Shown here piece after piece: positions 1-64,000 of a DNA stretch of 64,000 nt; position 1 is the stretch's first letter, and each line of letters begins with the position of its first letter. The notes under the pieces are model-generated. The model ran no database searches and was not told the origin of the DNA. It saw only the letters and a list, made by a program, of their open reading frames with translations. The DNA is from Alicycliphilus denitrificans K601 (GTDB lineage Bacteria > Pseudomonadota > Gammaproteobacteria > Burkholderiales > Burkholderiaceae_C), in the NCBI RefSeq assembly GCF_000204645.1, contig NC_015422.1:3055001-3119000 (forward strand). Reading direction: 5' to 3'. Made by a program: the position numbers and the translations under genes.

Positions 1-926
<926 letters not shown>

Positions 927-967
927 GAATCACTCCAGGAAAAGGGAGCCGGCATTATGAACAGAAA

Positions 968-1002
968 AGCCCCTGGCGCTTGTGTGCCAAGCGCCAGGGG
1001 CT
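968..1002 (-). terminator. Rho-independent terminator after purL
   Basis: A perfect 14-bp stem (AGCCCCTGGCGCTT and its complement) with a 7-base loop lies between purL and the DUF808 gene. On the reverse strand it is followed by TTTTCTGT. On the forward strand it is followed by ATCGTTTT. Confidence 0.8.
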
Positions 1003-1029
1003 ATCGTTTTGGTAGTGCCAAGGGGTGTG

Positions 1030-4000
1030 TCAGCCGACCCATTTACGCGCGTTGCGCCAGATGCGCATCCAGGGGCTCAGGGCCTCCGGGCCTCCGGTGG
1101 CGGCCAGGTCGGTCCAGCTCATCTGGATGTTGCGGAACGCCCGCTCGGGGTGCGGCATCATGGCCGTGAAGCGGCCGTCCCGGGTGGTCACGGCCGTCAG
1201 GCCCCCGGGCGAGCCATTGGGGTTGAACGGGTAGCGCTCGGTGGGCTGGCCGTGGTTGTCCACGAAGCGCATGGCCGCCACTGCCCGACCGGCGTTGCCG
1301 CGGCGCTCGAAGTTGGCATAGCCCTCGCCGTGCGAGACCACGATGGGCAGGCGGCTGCCGGCCATGCCCTGCAGGAACAGGCTGGGCGAGTCGAGCACCT
1401 CGACCATGGACAGGCGCGCCTCGAAGCGGTGGCTCTGGTTGGTGGTGAAGCGCGGCCAGTCCTCGGCACCGGGGATGATGTCGGCCAGCTCAGCGAACAT
1501 CTGGCAGCCGTTGCACACGCCCAGGGCGAAGGTGTCGCCGCGGCCGAAGAAGCGCTGGAACTGCTCGGACAGGCGCTCGTTGAAGGTGATGGAGCGCGCC
1601 CAGCCTATGCCCGCGCCCAGCGTGTCGCCGTAGCTGAAGCCCCCGCAGGCGACCACGCCGGCGAAGTCCTCCAGGCGGGCGCGGCCGGCCTGCAGGTCGG
1701 TCATGTGCACGTCGAAAGCCTCGAAGCCGGCCTCGGTGAAGGCGTAGGCCATCTCCACGTGCGAGTTCACGCCCTGCTCGCGCAGCACGGCCACCCTGGG
1801 CCGGGCAAGCTGAAGATAGGGCGCGGCCACGTCATCCAGCGGGTCGAACGTGAGGCGCACGTACAGGCCAGGGTCGGCCGGATCGCCGGCGGCGGCATGC
1901 TCGCTGTCGGCGCATGCGGGGTTGTCGCGCTGCTGGCAGATCTTCCAGCTCACGGCGTCCCAGACCTGGTGCAGGTCGGACAGGCTGGCGCCGAACACCT
2001 TCTTCGCGTCGCGCCAGACCTGCAGCTCGCCCTTGCCGGCGTCCACCGGCGACGCCATGGGGCGCGTCTTGCCGATGGCGTGGCTGCACTGGATCAGGCC
2101 GTGTTCGCGCAGGGTCTGCATGACGGCGGCGCGGTCGGCCGTGCGGATCTGCAGCACCACGCCGGGCTCTTCGTTGAACAGCGCGGCCAGGGTCTGGGCC
2201 TCGCGCCGGCCGCTGACCTGCGCGCCCCAGTTCTTGCCCTCGCCGCTGTCCATGCGGCTGTCGCTGATGCCGTCGCCCTCGGTGATCAGCATGTCCACGT
2301 TCAGCGCCACGCCCACCTGGCCCGCGAAGGCCATCTCGGCCACGGTGGCCAGCAGGCCGCCGTCGCTCCTGTCGTGGTAGGCCAGGATCTGCCCCTTGGC
2401 ACGCAGCGCGTTCACGGCATCGACGAGCGCGACGAGGTCCTTGGGATCGTCCAGGTCGGGCGTCTCGTGGCCGCTCTGGCCCAGCACTTGGCCCAGGATG
2501 GAGCCGCCCATGCGATTCCTGCCGCGGCCCAGGTCGATGAGCACCAAGGTGCTGTCTTCCTCCCTGGCATCGAGTTGCGGCGTGAGCGTGCCGCGCACGT
2601 CGGCCAGCGTGGCGAAGGCGGTGACGATCAGGCTCACGGGCGAGGTGACCTTCTTCACCTCGCCGCCCTCGGTCCACTGCGTGCGCATGGACAGGCTGTC
2701 CTTGCCCACGGGGATGGAGATGCCCAGCCGCGGGCACAGCTCCATGCCCACGGCCTTCACGGTCTCGTACAGGGCGGCGTCCTCGCCGGGCTCGCCGCAG
2801 GCGGCCATCCAGTTGGCCGACAGCTTCACGCGCGGCAGCTCGATGGGCGCGGCCAGCAGGTTGGTGATGGCCTCGGCCACGGCCATGCGGCCGGATGCCG
2901 GCGCGTCGATGGCGGCCAGCGGCGTGCGCTCGCCCATGGCCATGGCCTCGCCGGCGAAGCCCCGGTAGTCGGCCAGGGTCACGGCCGCGTCGGCCACGGG
3001 CACCTGCCAGGGGCCGACCATCTGGTCGCGGTGCGTGAGGCCGCCCACGGCCCGGTCGCCGATGTTGATGAGGAAGCGCTTGGAGGCCACCGTGGGGTGG
3101 GCCAGCACCTCGATCACGGCCTTCTCCAGCGGCAGGCCGTCCACGTTCAGCGGGGCGAAGCTGCGCCGCACGCTCGCGACGTCGCGGTGCATGCGGGGGG
3201 GCTTGCCCAGCAGCACGTCCATGGGCATGTCCACGGGGTACTTCTGCGCGCCTTCGGCCACGGCCGTGTCCTCCAGCACCAGCCGGCGCTCCTCGGTCGC
3301 CACGCCGATCACGGCGAACGGGCAGCGCTCGCGCTCGCAGAAGGCCGTGAACCGGGCCAGCGACTCGGGCGCGATGGCGAGCACGTAGCGCTCCTGGCTC
3401 TCGTTGGACCAGATCTCCTTGGGCGCCAGGCCCGACTCCTCCAGCGGCACGGCGCGCAGGTCGAAGCGCGCGCCGCGGCCGGCGTCGTTCGTCAGCTCGG
3501 GGAAGGCGTTCGAGAGGCCGCCCGCGCCCACGTCGTGGATGGCGAGGATGGGGTTCTGCTCTCCTTGAGCCCAGCAGTGGTTGATGACCTCCTGCGCGCG
3601 GCGCTCGATCTCGGGGTTGCCGCGCTGCACGGAATCGAAGTCCAGCTCGGCCGCGTTCGTGCCCGTGGCCATGGAGCTGGCGGCGCCGCCGCCCATGCCG
3701 ATGCGCATGCCGGGCCCGCCCAGCTGGATCAGCAGCGTGCCGGCGGGGAATTCGATCTTCTTGGTATGCCGCGCGTCGATGGTGCCCAGGCCGCCCGCGA
3801 TCATGATGGGCTTGTGGTAGCCGCGCGTGACGTCTCCCACCTGCTGCTCGTACTCGCGGAAGTAGCCGCACAGGTTGGGACGGCCGAATTCGTTGTTGAA
3901 GGCCGCGCCGCCCAGCGGGCCCTCGGTCATGATCTGCAGCGGGCTGGCGATGTGCCCGGGCCGGCCCACCTCGCTGCCCCACAGTTTGGAGACGGTGAAG

Positions 4001-5049
4001 CCTGTCAGGCCGGCCTTGGGCTCGGAGCCGCGGCCCGTGGCGCCCTCGTCGCGGATCTCGCCGCCCGCGCCGGTCGCGGCGCCGGGGAAGGGCGAGATGG
4101 CCGTGGGGTGGTTGTGCGTTTCCACCTTCATCAGCACGTGGTGCGTTCCGCTTCTCTTTTGATAGCTAGGAGCGCTTACCCTATCTGCGCCGGAGTCGAA
4201 TCTGGCAAAGAATTGCTCGATCTCGCTGCCCTCCATGATGGAGGCGTTGTCGGCATAGGCCACGATGGTGTGCCGGGGCGAGACGGCCTCGGTGTTGCGG
4301 ATCATGCCGAACAGGCTCTTGTCCTGCGCCACGCCGTCGATGGTGAACTGGGCGTTGAAGATCTTGTGGCGGCAATGCTCGCTGTTGGCCTGGGCGAACA
4401 TCATCAGCTCCACGTCCGTGGGGTTGCGCGCCAGGCCCGTGAAGGCGTTCACGAGGTAGTCGATCTCGTCGTCGGCCAGCGCCAGGCCCCAGGCCTTGTT
4501 GGCGGCCTCCAGGGCGACGCGGCCTCCCTGCAGCACGTCGACGAAGGCCATGGGCTCGGCCTGCAGCTCGGTGAACAGGCGCCCGGCCTCGGCGCGGCTG
4601 GCCACCACCGATTCAGTCATGCGGTCGTGCAGCAGCGCGGCGACCTGCTGCAGCTGTCCGTCGCTCAGCTCGGGCCTGCCGCCGAGCAGCCCGCCCTTGA
4701 GGCTGATGCGGTATTCGGTGATGCGCTCGACGCGGCGCACGGCCAGGCCGCAGTTGCGGGCGATGTCGGTGGCCTTGGACGCCCAGGGCGAGACCGTGCC
4801 CAGGCGCGGCGTGACGAGAAGCGCCACGCCGTCGGCCGGGCCGCCGTAGGGATCGCCATAGCACAGCAGCGCTGCCAGGCGCTCCTGCCCGGCCGGCGTG
4901 GGGGCGGCGTCCTGCGCGACCAGGTGCACGTGGCGCGCGGCAATGCCTTCGATCTTGGGATGGATGGCCTGCAGCTGGGGCAGCAGTTGCTGGGCGCGGA
5001 AGGTACTGAGGGCATTGCCGCCCTCCAGCGTGGTGATGTGCAAGGTCAC
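1030..5049 (-). CDS. purL: Phosphoribosylformylglycinamidine synthase (large, single-chain)
   Basis: It makes FGAM from FGAR, glutamine and ATP, the fourth step of purine synthesis, in the cytosol. The 1339-residue chain has the proteobacterial layout: N-terminal PurS-like domain, linker, two AIRS-like synthase halves ([26 protein letters not shown], then VGKDSLSM) and a C-terminal glutaminase domain with [10 protein letters not shown] holding the catalytic Cys and PHPERAF near the end. I chose the GTG at 5049, which gives [14 protein letters not shown], the usual N-terminus. The open frame continues 34 codons upstream without family resemblance. Just before KVETHNHP there is an unusual segment ([18 protein letters not shown]) encoded by a Comamonadaceae-type interspersed repeat. 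It is divergent from map. Confidence 0.95.
4152..4190. repeat. Interspersed repeat fragment inserted in frame in purL
   Basis: The stretch around TTTTGATAGCTAGGAGCGCT differs from the surrounding GC-rich codons and encodes [11 protein letters not shown] at a place where PurL proteins normally have a short loop before the conserved METHNHP-type motif. It shares the TAGCT...AGCGC layout with other copies in this window (lpxK, hrpA and the intergenic copy near 13.3 kb). Identification as a repeat family rests on these shared short blocks and on general familiarity with such elements in this family. Confidence 0.5.
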
Positions 5050-5216
5050 GGTGTAGCGGCCTGGAGTGATGGGAGGAAAAGGCTTGCCGCCGCCGGGCGC
5101 CGGCGGCCGCTGAATGGGGCCGCCGCGCCCCGTGGCGCGTATTCGTGGCAACCCGGCATTTTAACGGCGGCCACCTGCGCCCCGGCCGGGCGCCTGCAGG
5201 GGATGAATGCGAATGG

Positions 5217-5229
5217 GATAATTTCCGCC
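5217..5229 (+). promoter_or_regulatory. Possible promoter -10 of map, giving a nearly leaderless mRNA
   Basis: GATAAT at 5217-5222 matches a sigma-70 -10 element and lies only 7 bases before the ATG of map. No Shine-Dalgarno sequence is visible in between. A start of transcription at or next to the ATG would give a leaderless message. The -35 region is weak. Confidence 0.35.
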
Positions 5230-6048
5230 ATGAGCAGCATCACCATCAAAGACGCCCAAGGCATTGCCGGCATGCGCGAGGCCTGCCGCCTGGCCTCCGA
5301 AGTGCTGGACTACATCACCCCCCACATCAAGCCCGGCATCACCACCGCCGAAATCGACCGCCTGGGCGCCGAGTGCATGGTCAGCCAGGGAACGGTGTCC
5401 GCCACCATCGGCTACCAGCCGCCGGGCTATCCGCCCTACCCGGGCCACCTGTGCACCTCGGTCAACCACGTGGTGTGCCACGGCATACCGAACGACAAGC
5501 CGCTCAAGAAGGGCGACATCGTCAACGTGGACGTCACCGTGATCACCAAGGACGGCTGGTACGGCGACAACAGCCGTATGTACATGATCGGCGAATGCTC
5601 GATCGCCGCCAAGCGCCTCTCGGCCCTGACCTACGAGGCCATGTGGCTGGGCATACAGCAGGTCAGGCCCGGCGCGCGCCTGGGCGACATCGGCCACGCC
5701 ATCCAGAAGTTCGCCGAGGGCCACGGCCTGTCGGTGGTGCGCGAGTTCTGCGGCCACGGCATAGGCCAGAAATTCCACGAAGACCCCCAGGTGCTGCACT
5801 ACGGCCGCCCCGGCACCGGCCAGGAACTGGTGCCCGGCATGACTTTCACCATCGAGCCCATGCTCAACCAGGGCAAGCGCGACATCAAGGAACTGGGCCA
5901 GGACGGCTGGACCATCATCACCAAGGACCGCAGCCTGTCGGCCCAGTGGGAGCACACGGTGCTGGTCACGCCCACGGGCTACGACGTGCTCACGCTGTCG
6001 GCGGGCTCGCCCCCTCTGCCCCCGTTCGTGAAGGCCACCACCACCTGA
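5230..6048 (+). CDS. map: Type I methionine aminopeptidase
   Basis: It removes the initiator methionine from nascent proteins, acting after peptide deformylase (def lies at 10.4 kb). The 272-residue protein shows the pita-bread fold metal ligands in the usual order: His in TSVNHVVCHG, Asp in VNVDVTV, Asp in GDNSRMY, His in CGHGIGQKFHE, Glu in TIEPML and Glu near the end in WEHTVLV. The length is normal for the short bacterial type I enzyme, with a slightly extended C-terminus. The ATG at 5230 gives MSSITIKDAQGI, a normal start. It is divergent from purL and runs codirectionally into glnD with a 47-base gap, so the two may be cotranscribed. Confidence 0.95.
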   Translation: MSSITIKDAQGIAGMREACRLASEVLDYITPHIKPGITTAEIDRLGAECMVSQGTVSATIGYQPPGYPPYPGHLCTSVNHVVCHGIPNDKPLKKGDIVNVDVTVITKDGWYGDNSRMYMIGECSIAAKRLSALTYEAMWLGIQQVRPGARLGDIGHAIQKFAEGHGLSVVREFCGHGIGQKFHEDPQVLHYGRPGTGQELVPGMTFTIEPMLNQGKRDIKELGQDGWTIITKDRSLSAQWEHTVLVTPTGYDVLTLSAGSPPLPPFVKATTT

Positions 6049-6095
6049 GGGCCTGGCACGGAGCCGGCGCGCACGGTTCTTGCTAAGTCCATCTC

Positions 6096-8720
6096 ATGTC
6101 ATCACGCCATCCTCTGCCCCCTTCCGACTCCGCCTCTCTGCACGCGCTGCGCGACGGCTACCGCCAGGACAAGGCCGCCCTGCTGGCCAGGCTGCACGTG
6201 CCCGACGCCTCCACGCGCGGCATCCGCAGCCTGCTGCGCAGGCTTTCCGCGCTGGCCGACACGGTGCTGTGCCGGCTGTGGACGCACGCGCAGCTGCCGC
6301 AGAGCTGGGCCCTGGTGGCAGTGGGCGGCTACGGGCGTGCCCAGCTGTTCCCGCATTCCGACGTGGACGTGCTGCTGCTGCTGCCCGACGGCACGCAGGC
6401 GTGCGCCGACGAGGCGCGCAAGCCCATCGAGGCCTTCATCGGCAGCTGCTGGGACGCGGGCCTGGAGATCGGCTCCAGCGTGCGCACCACGGCCGAGTGC
6501 CTGGCGGAGTCCGCCGCCGACGTGACGGTGCAGACCGCGCTGCTGGAATCGCGCCTGGTGTGCGGCAGCGCGGCGCTGTTCGAGGACTTCCGCCGGCGCT
6601 ACGACGCGCAGATGGACCCGCGCGCCTTCCTGGTCGCCAAGACGCTGGAGATGCGCCAGCGCCACACCAAGTACGAGGACACGCCCTACGCGCTGGAGCC
6701 CAACTGCAAGGAATCGCCCGGCGGCCTGCGCGACCTGCAGATCATCCTGTGGGCGGCCCGCGCGGCGGGGCTGGGCCGCACCTGGCGCGAGCTGGAGGCC
6801 AGCGGCCTGGCCACGCCCTTCGAGGTGCGCCAGATCGAGCGCAACGAGGCGCTGCTGTTCCTCATCCGCGCGCGCCTGCACGTGCTCGCGGAGCGGCGCG
6901 AGGACCGCCTGGTGTTCGACCTGCAGACCGCCGTGGCCGAGGCCTTCGGCTACCGCTCCACCGCGCCGGACGGCCGGGGGCTGGCCATGCGCGCCAGCGA
7001 AACGCTGATGCGCCGCTACTACTGGGCCGCCAAGGCCGTGTCGCAGCTCAGCCAGATCCTGCTGCTGGGCATAGAAGAGCGGCTCAACCCCTCCACGCAC
7101 GAGCTGCGCCCCATCAACCCGCGCTTCTTCGAGAAGGCCGGGCTCATCGAGGTGGCCAGCGACGACCTGTACGAGAAGCACCCGCACGCCATCCTGGAGA
7201 CCTTCCTGCTCTATGAGAGCACGCTGGGCCTGAAGGACCTGTCTGCGCGCACGCTGCGCGCGCTCTACAACGCGCGCGCCGTGATGGACAGGCGCTTTCG
7301 CCACGACCCGGCCAACCGCGCGCTGTTCATGCAGATACTGCGCCAGCCGCGCGGCATCACGCACGCCATGCGGCTCATGAACCAGACCTCGGTGCTGGGG
7401 CGCTACCTGTGGCCGTTCCGCCGCATCGTGGGCCAGATGCAGCACGACCTGTTCCACGTCTACACGGTGGACCAGCACATCCTCATGGTGCTGCGCAACA
7501 TGCGGCGCTTCTTCATGGCCGAACATGCGCACGAGTACCCGTTCTGCTCGCAGCTGGCTGCGGGCTGGGACAAGCCCTGGATCCTGTACGTCGCGGCGCT
7601 GTTCCACGACATCGGCAAGGGCCGCGGCGGCGACCATTCGCAGATCGGCGCGCAGGAGGCTCGGCACTTTTGCCGCCAGCACGGCGTGGAGCGCGAGGAC
7701 GCGCGGCTCATCGAATTCCTCGTGGCCGAGCACCTCACCATGAGCCAGGTGGCGCAGAAGCAGGACCTGTCCGACCCCGGCGTGATCGCGGCGTTCGCGC
7801 GGCGCGTGGGCAACGAGCGCTACCTCACCGCCCTGTACCTGCTCACCGTGGCCGACATCCGCGGCACGTCCCCGAAGGTCTGGAACGCCTGGAAGGGCAA
7901 GCTGCTCGAAGACCTGTACCGCGCCACGCTGCGCATGCTGGGCGGGCGCGCGCCCGACGCCGCCGCCGAGATCGAGGCGCGCAAACGCGAGGCGCTGATC
8001 CTGCTGGCCCTGAGCGCCCTGCCCCACGAGGCGCACAAGCGCCTGTGGGGGACGCTGGACGTGAGCTACTTCATGCGCCACGAGGCGCCCGACATCGCCT
8101 GGCACACGCGCCACCTCTCGCGCCACGTGGGCAGCACGCGGGCCATCGTGCGCGCCCGCCTGTCCCTGGCCGGCGAGGGGCTGGAGGTGCTGGTCTACGC
8201 GCCCGACCGGGCCGACCTGTTCGCCCGCATCTGCGGCTACTTCGACCGGGCGGGCTTCTCCATCCTGGACGCGCGCGTGCACACGGCGCGCAACGGCCAC
8301 GCGCTGGACACGTTCCAGGTCGTGGCCTCCAGCCAGCCCGGCGCCTACCGCGAGCTCATCCACATGGTCGAGAGCGACCTGCAGCGCGCCATCGAGGACC
8401 AGGGCGCGCTGCCCGAGCCCGCGCGCAGGCGCGTGTCGCGCCGCGTCAAGAGCTTCCCCATCGCGCCGCGCGTGACGCTGCGCCCCGACGAGCAGGCCCA
8501 GCGCTGGCTCATCAGCATCTCCGCCAGCGACCGCGCCGGCCTGCTGTACATGGTGGCGCGCGTACTCTCGCGCCATGGCCTGAACGTGCAGCTGGCCAAG
8601 GTCAGCACTCTGGGCGAGCGCGTAGAGGACACCTTCCTGGTGCAGGGCCCGGAGCTGCAGAGCAACGCACAGCAGATCCGCATCGAGACCGAACTGCTGC
8701 AGGCGCTGGCGGATCAGTAG
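6096..8720 (+). CDS. glnD: [Protein-PII] uridylyltransferase / uridylyl-removing enzyme
   Basis: It senses glutamine and adds or removes UMP on PII proteins (GlnB/GlnK), controlling nitrogen assimilation. The 874-residue chain has all family domains in order. The nucleotidyltransferase motif [20 protein letters not shown] lies near residue 75. An HD domain with [13 protein letters not shown] lies near residue 510. Two C-terminal ACT domains follow, one near residue 700 and one near residue 795 ([17 protein letters not shown]). Length is typical. It follows map by 47 bases. Its stop is 9 bases from the stop of the convergent permease gene, leaving no room for a separate terminator. Confidence 0.95.
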
Positions 8721-8729
8721 ATCGGCGCG

Positions 8730-10208
8730 TCAGTGCGCGTGCGCGCCCGCCACGGGCACCAGCCTGCCGTTCTTGTCGTAGAGCTTGCCGTCGACCACCA
8801 CGTCGCCGTCGTACAGGCTGGCCAGCACATGCGCGCTCAGCGTGCGGTCGGAGGCCGCGACGAACACCGACTGCTGGTCCGAGTTGCCCCGCTTGAAGTG
8901 GTTGAACAGCAGGTTGAGCACGATGGCGACCAGGGCCGTGGCGCTGATGCCGGAGTGGAAAATGGTCGCGAACCAGTCGGGGAACTGCGCGTAGAACTTG
9001 GGCGCGACGACGGGAATCAGGCCCGCGCCCACCGAGGTGGCGACCACGATCAGGTTCATGTTGTTCTGGTAGTCCACCTTGGACAGGGTGCGTATGCCGC
9101 TGGCCGCCACCGTGCCGAACAGCACCAGCCCGGCGCCGCCCAGCACCGACGGCGGCACGCAGGCCACCACGCGGCCCATGACGGGCAGCACGCCCAGCGC
9201 AATCAGGATCAGGCCGCTGTAGGCCACGACGAAGCGGCTCTTGACGCCCGTGACGGCCACCAGGCCCACATTCTGCGCAAAGGCACTTTGCGTGAACGAG
9301 CCGAACAGCGGCGCGACGATGCTCGACAGCATGTCGGCGCGCAGGCCGTCGCCCAGGCGGCGCGAATCGACGCGCGTGCCCACGATGTCGCCCACCGCCA
9401 GCACGTCGGCGGAAGTCTCGACCAGGATGACCAGGATGACGATGAACATCGACAGGATGGCCGCGGCGTTGAACACCGGCCAGCCGAAGTGCAGCGGCGC
9501 GGGAATGGCGAACCACGCGCCCTGCGCCACCTGCGAGAAATCCGCCTTACCCAGCAGGGCCGCCACCAGCGTGCCGATGACAATGGACAGCAGGATCGAC
9601 AGGCGCGAAATCGCGGCATTGCCCAGCTTGGAGAGCACCAGCACGGTCACCAGCGCAATGCCCGCCAGCGCGATGTTGCCCATGCTGCCGTAGTCGGCCG
9701 CGCGGGCGTTGCCCCCCATGGCCCAGTGCGCCGCCACGGGGATCAGCGACAGGCCGATCACCGTGATGACGCAGCCATTGACCAGCGGCGGGAAAAAGCG
9801 CGTGACCTTGGAGAACACCGGAGCGATCAGCAGGCCCAGAACGGCCGAAGCCATCACCGCACCCAGGATGCCCTGCATGCCGCCGCCGGTCTGCAGGATG
9901 CTGACCATGGTGGCCACGCCGGCGAACGACACGCCCTGCACCAGCGGCAGACGGCTGCCGAAGAACGGGATGCCCAGGGTCTGCAGCAGCGTGGCCACGC
10001 CGCCCATGAACAGGCAGGCGGTGATGAGCAGGCCGGTGTCAGAGGCCGGCATGCCGGCCGCCTCGGCCACGATCAGCGGCACGGCGACGATGCCGCCGTA
10101 CATGGTCAGCACATGCTGCAACCCATAGGCTAGGTTGGCACCCAGGCCCAGGTTTTCGTCCTCCGGCCGTGGGGTCGCATGGGCGGAGTTGAGGGAATGC
10201 GTGTTCAT
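8730..10208 (-). CDS. NCS2-family nucleobase permease (uracil/xanthine/urate type)
   Basis: A 492-residue inner-membrane proton symporter of the nucleobase-ascorbate transporter family with about 14 hydrophobic segments. The family signature appears as QNVGLVAVTGVKSR near residue 330, and the conserved TM8 acidic motif appears as ETSADVLAVGD. The signature is closer to purine (xanthine or urate) members than to UraA, but the substrate cannot be fixed from the sequence. The ATG at 10208 is preceded by GGAGACGACG, a good ribosome site. An upstream in-frame extension to 10328 lacks support. A short C-terminal tail ends in HAH. The inverted repeat at 10372-10388 upstream may bind a regulator. Confidence 0.88.
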   Translation of the reverse strand: MNTHSLNSAHATPRPEDENLGLGANLAYGLQHVLTMYGGIVAVPLIVAEAAGMPASDTGLLITACLFMGGVATLLQTLGIPFFGSRLPLVQGVSFAGVATMVSILQTGGGMQGILGAVMASAVLGLLIAPVFSKVTRFFPPLVNGCVITVIGLSLIPVAAHWAMGGNARAADYGSMGNIALAGIALVTVLVLSKLGNAAISRLSILLSIVIGTLVAALLGKADFSQVAQGAWFAIPAPLHFGWPVFNAAAILSMFIVILVILVETSADVLAVGDIVGTRVDSRRLGDGLRADMLSSIVAPLFGSFTQSAFAQNVGLVAVTGVKSRFVVAYSGLILIALGVLPVMGRVVACVPPSVLGGAGLVLFGTVAASGIRTLSKVDYQNNMNLIVVATSVGAGLIPVVAPKFYAQFPDWFATIFHSGISATALVAIVLNLLFNHFKRGNSDQQSVFVAASDRTLSAHVLASLYDGDVVVDGKLYDKNGRLVPVAGAHAH

Positions 10209-10371
10209 CGTCGTCTCCTGATGGGTCCTTGGAACAGGGCTCTTCGCGGCCTCTTGGTTCGCTGCGCCGTCCTCTTTTTTTGCGGGATACGCGTCGTTTT
10301 CGCCATCGCACCCAGCCTCTTCGACCACGGCATGCGTGGCACTTTACGAGCAGCTACGGGAAAAATTGCAT

Positions 10372-10388
10372 ACTGTTATGTATACAGT
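10372..10388. promoter_or_regulatory. Inverted repeat ACTGT-N7-ACAGT upstream of the permease
   Basis: ACTGTTATGTATACAGT lies about 165 bases upstream of the permease ATG, in the only AT-rich part of the gap between the permease and def. It includes TGTATACA, resembling operators of GntR/FCD-type repressors. The regulator is not in the window. The call is a guess from symmetry and position. Confidence 0.4.
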
Positions 10389-10439
10389 CTTTGACCCTTC
10401 TTCCCACCATTCGCGGCCCGCGAACGGGCCGCGGCCGCC

Positions 10440-10979
10440 TCACTCGTCCTCGACCGTGCCGATGTCCGGGAACAACACCTCGGTGAAGCCGAACTGGCTG
10501 AAGTCGCGCATACGCATGGGGTAGAGCTTGCCCCACAGGTGGTCGCATTCGTGCTGCACCACGCGCGCATGAAAGCCGCTGACCGTGCGGTCTATCGGCT
10601 CGCCGCGGACGTCGAAGCCGGTGTAGCGCACCGTCTGCCAACGCGGCACCATGCCGCGCATTCCGGGCACCGACAGACACCCCTCCCAATCGAGCGACTC
10701 CTCGTCGCCGATGGGCGTGACCACCGGATTGATCAGCACGGTACGCGGCACGACGGGCGCATCGGGGTAGCGCGGATTGGGCGCACCCGAGCCGAACACC
10801 ACCACCTGCAGGTCCACGCCGATCTGTGGCGCCGCCAGGCCGGCGCCGTTGGCGGCATGCATGGTGTCGAGCAGGTCGGCCAGCAGCCCATGCAGTTCAT
10901 CGGTGTCGAAGCGGGTGACGGGCCGGGCCACGCGCAGCAGGCGCGGGTCGCCCATCTTCAGAATGGTGCGCTGGGTCAT
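10440..10979 (-). CDS. def: Peptide deformylase
   Basis: It removes the formyl group from the N-terminal methionine of new proteins and needs Fe2+. The 179-residue protein has the three family motifs: [10 protein letters not shown] near residue 45, EGCLSVPGM near residue 100 with the metal-binding Cys, and QHECDHLWG near residue 140 with the HExxH-type site. The ATG at 10979 gives [15 protein letters not shown], a standard start. The length fits a class I/III bacterial enzyme. It is transcribed away from the DUF454 gene, and 93 bases separate the two starts. Confidence 0.94.
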
Positions 10980-11072
10980 CTGGGATGTATGCAAGCGGGG
11001 TAACGGCCAAAGGGCATGATGCTGCCCGGGCCATGGAGCATACCCCCGCGCAATGCCTGCACAATACAAGCC

Positions 11073-11492
11073 ATGCCGCAGCCCTCCGAGGAAGTGCCTC
11101 CCGTACCCGAGCAGGTGCCCCTGCCGGCAGTGGCGCGCTGGCTGCTGCTGCTGTTCGCCGGCCTGTGCCTGGCCCTGGGGGTGATCGGCGTCGTCGTGCC
11201 CGGCCTGCCCAGCACGGTGTTCATCCTCATGGCCGCCTGGGCCGCGGCCCGCAGCTCGCCGCGCCTGTACCGCTGGCTCTGGCACCACCCGCTCTTCGGC
11301 TCCATGCTGCGCAACTGGCACAACGGCGGGCGCGTGAGCCGCCATGCCAAGTGGAGCGCCACCTGCCTGATGGTGCTGTGCGCCCTCATCCTGCTCTGGA
11401 TCAACATTCCGCTCTGGGCCGCCACCAGCGGATGCGTGAGCATGGCCTGCGTGCTCACCTGGCTGTGGCTGCGCCCCGAGCCGCAGCGCTGA
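11073..11492 (+). CDS. DUF454 (YbaN-like) small inner-membrane protein
   Basis: A 139-residue protein with three or four hydrophobic segments and the DUF454 hallmark [15 protein letters not shown] followed by SSPRLYRWL. The function of the family is not known. The ATG at 11073 sits 7 bases after CACAAT, a possible -10, with no visible ribosome site, like map and gloA. It is followed after 61 bases by tRNA-Asn. Confidence 0.85.
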
Positions 11493-11536
11493 CCGGGGAC
11501 AGCCAGAATGTGTCCGGACCGGGCTGGTTTTGTGTA

Positions 11537-11542
11537 TATAAT
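11537..11542 (+). promoter_or_regulatory. -10 element of the tRNA-Asn genes
   Basis: TATAAT, 11 bases before the first tRNA-Asn. The -35 region (around TGTCCG) is weak. Confidence 0.55.
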
Positions 11543-11553
11543 TTAAGGCTTGT

Positions 11554-11629
11554 TCCCCGATAGCTCAGTCGGTAGAGCGACGGACTGTTAATCCGCAGGT
11601 CCCTGGTTCGAGCCCAGGTCGGGGAGCCA
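11554..11629 (+). tRNA. tRNA-Asn (GTT), copy 1
   Basis: A 76-base cloverleaf with a 7-bp acceptor stem (TCCCCGA / TCGGGGA), D arm TAGCTCAGTCGGTAGAGC, anticodon loop CTGTTAA with anticodon GTT, T arm CTGGTTCGAGCCCAG and encoded CCA end after the discriminator G. Confidence 0.97.
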
Positions 11630-11681
11630 ACATTTCAGGCCTTGCAATCGCACAAGGCCTTCCCATAACGATACCGATCAT

Positions 11682-11757
11682 TCCTCAATAGCTCAGTCGG
11701 TAGAGCGCCGGACTGTTAATCCGTAGGTCCCTGGTTCGAGCCCAGGTTGAGGAGCCA
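11682..11757 (+). tRNA. tRNA-Asn (GTT), copy 2
   Basis: The same body as copy 1, 52 bases downstream. The acceptor stem differs (TCCTCAA / TTGAGGA) with paired compensatory changes, so both copies should fold. Other differences are one base before the anticodon stem and one in it. The T arm is identical. The reverse-strand recombinase remnant reads directly into its 3' end, marking it as a probable integration site. Confidence 0.96.
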
Positions 11758-12240
11758 ATTCTCGGCACTGCGAATCCTGGTGCGGTTGTCCAACTGCACC
11801 AGGCATTCGGGGTGGTAGTCCACCAGAACTTCCACGTCGCCCACCGTTATTTCCTTGACGAACGATCTCACAAACTCGCGCAGTTTCTTCGGGTCGTTGC
11901 AGTCCATCACCAACCCCCGCAACGCTTGCGAGGCCTCGGCCGGGTCGATGGCCCCGACTTCGGGCGGCGCCAGCGTCTCGTTTTCCAGATCCGTCAGGGC
12001 CTTCTCCAGCAGCTTGATGTTCTCGTTGAGCTCGCGCAGGCGCTTGGTCAGGTCGCCCAGGTTCGGCGTATCGCGCCCGTGCTCTTCCAGGATGGAGAAC
12101 AGCTTGGAGCGCGACCGCTCCAGCGAGCGCAGGTCCTTCACGATTACGCCCCGGCGCTCGGCACGTTCCTGCACCCAGTCGCGCCGGTGTGCGTAGGCCT
12201 CCCGGATCACGCCCCAGTCCTCTTTTTTTCGTGCGAGCCG
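11758..12240 (-). pseudogene. C-terminal remnant of a large serine recombinase
   Basis: The reverse strand encodes a coiled-coil-rich segment (RRDWVQERAERRG, ...LREFVRSFVKEITVGDVEVLVDYHPE...) typical of the C-terminal part of large serine recombinases of phages and integrative elements. The N-terminal catalytic resolvase domain and the zinc-ribbon core are absent. There is no credible start, and the open frame begins in unrelated sequence near 12312. The open frame continues through the end of the region into the antisense of tRNA-Asn copy 2 (LGSNQGPTD), stopping at 11716. This is what remains when an element that integrated at the tRNA 3' end has mostly been lost. Confidence 0.7.
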
Positions 12241-12292
12241 TCGCAACGGCCTTTTGCCGGCCTGCGGGAGCAGCGATGGCAATGCTCGGCAA

Positions 12293-12313
12293 ATTGGCGC
12301 AAAATGCGCCAAT
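12293..12313. promoter_or_regulatory. Palindromic operator of the toxin-antitoxin operon
   Basis: Perfect 9-bp arms, ATTGGCGCA and TGCGCCAAT, around AAA, 12 bases before the antitoxin ATG. Position and symmetry fit autoregulation by the antitoxin or the TA complex. The repressor assignment is inference. Confidence 0.7.
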
Positions 12314-12325
12314 CAGGAGAACGCC

Positions 12326-12652
12326 ATGGCCCAGACCGCTTTCGCATCCGTCAAGCTTCCTAACACGCTCGTCGAGCAGGCCCGCCAGGCCGCGCAGCCC
12401 ATGCGCCGCTCGGTGGCCAGCCAGATCGAATACTGGGCCACGCTGGGCCAGATCGTCGAGCACACGGGCCTGAGCGTGCAGGAAGCGCGCACCGCCATCG
12501 AGCAATACGAAGCCGCCGCCGAACGCTCCAGCGCCACCGCGCCGGCCTCGGTCGATGCCCTGACCGCGCGGCTATTGGCGGCCCAGGCGCGCGGCTCGCT
12601 GGCCGAGCGCGTGCGCGAGGTGGTGCAGGGCAACCAGGCCCGCACCGCCTGA
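12326..12652 (+). CDS. ParD-like antitoxin of a type II TA pair
   Basis: A 108-residue protein with a ribbon-helix-helix-like N-terminus (FASVKLPNTLVEQARQAA followed by RRSVASQIEYWATLG), as in ParD-like antitoxins of the TA family annotated in proteobacteria. The C-terminal half is helical and charged, as expected for a toxin-binding part. AGGAG lies 7 bases before the ATG at 12326. It ends one base before the toxin gene, so the two are cotranscribed. The palindrome just upstream suggests it represses its own operon. The DNA-binding role is inferred from family and position. Confidence 0.75.
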   Translation: MAQTAFASVKLPNTLVEQARQAAQPMRRSVASQIEYWATLGQIVEHTGLSVQEARTAIEQYEAAAERSSATAPASVDALTARLLAAQARGSLAERVREVVQGNQARTA

Positions 12653-12653
12653 C

Positions 12654-13256
12654 ATGGCGGCTGCCCCGCTCTGGTTCCACCTGCTGGCCGGCCCCAATGG
12701 CGCGGGCAAGTCCACGCTCTACCGCGCGCTGGTGCGCGAAGGCATCCTCGGGCCGCCGCTGGAGTTCGTGAATGCCGACCTGCACGAACGCGACCACCTG
12801 CAGCACATTACCGATCCTCTGCGGCGCTCACAGGCCGCACGGGCCTGGGCCGACGGACGCCGCGCCGCGCTCCTGGCCGCGCGCCAGCCTTTCGCCAGCG
12901 AGACGGTGTTCTCGCACCCCTCCAAGCTCGAATTGATCGCCAGCGCGCAGCGCCAGGGCTACACGGTTGCGCTGCACGTGGTCGCACTGGACGATCCTCA
13001 GCGCCTGCTCGGGCGCGTGGCGCAGCGCGTGCGCGAAGGCGGCCATCCGGTACCGCCCGAGCGCATCCTGGCGCGCTACCCGCGCACCATGGTCCTGCTC
13101 GCCCAGGCGGTGCGGCTGGCGGACGTTGCCTATCTCTACGATGCCGTCGATACGAGCGCGGGCGGCCCCCGCCTGGTCGCGGTGCGCAGCGGGGCAGGCA
13201 CCATCGAACCGGCCGGCTCCCTGCCGGCATGGGCGCGGACGATGCTGGGCAGGTAG
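12654..13256 (+). CDS. Zeta-toxin-like P-loop kinase
   Basis: A 200-residue P-loop protein with Walker A GPNGAGKST near residue 13 and FASETVFSHPSKLELI near residue 82, a layout seen in zeta/PezT-like proteins that phosphorylate UDP-N-acetylglucosamine-type sugars and block wall synthesis. A late PPERILARYPRT motif also fits the family. It starts one base after the ParD-like gene, a pairing commonly annotated as a TA system. It is shorter than full zeta toxins (about 285 residues), so the exact substrate is uncertain. Both genes lie in the scar of an integrated element next to tRNA-Asn. Confidence 0.72.
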   Translation: MAAAPLWFHLLAGPNGAGKSTLYRALVREGILGPPLEFVNADLHERDHLQHITDPLRRSQAARAWADGRRAALLAARQPFASETVFSHPSKLELIASAQRQGYTVALHVVALDDPQRLLGRVAQRVREGGHPVPPERILARYPRTMVLLAQAVRLADVAYLYDAVDTSAGGPRLVAVRSGAGTIEPAGSLPAWARTMLGR

Positions 13257-13304
13257 CGCCGGCAGCACGCCCGGCCGCAGGTGCCAGGCTTCGTGCGCTA
13301 CTGA

Positions 13305-13396
13305 AAAAATAGCTTTTATCGCGCTCCCCTCCTTGGTTTCAATGCACTTCGTGCATGAAACCAAGGATTGACAAGCAGTAGCCGCTATTTATTTTG
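13305..13396. repeat. Intergenic interspersed repeat with internal hairpin
   Basis: AAAAAATAGCTTTTATCGCGC at the left, and GACAAGCAGTAGCCGCTATTT at the right, resemble the two ends of the repeats in lpxK and hrpA. Between them is a strong hairpin, CCTTGGTTTCAATGCAC at 13331-13347 and its near-complement at 13351-13366, with a TTC loop. It lies between the toxin gene and icd. The remaining DNA up to icd (13397-13540) shows nothing else. Confidence 0.55.
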
Positions 13397-13540
13397 ATAA
13401 GCCCGCCCCGCTCCGGTTGAACTGCCCCCAGAAGTTGGACGATCAGAGGCCAAAGCCCGAAGGCTTGAACTCGGTCGTGGTTGTAACCACAGAGGGACAC
13501 AGGGCTTTCATGCCACCTGGAACACCGGGATGGAACGGGA

Positions 13541-14800
<1,260 letters not shown>

Positions 14801-14997
14801 GGAATGGGTCTCCGGTGGTTGTCGCCAGGCTGTTCCCGCTTATGTCCGGCCTGGCCGCAAAAGTCCAAAGATTCTAGGGCCTGTTCACCATGTCCCTCGC
14901 ATATCCCTGTCAACGGCGGCAACGGCAGGCCGTTGAAGGGAGGCCATGCGCGGGTTTGCGCGTGGCGATCACCGACCCCTACAAGGAATTGGCATAT

Positions 14998-15213
14998 ATG
15001 AAAAAACTCCTAGCTGTCCTGACCGCCGGTATGTTCGCTGCAGGTGCATTCGCACAGGCTCCGGCTGCCCCCGCTGTTCCGGCCGCTCCAGCGGTAACCG
15101 CAGCGCCTGCCGCGGCCGCGCCAGCCCCCGAAGCCAAGGCTGCTGCCAAGAAGGCGACCAAGGCGCCCCACAAGAAGCACGCCAAAAAGCGCACCAAGAA
15201 GTCCGCGGCCTGA
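14998..15213 (+). CDS. Small Ala/Pro/Lys-rich secreted peptide
   Basis: A 71-residue protein with a clear signal peptide (MKKLLAVLTAGMFAAGAFAQ, cleavage after AFA or AQA) followed by an Ala/Pro-rich stretch and a very basic tail (KKATKAPHKKHAKKRTKK). It resembles acid-shock (Asr-like) periplasmic proteins in composition, but that is not proof of homology. AAGGAATT precedes the ATG. A terminator follows immediately, so it is monocistronic. Confidence 0.7.
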   Translation: MKKLLAVLTAGMFAAGAFAQAPAAPAVPAAPAVTAAPAAAAPAPEAKAAAKKATKAPHKKHAKKRTKKSAA

Positions 15214-15237
15214 GCCCCCTTCCGGGGTCCTGGCCCG

Positions 15238-15276
15238 AAAACCCGCAAAATAGCTTCCTGTTTTGCGGGTTTTTTC
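15238..15276 (+). terminator. Rho-independent terminator after the secreted peptide gene
   Basis: AACCCGCAAAA pairs with TTTTGCGGGTT across a 10-base loop and is followed by TTTTC. Confidence 0.85.
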
Positions 15277-15322
15277 TTGCCCGGATTCAAGCCCCGCTCC
15301 ACTTCAGCCTTTGTTTCGCCCC

Positions 15323-15796
15323 ATGAATATCTCGCCCCTGCGCTTGCCGCGCCCGACGCATCTTCTGGCCCTGGCCCTTGTCTGCACCGGAACATGGGCG
15401 CAGGTGGGCCCGCAGATGGATCTGCGGCGCGTGGAGATCACGGCGGGCATGCACCGCATTGACGCCCAGGTGGCTGCCTCGCCGCAGGAGCGCCAGATCG
15501 GCCTGATGTTCCGCCGCGACATGCCGCAGCACGAGGGGATGCTGTTCGTCTTCGAGCAGCCCGCCACGCAGTGCTTCTGGATGAAGAACACGCTGCTGCC
15601 GCTCACCGCCGCCTTCGTGGCCGATGACGGCACCATCGTGAACCTTGCCGACATGAAGCCCATGAGCGAGGACTCCCACTGCTCCGCCAGGCCCGTGCGC
15701 TTCGTGCTGGAGATGAACCAGGGCTGGTTCGCCAGGAAGGGACTGAAGGCGGGCAGCAGGTTGGCGGGCGAGCCCTTCAAGGCGGCGCGCCCATAG
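15323..15796 (+). CDS. DUF192 family secreted protein
   Basis: A 157-residue protein with an N-terminal signal-like segment (LLALALVCTGTWAQ) and the DUF192 core: QERQIGLMFRRDMP near residue 55, GMLFVFEQP near residue 73, CFWMKNTLLPL near residue 85 and a late aspartate-rich turn. The function of the family is unknown. The ATG at 15323 is the first that keeps the signal. Ribosome-site support is weak. It shares a bidirectional terminator with the convergent monomeric isocitrate dehydrogenase. Confidence 0.85.
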   Translation: MNISPLRLPRPTHLLALALVCTGTWAQVGPQMDLRRVEITAGMHRIDAQVAASPQERQIGLMFRRDMPQHEGMLFVFEQPATQCFWMKNTLLPLTAAFVADDGTIVNLADMKPMSEDSHCSARPVRFVLEMNQGWFARKGLKAGSRLAGEPFKAARP

Positions 15797-15815
15797 GCCG
15801 CGCTCCCCGCCCCCC

Positions 15816-15850
15816 AAAAAAGAAACCGGCCCATGGGCCGGTTTCTCTTG
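15816..15850. terminator. Bidirectional terminator between DUF192 gene and idh
   Basis: AGAAACCGGCCC pairs with GGGCCGGTTTCT. A-rich sequence lies on the left and T-rich sequence on the right, between two convergent genes. Confidence 0.8.
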
Positions 15851-15865
15851 TGCGCCAAGCCGTTC

Positions 15866-18103
<2,238 letters not shown>

Positions 18104-18402
18104 CTCGTCTCTCAGGTAACAAAAACAGAGGTTTGTGCCGCCGATCGGCGGCCATGCGCGCGGTCATCCGATGTGACATGGCGGATTGTGCGCGAGTCGC
18201 CGCCGGAAAATCGTGCAATTTGCAATCGAATATCGTATTGCGAAAAATCATGGGGAAAACTGGCACTTTTTTTTGCAAGTCTTCTACAAGACTGTCGCCA
18301 CGATTCCAAACATGCGAAAAGGGGCCCGGAGATCGCTCTCCGGGCCCCTGTGGGCAACTAGGCCTGACTCGGCCTGCGCGGTACGGCTTGGCCTCGCCGG
18401 GC
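18104..18402. other. Intergenic region between idh and sodB
   Basis: There is no credible coding sequence. It holds the promoter region of the monomeric IDH gene, including an AT-rich stretch near 18210-18300 with a run of T at 18268-18275, and the sodB terminator at its right end. Confidence 0.6.
18321..18348 (-). terminator. Terminator after sodB
   Basis: GGGGCCCGGAGA pairs perfectly with TCTCCGGGCCCC around a 4-base loop. On the reverse strand TTTTCGC follows. Confidence 0.8.
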
Positions 18403-18984
18403 TCAGGCGAAGTTGGCCTCGGCGAACTTCCAGTTCACCAGCTTGTCCAGGAAGGTCTCGACGAACTTGGGACGCAGGTTGCGGTAGTCGATGTAGTAGG
18501 CGTGCTCCCACACGTCCACCGTCAGCAGGGCCTTGTCGGCCGTGGTCAGGGGCGTGCCGGCGGCGCCGGTGTTGACGATGTCCACGCTGCCGTCGGCCTT
18601 CTTCACGAGCCACGTCCAGCCCGAGCCGAAGTTGCCCACGGCGCTCTTGACGAACGCTTCCTTGAAGGCGGCGTAGCTGCCCCACTTGGCGTTGATGGCC
18701 GCGGCCAGCGCGCCGCCGGGCTCGCCGCCGCCGTTGGGCGTCATGCAGTTCCAGAAGAAGGTGTGGTTCCAGATCTGGGCCGCGTTGTTGTAGATGCCGC
18801 CGGAGGACTTCTTGACGATCTCCTCGAGCGTCATGTTCTCGAACTCGGTGCCCTTCTGCAGATTGTTCAGGTTCACCACGTAGGCGTTGTGGTGCTTGCC
18901 GTGGTGGTATTCCAGCGTTTCCTGGCTGTAGTGGGGGGCGAGGGCGTCGATGGCGTAGGGCAGCGCAGGCAGTTTGTGTTCCAT
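18403..18984 (-). CDS. sodB: Superoxide dismutase (Fe type)
   Basis: It converts superoxide to peroxide and oxygen in the cytosol. The 193-residue protein has the four metal ligands: His in [10 protein letters not shown] near residue 27, His in IWNHTFFWN near residue 75, and Asp and His in [12 protein letters not shown] near residue 157. The [10 protein letters not shown] and WTWLVKK context points to the iron form, though metal choice cannot be proved from sequence. The ATG at 18984 starts [13 protein letters not shown], standard for the family. Its own terminator shows it is monocistronic. Confidence 0.95.
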
Positions 18985-19126
18985 GGTCAAGTCCTTCGTG
19001 GGTCGTAGTAGGTAACGGGTCGCCGGCGCCATTGGCGCGGCGCGGCATCGGCCATTCTAGAAAGCAATGACGAACCCCGCTGTAGGCGAAGCGTGACTCC
19101 CGTCAACGCGTGCGGGATTGCCGCCG

Positions 19127-20464
19127 TCACAGGAGGCGGCGCTGCGCAACGGTGAGGTCCAGCTCGCCCTCGGCCAGCCGGGCGTGCACGGCGTCGCCCA
19201 GGCGCACCTGGGACGGCCGCAGCACGGCGCGGCCCTCGGCGTCGGTCAGCAAGGCGTAGCCGCGTTCGAGCACCAGCTGCGGGTTGAGCAGCTCCAGCCG
19301 CAGCGCAGCGCGCTCCAGGCGCTCGCCGCGCTGCGCCAGGCTGCGCCGCACGCCTTGCGGCAAACTGGCCTCCAGCGCTTGGCTGGCCTGCGCCATGCGC
19401 TGCATTTTCAGTAGTACTCCATGGCGCATGCGCTGGGCCAGAGCCGCCAGCCGCAGCCGCTGCTGGGCGACGAGGCCCGAGGGCCGTCCCAGGCGCTGGG
19501 ACGCCTGGTCCAGCCGTTGGTGGCGCAGGTCGATCTGGCGCTGCGCGGCGTCCTGCAGCCGCCCGGCCAGCAAGTCAAGCGCGCCCAGCCAGACGGCGCG
19601 CGGCTCGCTCACCAGCTCGGCCGCGGCCGTGGGCGTGGGCGCGCGCAGGTCGGCGCAGAAGTCGGCGATGGTGAAGTCGGTCTCGTGCCCCACGCCGCTC
19701 ACCAGGGGCACGGGGCTTTGCACGATGGTGCGGGCCACGCGCTCGTCGTTGAAGGCCCACAGGTCCTCGATGGAGCCGCCGCCGCGCACCAGCAGGATCA
19801 CGTCGATGGGCGGCGGCGCCCCGGTTTTCGATGCCGGATCGCCCTCCATGGCGCTCCCAGCCTGCGCAAGCAGATACAGTTTCGATAGCGCATCGCAGAT
19901 CGACGCGGGCGCCTGCGCGCCTTGCACCAGGGCCGGCACCAGCACCACCGGGATGTGCGGCACGCGCCGCGCGAGCGCCGTCACCACGTCGCGCAGGGCG
20001 GCCGCGCCCGGCGAGGTGACCAGGCCTATGCCGCGCGGCATGACGGGCAGCGGCCGCTTGCGCGCGCCGTCGAACAGGCCCTCGGCCTCCAGCTGGGCCT
20101 TCAGCCGCAGGAACTGCTCGAACAGCGCCCCCTGCCCCGCGCGCCGCAGGCCCTCGACGATGAGCTGCAGGTCGCCGCGCGCCTCGTACACGCCCAGGCG
20201 CCCGCGCACCTCCACCAGCTCGCCGTCGCGCGGCATGAAGTCCAGCAGGTCGGCCGCGCGGCGGAACATGGCGCAGCGGATCTGCCCCTGCCCGTCCTTG
20301 AGCGTGAAGTAGCAATGCCCGCTGGACGCGCGCGAGAAGCCCGTGATCTCGCCGCGCACAGCTATCGGGTTGAAGCGCGCCTGCAAAGTGTCAGCAATGG
20401 CGCGGCATAGCGCGCCAACTTCCCAGATACGCGGCGCCACGCCTGCCTGCGGGGGCTCAAACAC
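19127..20464 (-). CDS. xseA: Exodeoxyribonuclease VII large subunit
   Basis: It degrades single-stranded DNA with the small subunit XseB, which is not in the window. It has an N-terminal OB domain (RIWEVGALCRAIADTL, ...GEITGFSRASSGHCYFTLKD) and the central motif LLVRGGGSIEDLWAFND with GVGHETDFTIADF. The GTG at 20464 has GGAGG 6 bases upstream and gives a normal N-terminus. The open frame reaches 20569 but that extension lacks support. The total is 445 residues. An unusual segment (DALSKLYLLAQAGSAMEGDPASKTG) sits just before the RGGGS motif, at a spot where most homologues are shorter. It may derive from an interspersed repeat. Confidence 0.92.
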   Translation of the reverse strand: MFEPPQAGVAPRIWEVGALCRAIADTLQARFNPIAVRGEITGFSRASSGHCYFTLKDGQGQIRCAMFRRAADLLDFMPRDGELVEVRGRLGVYEARGDLQLIVEGLRRAGQGALFEQFLRLKAQLEAEGLFDGARKRPLPVMPRGIGLVTSPGAAALRDVVTALARRVPHIPVVLVPALVQGAQAPASICDALSKLYLLAQAGSAMEGDPASKTGAPPPIDVILLVRGGGSIEDLWAFNDERVARTIVQSPVPLVSGVGHETDFTIADFCADLRAPTPTAAAELVSEPRAVWLGALDLLAGRLQDAAQRQIDLRHQRLDQASQRLGRPSGLVAQQRLRLAALAQRMRHGVLLKMQRMAQASQALEASLPQGVRRSLAQRGERLERAALRLELLNPQLVLERGYALLTDAEGRAVLRPSQVRLGDAVHARLAEGELDLTVAQRRLL

Positions 20465-20826
20465 AGGCCCCTCCGAGCCTGCAGGGCGCCGCGACGGCCG
20501 GACTAGTCCACAGAATCCGGCGAGCGGGGCGCATCCGGCAGGCACTGCCCATGACCCGCCGCAAACCACGCAGACACGTGCAACCCATTGATTCAGAACA
20601 ATTTTTTGATGCGTAAATTTTCATCATTCCAAGCAAACCACGCATTGGCGCCGTCCAGAGCGGTCTGTGCATGTGGTTTCCCACAAAGTTATCCACAGAA
20701 AATGTGGGTCGAGCGCCGCTGGCGAAGAGGCGGCGGCGCTGCGGCGTTCGCCGGGCCCGCCGAAAAGCCGCCCGTGCAAGCTGCGCCATAATCCTGCGCT
20801 GCCTTCAACCGTGTGCGGAGTGAGAA
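20465..20826. other. Intergenic region between xseA and exbB
   Basis: A 362-base gap with divergent promoters. It contains an AT-rich patch near 20590-20635, a perfect DnaA box at 20689-20697, and CATAAT near 20786, which may be the -10 of the exbB operon. No gene is supported. Confidence 0.5.
20689..20697 (+). promoter_or_regulatory. DnaA box TTATCCACA
   Basis: A perfect consensus 9-mer inside the xseA-exbB promoter region. A single site, so a regulatory role is only possible, not shown. Confidence 0.35.
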
Positions 20827-21465
20827 TTGCTGTCGATCATACAAGCCGCCGGCTGGCCCATCTGGCCCCTGATTGCGTGCTCCATCCTGGCGCTGGCGCT
20901 GGTGTTCGAGCGCTTCATGGCCCTGAAGACGGCCCGCGTCGCCCCGCCGAAGCTGCTCGACGAGGCCATCTCGGTGTCTTCGCGCGCCGTTCCCGCGCCC
21001 GACGTGGTGGCCCAGCTGGAGCAGAACTCCGCCCTGGGCGAGGTGCTGGCCAGCGGCCTGCGCGCCTTGAACGGCAACCCGCAGAGCAGCGAGGCAGACC
21101 TGCGCGCCGCCATGGAGGGCGCGGGGCGCAAAGTGGCCCACCGCCTGGAGAAATACCTCACGGCCCTGGCCACGATCGCCTCGGCCGCGCCGCTGCTGGG
21201 CCTCTTGGGCACGGTGATCGGCATGATCGAGATCTTCGGCTCGCAGGCCGGCACGGGCGCCGTGGGCGCCACCGGCGGCGGCAACCCGGCGCAGCTGGCG
21301 CACGGCATCTCCATCGCCCTGTACAACACGGCCTTCGGCCTGATCATCGCCATTCCCACGCTGATCTTCTGGCGCTACTTCAGGAGCCGCGTGGACGCCT
21401 ACCTGCTGACGCTGGAGCTCGCCTCCGAGCAGTTCGTGCGCCACATCAGCCGCCTGCGCAAGTAA
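20827..21465 (+). CDS. exbB: MotA/TolQ/ExbB-family proton channel protein
   Basis: A 212-residue inner-membrane protein with three hydrophobic segments. The family signature lies in segments two and three: APLLGLLGTVIGMIEIF near residue 122 and ALYNTAFGLIIAIPTLIF near residue 160. With ExbD it would use the proton gradient to power TonB-type outer-membrane transport or a related process. The start is a TTG at 20827, with GGAG 10 bases upstream. No ATG fits. It heads the operon exbB-exbD-lpxK-trm112-kdsB-adk, an order common in betaproteobacteria. No tonB is present, so TolQ-like use cannot be excluded. Confidence 0.88.
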   Translation: MLSIIQAAGWPIWPLIACSILALALVFERFMALKTARVAPPKLLDEAISVSSRAVPAPDVVAQLEQNSALGEVLASGLRALNGNPQSSEADLRAAMEGAGRKVAHRLEKYLTALATIASAAPLLGLLGTVIGMIEIFGSQAGTGAVGATGGGNPAQLAHGISIALYNTAFGLIIAIPTLIFWRYFRSRVDAYLLTLELASEQFVRHISRLRK

Positions 21466-21472
21466 CCCCGCC

Positions 21473-21898
21473 ATGAACTTCCGCCCCCGCCAGAAGGAAG
21501 AGCCGGAGATCAACCTGATCCCGTTCATCGACGTGCTGCTGGTGATCCTGATCTTCCTGATGCTGTCCACCACCTACAGCAAGTTCACCGCGCTGCAGCT
21601 GACCCTGCCCGTGGCGGACGCGCAGCAGCTGCGCGACCATCCCCGGGAAGTCATCGTCTCGGTGGCCGCCGACGGGCGCTACGCCGTCAACAAGAGCACG
21701 CTGGAAGGCAAGCGCGTCGAGCAGGTGGCGCAGGCGCTCACCGAGGCCGCCACCGCGGGCCGCGACAGCGTGGTCATCATCAGCGCCGACGCCGCCGCGC
21801 CGCACCAGTCCGTGGTCACGGTGATGGAGGCCGCGCGCCGCGTGGGCCTGTCGCAGATCACCTTCGCCACCCAGTCGTCGGCCACGGCCGGCAAGTGA
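21473..21898 (+). CDS. exbD: ExbD/TolR-family biopolymer transport protein
   Basis: A 141-residue protein with one N-terminal transmembrane segment that carries the essential aspartate ([19 protein letters not shown], near residue 22) and a periplasmic domain. It acts with ExbB encoded 7 bases upstream as the stator-like proton channel. The N-terminus [13 protein letters not shown] is typical of ExbD. It ends 4 bases before lpxK. Confidence 0.9.
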
Positions 21899-21902
21899 AC
21901 CA

Positions 21903-22901
21903 ATGGCCGACCACGCCGCGCGGCTGCGCCAGGCCTGGCGGCGCCGCGGCCCGCTGGCCATGGCGCTGTGGCCGCTGTCCCTGCTGTACGGCACGCTCAC
22001 GGCGCTGCGCCGCGCGCTCTACCGCGCCCGGCTGCTGCGCAGCGAACGCCTGCCCGTGCCGGTCATCGTGGTCGGTAACGTCATCGCGGGCGGCGCCGGC
22101 AAGACCCCCGTGACCCTGGCCGTGGTGCGCCACCTGCGGGCTGCGGGCTGGCGCCCGGGCGTCATCTCGCGCGGCTACGGGCGCGCCACCGGTGATTGCC
22201 GCGAGGTGCTGCCCACGGCCAGCGCCGCCGAGGCGGGCGACGAGCCGCTGCTGATCGCGCGCGCGGCCGGCGTGCCGGTCTTCGTGGCACGCCGGCGCGC
22301 GGACGCCGGCCGCGCGCTGCTGGTCGCCCACCCCGCCACAGACATCATCGTCTGCGACGACGGCCTGCAGCACCTGGCGCTGGCGCGCGACGTGGAGGTC
22401 TGCGTCTTCAACGACGAAGGCGTGGGCAACGGCTGGCTGCTGCCCGCCGGCCCCCTGCGCGAGCCCTGGCCGCGCGCCGTCGATCTCGTGCTGCACGCCG
22501 GCCCCGCGCCCGGCGGGCCCGCGCCGCAGTTCGCGCTGTCGCGCGCCCTGGCGGACCACGCCGTGGACGCCGCGGGCCGGCAGGTGCCGCTGGCGCAGCT
22601 GCAGGGCGAGCCCCTGCACGCGCTGGCCGCCATCGCCAGGCCGCAGGACTTCTTTGCCCTGCTGCACGCCAAAGGGCTGAGACCCGCCACCGAAGAGGCG
22701 CTGCCCGACCACTACGATTTTTCTAGCTGGAAGTGCCCGCCAGACAAGCACTTGAGGCTGATTTGTACCGAAAAGGACGCCGTCAAGCTCTGGCCCGCGC
22801 ATCCCGACGCGCTGGCCGTGCCGCTGCGCCTGTCCATCGCCCCCGCCTTCTTCGGCGCACTGGACGCGCGCCTGGCCTCGCTATCATCGCCACCCCATTG
22901 A
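21903..22901 (+). CDS. lpxK: Tetraacyldisaccharide 4'-kinase
   Basis: It phosphorylates the lipid A disaccharide precursor at the 4' position on the inner membrane. The 332-residue protein has a membrane-associated N-terminus, a P-loop in [16 protein letters not shown] near residue 57, SRGYGR near residue 90, [10 protein letters not shown] near residue 155 and LPDHYDF followed by [11 protein letters not shown] near residue 280. The segment between the last two ([13 protein letters not shown]) is encoded by what looks like an interspersed repeat with unusually low GC. The reading frame is kept. Confidence 0.93.
22722..22766. repeat. Interspersed repeat inserted in frame in lpxK
   Basis: TTTTTCTAGCTGG, then GACAAGCACTTGAGGC and TGATTTG, form a stretch that shares TAGCTGG and GACAAGC blocks with the hrpA copy and GACAAGC with the 13.3-kb intergenic copy. 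It lies between two conserved LpxK motifs and does not disturb the frame. Confidence 0.55.
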
Positions 22902-22914
22902 GAGGAGCACCGCC

Positions 22915-24634
<1,720 letters not shown>

Positions 24635-24655
24635 CCGCCCCCTCCGGGCGCATGA

Positions 24656-24688
24656 CGGAAGCCCCGCGCTGCGGGGCTTCTTGCTTTA
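24656..24688 (+). terminator. Terminator after adk
   Basis: GAAGCCCCGC pairs with GCGGGGCTTC around GCT, followed by TTGCTTT. Confidence 0.85.
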
Positions 24689-24706
24689 GAGCGTATTCAA
24701 AGCCAC

Positions 24707-25669
24707 TTATGGCGAGCGCATCAGCTCCAGCATCAGGCTGATCCGCGCCTTCACCGGGCTCAGGCCGTCCGCACCTTGCCAGGGCGCATCGTACACGTCC
24801 AGCATGCGCCCCTGCGGGCAGCGCAAGGCCACGCGCACCGCGACGCCTGCGGCCACTGCGCGCGCAAGGGCCGCCTCCAGTGCCTTGTGCAGCGTGCCGT
24901 TGCCCGTGGCCGCGGCCACGATGCCCCGGGCGCCCTTCTCCACCAGCCAGTCCACCAGGGCGCCGTCGGCGCCCGCATGGCTCGTCACGATCTCCACGCG
25001 CGGCCAGGCGGTGGCGCCCAGGGCAGGCAGCAGCGCGGCATGGGACGGCGGCTGCGCCAGCGGGGCGCGCCCATGCGCCCAGCGCACCTGGCCCGCCTCC
25101 ACCCAGCCCAGGGGCCCGCCGTCGCCCGACGCGAACGCGTCCAGCCGCAGCGGATGCACCTTGCCCACCTCGCGCGCGCCGTGCACCACGCCCGCTGCCA
25201 CCACCAGCACGCCACGCGCCGACGGGTCTGCGGCCAGGGTCACCGCATCGAGCAGGTTCTGCGGCCCATCGGGCACGAGCGCCGTGGCCGGGCGCATGGC
25301 GCAGGTCAACACCACGGGCTTGGCCGCGTCGAGCAGCTCGTGCAGCAGCCAGGCCGTCTCCTCCAGCGTGTCCGTGCCATGCGTGACGACGATGCCAGCC
25401 ACGGCCGGATCGGCCAGGTGCGCGGCACAGCGCTGCGCCAGGCGCGCCCAGACATCCGCATCCATGTCCTTGCTGTCGATCTGCGCTACCTGCTCGGCCT
25501 CCAGCACGCCCCCGGCGGCCTGCGCCAGGCCGGGCACGGCGGCCAGCAGCTGCCGCACGCCGATCTGCGCCGCCGTGTAGCCCACGCTGGCGCCGGCCAC
25601 GCTGGACGTGCCGGCAATCGTGCCCCCGGTGCCCAGCACCACGATTTTTCTTGTAGCAGCCACTTGCAT
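24707..25669 (-). CDS. L-asparaginase family protein
   Basis: A 320-residue amidohydrolase that would convert asparagine to aspartate and ammonia. Both catalytic threonine motifs are present: [10 protein letters not shown] near residue 11 and [11 protein letters not shown] near residue 95, followed by the Lys-type motif region [10 protein letters not shown]. There is no signal peptide, so it should be cytosolic. The ATG at 25669 gives [16 protein letters not shown]. It is divergent from lexA, and its start is only 79 bases from the lexA start, so the tandem LexA boxes between them could affect both genes. Confidence 0.9.
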
Positions 25670-25680
25670 CCTTTTAGAAA

Positions 25681-25696
25681 CTGTTCAAAAATACAG
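25681..25696 (+). promoter_or_regulatory. LexA box 1 (SOS box)
   Basis: CTGT-N8-ACAG, a perfect match to the beta/gammaproteobacterial SOS consensus, with an AT-rich centre. It lies 53 bases before the lexA ATG. Confidence 0.85.
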
Positions 25697-25699
25697 GTA

Positions 25700-25715
25700 C
25701 TGGATTAAAAAACAG
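25700..25715 (+). promoter_or_regulatory. LexA box 2 (SOS box)
   Basis: CTGG-N8-ACAG, one base off the consensus, 3 bases after box 1. Tandem boxes before lexA are typical of autoregulation. Confidence 0.75.
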
Positions 25716-25748
25716 TTACCCGCCACCCAACCGCATCGGACTCGCACC

Positions 25749-26423
25749 ATGCTCGACAGCCCCAAGCTCACCGCCCGCCAGCAGCAGATCCTGGATCTGA
25801 TCCAGACCGCCATCGCGCGCACCGGCGCGCCCCCCACGCGCGCCGAGATCGCGGCCGAGCTGGGCTTCAAGTCCGCCAACGCGGCCGAGGAGCACCTGCA
25901 GGCCCTGGCGCGCAAGGGCGTCATCGAGCTGGTGAGCGGCACCTCGCGCGGCATCCGCCTGTGCGGCGAGACCGTGCGCAACATCAACGCCGTGCGCGGC
26001 ACGCAGTTCAGCCTGCCGATCCCGGGCCTGTCGCAGCTCACGCTGCCGCTGATCGGCCGCGTCGCCGCGGGTTCGCCGATTCTCGCGCAGGAGCATGTGG
26101 ACCAGACCTACACGGTCGAAGGCAGCCTGTTCGCACACAAGCCCGACTACCTGCTCAAGGTGCGCGGCATGTCCATGCGCGACGCGGGCATCATGGACGG
26201 CGACCTGCTGGCCGTGCAGGCCACGCGCGAGGCGCGCAGCGGCCAGATCATCGTGGCCCGCCTGGGCGACGACGTCACCGTCAAGCGCCTGCGCCGCACC
26301 GGCAGCGCCATCGAGCTGCTGCCCGAGAACCCCGACTATCCCGTGATCCGCGTCGAGCCCGGCGAGCCCTTCGAGATCGAGGGCCTGGCCGTGGGCCTGA
26401 TCCGCAACACCATGCTCATGTAG
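25749..26423 (+). CDS. lexA: SOS repressor LexA
   Basis: It represses DNA-damage genes until RecA triggers self-cleavage. The 224-residue protein has an N-terminal winged helix ([14 protein letters not shown]...[21 protein letters not shown]) and a C-terminal S24 peptidase domain with the Ala-Gly cleavage site in GRVAAGSPI near residue 102, the catalytic Ser in [11 protein letters not shown] near residue 140 and Lys in DVTVKRL near residue 178. Two SOS boxes just upstream show autoregulation. The ATG at 25749 is the first giving a family-like N-terminus. Confidence 0.96.
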
Positions 26424-26577
26424 CGTGCACCGGCGCCGCCGCAGGTGGCGGGCGTCTGGCATGCGGCGGCGCGGGCATTGCGCCGGCCGCCCCATGCCAA
26501 CCCCGCGGATGCGCGCCTTCCTCCTGGCAATCCCGCCTGTGTTCCACCTCCATGCCCTGGCATGCCGGAGTCTTCAC

Positions 26578-26922
26578 ATGGGAATCGCCCTCTTCGCTCT
26601 CTCCTCGCTCTGCCAACCCCTGCGCCGCATCGCCGGCTCCATGCGCCCGCGCCCCGCGCAGGCCGCGCACCACGGCCTGCCGGGCCACGCGCACGCCATC
26701 TACCCGGCCGGCGCACGCGCCAGCAACGACCCGCAGTGCGCGGCCATCAGCGGCCATGGGGTCCCACCAGCCACGGCCGCCAGCGCGGCGCGAGCCCCGG
26801 CACCGGCATCGCGCCCCCTGCGCGTGATCCTGAACCGCCACGAGGGCACGGCCTGCCGGCTCGTGATCTCGGGGCGCATGGCCGATGTGTGCGCGGAACT
26901 GGACCGCCTGGTCCTGCATTGA
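26578..26922 (+). CDS. Hypothetical protein downstream of lexA
   Basis: A 114-residue protein with GGAG 7 bases before the ATG at 26578. The N-terminal part is hydrophobic then Arg/Pro/Ala-rich. The C-terminal part (PLRVILNRHEGTACRLVISGRMADVCAELDRLV) reads like a small folded domain. I do not recognise a family. It follows lexA by 154 bases in the same direction and may be in the SOS operon, where small inhibitors of cell division often sit, but no SulA motif is visible. It is convergent with hrpA, with only 7 bases between them. Confidence 0.55.
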   Translation: MGIALFALSSLCQPLRRIAGSMRPRPAQAAHHGLPGHAHAIYPAGARASNDPQCAAISGHGVPPATAASAARAPAPASRPLRVILNRHEGTACRLVISGRMADVCAELDRLVLH

Positions 26923-26929
26923 GCGGGGG

Positions 26930-29900
26930 TCAGGACACCAGCTGGAACCACACCTTGTCCAGCCGCTTGGCGCTGACAGGGTACGGCGTGCGCAGCTCCT
27001 GCGCGAAGAAGCTCACGCGCAGTTCCTCCAGCATCCAGCGGTATTCCTGCATGCGCGCGTCCTGCTGGCCCTTGCGCTCGGCCATCAGGCGCCAGTAGCG
27101 CTGCTCCAGCGGCTGCAGCTCCTTCATCCTGGCGGCGTCGCGCGCCGGGTCGGCGCGGTATTTGTCCAGGCGCACGGTGATCACCTTCAGGTAGCGCGCA
27201 AAGTGCTGCAGCTGCGCCCAGGGGGCCTGGGCGATGAAGTCCCTGGGCATCAGGATCTTCAGCTGCCGGGCCGCGTCCTGCGTGGCCTCGGGGGCGTTCT
27301 TCGTGTCCTTGATTTTGCGCTGGGCGCTGGCGTATTCCTGCAGGATCACGCCGGCCAGGCGCGCCACCTCGTTGGCGATCAGGGTCAGGCGGCCGCGCCC
27401 GTCCTGCACGCGCTGCCTGAACTGCGCCTCGTCCACGGGCAAGGGCTCCTGCAGGAAGGCGCGGTCCATGGCGACGTCGATGATCTGCGCGCGCAACTCT
27501 TCCTGCGTGCCCAGGGGCATGTAGGCCACGGCCATCCTCTGCAGGTCGGGGATGTTCTTTTCCAGGTACTTGAGCGCGTCCCGGATCGTGAGGGCGAACA
27601 GGCGTCGCAGCCCCAGGCGGTGGCGTGCGGCGGCCACCTCGGGCTCGTCGAAGACCTCGATGGTCACGGCGTCGCCCTGGTCGATCAGGGCCGGGAAGCC
27701 GATGAGGGTCTGGCCACCCTGCCGGATCTCCATAAGCTCGGGCAGCTCGCCGAAGTCCCAGGCAGTGTGGCGCCGACCCTGCGGGTGGGCGGGCGGCGCT
27801 TTCTTTTCAGGAGCGCCTAGCGCTTGTCCATCCTTTATTTCAGGCTGTTTTTTATCCGATTGTGGCTTGGTCTCAGCGCTGCCAGCTATCTTTAACGAAG
27901 CAAGCGCCTGGAAGGCCCCGCGCGCCTTGCCACCCCATTCGGCCTTGAGCGCGGCGAGGTTGCGCCCCTGGCCGAGCTGGCGGCCGTGCTCGTCGGTGAT
28001 GCGCAGGTTCATGAACAGGTGGGGGCTGAGCATGTCGAGCTTGAAGTCGGCGCGCTTCACGTCGAGCGATGTCTCGTCGCGCACCTGCTTCAGCAGCACG
28101 TCCACCAGCCCGCCCTGGTTCCAGCGTTCCTCCTGGATGAAGATCTGCGCCAGCCGCTCGGCGTGTTCCGGCAGGGGCACGAAGCGGCTGCGCGGGCGCT
28201 GCGGCAGGCTCTTGAGCAGCGCCTGGATCTTTTCCTTGAGCATGCCGGGCACCAGCCATTCGGCGCGCTCCTCGCTGACCTGGTTGAGCACGAACAGCGG
28301 CACCGTCACGGTGATGCCGTCGCGCGCGTCGCCCGGGCTGTGCAGGTAGCTGGCCGAGCAGTCCGCGCCGCCGAGCTTCACGGTCTTGGGGAACTTGTCG
28401 GTGGTGATGCCCGCGGCCTCGTGGCGCATGAGCTCGTCGCGCGACAGCACCAGCAGGCCCGGCTGCTCCTTGCCGGCGGGGCGGAACCACTTGTCGAAGG
28501 TCGCGCCGCTGTAGACCCCCTCGGGGATGTGCTGGTCGTAGAAGGCGTAGATCAGGTCGTCGTCCACGAGCACGTCCTGGCGCCGGCTCTTGTGCTCCAG
28601 GTCCTCGACCTTGCGTATGGTCCTGAGGTTGGCCGCGAGGAAGGGCCAACGCGTCTCCCACTCGCCCTCGACCAGGGCGCGGCGGATGAACATCTGCCGC
28701 GCCTCCACCGGATCGACGCGGCCATAGCTCACGCCCCGGTTGTTGTAGACCACCAGGCCGTAGAGCGTGGCGCGCTCGTAGGCGACCACGTCGGCCTGCT
28801 TCTTGGACCAGTGCGGATCGAGCAGCTGCTTCCTCAAGAGATGGCCGCCGACTTCCTCCAGCCACTGCGGTTCGATGGCGGCGATGCCGCGCCCGTACAG
28901 GCGTGAGGTCTCCACCTGTTCGGCGGCGACGATCCAGCGTCCCGGCTTCTTCGACAGGTGCGCGCCCGGGTGCGGGTGGAACCGGATGCCGTGCGCGCCC
29001 AGGTAGGCCTCGCTCTCCTCGCCCTTGAAGCCGATGTTGCCCAGCAGGCCCGAGAGCATGGACAGGTGAATGGCCTCGTAGCCGGCGGGCTGGGCGTTGG
29101 GCTGCCACTGGTGCTCCCTGACCACGGTCAGCAGCTGCGAATGGATGTCGCGCCACTCGCGCACGCGGCGGATGTTCAAGAAGTTCTGGCGCAGCAGCTG
29201 CTCCCACTGGCGGTTGCTGAGCTTGTGCGTGTCGCCGCTGCCCTCTCCCGCCTGCGGGAGAGGGTGCGCCCCGGCCCTTTTACCGACCGGAAGGAACGCC
29301 TGGTTGCGCGCGGGCGCCGCGCCCGCTGCCTGCGCCGCCATCTCCTTGCGGCTCGTCGCCACCGCCTTGCCGCCGCGCGCGTCCGCGAGCCAGTGCCACA
29401 GCCGCAGGTAGCCGGAGAACTCGCTCTTCTCGTCGTCGAACTTCGCGTGCGCCTGGTCGGCCTGGGCCTGCGCCTCCAGGGGCCGGTCGCGCACGTCCTG
29501 CACCGACAGGGCCGAGGCGATCACCAGCACCTCGGACAGCGCGCCGCGCGCGCGCGCCTCGACGATCATGCGGCCCACGCGCGGGTCCAGCGGCAGGCGC
29601 GAGAGCTCCTTGCCCATGGGCAGCAGGTTGCCGCGCTCGTCGACCGCGCCCAGCTCCTGCAGGAGCTGGTAGCCGTCGGCGATGGCGCGGCCCGAGGGCG
29701 CTTCGAGGAAGGGGAAGTTCACCACGTCGCCCAGGCCCAGGCTCTTCATGCGCAGGATGACGCCGGCGAGCGAGCTGCGCAGGATCTCGGGGTCGGTGAA
29801 GCGGTCGCGCTGGTTGAAGTCCTCCTCGCCATACAGGCGTATGCAGATACCGTTGGCCACGCGCCCGCAGCGCCCCGCGCGCTGGTTGGCCGCCGCCTGG

Positions 29901-30910
29901 CTGATGGGCTCGACCAGCAGCTGCTCCACCTTGCTACGGAATGAATAGCGCTTGACGCGCGCCGTTCCTGCGTCGATGACGTATCTGATGCCCGGCACGG
30001 TGAGCGAGGTCTCGGCCACGTTGGTGGCCAGCACGATGCGCCGCCCCGTGTGGCTGTCGAAGATGCGGTCCTGCTCGGCCTGCGACAGGCGCGAGAACAG
30101 CGGCAGCACCTCGCTGTTCCTGAGCACGGGCGAATGCTGCAGGTGCTTGCGCAGGTGGTCCGCCGCCTCGCGGATCTCGCGCTCGCCGGGCAGGAAGACG
30201 AGGATGTCGCCCCCCGCCCCGCCCCGCCAGAGCTCGTCCACGCCATCGGCGATCGCGTCGTCGAGATCGAAGTCCTTCTTCTCCTCGAAGGGCTTGTAGC
30301 GCACCTCCACCGGGTAGGTGCGGCCCGAGACCATGATGACCGGCGCCGGGCCGCCCTTGCCCTCGAAATGCCGGGCGAAGCGCTCGGCGTCAATGGTGGC
30401 CGAGGTGACCACCACCTTGAGGTCCGGTCGCTGCGGCAGGATCTGCTTGAGGTAGCCGAGCAGAAAGTCGATGTTCAGGCTGCGCTCGTGCGCCTCGTCG
30501 ATGATCAGCGTGTCGTAGGCCTTCAGCAGCGGGTCGGTCTGCGTTTCCGCCAGCAGGATGCCGTCGGTCATCAGCTTGACCGAGGCGCCCTTTTGCAGGT
30601 TGTCGTGGAAGCGCACCTTGTAGCCCACCACCTCGCCCAGCGGCGTGTTCAGCTCCTCGGCGATGCGCTTGGCCACGCTGCTGGCCGCGATGCGCCGGGG
30701 CTGGGTATGACCGATCAACCGGCCCCTGCTGCCCTCGGGCGCGTTGCAGCGCCCGCGCCCCAGCGCCAGGGCGATCTTGGGCAGCTGCGTGGTCTTGCCC
30801 GAGCCGGTCTCGCCGCAGACGATGACGACCTGGTGCTCGCCCATGGCCGCCATGATGTCGAAGCGGCGGGCACTGACGGGAAGGGACTCGGGGAAGGTGA
30901 TCGAAAGCAT
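26930..30910 (-). CDS. hrpA: ATP-dependent RNA helicase HrpA
   Basis: A DEAH-box helicase of 1326 residues acting on RNA, linked in E. coli to mRNA processing and ribosome rescue. Motifs in order are GETGSGKTTQLPK (Walker A, residue 31), DEAH (near residue 128), VTSATIDAERF, TNVAETSLTVPG and QRAGRCGR, then the long HrpA-specific C-terminal region (WDFGELPELMEI). The ATG at 30910 gives MLSITFPESLPV. The open frame to 31126 has no support. Two in-frame insertions stand out: a palindromic repeat giving GAHPLPQAGEG near residue 553, and a lower-GC repeat giving SAETKPQSDKKQPEIKDG near residue 1020. Confidence 0.94.
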   Translation of the reverse strand: MLSITFPESLPVSARRFDIMAAMGEHQVVIVCGETGSGKTTQLPKIALALGRGRCNAPEGSRGRLIGHTQPRRIAASSVAKRIAEELNTPLGEVVGYKVRFHDNLQKGASVKLMTDGILLAETQTDPLLKAYDTLIIDEAHERSLNIDFLLGYLKQILPQRPDLKVVVTSATIDAERFARHFEGKGGPAPVIMVSGRTYPVEVRYKPFEEKKDFDLDDAIADGVDELWRGGAGGDILVFLPGEREIREAADHLRKHLQHSPVLRNSEVLPLFSRLSQAEQDRIFDSHTGRRIVLATNVAETSLTVPGIRYVIDAGTARVKRYSFRSKVEQLLVEPISQAAANQRAGRCGRVANGICIRLYGEEDFNQRDRFTDPEILRSSLAGVILRMKSLGLGDVVNFPFLEAPSGRAIADGYQLLQELGAVDERGNLLPMGKELSRLPLDPRVGRMIVEARARGALSEVLVIASALSVQDVRDRPLEAQAQADQAHAKFDDEKSEFSGYLRLWHWLADARGGKAVATSRKEMAAQAAGAAPARNQAFLPVGKRAGAHPLPQAGEGSGDTHKLSNRQWEQLLRQNFLNIRRVREWRDIHSQLLTVVREHQWQPNAQPAGYEAIHLSMLSGLLGNIGFKGEESEAYLGAHGIRFHPHPGAHLSKKPGRWIVAAEQVETSRLYGRGIAAIEPQWLEEVGGHLLRKQLLDPHWSKKQADVVAYERATLYGLVVYNNRGVSYGRVDPVEARQMFIRRALVEGEWETRWPFLAANLRTIRKVEDLEHKSRRQDVLVDDDLIYAFYDQHIPEGVYSGATFDKWFRPAGKEQPGLLVLSRDELMRHEAAGITTDKFPKTVKLGGADCSASYLHSPGDARDGITVTVPLFVLNQVSEERAEWLVPGMLKEKIQALLKSLPQRPRSRFVPLPEHAERLAQIFIQEERWNQGGLVDVLLKQVRDETSLDVKRADFKLDMLSPHLFMNLRITDEHGRQLGQGRNLAALKAEWGGKARGAFQALASLKIAGSAETKPQSDKKQPEIKDGQALGAPEKKAPPAHPQGRRHTAWDFGELPELMEIRQGGQTLIGFPALIDQGDAVTIEVFDEPEVAAARHRLGLRRLFALTIRDALKYLEKNIPDLQRMAVAYMPLGTQEELRAQIIDVAMDRAFLQEPLPVDEAQFRQRVQDGRGRLTLIANEVARLAGVILQEYASAQRKIKDTKNAPEATQDAARQLKILMPRDFIAQAPWAQLQHFARYLKVITVRLDKYRADPARDAARMKELQPLEQRYWRLMAERKGQQDARMQEYRWMLEELRVSFFAQELRTPYPVSAKRLDKVWFQLVS
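27811..27895. repeat. Interspersed repeat inserted in frame in hrpA
   Basis: On the reverse strand it begins AAAGATAGCTGGCAGCGCTG and ends GGACAAGCGCTAGGCGCTCC, with an AT-rich centre (AAAAAACAGCC). It shares TAGCTGG and GACAAGC with the lpxK copy. It encodes about 30 Lys/Gln/Glu-rich residues between conserved HrpA segments. Confidence 0.55.
29241..29264. repeat. REP-like palindrome inserted in frame in hrpA
   Basis: Perfect 11-bp arms CCCTCTCCCGC and GCGGGAGAGGG around CT. Translated as HPLPQAGEG, a peptide known to arise wherever this widespread proteobacterial palindrome lands in a coding frame. Confidence 0.65.
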
Positions 30911-30965
30911 AGGGGCGGCGATTATCCCAGTCCCGGGCGCGGCGTTCTCGCCAGCGCGTCCGGCA

Positions 30966-32159
30966 TCAATCCATGCGGACGCGCGCCCCCTCCTCCATCG
31001 CCACCCACGTCGCCGTGCCCAGGCCGCCCGCGCCGGCAATGCAGGCCAGGCCGCGCAGCGCGCCGGCCGCCCGGCGCCGCCGCTCTGCATTGAGCTGCGC
31101 GAGCACGCGCACCAGGGCGATCGCACCCGATGCGCCTATGGGGTGGCCGCGCGCCAGGCCGCCGCCGCCGCGGTTGACGGCCCCGGGGGGCAGGCCCAGG
31201 GCGCTGCAGAAGGCCAGCCCCTGGGCGGCAAAGGCGTCGTGCAGTTCCAGCGCGTCCAGCGCGTCGAGGCGCCAGCCGCTGCGCTCCTGCGCGGCGCGCG
31301 CGGCGTCGATGGCGCACAGCATGGGCGCCTCGGGCGCGCCGCCCACGCTGGCGCTGCCGCACCAGTGCGCGCGCGGCCGCAGGCCCCAGCGCGCGCAGGC
31401 CGCCGGCGTGGCCAGCAGCAGCAAGGCCGCGCCGTCGGCCCTGGGCGACACGGCCGCGGTGCCCAGGCCGCAGTCGGTGCCGTCCTGCGCCTGGCCGGCC
31501 GCCACGGCGGGCATGCGCGCCAGGCGCGCAGCGGTCATCGTGCGGGGATAGGCGTCGTACGCCAGGCCGCACAGGGGCACGATCTCGGCCACCATCCCGC
31601 CGCGCGCGGCCACGGCGCGTGCATGGCTGGCCAGGGCGTAGGCATCCTGCGCGCCGCGCGAAAGGCGCAGGCGCCGCGCGGCGTCGAGCGCGGCCTGCAG
31701 CATGTCGGGGTCGCGCTCGGGCCAGGGCGTGAACGCCGGGCTCTCATAGGCCACCGGCGCGGCGCCGGCCTGCACGGGCCGGTGCATGCGCAGGGGCGCG
31801 CGGCTCCAGGCCTCGGCGCCGCCGGCGACCACCACCTGGGCCTGTCCCAGGGCCAGCAGGCCGCAGGCATGGGTGACGGCATCCAGGCCCGCGCAGCATT
31901 GGCTGTCCAGCGTCACCGCGGGAATGCGCTCGCCCAGGCCGGCAGCCAGCGCCAGCACGCGCGCAGGGTTGCCGCCCGCGCCCAGGGCATTGCCCAGCAC
32001 CACCGCGTCCACGGCCCGGGCCGGCAGCCCGGCATCGGCCAGCAGGCGCTCCACCAGCGGGGCCGCGAGCTGGTGCGGCTGGCAAGCCGCCAGCGCGCCG
32101 CCCACGGGCGCCACCGGCGTGCGCGCCCAGGCCAGAATGGGCACGGGCGCGACGTTCAT
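30966..32159 (-). CDS. Thiolase / acetyl-CoA acetyltransferase family protein
   Basis: A 397-residue thiolase-fold protein. The nucleophile Cys lies in LDSQCCAGLDAVTH near residue 88. The second site is ELHDAFAAQGL, where thiolases usually have NEAFA, so the Asn-Glu pair is replaced by Leu-His. The HP motif GGLARGHPIGASGA is intact. The last Cys motif reads CIAGAGGLGTA. The changed NEAFA motif suggests altered chemistry. Its ATG overlaps the stop of the acyl-CoA ligase (ATGA). It is the last gene of the ecfA-ecfT-bioY operon, the same company kept by B. subtilis yhfS, where a role in biotin precursor supply was proposed. Confidence 0.85.
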   Translation of the reverse strand: MNVAPVPILAWARTPVAPVGGALAACQPHQLAAPLVERLLADAGLPARAVDAVVLGNALGAGGNPARVLALAAGLGERIPAVTLDSQCCAGLDAVTHACGLLALGQAQVVVAGGAEAWSRAPLRMHRPVQAGAAPVAYESPAFTPWPERDPDMLQAALDAARRLRLSRGAQDAYALASHARAVAARGGMVAEIVPLCGLAYDAYPRTMTAARLARMPAVAAGQAQDGTDCGLGTAAVSPRADGAALLLLATPAACARWGLRPRAHWCGSASVGGAPEAPMLCAIDAARAAQERSGWRLDALDALELHDAFAAQGLAFCSALGLPPGAVNRGGGGLARGHPIGASGAIALVRVLAQLNAERRRRAAGALRGLACIAGAGGLGTATWVAMEEGARVRMD

Positions 32160-33631
32160 CGCCAGGGCTCCAGCAGGGGCGACGCACCCGCCAGCGCGCG
32201 GCCCAGGGCCGCATGGTCGGTCTTGCCGCTGGCCGTCTGCGGCCAGCCGCCCGTGCACACCCACCAGTGGCGCGGCGTCTTGAAGGGCTCCAGCGCGGCA
32301 CGGCACCAGGCGGCCAGCTGCTGCGCGCCGGGCGGCGGCGCGTCGCCCTGCCACTGCAGCACGGCATGCACGCTGGTGCCGCGCAGGTCGTCGGCCACGC
32401 CCTGCAGGCTGGCCTGGGCCACCCGGGGGTGGGCCAGCAGGCGCGCCTCCACCTCTTCGGGGAACAGGTTCTTGCCCTGCGTGACCAGCATGCGGTTCTC
32501 GCGCCCGCACAGGTGCAGCAGCCCGCCATCGTCCAGGTAGCCCATATCGCGCACCGACAGCCACTCGCCCGCGCGCAGCGCGGCGGTGGCGTCGGCCTGG
32601 TCCGCATAGCCCATGAACAGCATGGGGCTGCGCACCCAGATCAGCCCCGGCGTGCCCCGCGCCAGCGCGGGGGCGTGCGGGTGCGGGCCTATGTGCAGGT
32701 CCACGTTGCTGAAGGGCCGGCCCACGGCCTGGGCGGGCGCCACGGGGTCGGCGTCCATCCAGGCGATGTAGCTGGCCTCGGACGCGCCGTAGAACTCCAC
32801 GATGCGCGCGCGCGGGAACAGGCGGCGCAGCGCGGGCGTGCGCTCGCGCAGCCAGCGCGCTCCGCTGATGAGCACCAGCTCCACCCCCTCGATGGGTGCG
32901 AGCCGGCGGCGCCCGGCCCACTGCAGCATCAGCACGAGCTGGCTGGGCACGGCCACCAGCAGGGGCGCGGCGCCCGACTGCAGCGCGGCCAGCGCGCGCG
33001 GGGCGGAAAAGCGCTCCTGCAGCACCGCGCCCGCACCGGTCCACAGCCCCAGCAGCGCGCCGAACAGGAACAGCGAATGCGACATGCGCCCCGGCGCCAG
33101 CACGCGCGCGGCGGCGGCGGGGCCGAAGTCCTGCAGGCTGACGCGAAAGCTCTCGGCCCACGAGCGATGGTGGCGCACGAAGCCCTTGGGCAGGCCCGTG
33201 CTGCCCGAGGTGAAGCCCACGTAGAACGGCGACTGCGGCGTGGCCGCCGCCACCGCGCCCGGGCAGGCGGGCAGCCGCCGGGCAACGGCCTGGGCCACGC
33301 TGGCCGGCCACTGGGCATCGCCCATGGCGGCGCAGCGCCCGCTGGCGACCACGCCCAGGAAGGCCACCACGCCGTCCAGGGTGCCTGCCTCGCCGCCGAG
33401 CAGCACGGTCGCGGGCGCGCCCTCGGCATCGAGCTGGCGGGCGCGGGCCTGCACCCGCGCATGCAGTTCGGCAAAGCCGAGTTGCCGCCGCTCATTCGCC
33501 AGCGCCAGGGCCTGGGGCCTCGTGCGCGCCCAGTGCGCCAGCGGCCCGTGCACCCATTCGAACAGGGGCGGCAGCGGGCCGCCGGCCAGCAGCTGCCGCA
33601 CGGGCGCGCCGGGCGCGGGGGCCACGCTCAA
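32156..33631 (-). CDS. AMP-dependent acyl-CoA synthetase/ligase
   Basis: A 491-residue ANL-superfamily enzyme. Motifs are VGFTSGSTGLPKGF near residue 155, FYGASEASYIAWM near residue 280, GYLDDGGLLHLCGRENRMLV near residue 378 and the catalytic Lys motif PQTASGKTDHA near residue 466. It should activate a carboxylic acid as acyl-AMP and then acyl-CoA. The start is ambiguous: TTG at 33631 overlaps the bioY stop (TTGA), and GTG at 33625 is also in frame. Its 3' end overlaps the thiolase by ATGA. The tight coupling with a biotin transporter suggests it acts on pimelate or a related precursor, which is inference. Confidence 0.85.
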   Translation of the reverse strand: MSVAPAPGAPVRQLLAGGPLPPLFEWVHGPLAHWARTRPQALALANERRQLGFAELHARVQARARQLDAEGAPATVLLGGEAGTLDGVVAFLGVVASGRCAAMGDAQWPASVAQAVARRLPACPGAVAAATPQSPFYVGFTSGSTGLPKGFVRHHRSWAESFRVSLQDFGPAAAARVLAPGRMSHSLFLFGALLGLWTGAGAVLQERFSAPRALAALQSGAAPLLVAVPSQLVLMLQWAGRRRLAPIEGVELVLISGARWLRERTPALRRLFPRARIVEFYGASEASYIAWMDADPVAPAQAVGRPFSNVDLHIGPHPHAPALARGTPGLIWVRSPMLFMGYADQADATAALRAGEWLSVRDMGYLDDGGLLHLCGRENRMLVTQGKNLFPEEVEARLLAHPRVAQASLQGVADDLRGTSVHAVLQWQGDAPPPGAQQLAAWCRAALEPFKTPRHWWVCTGGWPQTASGKTDHAALGRALAGASPLLEPWR

Positions 33632-34212
33632 CGCTCGCGCCCGCCGAACGGCCAGTCCGGCAGCGCCCTGGCCACGGTGTGCACCACCACGGCGCACAGC
33701 ACGCACTTGACCAGGTCGCCGGGTACGAAGACCAGGTCGGCCAGCAGGGCCTTGTCCAGCGGCATCTGCGCCAGCAGCACCAGACCCGCGATGCCCATGG
33801 CATGCAGGAACACCAGGCCGCCCAGCACCGACGCGGCGAAGGCGCTCGCCGCCGTGCGCAGCGGCGTGCCCTGGGGCAGCAGGCGCATCAGCGCGCCCGT
33901 CACCCCCGCTGCCAGCGCATAGCCCACCAGGTAGCCTGCCGAGGGCGCCATGAACACCCCCAGGCCGCCGCGCCCGCCAGCCAGCAGGGGCAGGCCCGCC
34001 GCCACCGCCGCCAGGAACAGCAGCATGGCCTGAAAGCCCCGGCGCGCGCCCAGCAGGCAGCCTGCGAGCATGACACCCAGCGACTGCAGCGTGATGGGCA
34101 CGCCCAGCGGCAGGTCGATCTTGGGGATCAGCCCCATCACGGCCATGAGGGCGGCGAACAGCGCCACCAGCGCCATGGAATGGGAAGCCTTGCGGGATAC
34201 GGCGGTAGTCAT
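33628..34212 (-). CDS. bioY: Biotin transporter S component BioY
   Basis: A 194-residue membrane protein with six hydrophobic segments and the BioY pattern: KIDLPLGVPITLQSLGVMLAG near residue 31, GGRGGLGVFMAPSAGYLVGY near residue 82 and FVPGDLVKC near residue 165. It binds biotin and, with the ECF module encoded just upstream (ecfT, ecfA), forms a BioMNY-type importer. The ATG at 34212 is well placed. It shares TTGA with the downstream ligase. Confidence 0.93.
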   Translation of the reverse strand: MTTAVSRKASHSMALVALFAALMAVMGLIPKIDLPLGVPITLQSLGVMLAGCLLGARRGFQAMLLFLAAVAAGLPLLAGGRGGLGVFMAPSAGYLVGYALAAGVTGALMRLLPQGTPLRTAASAFAASVLGGLVFLHAMGIAGLVLLAQMPLDKALLADLVFVPGDLVKCVLCAVVVHTVARALPDWPFGGRER

Positions 34213-34249
34213 GGAACGTCCTTGGGTCCAGAGTGAAAAAACGGGGAGT

Positions 34250-34843
34250 TCAGCCGCCCAGGCGGGCGTAGAGGGCATCGGCCACGCGCTGCGCGCGCTG
34301 CAGCATCTGCACGGTAAGCGGCGCGATCAGTCGCAGCCCGCCGGGGCGGCCGGTGCGCAGGCGGTGGGCTTCGTCCAGCCGCTTCCACTGCACGAAGAAA
34401 TGCTCGGTGAAGCGCAGCATCAGGGCGAGCTGCAGCGACACGCGCCCGGGCTGCAGGCCCAGGCGCGCCAGGGGCGCGAGCAGCGCATCGAGCACCAGAA
34501 GCAGGTCCGTGGGCCGCGTGCTCACGGTGAGCGCCACGCCCAGCGTGGAGGCGCAGGCCAGGCGCAGGGCGCTCACGGCCGCCATGTCGGGCCGGCCCAT
34601 CCACAGGTGGAAGACCGCCACGAGCAGCGCCGCCGCCAGCACCGACACCATGAGCCGCCGCGCGACGCGCGTGGCCAGCCCCAGGCTGCGCCACAGCAGC
34701 GTGCAAGCCAGCGCCGCCAGCGCCAGCGCCCAGGGGGCCGACAGCAGGAACAGCAGCGTGCCCAGCAGCGCCATGCAGGCCAGCTTGCGGCCCGCACTCC
34801 AGCGGTGCAGCCAGGTGAGGTGTTCGCTGTAGAGACTGCCCAT
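34250..34843 (-). CDS. ecfT: ECF transporter transmembrane T component (BioN-like)
   Basis: A 197-residue membrane protein with about five hydrophobic segments and a C-terminal cytosolic helix pair (LALMLRFTEHFFVQWKRLDEAHRLRTG ... ADALYARLGG) as in short BioN/CbiQ-type T components. It couples the ATPase EcfA to BioY. It lies 18 bases after ecfA and 37 bases before bioY. Confidence 0.85.
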   Translation of the reverse strand: MGSLYSEHLTWLHRWSAGRKLACMALLGTLLFLLSAPWALALAALACTLLWRSLGLATRVARRLMVSVLAAALLVAVFHLWMGRPDMAAVSALRLACASTLGVALTVSTRPTDLLLVLDALLAPLARLGLQPGRVSLQLALMLRFTEHFFVQWKRLDEAHRLRTGRPGGLRLIAPLTVQMLQRAQRVADALYARLGG

Positions 34844-34861
34844 GAAGCCCTGCCCTGCCGT

Positions 34862-35635
34862 TCACGCAGCCACGCGCATGCCTGCGCGCGCGCCCCGGGC
34901 ATCGGCCAGCTCGCGCGCCACGGCCGTCTCGTAGGCGGCGCACACCTCGCGCCCCGGCCCGTCGGCGCGCACATGGCCCTCGTGCAGCCAGATCACGCGC
35001 CCATAGTCGCGCACATGGTCCAGCACATGGGTGGACACCACCACCTGCCGGTCGCAGGCGGCGATATCGTCCGCCAGCCGGGCCTGCCCCGGCAGGTCCA
35101 GGCTGGCGAAGGGCTCGTCGAGCAGCAGCGTGCGCGGCCCGGCCAGCAGCAGGGCCAGCCAGCACAGCTGCTGGCGCTGGCCCTGGCTCAGGGCGCCCAC
35201 GGCGCGCGCGGCCCAGCCGGCAAGACCGCGCCCGGCCAGGAAGTCGCGGGCGCGCGCCAGCGCCTCGCGCCGCGGCAGCCCCAGCGGCGCAAGGCCCAGG
35301 GCGAGCTCCTCCTCCACCGTGGGGAAGACGATCTGGTCGTCGGGGTTCTGGAACATCATGCCCACGCGCTGGGCGCGCAGCCGTCCCTGCGGCAACGCCT
35401 GCAAGTCCTGCCCCTGCGACAGCACCTGGCCGCTGCCCGGCAGCTCCAGCGCGCACAACAGGCGCAGCAGACTGGACTTGCCCGCGCCGTTGTGGCCGAT
35501 CAGACCGATGCGCGGCTCTGCCAGCGCCAGGCTCAGGCCGGCGAACACCTGCGTTGCGCCCCGGCGCAGGTGCACCTGGCGCAGCTCCAGCAGGGGAGCG
35601 GCGGCCGAGGAGGCATTAAGGGCGGTCAGGGGCAT
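34862..35635 (-). CDS. ecfA: ECF transporter ATP-binding protein (BioM-like)
   Basis: A 257-residue ABC ATPase: Walker A GHNGAGKSSL near residue 48, Q-loop FQNPDDQIV near residue 95 (the NPDDQ form is typical of ECF ATPases), signature LSQGQRQQ near residue 150, Walker B LLLDEPFASLD near residue 170 and H-loop STH. It powers biotin uptake by BioY/EcfT. It is the first gene of the five-gene operon. The ATG at 35635 gives MPLTALNASS. Confidence 0.9.
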   Translation of the reverse strand: MPLTALNASSAAAPLLELRQVHLRRGATQVFAGLSLALAEPRIGLIGHNGAGKSSLLRLLCALELPGSGQVLSQGQDLQALPQGRLRAQRVGMMFQNPDDQIVFPTVEEELALGLAPLGLPRREALARARDFLAGRGLAGWAARAVGALSQGQRQQLCWLALLLAGPRTLLLDEPFASLDLPGQARLADDIAACDRQVVVSTHVLDHVRDYGRVIWLHEGHVRADGPGREVCAAYETAVARELADARGARAGMRVAA

Positions 35636-36065
35636 TCGGCAGGTCTGGCGAAGTGGTCGTGCGGCAAATTCTAACCACCTAAAAATCCGACAACACACGC
35701 TCAAATAAACACTTCTTCAGTTAATTTCATTTATCTTTCATTCAAAACACGCTGCCAAATGCGCGCAACCGGCATCTAAAATCGGCGTCACTTCATGCCA
35801 CTTGGCGACAGCTGGCGCCAGATGAGTGAAGTCCACCGCTTCTTGCAGGCATCTTCCGTCTTCGGTGCGCAAAATGTGCCACACATCGCGCGGCGCCATG
35901 AACCGCCCCTGCTTGCACCCAGCAACCGGTCCGTGCGCCGAGTGATCAAAATTTACGCAGCGGCAATGCTCTCTTTACAGTGCAGGCGTATCGTGCAAAA
36001 GATCGGCCTTGCGCTCTCCCACACGGCCCGTCGAGGGCGCAGTCCGACGGACGAGGAGCACGGAC
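35636..36065. other. Intergenic region upstream of ecfA and the His-rich protein gene
   Basis: A 430-base divergent promoter region. The part 35670-35765 is much more AT-rich than the surroundings and should carry the ecfA promoter. I looked for a BirA- or BioR-type operator and saw no convincing palindrome. A possible forward promoter for the gene at 36066 lies near TTTACA at 35973. No gene is supported. Confidence 0.45.
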
Positions 36066-36644
36066 ATGTCTGCACCTTCTTCACCTCGCGCCCGCGCGCT
36101 GCGCTGGTTGCTCGCAGGCGCCGCCATCCTGCTGGGTCCGGGCACGGCCTTGGCGCAGCACGGTGGCCATGGTGGCCATGGCGGCGGCCACCCCCATGGC
36201 AGCTTCCCTCACGGCAGCCATTGGGACGGCGGGCACATCCATGGCGGGGGCAGCTACCGGCTGGGCCCGGGCCGATGGGCGTACCGGCCAGGCCATGCCG
36301 TGCACGGCTTCAGCCGGCCGGACTTCGTGCGCTGGAGCGGTGGCCACTGGCGCCAGACCTGCTGGGGCGGACGCTGCGGCTGGTGGTGGTTCACCGGGGG
36401 CCTGTGGTACTTCTATGCCGCGCCTGTCTATCCGTACCCGCCGGTGGTGTCGTCCATCACATACGTGCCGCCGGTCTACGCTCCGGCGGCCACGCCGGGG
36501 CCAGCCAGCCTGGCGCCGCAGCCGACGTTCTCGTACTACTGCGACGACCCGCCGGGCTATTACCCCGCGGTGCCGCAATGCAGAACGCCGTGGCACGAGT
36601 CCGTGACGCCGGTGGAGCCGCCGCCACCGGCGGACAAGCCGTGA
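36066..36644 (+). CDS. His/Gly/Tyr-rich exported protein
   Basis: A 192-residue protein with a signal peptide (ALRWLLAGAAILLGPGTALAQ), then a His/Gly-rich segment (QHGGHGGHGGGHPHG), an aromatic middle (WWWFTGGLWYFY) and a C-terminal YYCDDPPGYYPAVPQC unit seen at the ends of many betaproteobacterial envelope proteins. Metal binding by the His run is plausible. The function is unknown. GAGGAG lies before the ATG. A 46-base gap leads to the next lipoprotein gene. Confidence 0.7.
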   Translation: MSAPSSPRARALRWLLAGAAILLGPGTALAQHGGHGGHGGGHPHGSFPHGSHWDGGHIHGGGSYRLGPGRWAYRPGHAVHGFSRPDFVRWSGGHWRQTCWGGRCGWWWFTGGLWYFYAAPVYPYPPVVSSITYVPPVYAPAATPGPASLAPQPTFSYYCDDPPGYYPAVPQCRTPWHESVTPVEPPPPADKP

Positions 36645-36690
36645 CCGGCGGGCGGTTCGTTTTTCTTGTTCTCCCACCGGGTTGACGATC

Positions 36691-37125
36691 ATGAAGCCTA
36701 CTTCCTCACCTCTGCTGGCCCTGGCGCTCTCCTGCACGCTGGCGCTCGTGGGTTGCGCGACGCAGCCCATGGGCCCGACGGTGCTCGTCATGCCCGCGCC
36801 GACCAAGCCGTTCGAAGTGTTCCAGCAAGACCAGGCGATGTGCATGCAGTACGCGCAGTCCATGGTCGGCGGCCAGGCCCATGCGGCCAACGACCGCGCC
36901 GTAGGGTCGGCCGCCGTCGGCGCCGTGCTCGGCGGCGTGCTGGGCGCGGCCGTGGGCAACCACCAGGGCGCGGGCATCGGCGCCGCCAGCGGCGCGATCG
37001 TGGGCACCGGCGTCGCCGGCCCCAGCACGGCTTATTCGCAGGGGATGATCCAGTACCAATACAACAACGCCTACACCCAGTGCATGTATGCGCGCGGTAA
37101 CCAGGTGCCGGGGTTCACGCGGTAA
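36691..37125 (+). CDS. Glycine-zipper family lipoprotein
   Basis: A 144-residue protein with a lipoprotein signal (LALVGC, Cys near residue 24) and a glycine-zipper segment near residues 72-108 (GSAAVGAVLGGVLGAAVGN, then GAGIGAASGAIVG). Such proteins sit in the outer membrane. The exact role is unknown. It is transcribed after the His-rich exported protein. Confidence 0.8.
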   Translation: MKPTSSPLLALALSCTLALVGCATQPMGPTVLVMPAPTKPFEVFQQDQAMCMQYAQSMVGGQAHAANDRAVGSAAVGAVLGGVLGAAVGNHQGAGIGAASGAIVGTGVAGPSTAYSQGMIQYQYNNAYTQCMYARGNQVPGFTR

Positions 37126-37178
37126 CGTGAAGCGGCCACACCCCGCGGCAAGGTCTGGCTTGGCGGCACAATACGGCC

Positions 37179-37628
37179 ATGAGATTCCTGCACACCATGC
37201 TGCGCGTTGGCGACCTCCAGCGCTCCATCGACTTCTACACCCGGGTGCTGGGCATGCAGTTGCTGCGCACCTCCGAGAACCCCGAGTACAAGTACTCACT
37301 GGCTTTCCTCGGCTTTGAGGGCGGCAACCCCAGCCAGGCCGAGATCGAGCTGACCTACAACTGGGGCGTCGACCACTACGAAATGGGCACGGCCTACGGC
37401 CACATCGCCCTGGGCGTGCCCGATGCCTACGCGGCCTGCGAGAAGATCAAGGCCGCCGGCGGCACCGTGACGCGCGAGGCGGGTCCGGTCAAGGGCGGCA
37501 CGACGGTGATCGCCTTCGTGACCGACCCCGACGGCTACAAGATCGAATTAATACAAGCAAAATCAACAGCTTACGAAGACAGCCGCCATTCAGCCGCCAA
37601 AAACGTCGATCCACTGCGCAGCGCGTAG
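37179..37628 (+). CDS. gloA: Lactoylglutathione lyase (glyoxalase I)
   Basis: It turns the methylglyoxal-glutathione adduct into lactoylglutathione. The 149-residue protein shows [20 protein letters not shown] at residue 7, the metal ligands His, Glu, His and Glu in the usual places (MLRV start, [23 protein letters not shown]). The C-terminal 20 residues ([20 protein letters not shown]) exceed the usual length and are less GC-rich. The ATG follows a possible -10 CACAAT by 6 bases with no ribosome site, suggesting a near-leaderless mRNA. It marks the last clear chromosomal gene before the accessory region. Confidence 0.93.
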
Positions 37629-37639
37629 CGGATGAACAA

Positions 37640-37670
37640 CAAGAAGCCCGCGTAAGCGGGCTTCTGTTTG
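37640..37670 (+). terminator. Terminator after gloA
   Basis: AGAAGCCCGC pairs with GCGGGCTTCT around GTAA, followed by GTTTGTG. Confidence 0.75.
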
Positions 37671-37797
37671 TGCAGCGATGGAAGATTCCTACGATGTCGT
37701 ACGGCTGCCATCACACCTACGCTCACCTGCGCCGAAGCAGGTTCTCCACGCAGCTTTCGTGCGGCATCGTTGCGCTACATGACAAGGGACAACCCAC

Positions 37798-38559
37798 GTG
37801 CCGCACGCACCTTCTGACTTTTACCGGACGCGCTTGGCTGGCCTGCACCAACAACTGCAGAATAGCCCGATCGCGCGCACCTACCTCACCGGCACAGGCA
37901 TACGCTTCGATGGCGTGGACCTGATGCCCGACGACCAGTTCGAACTACCGTTCGGCAGCTTCTCCACAGTGGAGTTCGCCCATCTGTTCTCCGTATTCGA
38001 CGGCAGCCGCGTGCATCAGCAGGTCGCCAAGGAACCCGTGCGGGATGCCCCGCCCGGCCTCTACTTCACGGTGGTCAACAACCACGTTATCCAGAGTCCG
38101 CACAAGAATCGGCTGGGCATCTACACCGACCAGAGAGGCGAAGCCGACCTCTTCATCGATGGCCTGCACGTCGATCACTACTTCCTGAACGAGCACCAGA
38201 CCCCGCCCACGCTCGGCACCATCGCGTTCGCTCTGTGCGCGATCGCCGCGCACCTCGCTGGGCTCTCCCAGGTATCCCTGGTGGCCGCAGGAGGTCGCGG
38301 ATTCGGCGACCAGTATGTGGGCTACAAGGTCTGGCCCAAGCTCGGCTTCGACGCACCACTGGAACCCGGCGAAGTCGCCCATGTCCTCCACCTGGCCCAC
38401 TGCAGCACTGTCCAGCAGGTGCTGGCTGCCGACCCGGCGTGGTGGGAGGAACAAGGCAGCCAGCGACTGATGACCTTTGATCTGGCCGCCGACAGCACGT
38501 CCTGGCAAAAACTGCTACCCTATGTCAGTAGAAAACTCTCTCACGGGAGGCTTCCATGA
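37798..38559 (+). CDS. Unknown 253-residue protein, first gene of a coupled pair
   Basis: I do not recognise this protein with confidence. It starts at GTG 37798 with AAGGGA upstream. The middle (LGTIAFALCAIAAHLAGLSQVSLVAAGG) forms a predicted hydrophobic helix-strand unit, followed by GFGDQYVGYKVWPKLGFDAPL. That ending resembles the Tyr-x-Val-Trp-x-x-(L/M)-G-F-D turn at the end of GNAT-like acyltransferase folds, so an acetyltransferase-like domain is possible. There is no signal peptide or membrane segment. The stop overlaps the start of a 66-residue gene (ATGA). GC and codon use are lower than in the upstream chromosome. The position, between gloA and a broken defence operon, suggests an accessory function. 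Confidence 0.6.
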   Translation: MPHAPSDFYRTRLAGLHQQLQNSPIARTYLTGTGIRFDGVDLMPDDQFELPFGSFSTVEFAHLFSVFDGSRVHQQVAKEPVRDAPPGLYFTVVNNHVIQSPHKNRLGIYTDQRGEADLFIDGLHVDHYFLNEHQTPPTLGTIAFALCAIAAHLAGLSQVSLVAAGGRGFGDQYVGYKVWPKLGFDAPLEPGEVAHVLHLAHCSTVQQVLAADPAWWEEQGSQRLMTFDLAADSTSWQKLLPYVSRKLSHGRLP

Positions 38560-38756
38560 GCAAGATCCACGCACCCCGCAAGCCCACTGAAACGCCGCAG
38601 AAGGCGGCGGTGGCCGGTCGCGTCTTCAAGTTGTCGCTCAAGGGTGTTCCTCCGGTCGATGCCAAGATGTGGGCGCAGATGACGGCGGCGGCGCGCACGC
38701 CGAACAAGGATCGGCGCTACCCGGAGATCGCTGAAGCGCCTGACGCCTCGATCTGA
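38556..38756 (+). CDS. Small basic protein, second gene of the coupled pair
   Basis: A 66-residue, Lys/Arg/Pro-rich protein (MSKIHAPRKPTETPQKAAVAG...) with GGGAGG 6 bases before its ATG, which overlaps the upstream stop by ATGA. No family recognised. The strict coupling to a larger partner resembles toxin-antitoxin or effector-immunity pairs, but nothing shows that directly. A terminator follows. Confidence 0.6.
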   Translation: MSKIHAPRKPTETPQKAAVAGRVFKLSLKGVPPVDAKMWAQMTAAARTPNKDRRYPEIAEAPDASI

Positions 38757-38774
38757 CAAGCGACACTCAAGCCC

Positions 38775-38808
38775 GAGACCCGCCAGCGATGGCGGGTTTC
38801 TTATTTTT
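38775..38808 (+). terminator. Terminator after the coupled pair
   Basis: GACCCGCCA pairs with TGGCGGGTT around GCGA, followed by TCTTATTTTT. It separates the pair from the convergent JAB gene. Confidence 0.8.
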
Positions 38809-38989
38809 CCCCTCCGACATAGGGGCAGCGACGAGCGGCTCCTCCAAACGGAAACGCAGGCACCACGCCGCACATCGACCACGTCGCTGTTGCATGCGGG
38901 AGCAGATGCCCCGCGGTTGCCTTGAGGTCTCCGGAGCCTGAGCTCAACCGACACGCCCTGGCATGTCAGTCCGCCGGCGTTGCTTGACT

Positions 38990-39493
38990 TCAGCTGACTG
39001 GATTGGGTTGAGCAGGAACTTGTTCTGTCAGTTGCATTGCTTCACCGTCATCTACCCAGACGCGCAAGCCCACCGGCAGGGGCCGAGTGCCCAGAATGGC
39101 GAATACCAGGCCCGTGAGCTGACCCCTGGCGGCCAGCGCGTGCTCCCTTGCGAGCACCCTGTCGTCGGACGAGGGACTCGGGAATTCCTCTGGATGCGTA
39201 TGCCAGAGGCCGACGCAGTGCAGGCCCCTCTCGAATTTCTTCGCTCGCTCAGTTGCCGCACGACGCGGGTCGAATTGGACCCGAGCCCACGCTGCCCACG
39301 TGGGCGTTAACAGTGTGGCTTCCTCGATGACGATGCAGTCGGACGTCAGGTCGCGGGAATAGAGCTGTCCCACTGACTCATGACTCCCTGGCCTTCGCTG
39401 GACGTGAGCGCGCAGCGTCCGCAACGCCGCCGCGCGGAACTGCAGGCACCAGAGTGCTCCCGGAAGTTTGTAGGTCAGCGTGCTCGCCGTCAT
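38990..39493 (-). CDS. JAB/JAMM metallopeptidase (Cap3-like)
   Basis: A 167-residue Zn isopeptidase-like protein. The whole JAMM signature is present: Glu39 in ESVGQLYS, His98-Thr-His100-Pro, Ser108 and Asp111 in PSPSSDD. Bacterial enzymes of this size remove or regulate ubiquitin-like conjugates. In type II CBASS (Cap3) they cleave the bond made by the E1-E2 protein Cap2. The ATG at 39493 overlaps the stop of the upstream E1-like fragment (ATGA), matching cap2-cap3 coupling. The open frame extends upstream in the same phase but into the E1 gene region. It appears intact even though its partner is broken. A Bil-type or other E1-E2-JAB operon is an alternative. Confidence 0.75.
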   Translation of the reverse strand: MTASTLTYKLPGALWCLQFRAAALRTLRAHVQRRPGSHESVGQLYSRDLTSDCIVIEEATLLTPTWAAWARVQFDPRRAATERAKKFERGLHCVGLWHTHPEEFPSPSSDDRVLAREHALAARGQLTGLVFAILGTRPLPVGLRVWVDDGEAMQLTEQVPAQPNPVS

Positions 39494-39858
39494 CGTCGGC
39501 CCAGAACCGCTGCAAGCTCTCGGGTCGTCGTGGCACTGTCGGACTTCGAACTGGATGTGGGCACGATGAGGCGCGTATTTGCGGCGACCGGCAACGAATC
39601 GAAGAAGGCACTGGACCGCACCCACGACCACACCGTCGAGGCCTGCGACATGTCGTCCAGGATCGCAATCACGCGCTCAGCCGCGAACGCTGCCACCAAC
39701 TCGATGTCGGCGGCGCCATACGGATGAAATCCGCCTGCGCATGCCTCGACCTTGATGCGCGTATCGCTGGCGGATAGGTCGCTCGCATTGACAAGTTCGT
39801 CGGCCGGGTCGGTATCGGGCCACGGAACTGCAGGCTGCGACAACACTACATGGGCGGC
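39490..39858 (-). pseudogene. C-terminal fragment of E1-like (ThiF/Cap2-type) protein, cut by IS21
   Basis: From the IS end to the stop at 39490, the reverse strand encodes about 121 residues ending in ...TRELAAVLGRR. The stretch CAGGFHPYGAADIELVAAFA followed by AAERVIAIL and WSWVRSS is typical of the end of the adenylation domain in ThiF-family E1-like proteins paired with JAB proteins. The nucleotide-binding part and any E2 domain are missing. They should lie to the right of the IS but are not there, so more than a simple insertion happened. The frame is still open into the IS. Confidence 0.65.
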
Positions 39859-39874
39859 TGTTGATTTCCACGCA
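39859..39874 (+). repeat. IS21 left terminal inverted repeat
   Basis: TGTTGATTTCCACGCA. Perfect complement of the right end at 42344-42359. Confidence 0.9.
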
Positions 39875-39931
39875 AAGCTGACCCACCATTTCCATCGAAT
39901 CTTGACCCACCCTGGTTCGTGAGCTTCACGC

Positions 39932-40735
39932 TCACGTTGTGGATAAGTTCTTGGTCGCCTTCTCCTTCTTGGTGGTCTGTGGTGGTTGCTGTGCGGAGCT
40001 ATTCTTGAACCGGTAGCTGTCATTGCCGGTCTCAAGAATATGGCAGTGATGCGTGAGCCGGTCCAGCAGCGCCGTGGTCATCTTGGCATCTCCGAACACA
40101 TTGGCCCACTCGCTAAAGCTCAGGTTGGTGGTGATCACGACGCTCGTGCGCTCGTACAGCTTGGACAGCAGGTGGAACAGCAAGGCTCCTCCTGACGTGC
40201 TGAATGGCAGGTAGCCCAGTTCATCCAGGATCACCAGATCGGCATAGGCTAGGCGGTGCGCGATCTGCCCCGGCTTGCCCTGGGCCTTCTCCTCTTCCAG
40301 TGCATTGACCAGCTCCACCGTGGAGAAGAACCGCACCCTGCGGTGATGGTGCTCAATGGCTTGCACCCCGAGGGCTGTGGCGATGTGGGTCTTGCCCGTA
40401 CCCGGTCCACCCACCAGCACCACGTTGTTGGCGTTCTCCAAGAATTCGCAGCGGTGCAACTGGCGTACCAATGCCTCGTTCACCTCGCTGTGGCTGAAGT
40501 CAAACCCAGCCAGGTCCCGGTACGCAGGGAACCTGGCCACCTTGAGTTGGTAGGCCACAGAGCGCACCTCCCGCTCGGCGGTCTCGGCCTTGAGCAGTTG
40601 GGACAGGATGGGCTGCGCTGCGTCGAAGGCCGGCGCACCTTGCTCAGCCAGTTCCGCAACCGCCTGGGCCATGCCGTGCATCTTGAGCTCGCGCAGCATG
40701 ATCACGATGGAAGCGATGGCAGGGTCATGACGCAT
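39932..40735 (-). CDS. istB: IS21-family ATP-binding helper protein IstB
   Basis: A 267-residue AAA+ protein that assembles target DNA for IstA. Walker A is [11 protein letters not shown] near residue 105, Walker [13 protein letters not shown] near residue 170 and the sensor TTNLSFSEW near residue 213. The N-terminal [17 protein letters not shown] is typical. It overlaps istA by 11 bases. Complete. Confidence 0.95.
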
Positions 40736-42275
40736 AGCGCACCTCCCTCAATTGGTCATAGCGCAGCACGTTGGCCTGGGGTTCCACAGACAGCTTGAGG
40801 GCCTGGGGCGAGGTGACCGGTGCTGGGGCGGGCTTACCGTCCAGCAGGCGGTGCAGCACGTTCAGGATGTGGGTCTTGCTGGCAGCCCCTGACTCCAGTG
40901 CCAACTCCACTGCAGCGAGCACAGCTTGTTCATCGTGGTGCAGCACCAGAGCCAGAACCTCCACCATCTCTCGGTCGCCGCCTGGCTGCTTCAAGAGGGC
41001 GGCCTGCAGGCGCTTGAAGGCTGCTGGCAGTTCCAGGAATGGAGCACCATTGCGCAAGGCCCCGGGCTTGCGCTGCAGCACTGCCAGGTAGTGGCGCCAG
41101 TCGTACACGGTCTGTCCCGCACCATGGTGGTTACGCTCGATCAGGCGCTGATGCTCGCACACGATCTGGCCTTCGGCGGCGACCACCAGGCGATCGGCGT
41201 AGACCCGCAGGCTCACCGGCCGATTGGCATAAGGCGCCGGCACGCTGTAGCGGTTGCGCTCGAAGTGGACGAGGCAGGTGGGTGAGACGCGTTTGGTGTG
41301 CTCCACAAAGCCATCGAAGGGCCGGGGCATTGGCATCAAGTCGTTCTTCTCCTCGGTCCAGATGTCCGCGACGGTGCCCGGCAGCTTGCCGTGCTCGATC
41401 TCGTGCCACAGCGCCACGCAGCGCTCTTCAAGCCATGCATTGAGATCGGGCAGGCTTGGGAATGGCGGCACTACCTGCCACAGGCGATGGCGGGCATCGC
41501 GCACGTTCTTCTCCACCTGGCCCTTCTCCCAGCCCGAAGCAGGATTGCAGAACTCGGCCTCGAACAGGAAGTGGCTGACCATGGCCGCAAAGCGCGCATT
41601 GACGTCGCGCTCCTTGCCACGGCGCACCCGGTCTACGGCGGTGCGCATGTTGTCGTAGATGCCACGGCGGGGCACACCGCCCAGGACTGCGAATGCATGG
41701 TTGTGGGCATCGAACAGCATCTCGTGCGTTTGCAGCGGATAGGCGCGCAGGTAGAACGCTCGGCTGTGGCTGAGCTTGAAGTGGGCTACCTGCAGCTTGG
41801 TGCGCACGCCGGCGAGAACAGCCCAGTCCTCGCTCCAGTCGAACTGGAAGGCCTCACCCGGACCGAAGGCCAGGGGAACGAAGGTGCCGCGGCCAGTGGT
41901 CTGCTGGGCCACAAGGCGCTGCTCGTGCCAGAGGCGGGCAAAGGCCGCTACGCGGTTGTAGGAGCCGCCATAACCGAGCGCCTGCAGATCCACGTACATC
42001 TGCTTGACGGTGCGGCGCTGCTTGCGGGATCGGCCAGCTTCCGTCTTGAGCCAGCCAGCGAGCTTCAAGGCGAAGGGATCGAGCTTGGATGGACTGACCC
42101 GCTTGGCATAGTGCGGCTCGGCCTCGCCTACGCGCAGGTACTTGCGGATGGTGTTGCGCGAGAGGCCCGTGCGGCGGGCTATCTCCCGGATGGACAGCTG
42201 CTCTCGCAGGGCCCAGCGCCTGATGACACTCAGTGTTGCCACGTCTATCACTCCTGGTCTCCTGCTGCTCAGCAA
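40725..42275 (-). CDS. istA: IS21-family transposase IstA
   Basis: A 516-residue DDE transposase. An N-terminal HTH ([21 protein letters not shown]) lies near residue 28. The catalytic core has DWSEDWAV near residue 145, the second Asp in IYDNMRTAV near residue 208, and Glu in [11 protein letters not shown] near residue 250. The first in-frame ATG at 42275 gives MLSSRRPG. A downstream GTG is also possible. It appears complete, so the element may still be able to move. Confidence 0.94.
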
Positions 42276-42343
42276 AGCAGCAGGTTAGGGTTAGTACGTG
42301 GGTCAGGTTTGGATGGAAATCCCGGGGGTTAGTGGGTCACTTC

Positions 42344-42359
42344 TGCGTGGAAATCAACA
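42344..42359 (-). repeat. IS21 right terminal inverted repeat
   Basis: TGCGTGGAAATCAACA, complement of the left repeat. Confidence 0.9.
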
Positions 42360-42780
42360 ATATGGCCACCCGGCCTTGCTTTGGAGTTCCTAACCACGCC
42401 TCAAGCATGGCCGCCGCACGGTGCAGGGTGCGTTGCCGCCAGTCGTTGGGGATTGGCCTTGCCCGAGTCAGAGGGCGTGCCGTTGGAGTCGTTGTGCGGG
42501 GATGCCGAGCTGGCCATGCCTCCTTTCGGAGCTGGATCGGCCCATGGCGTTCTTGTGTTGTTGTGAATCCTGGCGGTGGCGCGGGCTTCATGTCTGCAAC
42601 CTTCCAGCCCAAATAATTTCCCCTGTGCTGCGCACATTCCTCGCGGGACAAATTATTGGGGCTTGCAGGTGCTTCACTGTGTTGCGCCCGCAAGCGGTGC
42701 AGCCCGCCCGTCCCCCGCCGGTCGGATCACAACAAGGACGCGATGGGCGCGAACCTTGTTCAACCGTAAGGAGATTCATC
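42360..42780. other. ICE DNA between IS21 and the DUF736 gene
   Basis: 421 bases. No continuation of the E1-like gene is found here on the reverse strand. A separated inverted repeat built on AAATAATTT (around 42610) and AAATTATTGGGG (around 42650) lies upstream of DUF736. AAGGAG precedes the DUF736 ATG. No gene is supported. Confidence 0.45.
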
Positions 42781-43095
42781 ATGGCAACCATCGGCACCTT
42801 CACCGCGGACAAAGACGGCTTCACCGGCACGCTGCGCACCCTGACTCTCAACATCAAGGCCAAGCTGGTTCCCAACAACAAGGGGGACAACGAGCACGCC
42901 CCGGATTACCGCGTGCAGGCGTCAGGCTTCGATATCGGCGCCGCGTGGAAAAAGGTCAGCAAGGCCGAACGGCCCTACGTGTCCGTGACCCTCGACGACC
43001 CTTCGTTCCCGGCAACGGTCTATGCCCGGCTGATCGAGGAGGAAGACGGCACGCACACGCTGATCTGGTCACGCAGCAGGCCCCAGGCGGCCTGA
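42781..43095 (+). CDS. DUF736 family protein (ICE accessory)
   Basis: A 104-residue protein: MATIGTFTADKDGFTGTLRTLTLNIKA, then PDYRVQASGFDIGAAWKK and VSVTLDDPSFPATVYARL, the DUF736 pattern. These small proteins are frequent in the backbone of Tn4371-type conjugative elements and on plasmids. Their function is unknown. AAGGAG precedes the ATG at a good distance. It is the first recognised gene of the ICE block. Confidence 0.9.
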   Translation: MATIGTFTADKDGFTGTLRTLTLNIKAKLVPNNKGDNEHAPDYRVQASGFDIGAAWKKVSKAERPYVSVTLDDPSFPATVYARLIEEEDGTHTLIWSRSRPQAA

Positions 43096-43449
43096 CGGCC
43101 GCCCAGCGCCCCGTCCGAGCGGCGGGGCGCGGTGCTGCTTTCGCAGCACGGCATGAAGGCAACATCGTCACTGGAGCGTGGCTCGTGTCGGTCCGCTTCC
43201 AATGTTGAGACTGTGGTTGCGCGGACAGCATGGCGTGCCGGTGCTTTGCACCGCCGGGCTTTCGGGCTGGGCCCCGTGCCGGCTGCGCCGTCACGGCCAT
43301 TCGGCTTCAATCCCTCACGCCTTCGCGCCTGCGGCGCTGCGCGCTTTGCTTGCCTCCAGGGGAAAGCCTTGCGGCTATCCCCGCCGCGCGGCGCTTGGCG
43401 CCCCTCGATACCGCCGAACCGGGTTGCGCCGGATCGGCCAAGCCAGCGG
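43096..43449. other. Non-coding stretch between DUF736 and the XRE regulator
   Basis: 354 bases with no convincing gene on either strand. Forward open frames here overlap the opposite regulator and have no family resemblance. Confidence 0.5.
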
Positions 43450-43740
43450 CTACGAGCGATCCCCTGCGAGCTGGCCTTCGGTCTGGCTCATCAGCACTGC
43501 TGTGCTGCATTCGAGCGCACCGGCGATCTTGAAGATGATCGCGAGCGTAGGCATATGCTCGCCGCGCTCGATCTTGCCCATGTGCGAACGCTCGATCCCG
43601 GCCTGGTGCGCCAGTGATTCTTGCGCAATTCCGCGCTCCATCCGCAGCGCACGCACCGCCGCGCCGAAGGCGTGAGCCAACTCGGCGTCATGGGTGGTGG
43701 AGCCAGCCGGTCGGCCGCGCTGGACGGATCGCTTCTGCAT
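43450..43740 (-). CDS. XRE-family transcriptional regulator
   Basis: A 96-residue protein with a classic HTH: FGAAVRALRMERGIAQESLAHQAGIERSHMGKIERG (residues about 26-60), followed by TLAIIFKIAGALECSTAVLM. The ATG at 43740 is chosen over a start 9 codons upstream. The only reverse-strand gene of the ICE block, it probably controls the element's transfer or maintenance genes. The target is unknown. Confidence 0.88.
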   Translation of the reverse strand: MQKRSVQRGRPAGSTTHDAELAHAFGAAVRALRMERGIAQESLAHQAGIERSHMGKIERGEHMPTLAIIFKIAGALECSTAVLMSQTEGQLAGDRS

Positions 43741-43951
43741 AGACAGAAGCGTCGAGTCGCAGCACAATTAAAACCACGTTATCTTTAACTCATTCGCAGC
43801 CTCGCTGCTTTGCGCTTCTACAGAAATCCACATTGCAGTTCTTGACGAAAGCGCCGATCCATGGAATCACAATCGTGCTTCTCCACAAATCCCCTGATGC
43901 GGCTTGCCACCTTCACGCCTTGGCGGATTCGTGCGACCTGAAGGAAACACC

Positions 43952-44299
43952 GTGAACCGGCTCACCACCGACGACGAGCGTGAGCGGTTGCTGGCCCACG
44001 GGAAGGCCCGCGCCGCTGGCAAAAACATCGACCCGATGCCTGTGGTGCGCCTATTCACGCCGGACGCGCACGTCACCTGGTTGCTGGCGGCGCTCGATCC
44101 CGCTGATGGCGACACCGCCTGGGGTCTTATCGACCTGAGTATCGGGATGCCGGCGCAAGGCACCGTCAAGCTGTCCGAGCTGGCCGGCATTGTCGGGCCG
44201 CGCCAGCAGCCTGTGATGCGTGACCTCTACTTCCGTCCCACGCGCACGCTGTCGGAATACACCCGGCTGGCCGAGCGTGATGGAGCCATCCCGGACTGA
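43952..44299 (+). CDS. DUF2958 family protein
   Basis: A 115-residue protein with PMPVVRLFTPDAHVTWLLAALDP near residue 30, AWGLIDLSIGMPAQGTVKLSEL near residue 60 and PVMRDLYFRPTRTLSEYTRLA near residue 90, the DUF2958 pattern. Function unknown. Common in integrative elements. The GTG start at 43952 has AAGGA 6 bases upstream. Confidence 0.88.
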   Translation: MNRLTTDDERERLLAHGKARAAGKNIDPMPVVRLFTPDAHVTWLLAALDPADGDTAWGLIDLSIGMPAQGTVKLSELAGIVGPRQQPVMRDLYFRPTRTLSEYTRLAERDGAIPD

Positions 44300-44592
44300 A
44301 TTCGGCTTACTGTGACTTTTTCAGTCTGGTGCCATGCCGGGCGGGTCTCAATCGGGATTCTTGCGGCGTAACGGCTCCAGTCTGATCCAAATAGTCATGA
44401 TGCCCAGCGCGAACTGCGGCAGGCTGGTCTGTACAGCGTCCCATGGTCGGGACACTACCGCCGCGGCAACCGCAACGCATCGGAGCCAATCGGACAACCT
44501 CATCCACCTGCTTAACCCATGACGTTTCGACGATGGCGATGTAGCGCGTAGTCCTGCCGTGGCGGCGATTCCTGTTCGCAGGAGGAAGCGTC

Positions 44593-45342
44593 ATGGTCGA
44601 TCCTCACCACGCCGCGCATTGGTATCCGACCGCTGCGTACTTGTATGTCCTTTGGCTGGATGCACTTGCACTGGCCTGGGAGTACCTGCGCAGGCATCCC
44701 GATTACCGGCTCGACTGGCGGCGTCGTGCGCGCCGCCCCGATGCTGGGCAGCGCTGGGGCTTGCGCCTGCTGGAAGACCCGGCCATGGACGCGCGCGACG
44801 CGCATCCGGCCTGGCTGCCCGGCCACGATGCCGTGGTGCAGCTCTATCCGGATGCCGATCCGCCCGTGGATGCAGAGCTTTTCGCCTTTTGGCGCATCCC
44901 CGGCCATAAGCAACTGCTGCACGACGGCAGGGGGCTGACGCTGATTGCGCGAAGCCCCGGCCATTGGCAGCGCTTCGTGCTGGCCCCTGGCCTGGAAGAC
45001 GGCATGGCCGTGGCCTATGCCTATCGCGGTCGCGGGGTCACGCATGCGCCCGACACGCCCGCGCCAATGGCCCGGCCCAGGCCGCCCCCCGCCGTACTGC
45101 TGGAACTGCACACCCTGCATGCACTCGACGCCACCCTGGCGGGCGCATCCTTGCGCGAGGTCGGCGAAGGGCTGTTCGGTGCCGACGCCGTGGCCGATTG
45201 GTACAGCGACGGCGGCCTGCGCTCCAAGGTGCGCCGCCTGGTGCGGCGCGGCGATGCGCTGATGCGCGGCGGCTATCGCCGCCTAGCACAACTGCCCCCG
45301 CTTGAGAAGGGTCGTTTTGAAGGCGACGCAAAACGACCCTGA
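44593..45342 (+). CDS. DUF2285 domain protein (ICE backbone)
   Basis: A 249-residue protein: an N-terminal WYPTAAYLYVLWLDALALAWEYLRRHPDYR unit typical of the transcriptional-regulator-like proteins of Tn4371-type ICEs, and a C-terminal DUF2285 part (LHALDATLAGASLREVGEGLFGADAV ... SKVRRLVRRGDALMRGGYRRL) that looks like a DNA-binding fold. GGAGGAAG precedes the ATG. It lies upstream of the AlpA-like, repA and parA genes. Confidence 0.85.
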   Translation: MVDPHHAAHWYPTAAYLYVLWLDALALAWEYLRRHPDYRLDWRRRARRPDAGQRWGLRLLEDPAMDARDAHPAWLPGHDAVVQLYPDADPPVDAELFAFWRIPGHKQLLHDGRGLTLIARSPGHWQRFVLAPGLEDGMAVAYAYRGRGVTHAPDTPAPMARPRPPPAVLLELHTLHALDATLAGASLREVGEGLFGADAVADWYSDGGLRSKVRRLVRRGDALMRGGYRRLAQLPPLEKGRFEGDAKRP

Positions 45343-45425
45343 GCAGAGGGGCCTCGTTTTCTGAGACTGCCTCCATCCGGTTGCGCTGTGTGGCCGGGCG
45401 TTTTCAACCGATGGAGGTTCACACC

Positions 45426-45707
45426 ATGCGTCCCGCTCCCTTGCGGCCTGCCGCCGCTGTCTCGACCGCTGCCGCGCAGCCCCAACGCTATCTCACCAAC
45501 GACGAAGCCGCCGACTACCTGCGCCTGTCGCCGCGCACGCTGGAAAAGCAACGCGTGATCGGCGGCGGCCCGCGCTTTCGCAAGTTCGGCCGGCGCGTCA
45601 TGTACGCCGTGGCCGACCTCGATGCCTGGGCCGCAGAACGCAGCTTCGAGAGCACGTCCGATCCCGAGTACGCCGAGCAGCACTTGGCCGACAGCCGTGC
45701 GCGCTGA
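45426..45707 (+). CDS. AlpA/excisionase-like helix-turn-helix protein
   Basis: A 93-residue protein with a MerR/excisionase-type HTH: YLTNDEAADYLRLSPRTLEKQRVIGGGPRFRKFGRRVMY (residues about 22-60). Such proteins regulate ICE genes or assist excision. GGAGG lies before the ATG at 45426. Located 26 bases before repA. Confidence 0.88.
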   Translation: MRPAPLRPAAAVSTAAAQPQRYLTNDEAADYLRLSPRTLEKQRVIGGGPRFRKFGRRVMYAVADLDAWAAERSFESTSDPEYAEQHLADSRAR

Positions 45708-45733
45708 TCGGCGGCGCGCGGCAGGCCATCGCC

Positions 45734-46591
45734 ATGTCCAGCACCGCGCTGCCGTCCCGGCAGCGGCCGTTGCAGGAGCGCGAACAGCTCGACCTGTTCC
45801 GCGCTTTGCCCGGCGACATGGCGCCGCGCGACAGCCAGGACTTGATGGCCTATCCGTTCTTCTCGCTCGGCAAGTCCAAGCGGGTCAAGCCCATCGACTT
45901 CTGCGCGGGCAACGTGATGATCTGCGTGGAAGGCACGGCCGAGCACGGCATCGCCACGATTTGGGATGCCGATGTGCTGATATGGGCGGCCTCGCAGATC
46001 GTGGAGGCGAAGGACGCAGGCCTGCGGCCGTCGCGGCTGATGCGCGCCACGCCCTACGAGATCCTGCGCTTCATCGGGCGCGGCAAGTCGCTGCGCGACT
46101 ACCAGCGCCTCAAGGCCGCGCTGGATCGCCTGCAATCGACCACGGTAGCCACGTCCATCCGCGAGACGACCGGGCGGCGCCTGCACCGCTTCTCGTGGAT
46201 CAACGAATGGAAGGAACTGGCCGATGCCAGCGGCACACCGCTGGGCATCGAGCTGATCCTGCCGGACTGGTTCTATGCGGGCGTGTTCGATGCGGCCCTG
46301 GTGCTGACCATCGACCCGGCGTACTTCCGGCTGACGGGTGGCATCGAGCGGTGGCTTTATCGCCTGGTGCGCAAGCACGGCGGCAGGCAGGCGCACGGCT
46401 GGCAGTTCGACTTTCGCTACCTGCACCAGAAATCGGGCAGCACCGCGAAGCCTTACGACTTCGCCTGCGACCTGCGCGCGCTGGTCGCGCGGCAGTCGCT
46501 GCCCGGCTACGTGTTGGGAATCGAGCGGATGCCGGACGACGGAACGGAATTGCTGACCTTCCGGCCCGTGCCGCAAACGGCACGGGGATAA
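45734..46591 (+). CDS. repA: Replication initiator protein RepA (ICE type)
   Basis: A 285-residue initiator of the RPA family found in Tn4371-like ICEs and some plasmids. Features include QRPLQEREQLDLFRALPGDMAPRD at the N-terminus, YPFFSLGKSKR near residue 40, ATPYEILRFIGRG near residue 105 and LTGGIERWLYRLVRKHGG near residue 200. It probably binds the iteron-like repeats 25 bases downstream of its gene to allow transient replication of the excised element. Complete. Confidence 0.88.
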   Translation: MSSTALPSRQRPLQEREQLDLFRALPGDMAPRDSQDLMAYPFFSLGKSKRVKPIDFCAGNVMICVEGTAEHGIATIWDADVLIWAASQIVEAKDAGLRPSRLMRATPYEILRFIGRGKSLRDYQRLKAALDRLQSTTVATSIRETTGRRLHRFSWINEWKELADASGTPLGIELILPDWFYAGVFDAALVLTIDPAYFRLTGGIERWLYRLVRKHGGRQAHGWQFDFRYLHQKSGSTAKPYDFACDLRALVARQSLPGYVLGIERMPDDGTELLTFRPVPQTARG

Positions 46592-46615
46592 CTCCGGGAG
46601 AGCCTGTGAATGGTG

Positions 46616-46679
46616 TCGTGCTATCAGGCGTGCGGGGTATCGTGCTATCGGGCGTGGGACTATCGTGCTATCAGGCGTG
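46616..46679 (+). repeat. Three iteron-like direct repeats (candidate origin)
   Basis: TCGTGCTATCRGGCGTG occurs at 46616-46632, 46640-46656 and 46663-46679, with starts 24 and 23 bases apart, about two helical turns. Copies 1 and 3 are identical and copy 2 differs at one base. They lie between repA and parA, followed by an AT-rich stretch at 46725-46765. This is the layout of an iteron origin. Confidence 0.75.
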
Positions 46680-46880
46680 CCGATCGGCCGCAAACCCGCG
46701 CCAGCATTGGGTTTGCGCGCCCTCTAACTTCCCTAACTTAATTTCTCTGACTTTTAGTAGGGAAACGCCGCTGCGGTGGACAACCACCATGCGGCCAGAA
46801 ACGGCAGGCAATCTCAGCCACCAGCCGACAGGTTTTGCAAGCGAATCGAAGCAAGGCTTTCCAGCATGGAGGGCCACGCC

Positions 46881-47519
46881 ATGATCGTCGCTCTGCTCAA
46901 CCAAAAAGGCGGCGTGGGCAAGACCACGCTCGCGACCCACATCGCCGGCGAGCTGGCGATGCGCGGGCAGTCGGTCATCCTGCTGGATGCCGATCCGCAG
47001 GGTTCATCGCTGGACTGGACACAGCGCAGAAGCCAGCAAGGCTTGCCACGGCTGTTCAGCGCCGTGGGCCTCGCACGCGAAACACTGCACCAAGAGGCGC
47101 CAGAACTCGCCAGGCGGGCCGATCACGTCGTCATCGACGGCCCGCCCAGGATCGCCGCCTTGGCGCGCTCCGCGCTGCTGGCGGCCGAGCGCGTGCTGAT
47201 CCCCGTGCAGCCCAGCCCCTACGACCTGTGGGCCAGCGCTGAGATGGTGGGGCTGATCCGCGAGGCGCAGGTGTTCCGGCCGCTGCTCGCCGCAGCCTTC
47301 GTCATCAACCGGCGCGTCAGCACCACTGTGATCGGACGCGAGGCACGCGGCGCGCTCGCCGACCAGCCGCTTCCCGCGCTGCGCGCGGAAGTGCATCAAC
47401 GCATCGTGTTCGCCGACAGCGTGGCCGCTGGCCGGCTTGCACGCGAGACGGCGCCTGACAGCGCCGCCGCGCTCGAAATCACCGCCCTGGTGGATGAACT
47501 GCTGCGGTGGCCGACATGA
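46881..47519 (+). CDS. parA: ParA-family partition ATPase
   Basis: A 212-residue P-loop ATPase with deviant Walker A KGGVGKTTLATH near residue 10, ILLDADPQGSSLDW near residue 33 and VVIDGPPRI near residue 77. It segregates the element's replicon. GGAGGG precedes the ATG at 46881. The next gene overlaps it by ATGA. Confidence 0.93.
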   Translation: MIVALLNQKGGVGKTTLATHIAGELAMRGQSVILLDADPQGSSLDWTQRRSQQGLPRLFSAVGLARETLHQEAPELARRADHVVIDGPPRIAALARSALLAAERVLIPVQPSPYDLWASAEMVGLIREAQVFRPLLAAAFVINRRVSTTVIGREARGALADQPLPALRAEVHQRIVFADSVAAGRLARETAPDSAAALEITALVDELLRWPT

Positions 47520-47800
47520 CAGCAAAGCCGCCACCGAACAGCAAACGCGCAGCAAAGCGCGTCGGCATCGGCGCGCGTCCGCCTGCGAATCCGCACGCAG
47601 AAGCGTGGATTCGGCAGGGTGACGCCGATGCGCTGGGCAAGGGCGACTTCTACACCGCCCGCCTGACCCTCGACATCACGCCCGCCATGCGGGCGCGCAT
47701 CAAGGTGTCGGCCTTCACGCAAGGCGTGACGGTGGCTGACCTGCTGCGTGGTCTGCTGGAGCGCGAGTTTCCAGAACACCGCAGGGAGAACACCCCATGA
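47516..47800 (+). CDS. Small partition-associated protein (ParB role)
   Basis: A 94-residue protein with a basic N-terminus and TARLTLDITPAMRARIKVSAFTQGVTVADLLRGLLEREF, a ribbon-helix-helix-like pattern. It overlaps parA and the DUF2840 gene by 4 bases each, so it is translated with them. It probably serves as the DNA-binding partner of ParA. Confidence 0.75.
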   Translation: MTAKPPPNSKRAAKRVGIGARPPANPHAEAWIRQGDADALGKGDFYTARLTLDITPAMRARIKVSAFTQGVTVADLLRGLLEREFPEHRRENTP

Positions 47801-48342
47801 TTGCATCCGCTTCGTCTGCCCCCACGCCTGTTGCCTTCGCGGCTACGGCTGCGCTCGCAGCACCTTCCGGCCAGGCGGCCAACGGGCCACTGACGCGCGT
47901 GGCGCTGGCCTACATCGAACCACGCTTCAAGCTCTACCTGCGCTTCGGCGAACCCGCGCGCACGCACCAGCTCGACCGTTGGCGGCGCTGCGCGGTGTTC
48001 CTGCCGGGCGCGGTGTTCTGCCGCGTCCGCTGGCAGGCCAACGACTACGGCACGATTCGCTGGCAGCTCATGGTGATGCAGGCTTGCACGCCACTCGATG
48101 CGGCGCAGCGCATCCCCGGCGTGCAACCCGGCGCACGCCTGCTGCTCCACGCCGAGGGCGAGAACCAGGTGCGCGCCGTGCTGGAGCGCATCGACGCCAT
48201 CGAGGCGCTGGGCATCGCGCCTGTCGGCGTCTCGCCGGCGTACTGGCGCACGCTCGCCAACCGGCTCGCTGCCCGCCTGCCGCTGCCCGAATACACCGCC
48301 GAGCGGCACGCCGCCTGGCTGACTGCGAGGGCACTGCCATGA
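47797..48342 (+). CDS. DUF2840 family protein
   Basis: A 181-residue protein with TRVALAYIEPRFKLYLRFGEPARTHQLDRWRRCAVF near residue 30, AGCRVRWQAND-like core and a late WRTLANRLAARLPLP. The DUF2840 family is a regular member of the ICE operon between parA and traF. Function unknown. Overlaps neighbours by 4 bases on both sides. Confidence 0.85.
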   Translation: MIASASSAPTPVAFAATAALAAPSGQAANGPLTRVALAYIEPRFKLYLRFGEPARTHQLDRWRRCAVFLPGAVFCRVRWQANDYGTIRWQLMVMQACTPLDAAQRIPGVQPGARLLLHAEGENQVRAVLERIDAIEALGIAPVGVSPAYWRTLANRLAARLPLPEYTAERHAAWLTARALP

Positions 48343-48938
48343 CCGCCGTTTCCACGACCGGCACCGCACCGCGTCCTCGCTCGCATCCCCATTCACGGTG
48401 GCGCGCTCGCCTCGTGCTGGCGGGCCTGTCCGCCTGCGGCCTCGCTGCGCTGGCCTGGGCGTCCTTCGTGCAGCCGCTGCCGCGCCTGATCTACAACCCG
48501 TCCGACAGCGTGGCGGTCGGCTGGTATCGCGTCGATCCGCTGGGTCACGGCACCGGCTCGCTGCCATATCGGCTGGAAGTGAGCAGCATCGTCCTAACCA
48601 CGCTGCCGCCAGATGCCGCCGCGCTGGCTGCGCAGCGCGGCTATCTGCCAGCGCGCGTGCCGCTGCTCAAGCGCGTGGGCGCTGTGGCACCGCAGGAGGT
48701 GTGCATCGCAGACGGCAGCGTCCGCATCGACGGCGTGCCTTCGGCCGCTGTGATGCCCGCTGATCGGCTGGGCCGTCCGCTGCCGTCCTGGCAGCAGTGC
48801 CGTCGCCTTGAACCCGACGAACTGTTCCTGCTCAGTGCGACCAACCCGGCGTCGTTCGACAGCCGGTATTTCGGGCCGGTCAGCGCATCCGCCGTGATTG
48901 GCATCGCGCATCCGGTCTGGCTGGAATCCCGCCCATGA
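48339..48938 (+). CDS. traF: Conjugal transfer S26 peptidase TraF
   Basis: A 199-residue membrane-bound signal peptidase-like protein that in RP4-type systems matures the pilin. It has one N-terminal membrane segment (LVLAGLSACGLAALAWASFV), the catalytic Ser in YNPSDSVAVGWY near residue 55 and Lys in PLLKRVGAV near residue 111, then NPASFDSRYFGPV near residue 168. Its pilin substrate and mating-pair genes are absent from the window. Confidence 0.9.
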   Translation: MTAVSTTGTAPRPRSHPHSRWRARLVLAGLSACGLAALAWASFVQPLPRLIYNPSDSVAVGWYRVDPLGHGTGSLPYRLEVSSIVLTTLPPDAAALAAQRGYLPARVPLLKRVGAVAPQEVCIADGSVRIDGVPSAAVMPADRLGRPLPSWQQCRRLEPDELFLLSATNPASFDSRYFGPVSASAVIGIAHPVWLESRP

Positions 48939-49398
48939 AGGCCGTCGATTCGCTGCACGTCGCCGTGCATCTCATCGTGCCATCGGGCGTGTCGTTCTGC
49001 TGTTCGTCACCGTGTCGTCGCGCGTGCAGTGCGGGAGCATTCGCACCGCACTTCGCGCTGCCTTCGGCGCAGCCGTCCAACGTGCAGACGTCTTGCCTCG
49101 TACGTGCACGGCCTGCGGCCCTCCGCGCGTCCATCTGCGCGTTCGCCGGCGCGCTGGCTGCTCACGCAGCAGCGCCGCCGGGCCGCCGCTGCCCGGAGCG
49201 ACAGCGAGGGGCAAAAGCGGAAGGCAAGACAAAAGGGGACGGCACCTGTCGGCCCGCAAAGCCCGTCTGCACGTGGGGGTGGCGCGGCACGCAGCGGCTT
49301 CGCCGCCGTGCCGCGTGGGGCGCGAGGCCCGCGTCAATGCAGGCATGTTCGCGTGCTTCGCACGACCGGACACGCTGGAGCTTGCAGGGAGAGAAGCC
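48939..49398. other. Non-coding region before the relaxase gene (possible oriT)
   Basis: 460 bases with no supported gene. The relaxase frame stays open through it but has no family resemblance before 49399. In conjugative elements the origin of transfer often lies next to the relaxase gene. I cannot point to a defined nic site. Confidence 0.35.
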
Positions 49399-51381
49399 AT
49401 GACCAATCGCCGCGACGATGATTTCCGCATCCGCCCGAACCCTCCAAAGGCCCCGAAGAACCGGGGCCAGGGCTTCGTCTCAAAGGTGCTCAAGCAGGCC
49501 GGCAAAGCCAGCAGCGGCAAGTCCTCGATGCGTCGCGCTGGCGGCAGTGGCAAGGGCGCCGGCACCGGCCAGCGGCCCGGCTGGCGCCTGGGGCGTGGCC
49601 ACACGGCGGCGCGCTTCGCGGGAGCGAAGCTGACGCCCATGTCGCGGCGCGTGACCATCAAGACGCTGCTGGTCAATCAGCAGCGGGCCAGTCCGCAATC
49701 GCTCGCCAAGCACCTGCGCTACATCGAGCGCGATGGCGTGGGCCGCGATGGCGAGCCGGGCCAAGCCTACGGGCCGCAGACCAACGAAGCCGACCTCGAC
49801 GCGTTCAAGGAACGCTGCGCCGACGACCGGCACCATTTCCGCTTCATCCTCTCGCCCGAGGACGGCGCAGAGCTGGAAGACCTGAGCACCTACGCGCGGC
49901 ACCTCATGGGCCGCATGGAGGCCGACCTGGGCACGGGCCTCGATTGGGTGGCCGTCAACCACTGGAACACCGACAACCCGCATGCGCACATCGTCGTGCG
50001 CGGGCGCGACGACACCGGCAAAGACCTCATCATCGCGGGCGACTACATCGCCGATGGCTTCCGCCATCGTGCCGCCGAGTTGGCGACCGAATGGCTGGGG
50101 CCGCGTACCGAGCTGGAGATCCAGCAAGCCTTGCAGCGGGAGGTGGAACAAGAGCGGTGGACGAGCCTGGATCGCACACTCAAGCGCGAAGCGGACGACG
50201 AAGGCCAGGTACAGATCGAGCGCTTCAACGAGCCGAAGCTGCAACGCCAGCGCCTGCTGCTGATCGGCCGCCTGCAACACTTGCAGCGCATGGGCCTGGC
50301 CGACGAGACGCAGCCGGGCACCTGGGCTGTCCATGCCGACGCGGAGAAGACCTTGCGCGCCCTGGGCGAGCGCGACGACATCATCAGCACCATGCAGCGG
50401 GCCATGCGCGGCGAGCCGCGCGAGTTGGCGGTGTTCGAGCCAAGTGACGGTGGCCGCACCATCATCGGCCGCGTGGCTGCGAAGGGGCTGGCCGACGAGC
50501 TGCGCGACCGTGGCTATCTGATCATCGACGGGGTGAACGGCAAGGCCCATTACGTCGCGCTTAACGCCCGCGACGAGCTGGCGAACTATCCCGCCGGTGC
50601 GGTGGTGGAGGTGCGCGGTTCCGCCGAGGTGCGGGCGGCCGACAAGAACATCGCCGAGCTGGCGAGTGATTGCCTGTATCGCACCGATCATCACTTGGCC
50701 ATCGAACAAGGCCGGGCCAAGGCCGGACGCGACCCGCAGGAAGTCGTGGCGGCCCATGTTCGCCGACTGGAAGCCCTGCGCCGCGCCGGTATCGTGGAGC
50801 GTGTCGCCGAAGGTCTATGGAAGGTGCCGAACGACCTGCCCGAGCGTGGCCGCCAGTACGACGCGCGGCGCCTGGGCGGGGTGGCCATGGAACTGAAATC
50901 GCACCTGCCCATTGAGCGGCAGGCCCGAGTCATTGGGGCCACCTGGCTCGACCAGCAGTTGATCGGCGGCGGCAAGGGGCTGGGCGACCTGGGCTTTGGC
51001 GGCGAGACCAAGGAAGCACTGCAGCAGCGTGCCGACTTTCTGGTCGAACAGGGGCTGGCCGAGCGGCGTGGAAAGCGCGTGATCCTGGCGCGCAACCTGC
51101 TGGGCACGCTGCGCAATCGGGAGCTGGCGCAGGCCGCTAAAAACATTGCTGCTGAAACCGGCCTGGAGCATCGCCCGGTAGCCGAAGGGCAGCGTGTGGC
51201 CGGTATCTATCGGCGCAGCGTGATGCTCGTCAGTGGGCGCTACGCGATGCTTGACGATGGCATGGGGTTCAGCCTGGTGCCGTGGAAGCCGGTGATCGAG
51301 CAGCGGCTTGGGCAGCAGCTTGCCGCCACGGTGCGCGGCAGCGGGGTTACTTGGCGGGTTGAGCGACAACTTGGAATTTAA
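49399..51381 (+). CDS. Relaxase / mobilization nuclease (DUF3363 type)
   Basis: A 660-residue VirD2/TraI-like relaxase. The basic N-terminal part leads to RRVTIKTLLVNQQ, a Tyr-containing LRYIERDGVG near residue 110 and the metal site HWNTDNPHAHIVVRG near residue 188 (HxxxxxHxH pattern). The C-terminal two thirds match the DUF3363 extension of ICE relaxases. The ATG at 49399 has GGGAGAG upstream. An open extension back to 48898 is not part of the family. It would nick oriT to start transfer. It ends 5 bases from the stop of hemH and is the last ICE gene present. Confidence 0.88.
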   Translation: MTNRRDDDFRIRPNPPKAPKNRGQGFVSKVLKQAGKASSGKSSMRRAGGSGKGAGTGQRPGWRLGRGHTAARFAGAKLTPMSRRVTIKTLLVNQQRASPQSLAKHLRYIERDGVGRDGEPGQAYGPQTNEADLDAFKERCADDRHHFRFILSPEDGAELEDLSTYARHLMGRMEADLGTGLDWVAVNHWNTDNPHAHIVVRGRDDTGKDLIIAGDYIADGFRHRAAELATEWLGPRTELEIQQALQREVEQERWTSLDRTLKREADDEGQVQIERFNEPKLQRQRLLLIGRLQHLQRMGLADETQPGTWAVHADAEKTLRALGERDDIISTMQRAMRGEPRELAVFEPSDGGRTIIGRVAAKGLADELRDRGYLIIDGVNGKAHYVALNARDELANYPAGAVVEVRGSAEVRAADKNIAELASDCLYRTDHHLAIEQGRAKAGRDPQEVVAAHVRRLEALRRAGIVERVAEGLWKVPNDLPERGRQYDARRLGGVAMELKSHLPIERQARVIGATWLDQQLIGGGKGLGDLGFGGETKEALQQRADFLVEQGLAERRGKRVILARNLLGTLRNRELAQAAKNIAAETGLEHRPVAEGQRVAGIYRRSVMLVSGRYAMLDDGMGFSLVPWKPVIEQRLGQQLAATVRGSGVTWRVERQLGI

Positions 51382-51386
51382 TGGCA

Positions 51387-52400
51387 TCAAGTGATTTGGG
51401 TGGGTACGGTCGTCCAACCCGCGCGATGCTGCTCGGTGATGTGCTCCAATGCCACGATCCACGCCGGGCTGTCATTTAGACAAGGGATGTAGTCAAACGC
51501 CTGCCCTCCAGCTTGTAAAAACGTGTGCCGCGCTTCTATGTTGATTTCTTCAAGTGTCTCCAGGCAGTCGCTGACAAAACCCGGGCACATCACTTCCACG
51601 CTACGGGTTCCGGCCTTGGCGAGCGCTTGCAGCGTCGGCTCGGTATAGGGTTGCAGCCATTGGGCGGGGCCAAAGCGAGATTGGAAAGTCACCGTGTACT
51701 GCTCGGGCTGCAGTTGTAGCGCCTGCGCCAAAAGACGGGCCGTGTTGCGACACTGGTCGGCATAAGGGTCGCCCAGCCGCACGTTGCGCTCGGGAATGCC
51801 ATGGAAACTCATCACCAAATGCTGTGCGCGTTGCCCTTTGCGCTCCCAGTGCGCACGCACGCTACCGGTCAGGGCCGCGATGTAGTCGGAGTGATCGTGG
51901 TAATCGTTGACAAAGCGCAACTCCGGGTACCGGCGTGAGCGCCGTACCCAGTCCGCGACACCGTCGAACAGGCTGGCCGTGGTGGCAGCCGAATACTGCG
52001 GGTACAGCGGCAGCACCAACACCCGTTGCACCCCCGCGTCCAGCAGCGCCTGCAACTGAGTGCCAACGGCCGGTTGGCCGTAGCGCATGGCGGGCAGTAC
52101 CGGCGCTGGCAGGCCGGATTCACGCAAGCGCTGGCCCAGCAACTCGGCCTGGCGCTGAGTCCACACCGCCAGAGGTGAACCGGCATCGCTCCACACCGAT
52201 GCATATTTCGCCGCCGACCGGCGTGGCCGAACACGCAAGATGACGCCGTGGAGCAGCGGCAGCCAGAAGAGGCGCGGAATCTCCACCACCCGGGGATCCG
52301 ACAAGAATTGGGCCAGATAGGGACGCAAGGCCGCCGGCGTGGGCGCGTCGGGGGTGCCCAAATTGCACAAAAGCAAGCCGATAGGTTTTTCTGTTGCCAT
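51387..52400 (-). CDS. hemH: Ferrochelatase
   Basis: It inserts Fe2+ into protoporphyrin IX, the last step of haem synthesis. The 337-residue protein starts MATEKPIGLLLCNLGTPDAP and shows the catalytic His in VMSFHGIPERN near residue 200, SRFGPAQWLQPYTEP near residue 260 and CPGFVSDCLETLEEI near residue 285. An in-frame GTG at 52445 inside the attC would add 15 residues. The ATG at 52400 fits the family better. Its upstream region has been replaced by the cassette attC, so its expression may now depend on the cassette's transcript. It may be a second hemH of the cell. Confidence 0.93.
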   Translation of the reverse strand: MATEKPIGLLLCNLGTPDAPTPAALRPYLAQFLSDPRVVEIPRLFWLPLLHGVILRVRPRRSAAKYASVWSDAGSPLAVWTQRQAELLGQRLRESGLPAPVLPAMRYGQPAVGTQLQALLDAGVQRVLVLPLYPQYSAATTASLFDGVADWVRRSRRYPELRFVNDYHDHSDYIAALTGSVRAHWERKGQRAQHLVMSFHGIPERNVRLGDPYADQCRNTARLLAQALQLQPEQYTVTFQSRFGPAQWLQPYTEPTLQALAKAGTRSVEVMCPGFVSDCLETLEEINIEARHTFLQAGGQAFDYIPCLNDSPAWIVALEHITEQHRAGWTTVPTQIT

Positions 52401-52426
52401 AAATGCAGCGCCCTGCTGGCGCCGAA

Positions 52427-52480
52427 AGCTTGAATTAAGCCGCACCGCGAAGCGGCGTCGGCTTGAATAAATTGTTAGCT
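52427..52480 (-). repeat. Integron attC site of the reductase cassette
   Basis: On the reverse strand: GCTAACAATTTATTCAAGCC, then GACGCCGCTTCGCGGTGCGG, then CTTAATTCAAGC. This is the attC fold with inner arms GCCGC/GCGGTGC and outer arms TTCAAGC, as in aadA/dfr-type cassettes. The gene's TAA stop is inside the GCTAAC end. The far end, where GTTRRRY is expected, reads TTTCGG, so that end is truncated or recombined. Confidence 0.8.
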
Positions 52481-53035
52481 GCGCGCACGCCGGTAGTGCA
52501 TAGCGACTGCACCGCTGGAGAGCGGCTTAGCAAAGGCAAGGTCGAGCCGTCGTGTGCTGGCCAGCCCGCCTTGGTACAGCGTTGGGCCGTGGCCGACGAT
52601 CCTAGGGTGGACGAGGAACATGTATTCGTCGATCAGGTCCAGCCGATCCAACTCAGTCGCGAGCGAAGCACTTCCAAGCAGCACACCGGCCGGGGTCGCG
52701 TCTTTCAGGTTCTGCACGCCCGTTCTTAGGGCGCCCGCGATGTGGTGGCTATTGGCCCACGGAAAGTCCTCGCGCGTCGAAGAGACCACGTACTTCGGCT
52801 TGGTCTCCAACTTGACCGCCCACTCGCGGAGCGCTGGCGGTGCCTCCACGTCGCCTCGCGCGACTGCGGGCCAATAACTTTCCATCATCTCGTAGGTAAC
52901 GCGGCCCCAAAGCATCGCCCCACTTTCGTCCATGAGGCGGGTGAAAAAGGCGTGTGTCTCGGCGTCAGCGATCCCCTCCCGGTGGTCGACGCAACCGTCG
53001 AGGGTGACGTTGATGCTGAAGGTCAACAATCCCAT
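52475..53035 (-). CDS. Dihydrofolate-reductase-like (RibD C-terminal family) gene cassette
   Basis: A 186-residue protein of the RibD-C/DHFR-like fold: LLTFSINVTLDGCVDHREG at the N-terminus, GAMLWGRVTYEMMESYWP near residue 42 and LIDEYMFLVHPRIVGHGPTLY near residue 140. Such proteins are NADPH reductases of unknown substrate and turn up in integron cassettes. The stop codon lies inside an attC site, which marks the gene as an integron cassette. No integrase gene or second cassette is visible. Lower GC than hemH and dabA on either side. Confidence 0.82.
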   Translation of the reverse strand: MGLLTFSINVTLDGCVDHREGIADAETHAFFTRLMDESGAMLWGRVTYEMMESYWPAVARGDVEAPPALREWAVKLETKPKYVVSSTREDFPWANSHHIAGALRTGVQNLKDATPAGVLLGSASLATELDRLDLIDEYMFLVHPRIVGHGPTLYQGGLASTRRLDLAFAKPLSSGAVAMHYRRARS

Positions 53036-53093
53036 AGCTCCGAATTCCTCATAGCGGCTGACTCAAAAATAAGCTGCAGGAAGATACCGCAAA

Positions 53094-55652
53094 TCAAGCA
53101 TTTGTCAGTAGCAAGGGCGACCATGCGCCCTGTGCATACCGCAAGAAGCCCGATTTATGGAAGCGCCACAGGTGCAACCACCCGTTGTCCAGCAGTTGCC
53201 GGACAACGGCGTGCTTTGCAATCACTGCGTCGATGGCTGCCTGGGGAGCGTCGATGATCACGGTGAGCCGCAAGGGTTCGTGTACCCAGCGCTGGTCATC
53301 ATGCAGCGACTGGCGGGACAGGCCGATGCGCAAATCGCCGCCGTTGCCCTCGAAGACGCCCAGTGTTCCACCCACCACGTTGTGCAGCACCTTGTTGCCG
53401 CTGCCCAGCCGGCTGGGGTCACAGGTGGAGGCGTGGTATTGCCAGTTGATCCAGTGGGTGACCAGCATCGGCGCGGTCATCAGCAGTTCCAGCACACTGC
53501 CATCGCCATCTAAGTCGGTGTCGTAGTCGTGCAAGAAACTGCGCCCGCCCAGCGCCGCGCCCTGGGTGCGGTGGCGCGGCGCGATCACAAAGGACGCGTT
53601 GCCGGCCAGCCCCCATTCGGGCCGCGTTTGCGCGCCGTCGTTGGCCCGGCGGCGCAATTGCTGCAGCAAGGCACCGTGCGGCGCGCGCGGATCCAGCTGC
53701 AAGGCAGGGGCCCGCTCGCGCCGGACCTGGTCGCCGGCGTGGGCCAGCACGTCCTGCAGGCACTCCCACCGCCGGCGCGCCGGCGTCGGCAGCAGGTCCA
53801 GGTCGAAGCCCTCGATCTCGTCCGTGGTGGTGTTGTGCAGGCAGGCCATGAAGGTGGTGCTGTCGGGGATGGCGACACCCGCGCCGCGCAGCCCTTGCCG
53901 CACGGCCGGGTCGTTGAGCAGCAGCGCCAGGCTGCGGGCATTCACCTCGCCGGTCTGGCCGCAGCACGCGCCGCAATCGAGTGCGGCCGCATGCGCGTTG
54001 TTGGCCGACTGGCTGCCGTGCCCCACCAACAGCACCAGCGGCGCCAGGTGCTGCTCCAGGCCCATGGCATGCAGCACCCGGGCGGCCAGCGCGACCTTGG
54101 CGTCCAGATCGAGCCCCGCCAACTGCGGGCGGCACACAGCGCGGTAGCGAGCGGGCAGGCCCTGCAGGTCGTCTCTGGCCCGCTCTTGCAGGCGGGGTTG
54201 CAACCAGCCGCCCAGCTTCCCGAGGTAGCCCACGCCCACGGCCTCGACATACGAGAACGCCGCCCCCGGCCAGCGACTGGCCGCCTGCCACCGGTCGGCC
54301 AGGGCCAACCGGCTTTGGCGCATGCGGCTCGCGGCCTCCTGCAGCACACCGTCTGCGGCGCGGTCGGCCGGGTCGGCGCTCAGCACCTGGTCGGTGACTT
54401 CGATAGCGGGCGCGAGCAGCCCGGGCAACTGCGGGCGCCGCGCTTGCGAAGCCAAGGGCGTGTAGGCCACCGGCAGGCCGAAGAAACCGGCAAAGCCGAG
54501 TGTCTGGATGCCGGGCCACACGGCTTCCAGCGCGCGCCGCATGGGTTCGCTGCGCACGTCGATGCAGAAGGCGGCCTGGACTTCGATGTCTTGCGGCGGC
54601 ACGTGTGCTCCGCTGACGCTGCAGAGGCGCTGCGCCAACTCGCGCTGGTAGCCGACTTCGAGGGCCAGTTGCCAGACTTCATCCACCCGCAGAGCGTGTT
54701 CCGCGTTCCTGAGCACCTGCGGGGCTATGCTCCAGGCTTGGCGCAAGGCGGTGAACGCGTCGCGGCTGGCCGCGTCGTCTTTGCATTCCAGGAGCAACAC
54801 GCCCCAGGCCAGGCGGATGGCCAGGAGTTGGCGCAGGTGCAGGTCGGTGCCGCCCTCCAGCCCCGCCTGCCAGCCCAGGTAGGCACACCAGGAAGCCCAG
54901 CCGTTGACGGTGAGCAGCACCGACTCCAGGTAGTCGGCCCAGACTTCTTCGGGCAGGCCCAGGCGCTGGAGCACCCAGCGTTCGGCGTCTTCGGCCCGGG
55001 CGGGCAGCGCATCCACGGCCGCACCCAGCGTGGGCAGCCCCATCAGCAAACCAATACTCTGGTCATGCTGCAACGTGTCGCGCCAAAACGCGTACAGGCC
55101 ATGCGCGCGCTGGGGCTGCCAATCGGCCTGGTGCGCATCGAAGTAGGCGGCACAGGTCTGGCTGACCTGGTGCGTGATGGCCTGGCGCCAGCTGAGCCGG
55201 TGGTGGCGCAGGGGGTAGTTGTCCAGCACATCGATCAGCAGCGGCAATTGCGCCACGGGTTGGGGCGATGCCAAGGCCTCGACGCACTGCTGGGGCGTGA
55301 TGCCTTGCGCCTGGGCCTGCGGCAGTTGGCGCAGAGCCAGGGCCAGGTCGGCGGGGCTGATCCGTCCGGTCTGCCAGGCGCGCTGCTGTTCGCTGCGCGG
55401 TGGGAAGACCTGAATGCCGCCCAGCGCTGCCATGCGCGCGGCCACCTGGCGCACCGGCATGCCAATGCGTGACCAGTGGGGATTGACGGCGATGGCCCGA
55501 TCCAGCGGCCATGCGGGGGCAATGGCGCGGCAGGCCTGGGCGCATGCCTGGTCGATCGCCTCGTGCACGGCGTGCAGAGTGTGCGAATGGGTGCTGTCGG
55601 CGGCTGCTCCCTGCAAGGTGCCGGGCGGGACGTCAATGGTCAGGGTGTTCAT
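53094..55652 (-). CDS. dabA: Inorganic carbon transporter subunit DabA (DUF2309)
   Basis: An 852-residue cytosolic Zn protein of the DABs-accumulate-bicarbonate complex, proposed to hydrate CO2 to bicarbonate in one direction when coupled to DabB. The zinc site is recognisable: Cys and Asp in CIDVRSEPMRRAL near residue 370, His in VGHGSQSANN near residue 550 and Cys in LDCGACCGQTGEVNARSLA near residue 565. The C-terminus has APMLVTHWINWQYHAST and NKVLHNVVGG. The ATG at 55652 gives MNTLTIDVPPG. It is downstream of dabB with a 26-base gap, an operon. The length is normal. Confidence 0.93.
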   Translation of the reverse strand: MNTLTIDVPPGTLQGAAADSTHSHTLHAVHEAIDQACAQACRAIAPAWPLDRAIAVNPHWSRIGMPVRQVAARMAALGGIQVFPPRSEQQRAWQTGRISPADLALALRQLPQAQAQGITPQQCVEALASPQPVAQLPLLIDVLDNYPLRHHRLSWRQAITHQVSQTCAAYFDAHQADWQPQRAHGLYAFWRDTLQHDQSIGLLMGLPTLGAAVDALPARAEDAERWVLQRLGLPEEVWADYLESVLLTVNGWASWCAYLGWQAGLEGGTDLHLRQLLAIRLAWGVLLLECKDDAASRDAFTALRQAWSIAPQVLRNAEHALRVDEVWQLALEVGYQRELAQRLCSVSGAHVPPQDIEVQAAFCIDVRSEPMRRALEAVWPGIQTLGFAGFFGLPVAYTPLASQARRPQLPGLLAPAIEVTDQVLSADPADRAADGVLQEAASRMRQSRLALADRWQAASRWPGAAFSYVEAVGVGYLGKLGGWLQPRLQERARDDLQGLPARYRAVCRPQLAGLDLDAKVALAARVLHAMGLEQHLAPLVLLVGHGSQSANNAHAAALDCGACCGQTGEVNARSLALLLNDPAVRQGLRGAGVAIPDSTTFMACLHNTTTDEIEGFDLDLLPTPARRRWECLQDVLAHAGDQVRRERAPALQLDPRAPHGALLQQLRRRANDGAQTRPEWGLAGNASFVIAPRHRTQGAALGGRSFLHDYDTDLDGDGSVLELLMTAPMLVTHWINWQYHASTCDPSRLGSGNKVLHNVVGGTLGVFEGNGGDLRIGLSRQSLHDDQRWVHEPLRLTVIIDAPQAAIDAVIAKHAVVRQLLDNGWLHLWRFHKSGFLRYAQGAWSPLLLTNA

Positions 55653-55678
55653 GCTGTGGTTCTCCAAGGTATCCGGCG

Positions 55679-57244
55679 TCAGTCGGTGGCGGCGATTGAG
55701 GGGGCGATGGGCCGCGTGCGTGCCGCGGGTGCAGCCACCCAGCGCGCGGGCCACCACTGCAGGGCCCAGCGGGTATAGGCTTCGTCCACGTAAAAGCCCG
55801 CGTAGCTCCAGCGCCTCCAGCGTTCCAGCAGCGGGGGCTTGGTTTGCAGCAGCGCCAGGCCGATGTACAGCACAGCCATGCCGGCCAAGGCCACCGGCCC
55901 CCCGGCCGCGTGCGGGGCATCCTTAAGTCCCAGGGGCAGCAGGTGCGCGGCATAGGCCGCCAGCGTGAGACCGGCCACCAGCAGCATGCCGGCGATGAGT
56001 TGGCCTCCGCGCGCGGCCACATGGGTCGCGCCGGCCAAGCTGCCGGACATCCACAGCAAGGGCGCCCATGCCAGGCCCAGCAAGGCGCTCCACCACCAGG
56101 GCCAGGCCCCTTGGTGCACCAAAGCCCCCAGGCCCAGCACTATGCCCGCGGCAAGCACGGGGGCGGCAACCACACTCAACGCGGTAGGCGCGCCTGCGCT
56201 GTGCAGGGCTTGCAGCCGGGTCTGCCGTACCACGGTGGAGGCCGACAGGAAGGCATGGGCCTTGTAGAGCGAATGGCCGATGAGATGCAGCGCCGCGAGC
56301 GTGTACAGGCCCAGCGCGCACTCCAGCAGCATGAAACCCATCTGCGCCACGGTGGACCAGGCCAGCCGCACCTTAATGGTAATGCGGGTGAGCATCACCA
56401 TGCCCGCCAGCACCGCGGTCACCAAACCAAAAGCCAGCAGCAGCCCGCGCGCCACGGCGGCGTGTTCCAGTAGCGGCGCAAAGCGAATCAACACGAAGCC
56501 GCCCAGGTTGACCACGCCGGCATGCAGCAGGGCCGAAACCGGTGTCGGCGCTTCCATCACCTGGATCAGCCAGCCGTGCACGGGCAGCAAGGCCGTGCGC
56601 AGCACCACGGCCAGCACCAGCATCACCGCGCTGGCGTGCAATGGCGCGCCCATCCCCTGCTGGGCAATATGCAGCCACAAGGCCGACAAGGCCCCGCTGC
56701 CCACTTCCAGCCAGGCCAGCGCGGCGGCGCCCAGCAAGAGGGCGTCGGCCAGACGGTCTGCGATGCGTTTCTTGAGTGCGGCCAAACGGGCGAAGGGCCG
56801 GTCGGGGTAAAAGCACAGCAGGTGCTGCAAGGCCAAGCCGACGCCTGCCCAGGCCGCGATGAGCAGCAGCCAGTGGTCGGCCAGCAGCAGCAGGTGCACG
56901 CAGGCCAAAACCGCGGCCAGCATCACGATGTAGCGGCGCTGCCCGGCTTCACCCTGCAGATAGCGTGACGAAAAGCTGCCGATCACCGTGCCCAACCCCT
57001 GAACCAGCGCCGCCAGGCAGAGGCTGAACACCGACGCGGCGGCCCACCCGCTCCAGGGCAGGCGGTAGGCGCCGGAAATCAGAGCCACCACCGACAGGGC
57101 CAGGGCCGCGACGGAGAGCGCCTGGAACCCCTTCCAAAGCATGGCGGTGGGCCAGGACGAAAACCGCGCCGCCACGGCCACCGTGGCCATCAATACCCCA
57201 GGGGCCAGCACATTGGCCCCGTGCAGACTGTGAGAAAAATCCAT
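55679..57244 (-). CDS. dabB: Inorganic carbon transporter membrane subunit DabB
   Basis: A 521-residue protein of the NuoL/MrpA-like antiporter superfamily with about 13 hydrophobic segments. Conserved charged sites lie in VHGWLIQVMEAPTPVSALLHAG near residue 215 and HLIGHSLYKAHAFLSA near residue 318. It provides the cation-driven energy coupling for DabA. I chose the ATG at 57244, but a GTG at 57253 is also in frame. It is divergent from a LysR regulator that probably controls it. Confidence 0.9.
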   Translation of the reverse strand: MDFSHSLHGANVLAPGVLMATVAVAARFSSWPTAMLWKGFQALSVAALALSVVALISGAYRLPWSGWAAASVFSLCLAALVQGLGTVIGSFSSRYLQGEAGQRRYIVMLAAVLACVHLLLLADHWLLLIAAWAGVGLALQHLLCFYPDRPFARLAALKKRIADRLADALLLGAAALAWLEVGSGALSALWLHIAQQGMGAPLHASAVMLVLAVVLRTALLPVHGWLIQVMEAPTPVSALLHAGVVNLGGFVLIRFAPLLEHAAVARGLLLAFGLVTAVLAGMVMLTRITIKVRLAWSTVAQMGFMLLECALGLYTLAALHLIGHSLYKAHAFLSASTVVRQTRLQALHSAGAPTALSVVAAPVLAAGIVLGLGALVHQGAWPWWWSALLGLAWAPLLWMSGSLAGATHVAARGGQLIAGMLLVAGLTLAAYAAHLLPLGLKDAPHAAGGPVALAGMAVLYIGLALLQTKPPLLERWRRWSYAGFYVDEAYTRWALQWWPARWVAAPAARTRPIAPSIAATD

Positions 57245-57290
57245 CGGAGGCACCCTTTGTAAAACGATGGGCCCGATGGTGCTTTCCGCA

Positions 57291-57343
57291 TCACGTTCTG
57301 TAAAATATATTTATAAGAACTTTTTAATATTAAAAAAAGAACA
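57291..57343. promoter_or_regulatory. AT-rich divergent promoter/operator of dabB and its LysR regulator
   Basis: A sharp drop in GC with TTATAAGAAC and TTAATATTAA arms, giving T-N11-A-type symmetry expected of LysR sites. It lies between the divergent starts of dabB (57244) and the regulator (57344). Confidence 0.5.
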
Positions 57344-58261
57344 ATGAAGCTGCAGCAGCTGAACTTTCACCACCTGTTTTATTTCTGGCGCGTGGCCAAG
57401 CTACAGCACCTGACCCGTGCGGCCGAAGAGCTCAACACCTCGCAATCGGCGGTGTCGGCGCAGATTCGCCAACTGGAGGAGCGCATCGGCGAGCCGTTGT
57501 TCGACCGCGAGGGGCGCAGGATGGTGTTGACCGCCACCGGCCAGCTCGTGCAGGCCTACGCGGAGAACATCTTTGGCCTGGGCCAGGAAATGCTGGGCCG
57601 TCTGCAAGGCCAGGCGGCCGGCATCACGCGCTTGCGTGTGGGCAGCGTGGCGACCATGTCCCGCAACTACCAGGAAAATTGGCTCCGCCCTTTGCTGGCA
57701 GACCCGGGCGTGACGCTGACCCTGGAATCGGGTGTGCTCGAAGGCTTGATCGAACGCCTGCTGCAGCACCAGCTGGACGTGGTGCTCGCGAACGAGACGG
57801 TGCCCGCCCACCCCGATCGCCCGCTGCACTGCCGATTTCTTGGCAGCCAATCGATTTCGCTGGTGGGCCCCGCCAGCCGGTGGCACTCGTGCAGCCTGCG
57901 CATTCCGAACGACCTGGACGGGCTGGATCTGGCGCTGCCTGGCCCGCGCCATGCCGTGCGCGCGCAATTCGATGCGCTGTGCCTGTCGGCGGGCGTGGCG
58001 CCCCGGCTGCGTGCCGAGGTAGACGACATGGCCATGCTGCGCCTGATTGCGCGCGACAGCGGCTGGCTGACCGTGCTGCCCGAGGTGGTGGTGCAGGACG
58101 AACTGCGCGCCGGCGTGCTCGTGACGGTGGGCCAGTCGCCCGACCTGCGCGAGAGCTTCTATGCCATCACTGCGCCGCACCGGCACCGCATCGACTTGCT
58201 CGAGCCGCTGCTGCGGCCATCCGCCGACCTGCCGGCTGCAGCGCATTCGCCGCCGCCCTGA
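57344..58261 (+). CDS. LysR-family regulator next to dabBA
   Basis: A 305-residue LysR regulator: HTH HLTRAAEELNTSQSAVSAQIRQLEERIG near residue 22, then the effector domain with LRVGSVATMSRNYQENWLRP near residue 92. The N-terminus LNFHHLFYFWRVAKLQHL is close to NhaR-type members. Divergent to dabB, so likely its activator in response to a metabolite of carbon status, which is inference. RBS weak (AAAAAAAGA). Confidence 0.88.
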   Translation: MKLQQLNFHHLFYFWRVAKLQHLTRAAEELNTSQSAVSAQIRQLEERIGEPLFDREGRRMVLTATGQLVQAYAENIFGLGQEMLGRLQGQAAGITRLRVGSVATMSRNYQENWLRPLLADPGVTLTLESGVLEGLIERLLQHQLDVVLANETVPAHPDRPLHCRFLGSQSISLVGPASRWHSCSLRIPNDLDGLDLALPGPRHAVRAQFDALCLSAGVAPRLRAEVDDMAMLRLIARDSGWLTVLPEVVVQDELRAGVLVTVGQSPDLRESFYAITAPHRHRIDLLEPLLRPSADLPAAAHSPPP

Positions 58262-58405
58262 CTGCGCCGACCCCTTCACGACCCGCACGATGAAGGCGCC
58301 GATTACTACGGTGAGCACCGCAGCCAGGGTCCAACGCCAAAAACAGCGTCCATGCCGGACAGCCCCCCCGATCCGCCCAGCCCCGGCAGTGCTGCACGAT
58401 GCTGC

Positions 58406-59386
58406 TCACGCTTGGCGCGCGGCTGCTGCGCCGCGCGTCTTCCACAGCGACACCAGCACACCGCCGACAATCAGGCCCGTCGTGATGCCCAGGCTCCACG
58501 GCGCGGGAATCTTGCCCACGATGTTGACCAGGAAAATCTTGCCCCCGATGAAGACCAGTACCAGAGCCAGCGCGTATTTCAGGTATGCGAAGCGATGGAT
58601 CATGGCCGCCAGCGCGAAGTAGAGCGCACGCAGGCCCAGGATGGCGAAGATATTGCTGGTGTAGACGATGAAGGGGTCGGTGGTAATGGCGAAGATGGCG
58701 GGAACGGAGTCCACGGCGAACACCAGGTCGACGAACTCAACCATGCACAATGCCAGGAACAGCGGCGTTGCCCAGACGACGGAGTCGCCCCGAACCGGAT
58801 GCGGCGCGCGCACGAAGAAGGCATTTCCATGCAACGCTGGCGTTACGCGCAGGTGCCTGCGCAGCCAGCCGAGCAAAGGGTTCTTTGCCAAGTCCGGCGT
58901 GTGGTTGGCCATCCAGAGCATCTTGATGCCGGTGAACACCAGAAACGCACCAAACAGGTAGAGCGTCCAGGAAAACTGCGTGACCAGAGCAGCACCGAGG
59001 CCGATCATGAGCGCGCGCAGCACGATCACGCCCAGGATGCCCCAGAACAGCACGCGGTGCTGGTACTGCCGCGGTATGGCGAAGAAGGAAAAAATCATCG
59101 CGATCACGAAAACGTTGTCCATGGACAGCGATTTCTCGACCATGAAGCCCGTGAAGTAATCGATGCCGCTCTTGGCCCCCAGCTGCCACCAGAGCCAGCT
59201 GCCGAACAGCATGGCGGCGCCGATGTAACCGGCCGACAGCCACAGGCTCTCTCGCACACCGATCTCGTGGTCGTCGCGGTGCAGCACCCCAAGGTCGAAC
59301 GCCAGCAGTGCCACCACCACACTGACAAATACCAGCCACAGCCACACGGCTTGGCCCAGGAAGGGAGTGTTCAGGAATTCAGTCAT
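58406..59386 (-). CDS. TerC/Alx-family membrane protein
   Basis: A 326-residue inner-membrane protein with about nine hydrophobic segments and the TerC acidic motifs: LLAFDLGVLHRDDHEI near residue 26, VEKSLSMDNVFVIAMIFSFF near residue 78 and MVEFVDLVFAVDSVPAIFAI near residue 205. Members export or handle metals, mainly Mn2+ and possibly Ca2+, and are linked with tellurite resistance and alkaline response. The ATG at 59386 gives MTEFLNTPFLG. It is the third gene of a zinc ribbon/terB/terC operon, 55 bases after terB. Confidence 0.9.
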   Translation of the reverse strand: MTEFLNTPFLGQAVWLWLVFVSVVVALLAFDLGVLHRDDHEIGVRESLWLSAGYIGAAMLFGSWLWWQLGAKSGIDYFTGFMVEKSLSMDNVFVIAMIFSFFAIPRQYQHRVLFWGILGVIVLRALMIGLGAALVTQFSWTLYLFGAFLVFTGIKMLWMANHTPDLAKNPLLGWLRRHLRVTPALHGNAFFVRAPHPVRGDSVVWATPLFLALCMVEFVDLVFAVDSVPAIFAITTDPFIVYTSNIFAILGLRALYFALAAMIHRFAYLKYALALVLVFIGGKIFLVNIVGKIPAPWSLGITTGLIVGGVLVSLWKTRGAAAARQA

Positions 59387-59441
59387 GGTTATGCGTGTGT
59401 GCAAGTGCGCATGGGTGCGCGGATGGAGGTGCTGTCACCCG

Positions 59442-59849
59442 TCAGCGCAAGGGCGCCGCTGCGGGGGGCGCGGCCCACAGGGCAGCGGCGAGGGCCATCA
59501 GGCTTTCCTCGGCGCCGGAGACATGTGTGTCTGCATGGGCCACTTCCCTGCACAGCGCCAGCGTCTGGGTACGCAGCGCGGGGTCGTCCACATCGGCCAG
59601 CAGCAACCGCAGCAGGCCTTCATCGATGTGCCCGGCGCTGCCCCAGGGCCCGAACGCGCTGCTCACCAGGTCTTCCGAGAGTTCGCGCAGCACGCGCGCG
59701 CTCTGATCCGTAGTCAGGCCCAGCCAGTTGCCGGCGTGCTGGCGGTACATTGCCGCCACCTCGCTGTGGCTGACATGGCCGTCGGCGACCATGATGAGGG
59801 CCACGATGCGTGTGGCGGCCTCAGGGCTGTTGCGCGGATAGCTTCGCAT
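59442..59849 (-). CDS. TerB-family protein
   Basis: A 135-residue helical protein with TRIVALIMVADGHVSHSEVAAMYR near residue 13, the EF-like TerB pattern, and a second half LLLADVDDPALRTQTLALCREVAHADTHVSGAEESLM. In tellurite-resistance systems TerB works with TerC at the membrane, which fits the neighbouring gene. A good ribosome site (GGAGAT) lies before the ATG at 59849. Confidence 0.8.
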   Translation of the reverse strand: MRSYPRNSPEAATRIVALIMVADGHVSHSEVAAMYRQHAGNWLGLTTDQSARVLRELSEDLVSSAFGPWGSAGHIDEGLLRLLLADVDDPALRTQTLALCREVAHADTHVSGAEESLMALAAALWAAPPAAAPLR

Positions 59850-59914
59850 GGAAATCTCCTGGTCAGGGGAAAAAAATAGGGGTGTTCGGGGGTGTGCAAA
59901 CGGTTTGCGGGCGC

Positions 59915-60145
59915 TCAGTCGAACAGCTCGTTGAGCCAGGAAGACCTGCGCTTGCGGCCTGCCGGTGAGCGCGCAAGGGATCCGTTGCCATGGGCGGGCT
60001 CGTATTCGTTCTGGGCGCGCTCCAGCAGCTTGTCGAGCTCGCCGCGGTCGAGCCAGACGCCGCGGCATTGCGGGCAGTAGTCGATCTCGATGCCGCTGCG
60101 TTCGGTGATGACCAGCGTGGCCGTGGGGCAGTGCGGACATTTCAT
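59915..60145 (-). CDS. TFIIB-type zinc-ribbon protein
   Basis: A 76-residue protein: MKCPHCPTATLV and IDYCPQCRGVWLDRGELDKLLE, two CxxC pairs of the zf-TFIIB (YjiA-type) family, then a basic tail RSPAGRKRRSSWLNELFD. Function unknown. First gene of the terB/terC operon. GGAGC lies before the ATG at 60145. It is divergent from an NhaR-like regulator. Confidence 0.85.
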   Translation of the reverse strand: MKCPHCPTATLVITERSGIEIDYCPQCRGVWLDRGELDKLLERAQNEYEPAHGNGSLARSPAGRKRRSSWLNELFD

Positions 60146-60265
60146 GGCATGTGCTCCTGTGGGTGGTTGCGATGGACGTACTGTAGAAATGGCACGATCA
60201 GAAATAAATCAGAAAATGCACGCGATATTTCCGATAAATCGAAACGTTGCTCCTCAACGCACACC
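60146..60265. promoter_or_regulatory. Divergent promoter between the zinc-ribbon operon and the NhaR-like gene
   Basis: An AT-rich 120-base gap. TTTCCGATAAATCGAAA near 60228-60244 is a partial palindrome and a likely binding site of the regulator. Confidence 0.45.
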
Positions 60266-61192
60266 ATGAACTACAAACATCTGCATTACTTCTGGACCGT
60301 GCTGCGCGCCGGTGGCATCGTGCGCGCCAGCGAGCAGCTGCACCTCACGCCCCAGACGCTCAGTGGCCAGATCAAGCAGCTGGAAGAGCGCCTCGGGCAG
60401 AGCCTGCTGCGCAAAGCCGGGCGCGGCGTGGAGCCCACCGATGCGGGCCGGCTGGCGATGCGCTACGCCGATGAAATCTTCGCCCTGGGCGCTTCGTTGC
60501 AGGAAGCGCTGGCCAGCGGTCGCGACAGCCGGCCGGCTGCGGTGCTGCGCGTAGGCATTGCCGATTCGGTACCCAAGGCGGTCGCGTTTCATGTGCTGGA
60601 GCCGGCCATGGCCCTGGCCGAGCCGCCGCGCCTGGCCTGCCACGAGGGCGGCTTGACCAGCCTGCTGGGCGAGCTGGCGGTGCACCGGCTGGACCTGGTG
60701 GTGTCCGACGTGCCCGCGCCATCGAGCCTGAGCGTGCGCGTCTACACCCATCTGCTCGGGCGCTCGCAGCTCGCGTTTTTTGCCGCGCCCCGGTTGTTGC
60801 GCGCGACAAGCTGGACGGCGCGGCGCGCGCGCCAGGCGTTTCCGGCCTGCCTGGCGGCCATGCCCATGCTGCTGCCCGGCACGCCGGCGGCGCTGCGTCC
60901 GCGCCTCGATGCGTGGCTGCGCCAGCACGCACTCACGCCTCCGCTGGCGGCGGAGTTCGACGACAGCGCGCTGCTCAAGGCGTTTGGCCGCGAAGGCCAG
61001 GGCTTCTTCGCCGCGCCAGCGGTGCTGGCGGACGAAATCGCGCAGCAGTACCAGGTGGAATGGCTTGGTACGGCGGATGATCTCGTAGAGGAGTTCTACG
61101 CGATCTCGGTGGAGCGGCGCATCACACATCCGGCTGTATCCGTCATCACCGCCACCGCGCGTGGCAAGCTGTTTGCACGGCACCCGCTGTGA
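60266..61192 (+). CDS. NhaR-like LysR-family regulator
   Basis: A 308-residue LysR protein whose start, MNYKHLHYFWTVLRAGGI, and HTH (RASEQLHLTPQTLSGQIKQLEERLG) are characteristic of NhaR, the sodium/pH-responsive activator of nhaA. No nhaA lies in the window. The divergent partner is the zinc-ribbon/terB/terC operon, so this operon is the probable target. The ATG at 60266 gives the family start. The open frame extends upstream without support. Confidence 0.88.
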   Translation: MNYKHLHYFWTVLRAGGIVRASEQLHLTPQTLSGQIKQLEERLGQSLLRKAGRGVEPTDAGRLAMRYADEIFALGASLQEALASGRDSRPAAVLRVGIADSVPKAVAFHVLEPAMALAEPPRLACHEGGLTSLLGELAVHRLDLVVSDVPAPSSLSVRVYTHLLGRSQLAFFAAPRLLRATSWTARRARQAFPACLAAMPMLLPGTPAALRPRLDAWLRQHALTPPLAAEFDDSALLKAFGREGQGFFAAPAVLADEIAQQYQVEWLGTADDLVEEFYAISVERRITHPAVSVITATARGKLFARHPL

Positions 61193-61270
61193 CGGCAGCG
61201 GCGCGTGCAGGCAACCGGCACGTCGGGGTTGGCGGGATGGTTATTACTGGACAAGAGTCGCTGCACGACA

Positions 61271-61909
61271 ATGAAACCGTCGTCTTTCCCACGAATGCTG
61301 CATATGACTGGTCGTGCATTGGCCTTTTTGCTCGTTCTTTCTCACCCGATGGCCTTCGCGGGTGTCCCCAGTGCCCCGCCGGCAAAGACTGCTATCGCAG
61401 CCGCAGCGGGAGAGCAGGCCGTGTTTGGTTGTCCGGCGGTGCTCAGGCACACGTTTCCCAGATTGCAAGATGACAGCCCGCAATCGCTGTGCCAGTACAA
61501 GGGTAAGGTGATCCTGGTGGTCAATACGGCCAGCTATTGCGGGTTCACGTACCAGTACCAGGGGCTGGAGGCGCTGTTTCAAAAGTACAAAGATCGCGGG
61601 CTGGTTGTCCTGGGCTTCCCGTCGAACGACTTTTTCCAGGAGAAAAACGATAACAAGGAAATCGCTGACTTTTGCTACAACACCTATGGCGTGATCTTCC
61701 CGATGTTCGCGCGTTCTGCCGTGCGGGGATCCGATGCCAACCCACTCTATAAGCAGCTGGCGCAGATGACTGGCAAGGCGCCGGGGTGGAACTTCAACAA
61801 ATACCTCATTGACCGATCGGGGGGTGCGGTCACTCACTACCCGAGCACGGTCGAGCCAGAAAGCACCGTGTTTCTGGGGCAGCTGGAGAAACTGCTTGCC
61901 AAACCCTGA
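61271..61909 (+). CDS. Secreted glutathione peroxidase-like protein
   Basis: A 212-residue thioredoxin-fold peroxidase with an N-terminal signal (RALAFLLVLSHPMAFAG). The peroxidatic Cys lies in NTASYCGFTYQYQGLE near residue 99. The second motif reads VLGFPSNDFFQEK where many family members have FPCNQF, so the usual Cys there is replaced by Ser. The Trp motif is GWNFNKYLI near residue 178. The ATG at 61271 is the first that keeps the signal. It should reduce peroxides in the periplasm. It is convergent with the epimerase gene. Confidence 0.86.
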   Translation: MKPSSFPRMLHMTGRALAFLLVLSHPMAFAGVPSAPPAKTAIAAAAGEQAVFGCPAVLRHTFPRLQDDSPQSLCQYKGKVILVVNTASYCGFTYQYQGLEALFQKYKDRGLVVLGFPSNDFFQEKNDNKEIADFCYNTYGVIFPMFARSAVRGSDANPLYKQLAQMTGKAPGWNFNKYLIDRSGGAVTHYPSTVEPESTVFLGQLEKLLAKP

Positions 61910-61977
61910 TGGGGCGCTGAGCAATTACAGGCGCTGACCACGGGTTTCGCCCCCTCCCAGGATCAGCGCAGCTAACG

Positions 61978-62880
61978 CTATGAATTTCGTAGTAGTTGCC
62001 CCAGGGCCGTTGCCAGCTGGGGATAGCGCCAAGCAAACCCTGCCCCCTGCGTGCGGCGCGGCACCAGGCGCTGGCCACCGAGCAGGAGCACGGACATTTC
62101 GCCCAGCGCCAGGCGCAGTGCCCAGGCCGGTGCAGGTAACACGGCCGGGCGGTGCAGCGTGCGCGCCAGGGTCTGGGTGAAGTCGGTGTTGCGCACCGCC
62201 TCGGGTGCGCAGGCGTTGTAGGGGCCGCTACAGGCGTCGTTGTGCAACAAGTGGTCAATGAGAGCCACCTGGTCGTCCAGATGGATCCAGGGCATCCACT
62301 GCTGGCCGCTGCCCAGGCGCCCGCCGAGGCCCAGCTTGAAAGGCGGCAGCAGCCGCGCCAGCATGCCCCCCTGCGGGGCCAGCACGGGCGCGGTGCGCAG
62401 CAGCGCCACGCGCACACCCCACTGGCGCGCGCGCTCGGCCTCTTGCTCCCAGGCCACGCACAGGCGGCTGCCGAAGTCGGCGTTGCCCGGCGCGCTGTCT
62501 TCGGCCAGCCATTGCTCGCCGCCGTCGCCATACCAGCCGACGGCCGAGCCTGATAGCAGTACGTGCGGCGGCGTGGCTTGCTCGCCCATCCAGTCGACCA
62601 AGGCGCGTGTCAGGTCCACACGACTGCGCCACAGCAGATCACGCCGCGCAGCGGTCCAGGGGCGGTCTGCAATCGGCGCGCCCGCCAGGTTGATCACGGC
62701 GTCCAGCGGCGCGCTGCCATTAAGCGCTTGCAGCTGCGCGATGCCCTGCGCGCCGCTGCACAGGCGCGGTACTTGGAGTGGGTTGCGGCTCCAGACCCAT
62801 AGTTCGTGGCCCTGGCGCTGCCAATGCCGGCATAGGGCTTGGCCGATCAGGCCGGTGCCGCCGGTGAGCAGAATGCGCAT
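61978..62880 (-). CDS. TIGR01777 family NAD-dependent epimerase/oxidoreductase
   Basis: A 300-residue extended SDR-type protein: MRILLTGGTGLIGQAL (Rossmann glycine motif), VINLAGAPIADRPW near residue 60, SGSAVGWYGDGGEQWLAE near residue 110 and LGLGGRLGSGQQWMPWIHLDD near residue 180. The family (YfcH-like) has no firmly known reaction. It lies 29 bases after the SDR gene. Confidence 0.9.
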   Translation of the reverse strand: MRILLTGGTGLIGQALCRHWQRQGHELWVWSRNPLQVPRLCSGAQGIAQLQALNGSAPLDAVINLAGAPIADRPWTAARRDLLWRSRVDLTRALVDWMGEQATPPHVLLSGSAVGWYGDGGEQWLAEDSAPGNADFGSRLCVAWEQEAERARQWGVRVALLRTAPVLAPQGGMLARLLPPFKLGLGGRLGSGQQWMPWIHLDDQVALIDHLLHNDACSGPYNACAPEAVRNTDFTQTLARTLHRPAVLPAPAWALRLALGEMSVLLLGGQRLVPRRTQGAGFAWRYPQLATALGQLLRNS

Positions 62881-62909
62881 GGTGCGTTTCCTTCCAATCG
62901 CTGTGGGGG

Positions 62910-63608
62910 TTACCAGGGCAGGCGCTGGCCGTCATAGGCCCAGAAGCCTCCGCTGTCCTCGGGCTGCAAGCCATCGATCACCGCCAAGAGGTCGCGCGCA
63001 GCGTCGCGGGCAGGCCGCCAGATCTGCGCACCGCGAAACGGGGCCGAGAGCGCCGAGTCCACCGTGCCCGGGTGCAGCGCCGCGACCACCGACTGCGGGT
63101 GGGTACGGGCCAGCTCGATGGCCGCGGTCTTTACCACCATGTTCAGCGCCGCCTTGGAGGCGCGGTAGCTGTACCAGCCACCCAGGCGGTTGTCGCCAAT
63201 GCTACCGACCTTGGCTGAAAGCACCGCGAGCACGCTGCGCTCGCCGTGTGCCAGCTGCGGGGCGAAATGCGCCAGCGCCAGGGCTGGCCCAATGGTGTTG
63301 ACGGCAAAGCTGGCCGCCATGTGCTCGGCACTCAGGTCTGTCAGACGCTTTTCGGGATTGCCCGTGGGACCTTGCAGCATGCCTGTGGCCACCAGCACCA
63401 GGTTCCACGGGCCTTGTGTAAACAATGAGTGCGCCGCCTCGGCAATGCTAGCCGGGGCGTCGAAGTCCACAGCTGGCGTGCTGGAGCGCCCCAGCGTGAG
63501 CATCTTTGCGCAGTATGGGTCGTCTCGCAATTGGGCGGCCAGTGCACCACCGATAGCGCCTGAGGCGCCCAGCACCAGCGCGCGGTAGCCGGCGGGTAGT
63601 GATTGCAT
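62910..63608 (-). CDS. Short-chain dehydrogenase/reductase (C-factor-like)
   Basis: A 232-residue SDR: LVLGASGAIGGALA near residue 12 and the active-site pair in WYSYRASKAALNM near residue 150 (Tyr-x-x-x-Lys, with Ser in VLSAKVGSIG before it). Substrate unknown. The ATG at 63608 has GGAC upstream. It follows the photolyase gene by 24 bases, forming an operon photolyase-SDR-epimerase. Confidence 0.88.
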   Translation of the reverse strand: MQSLPAGYRALVLGASGAIGGALAAQLRDDPYCAKMLTLGRSSTPAVDFDAPASIAEAAHSLFTQGPWNLVLVATGMLQGPTGNPEKRLTDLSAEHMAASFAVNTIGPALALAHFAPQLAHGERSVLAVLSAKVGSIGDNRLGGWYSYRASKAALNMVVKTAAIELARTHPQSVVAALHPGTVDSALSAPFRGAQIWRPARDAARDLLAVIDGLQPEDSGGFWAYDGQRLPW

Positions 63609-63632
63609 GGAGTGTCCTTTCGGGTGGCGGGG

Positions 63633-64000
63633 TCAGAGCGTGTCCAGCCGTTCGCGCAGATGCCCGGCTTGCGTTCGCAGGGCCTCACGCTCGACGTCGG
63701 GCATTTTTTTCAGCTGGCGGTACACCAGCGCCAGGCGCGGGTTGCCTTGCAGCATCGGGGCGTGGCGCTCAAAAAAATCCCAGTACAGGGCGTTGAAGGG
63801 GCAGGCGCGCGCGCCGGTTTTTTGCTTTGGGTCGTAGGCGCAGCCCTGGCAGTAGTCGCCCATGCGCTGCAGATAGGCGGCGCTGCTCACATAGGGCTTG
63901 GTGGCAATCACGCCGCCGTCGGCGCGCTGGCTCATGCCCAGGGTGTTGGGCAGCTCCACCCATTCGAAAGCGTCGATGTAGATACCTAGATACCAACGGT
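63633..64000 (-). CDS. FeS-type cryptochrome/photolyase-related protein, partial (right edge)
   Basis: The C-terminal 122 codons of a photolyase-related protein, open to the window edge. WYLGIYIDAFEWVELPNTLGMSQ is the FeS-BCP signature, split here as seen around 63945-63995. Next come YCQGCAYDPKQKTGARACPFNALYWDFF with the Cys residues that bind the [4Fe-4S] cluster. Such proteins repair (6-4) photoproducts or act as light sensors. It is the first gene of the photolyase-SDR-epimerase operon. Confidence 0.88.
   Translation of the reverse strand, partial: RWYLGIYIDAFEWVELPNTLGMSQRADGGVIATKPYVSSAAYLQRMGDYCQGCAYDPKQKTGARACPFNALYWDFFERHAPMLQGNPRLALVYRQLKKMPDVEREALRTQAGHLRERLDTL

Follow-up and report, generated by a model that had tools for sequence, protein, structure and literature searches.

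The stretch of DNA analysed here, which we call the window, comprises 64,000 nucleotides of contig NC_015422.1 of Alicycliphilus denitrificans K601. On its minus strand an intact cap3-like gene (38990..39493), identified by PADLOC, Pfam and a fold match, encodes a JAB/JAMM isopeptidase of 167 aa. In the sequence ATGA its start overlaps with the stop codon of the frame before it, and that frame is the 3' remnant of a cap2-like E1-E2 gene (39490..39858, minus strand; PADLOC and alignment), of which the C-terminal 122 residues are left. The fragment stops exactly at the end of an IS21-family element, and past the element lies the truncated backbone of a conjugative element. The original prediction, made from the letters of the sequence, had seen correctly that the JAMM gene is complete and that it overlaps the 3' end of an E1-like gene; it was also right about the fragment, though not about its length, which it gave as 121 residues.

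The JAMM active-site set of the JAB protein (E39, H98, H100, S108 and D111) is complete. Of 218 homologues found, 120 were listed, one of them the JAB protein of the window itself; in these H98, H100, S108 and D111 are each conserved in 120/120 and E39 in 119/120, the one exception being a gap. The protein matched the PADLOC JAB model PDLC00900 at 9.7e-58 and the Pfam Prok-JAB family at 1.3e-10. An AlphaFold2 model (mean pLDDT 84.9) was closest in fold to PDB entry 9ild_A, in which Cap3 is in complex with a CD-NTase (E 6.7e-10, TM 0.76/0.83); the runner-up was at 3.4e-07. If made, the protein would probably fold and be catalytically competent. A scan of viral contigs with the JAB protein found no relative.

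The E1-E2 fragment matched the PADLOC model PDLC00856 at 1.6e-39 over profile positions 453-571 of 573; neither this match nor that of the JAB protein can be put down to chance. We take this model and the JAB model to have been built for CBASS. When 13 full-length relatives are aligned with it, the fragment begins at the position of residue 475 of the B. pyrrocinia E1-E2 protein. It retains a cysteine that aligns with C514 of that protein and is the same in 13/13 relatives, and which is taken as the E1 cysteine. The alignment also places both the E2 domain (C88) and the GxGSLG adenylation core (351-356) outside the fragment, which thus falls short of the E2/E1 domain content of a Cap2. Beside the conserved cysteine the window has Glu, at a position that is Pro in 13/13 aligned relatives. 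We considered this Glu as a sign of decay and rejected the idea: it is also found in 3/117 E1-E2 proteins, including the full-length protein P0135 described below.

Since the two proteins have folds in common with the RadC and ThiF-like families, we weighed a housekeeping origin, with a ThiF/MoeB-type E1 and a cofactor-synthesis JAB, or with RadC. The JAB protein does score 12.7 bits against RadC, but this is below the Pfam cut-off of 22.1; the fragment matches no Pfam family, falling instead in the C-terminal region of E1-E2, and separate ThiF-type hits are found elsewhere in the genome. These family scores, together with the operon context of the relatives, rule out the RadC and ThiF/MoeB readings, and a housekeeping pair is scarcely credible. 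Nor was any phage tail family among the Pfam matches of the JAB protein. In Pfam, none of the matches that the original prediction had named as speaking against it (MoeB/ThiF, RadC or a phage tail protein) was thus obtained above cut-off.

The IS21-family element (39859..42359, minus strand; 2501 bp) carries istA (40725-42275) and istB (39932-40735), both on the minus strand and read towards the JAB gene; it was assigned with the NCBIfam IS21 transposase and IstB models. Its annotated plasmid relatives are of the ISThsp10/ISAlsp1 kind. The genome holds eight full-length copies, six of the others being identical to the window copy over 2501-2502 bases. No target-site duplication was found at seven of the eight by script, the window's copy included, or at the last by eye. 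Of three plasmid copies compared as well, one shares a CAC that could be a 3-base repeat, while the other two show no repeat. A search for exact direct repeats (10-14 bases) common to 37450-38050 and 51200-52000 likewise gave none.

The conjugative-element backbone (42360..51381, plus strand) was recognised by plasmid similarity, with its HTH and DUF2958 genes also assigned by Pfam, and is presumably of the Tn4371 type. From base 42365-42369 onward the DNA is ~87% identical to plasmids such as pPBL-H3_B2-1 over 92% of 42361-51400. The annotation of that plasmid names the genes as DUF736, HTH, DUF2958, DUF2285, RepA, ParA, DUF2840, S26 peptidase and relaxase. Further left, pPBL-H3_B2-1 carries integrase, DUF932 and ParB genes, whereas the window has the IS there. 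Since conjugative-element DNA begins directly beyond the IS, the IS connects the CBASS remnant with an internal part of that backbone. The E1 gene had been proposed to be cut by IS21; the fragment does end at the IS, but with the backbone on the far side this is not a simple interruption. A minus-strand ORF across the IS (42337-42693) was tried as the missing E1 half and rejected: searches of Pfam, PADLOC and NCBIfam gave no match for it, and from 42365-42369 on the DNA there belongs to the conjugative element. The relic (42360-51381) has no integrase at its left and no traG/trb noticed after the relaxase in the ORF list; the gene that follows the relaxase reads to us like a ferrochelatase.

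To the left of the JAB gene, a glyoxalase-like gene (37179-37628) matches four same-genus relatives only to ~37546-37555, and its frame runs to 149 aa. The divergent 3' end may indicate where foreign DNA begins on the left. Between this gene and the JAB gene is a 253-aa ORF (37798-38559, plus strand). Neither Pfam nor PADLOC assigned it to a family, and no NCBIfam score passed its cut-off; two Variovorax paradoxus replicons have DNA similar to it (67-68%), for which their records list no feature. Farther right in the window (53094-58261), a divergent LysR-type gene accompanies two large genes of the minus strand; the two resemble a DAB-type pair for inorganic carbon uptake, of which the LysR-type gene would be the regulator.

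Operons of the closest relatives

We scanned genomes with the JAB protein and kept the best 80 of 87 loci. Within the window's family, 26/398 genomes match at E <= 0.001, its own genome counted, while the four other same-genus genomes listed in that 398-genome draw gave no match. At the 15 closest genome loci (L034-L048) the JAB proteins are 44-67% identical to the window's by best segment. Ten of these loci have SAVED, cyclase, E1-E2 and JAB genes in that order and an eleventh (L045) has cyclase, E1-E2 and JAB, so that a CD-NTase gene and a full E1-E2 gene precede the JAB gene at 11/15. The uninterrupted operon, which the original prediction had proposed to look for in related genomes, is thus the common arrangement among these 15. 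The remaining loci comprise one with two E1-E2 pieces only (L036), one cut by a contig end (L041), and two at which E1-E2 was not found (L046 and L048).

Plasmids gave the same picture. Seven plasmid records had a JAB match, and the best two, which we examined (B. pyrrocinia pBPJTT and Massilia sp. WG5), both carry nucleotidyltransferase, ThiF-family E1-E2 and SAVED genes beside the JAB gene. PADLOC assigned their cyclases to oligonucleotide-cyclase models and their SAVED genes to endonuclease-effector models. PDLC00900 and PDLC00856 were the top models for the B. pyrrocinia JAB and E1-E2 proteins, and the E1-E2 model was also the top one for the Massilia E1-E2 protein. On pBPJTT the annotated SAVED gene (L028:2775-3983) runs in the opposite direction to the cyclase operon, and its match to the effector profile does not begin before position 127; a rearrangement or a 5' truncation would give such a picture.

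In intact type II CBASS, a well-known anti-phage system of bacteria, Cap2 conjugates the CD-NTase through its C-terminal Gly or Ala with other proteins and so increases the output of the cyclase, and Cap3 cuts the conjugates that Cap2 makes. All 13 cyclase C-termini read in the clade end in one of these residues (8 Gly, 5 Ala), a tail that PMC10097602 reports for operons with full-length Cap2 and Cap3. Because the nearest relatives sit in CD-NTase/E1-E2/JAB operons, mostly with SAVED, and because the cyclases of the clade end as Cap2 substrates do, the window's pair descends from type II CBASS. The cap2-cap3 identity first proposed for it is borne out by the PADLOC matches, the Cap3 fold match and the operons of the relatives.

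The operon context also bears on whether the pair came from another ubiquitin-like E1-E2-JAB system, such as Bil or 6A-MBL. The JAB protein scores slightly higher with the NCBIfam 6A-MBL cap2_3 model (29.5 bits) than with the NCBIfam Cap3 equivalog (25.4), which would favour such an origin, but both scores are far below their cut-offs (320 and 200), so the protein is distant from the sequences behind both models. Against the same reading stand the strong PADLOC JAB and E1-E2 matches and the fact that the relatives adjoin a CD-NTase gene, mostly with SAVED, at the 11 genome loci and on both plasmids counted above. We consider descent from Bil, 6A-MBL or a similar system highly improbable and prefer the type II CBASS assignment.

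One genome of the window's family (G386, locus L002) has the best-scoring JAB protein after the window's own in that family, together with a long E1-E2 frame, and gave no SAVED hit. SAVED is therefore not universal among the kin and the effector may vary; that of G386 may be of another kind.

Across the survey, a frame of at least 430 aa abuts the JAB gene at 70/80 loci, a count that tests the length of the upstream frame and not its family. Truncated or internally deleted E1-E2 genes stand beside an open JAB frame at 4/80 other loci (L036, L053, L057 and L072), although the upstream frame of L057, at 423 aa, is barely under the limit. Two more loci (L041, L075) lie at contig ends and four (L046, L048, L061, L083) have no recognised E1-E2. 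At L036 the E1-E2 pieces are directly preceded by a frame of the phage-integrase type, and at L053 there are QRPTase and GTP cyclohydrolase II genes upstream. With four loci similarly truncated, the pattern in the window is not unique. For four close pairs of JAB and full-length E1-E2 homologues, the longest contigs are equal in size (49005, 15671, 47059 and 43102 bases), which suggests, but does not prove, that these are intact gene pairs on the same contigs.

Missing components and the age of the break

We searched for the parts that such an operon would need. Within the window, tblastn with a full-length relative found no other convincing E1-E2 piece, and genome-wide searches for the 5' part of cap2 with the E1-E2 model and with P0135 returned only the window's fragment and weaker ThiF-type hits. 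A cyclase query from the clade had 0 matches in the genome and a SAVED effector query from the clade also had 0; in the L034-bearing genome the same queries matched at 9.7e-217 and 1.0e-147, respectively. The SAVED Pfam model PF18145 had 0 matches in the genome and was positive in both the L034 genome and the L028 record of pBPJTT. A separate SAVED search, which detected 0/14 controls, is uninformative alone. The original prediction had reported the N-terminal half, any E2 domain and the CD-NTase and effector as not found, and this can be extended: none was found at the locus, and the genome-wide searches detected no 5' part of cap2, no cyclase of the clade and no SAVED. With no CD-NTase gene beside the remnant and no effector (SAVED in the clade) found in the genome, the locus does not make up a functional type II CBASS.

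The sole SMODS match in the genome is a cyclase ~0.96 Mb from the remnant, in another system. It has an adjoining 2TM/SLATT-type effector, and the genes around the two resemble a type I restriction-modification system. This second, independent CBASS-like pair (L145:5253-7605; ~2137252-2139604 of contig G000:C1) matched PADLOC models PDLC00769 (cyclase, 8.8e-119) and PDLC00712 (2TM/SLATT effector, 8.6e-77), and a 315-aa neighbour of the pair matched no PADLOC family. Genome-wide E1-E2 and JAB searches found neither a Cap2 nor a JAB gene there, and the distant cyclase ends in Leu, not Gly or Ala. For want of both a Cap2 gene and a suitable C-terminus, no conjugate of this cyclase is expected in the cell.

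The break itself looks recent. The fragment is identical in 122/122 residues to residues 475-596 of P0135, a 596-aa full-length E1-E2 protein encoded on a 6274-base contig in public sequence data, of which the window has only the C-terminal part. Together with the identity of the IS to six other copies in the genome, this suggests that there was little time for decay, though gene conversion among the IS copies could mimic youth. Over a short time a frame of 504 bases can stay open with no need for selection. The intact isopeptidase had been called odd without its partner if its role was only a supporting one, and this part of the original prediction is not supported, given the match to P0135, the identical IS copies and the similarly truncated loci elsewhere.

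We are highly confident that the pair is what is left, presumably without function and since a probably recent break, of a type II CBASS operon that encoded a SAVED endonuclease-type effector, a CD-NTase, Cap2 and Cap3. As the cause we propose a deletion or recombination linked to IS21, in which about four fifths of Cap2 were lost along with the cyclase and the effector, possibly by recombination between IS copies or by deletion adjacent to one. As neither the window's IS nor the other full-length copies show a target-site duplication, the route of loss is unproven. Such an event would have left the Cap2 tail, with its conserved cysteine but no E2 domain or ATP-binding core, and an intact Cap3.

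The surviving isopeptidase and comparison with known systems

If the JAB protein is expressed at all, this may be by read-through from istAB. It would then be an orphan with no known substrate in this cell, presumably lacking a present function, and most likely it is a passenger with nothing left to act on.

An orphan Cap3 could instead have been kept, and expressed from the IS21 transcript, as a deconjugase that acts in trans to tame another type II CBASS, resident or incoming. The open JAB frame with all five active-site residues would fit, as would its position downstream of istAB on the same strand, the truncated E1-E2 genes beside open JAB frames at 4/80 other loci, and the possibility of further Cap3 targets raised in PMC10097602. 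However, a break that looks recent makes intactness without selection a sufficient explanation. Searches of the genome gave no second E1-E2 gene, and its one SMODS cyclase comes with a 2TM effector, without E1-E2 or JAB, and ends in Leu. No sigma-70-like promoter site was found in 38700-40200, for which the mean number expected by chance is 0.3. Moreover, the survey was made with the JAB protein as the query, so it cannot measure whether JAB genes outlast the other genes of their operons. We regard a trans-acting role as very unlikely. We give just as little credence to a broader form of the idea, in which an IS21-linked orphan Cap3 lets the host or the conjugative relic disarm incoming type II CBASS cyclases and in which the recurrent truncation to a Cap2 tail and Cap3 is due to that. 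No report of an orphan cap3 was found in the literature searched.

Under the recent-remnant reading, which we prefer, the locus clearly illustrates the loss of a defence operon: the 5' part goes at a junction with a mobile element, and for some time the last gene can still be read. It also carries a caution, namely that an intact leftover gene is not evidence of selection when the break looks recent. It raises no new question about CBASS itself.

Among solved structures, Cap3 in 9ild has a fold like that predicted for the window's JAB protein, with a low sequence identity of 16%. Solved Cap2 structures (7to3, 7tsq, 7tsx) are the best PDB matches of the E1-E2 protein of a full-length relative, at 86 bits by profile; the sequence identity is low and the aligned region excludes the part that remains in the window. 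Much closer are the genes of B. pyrrocinia pBPJTT (NZ_CP091309.1), where the C-terminus of E1-E2 is 76.5% identical over 98% of the fragment and the JAB protein is 60.7% identical to the window's over 90%. There, E1-E2 (7214-9004) and JAB (9001-9486) overlap by 4 bases, like the window's pair, but E1-E2 is complete, with 596 aa, and has a CD-NTase gene before it, whereas in the window the cyclase and the effector are gone and so are four fifths of E1-E2. What the window holds is the ordinary decay of a system of an already known type.
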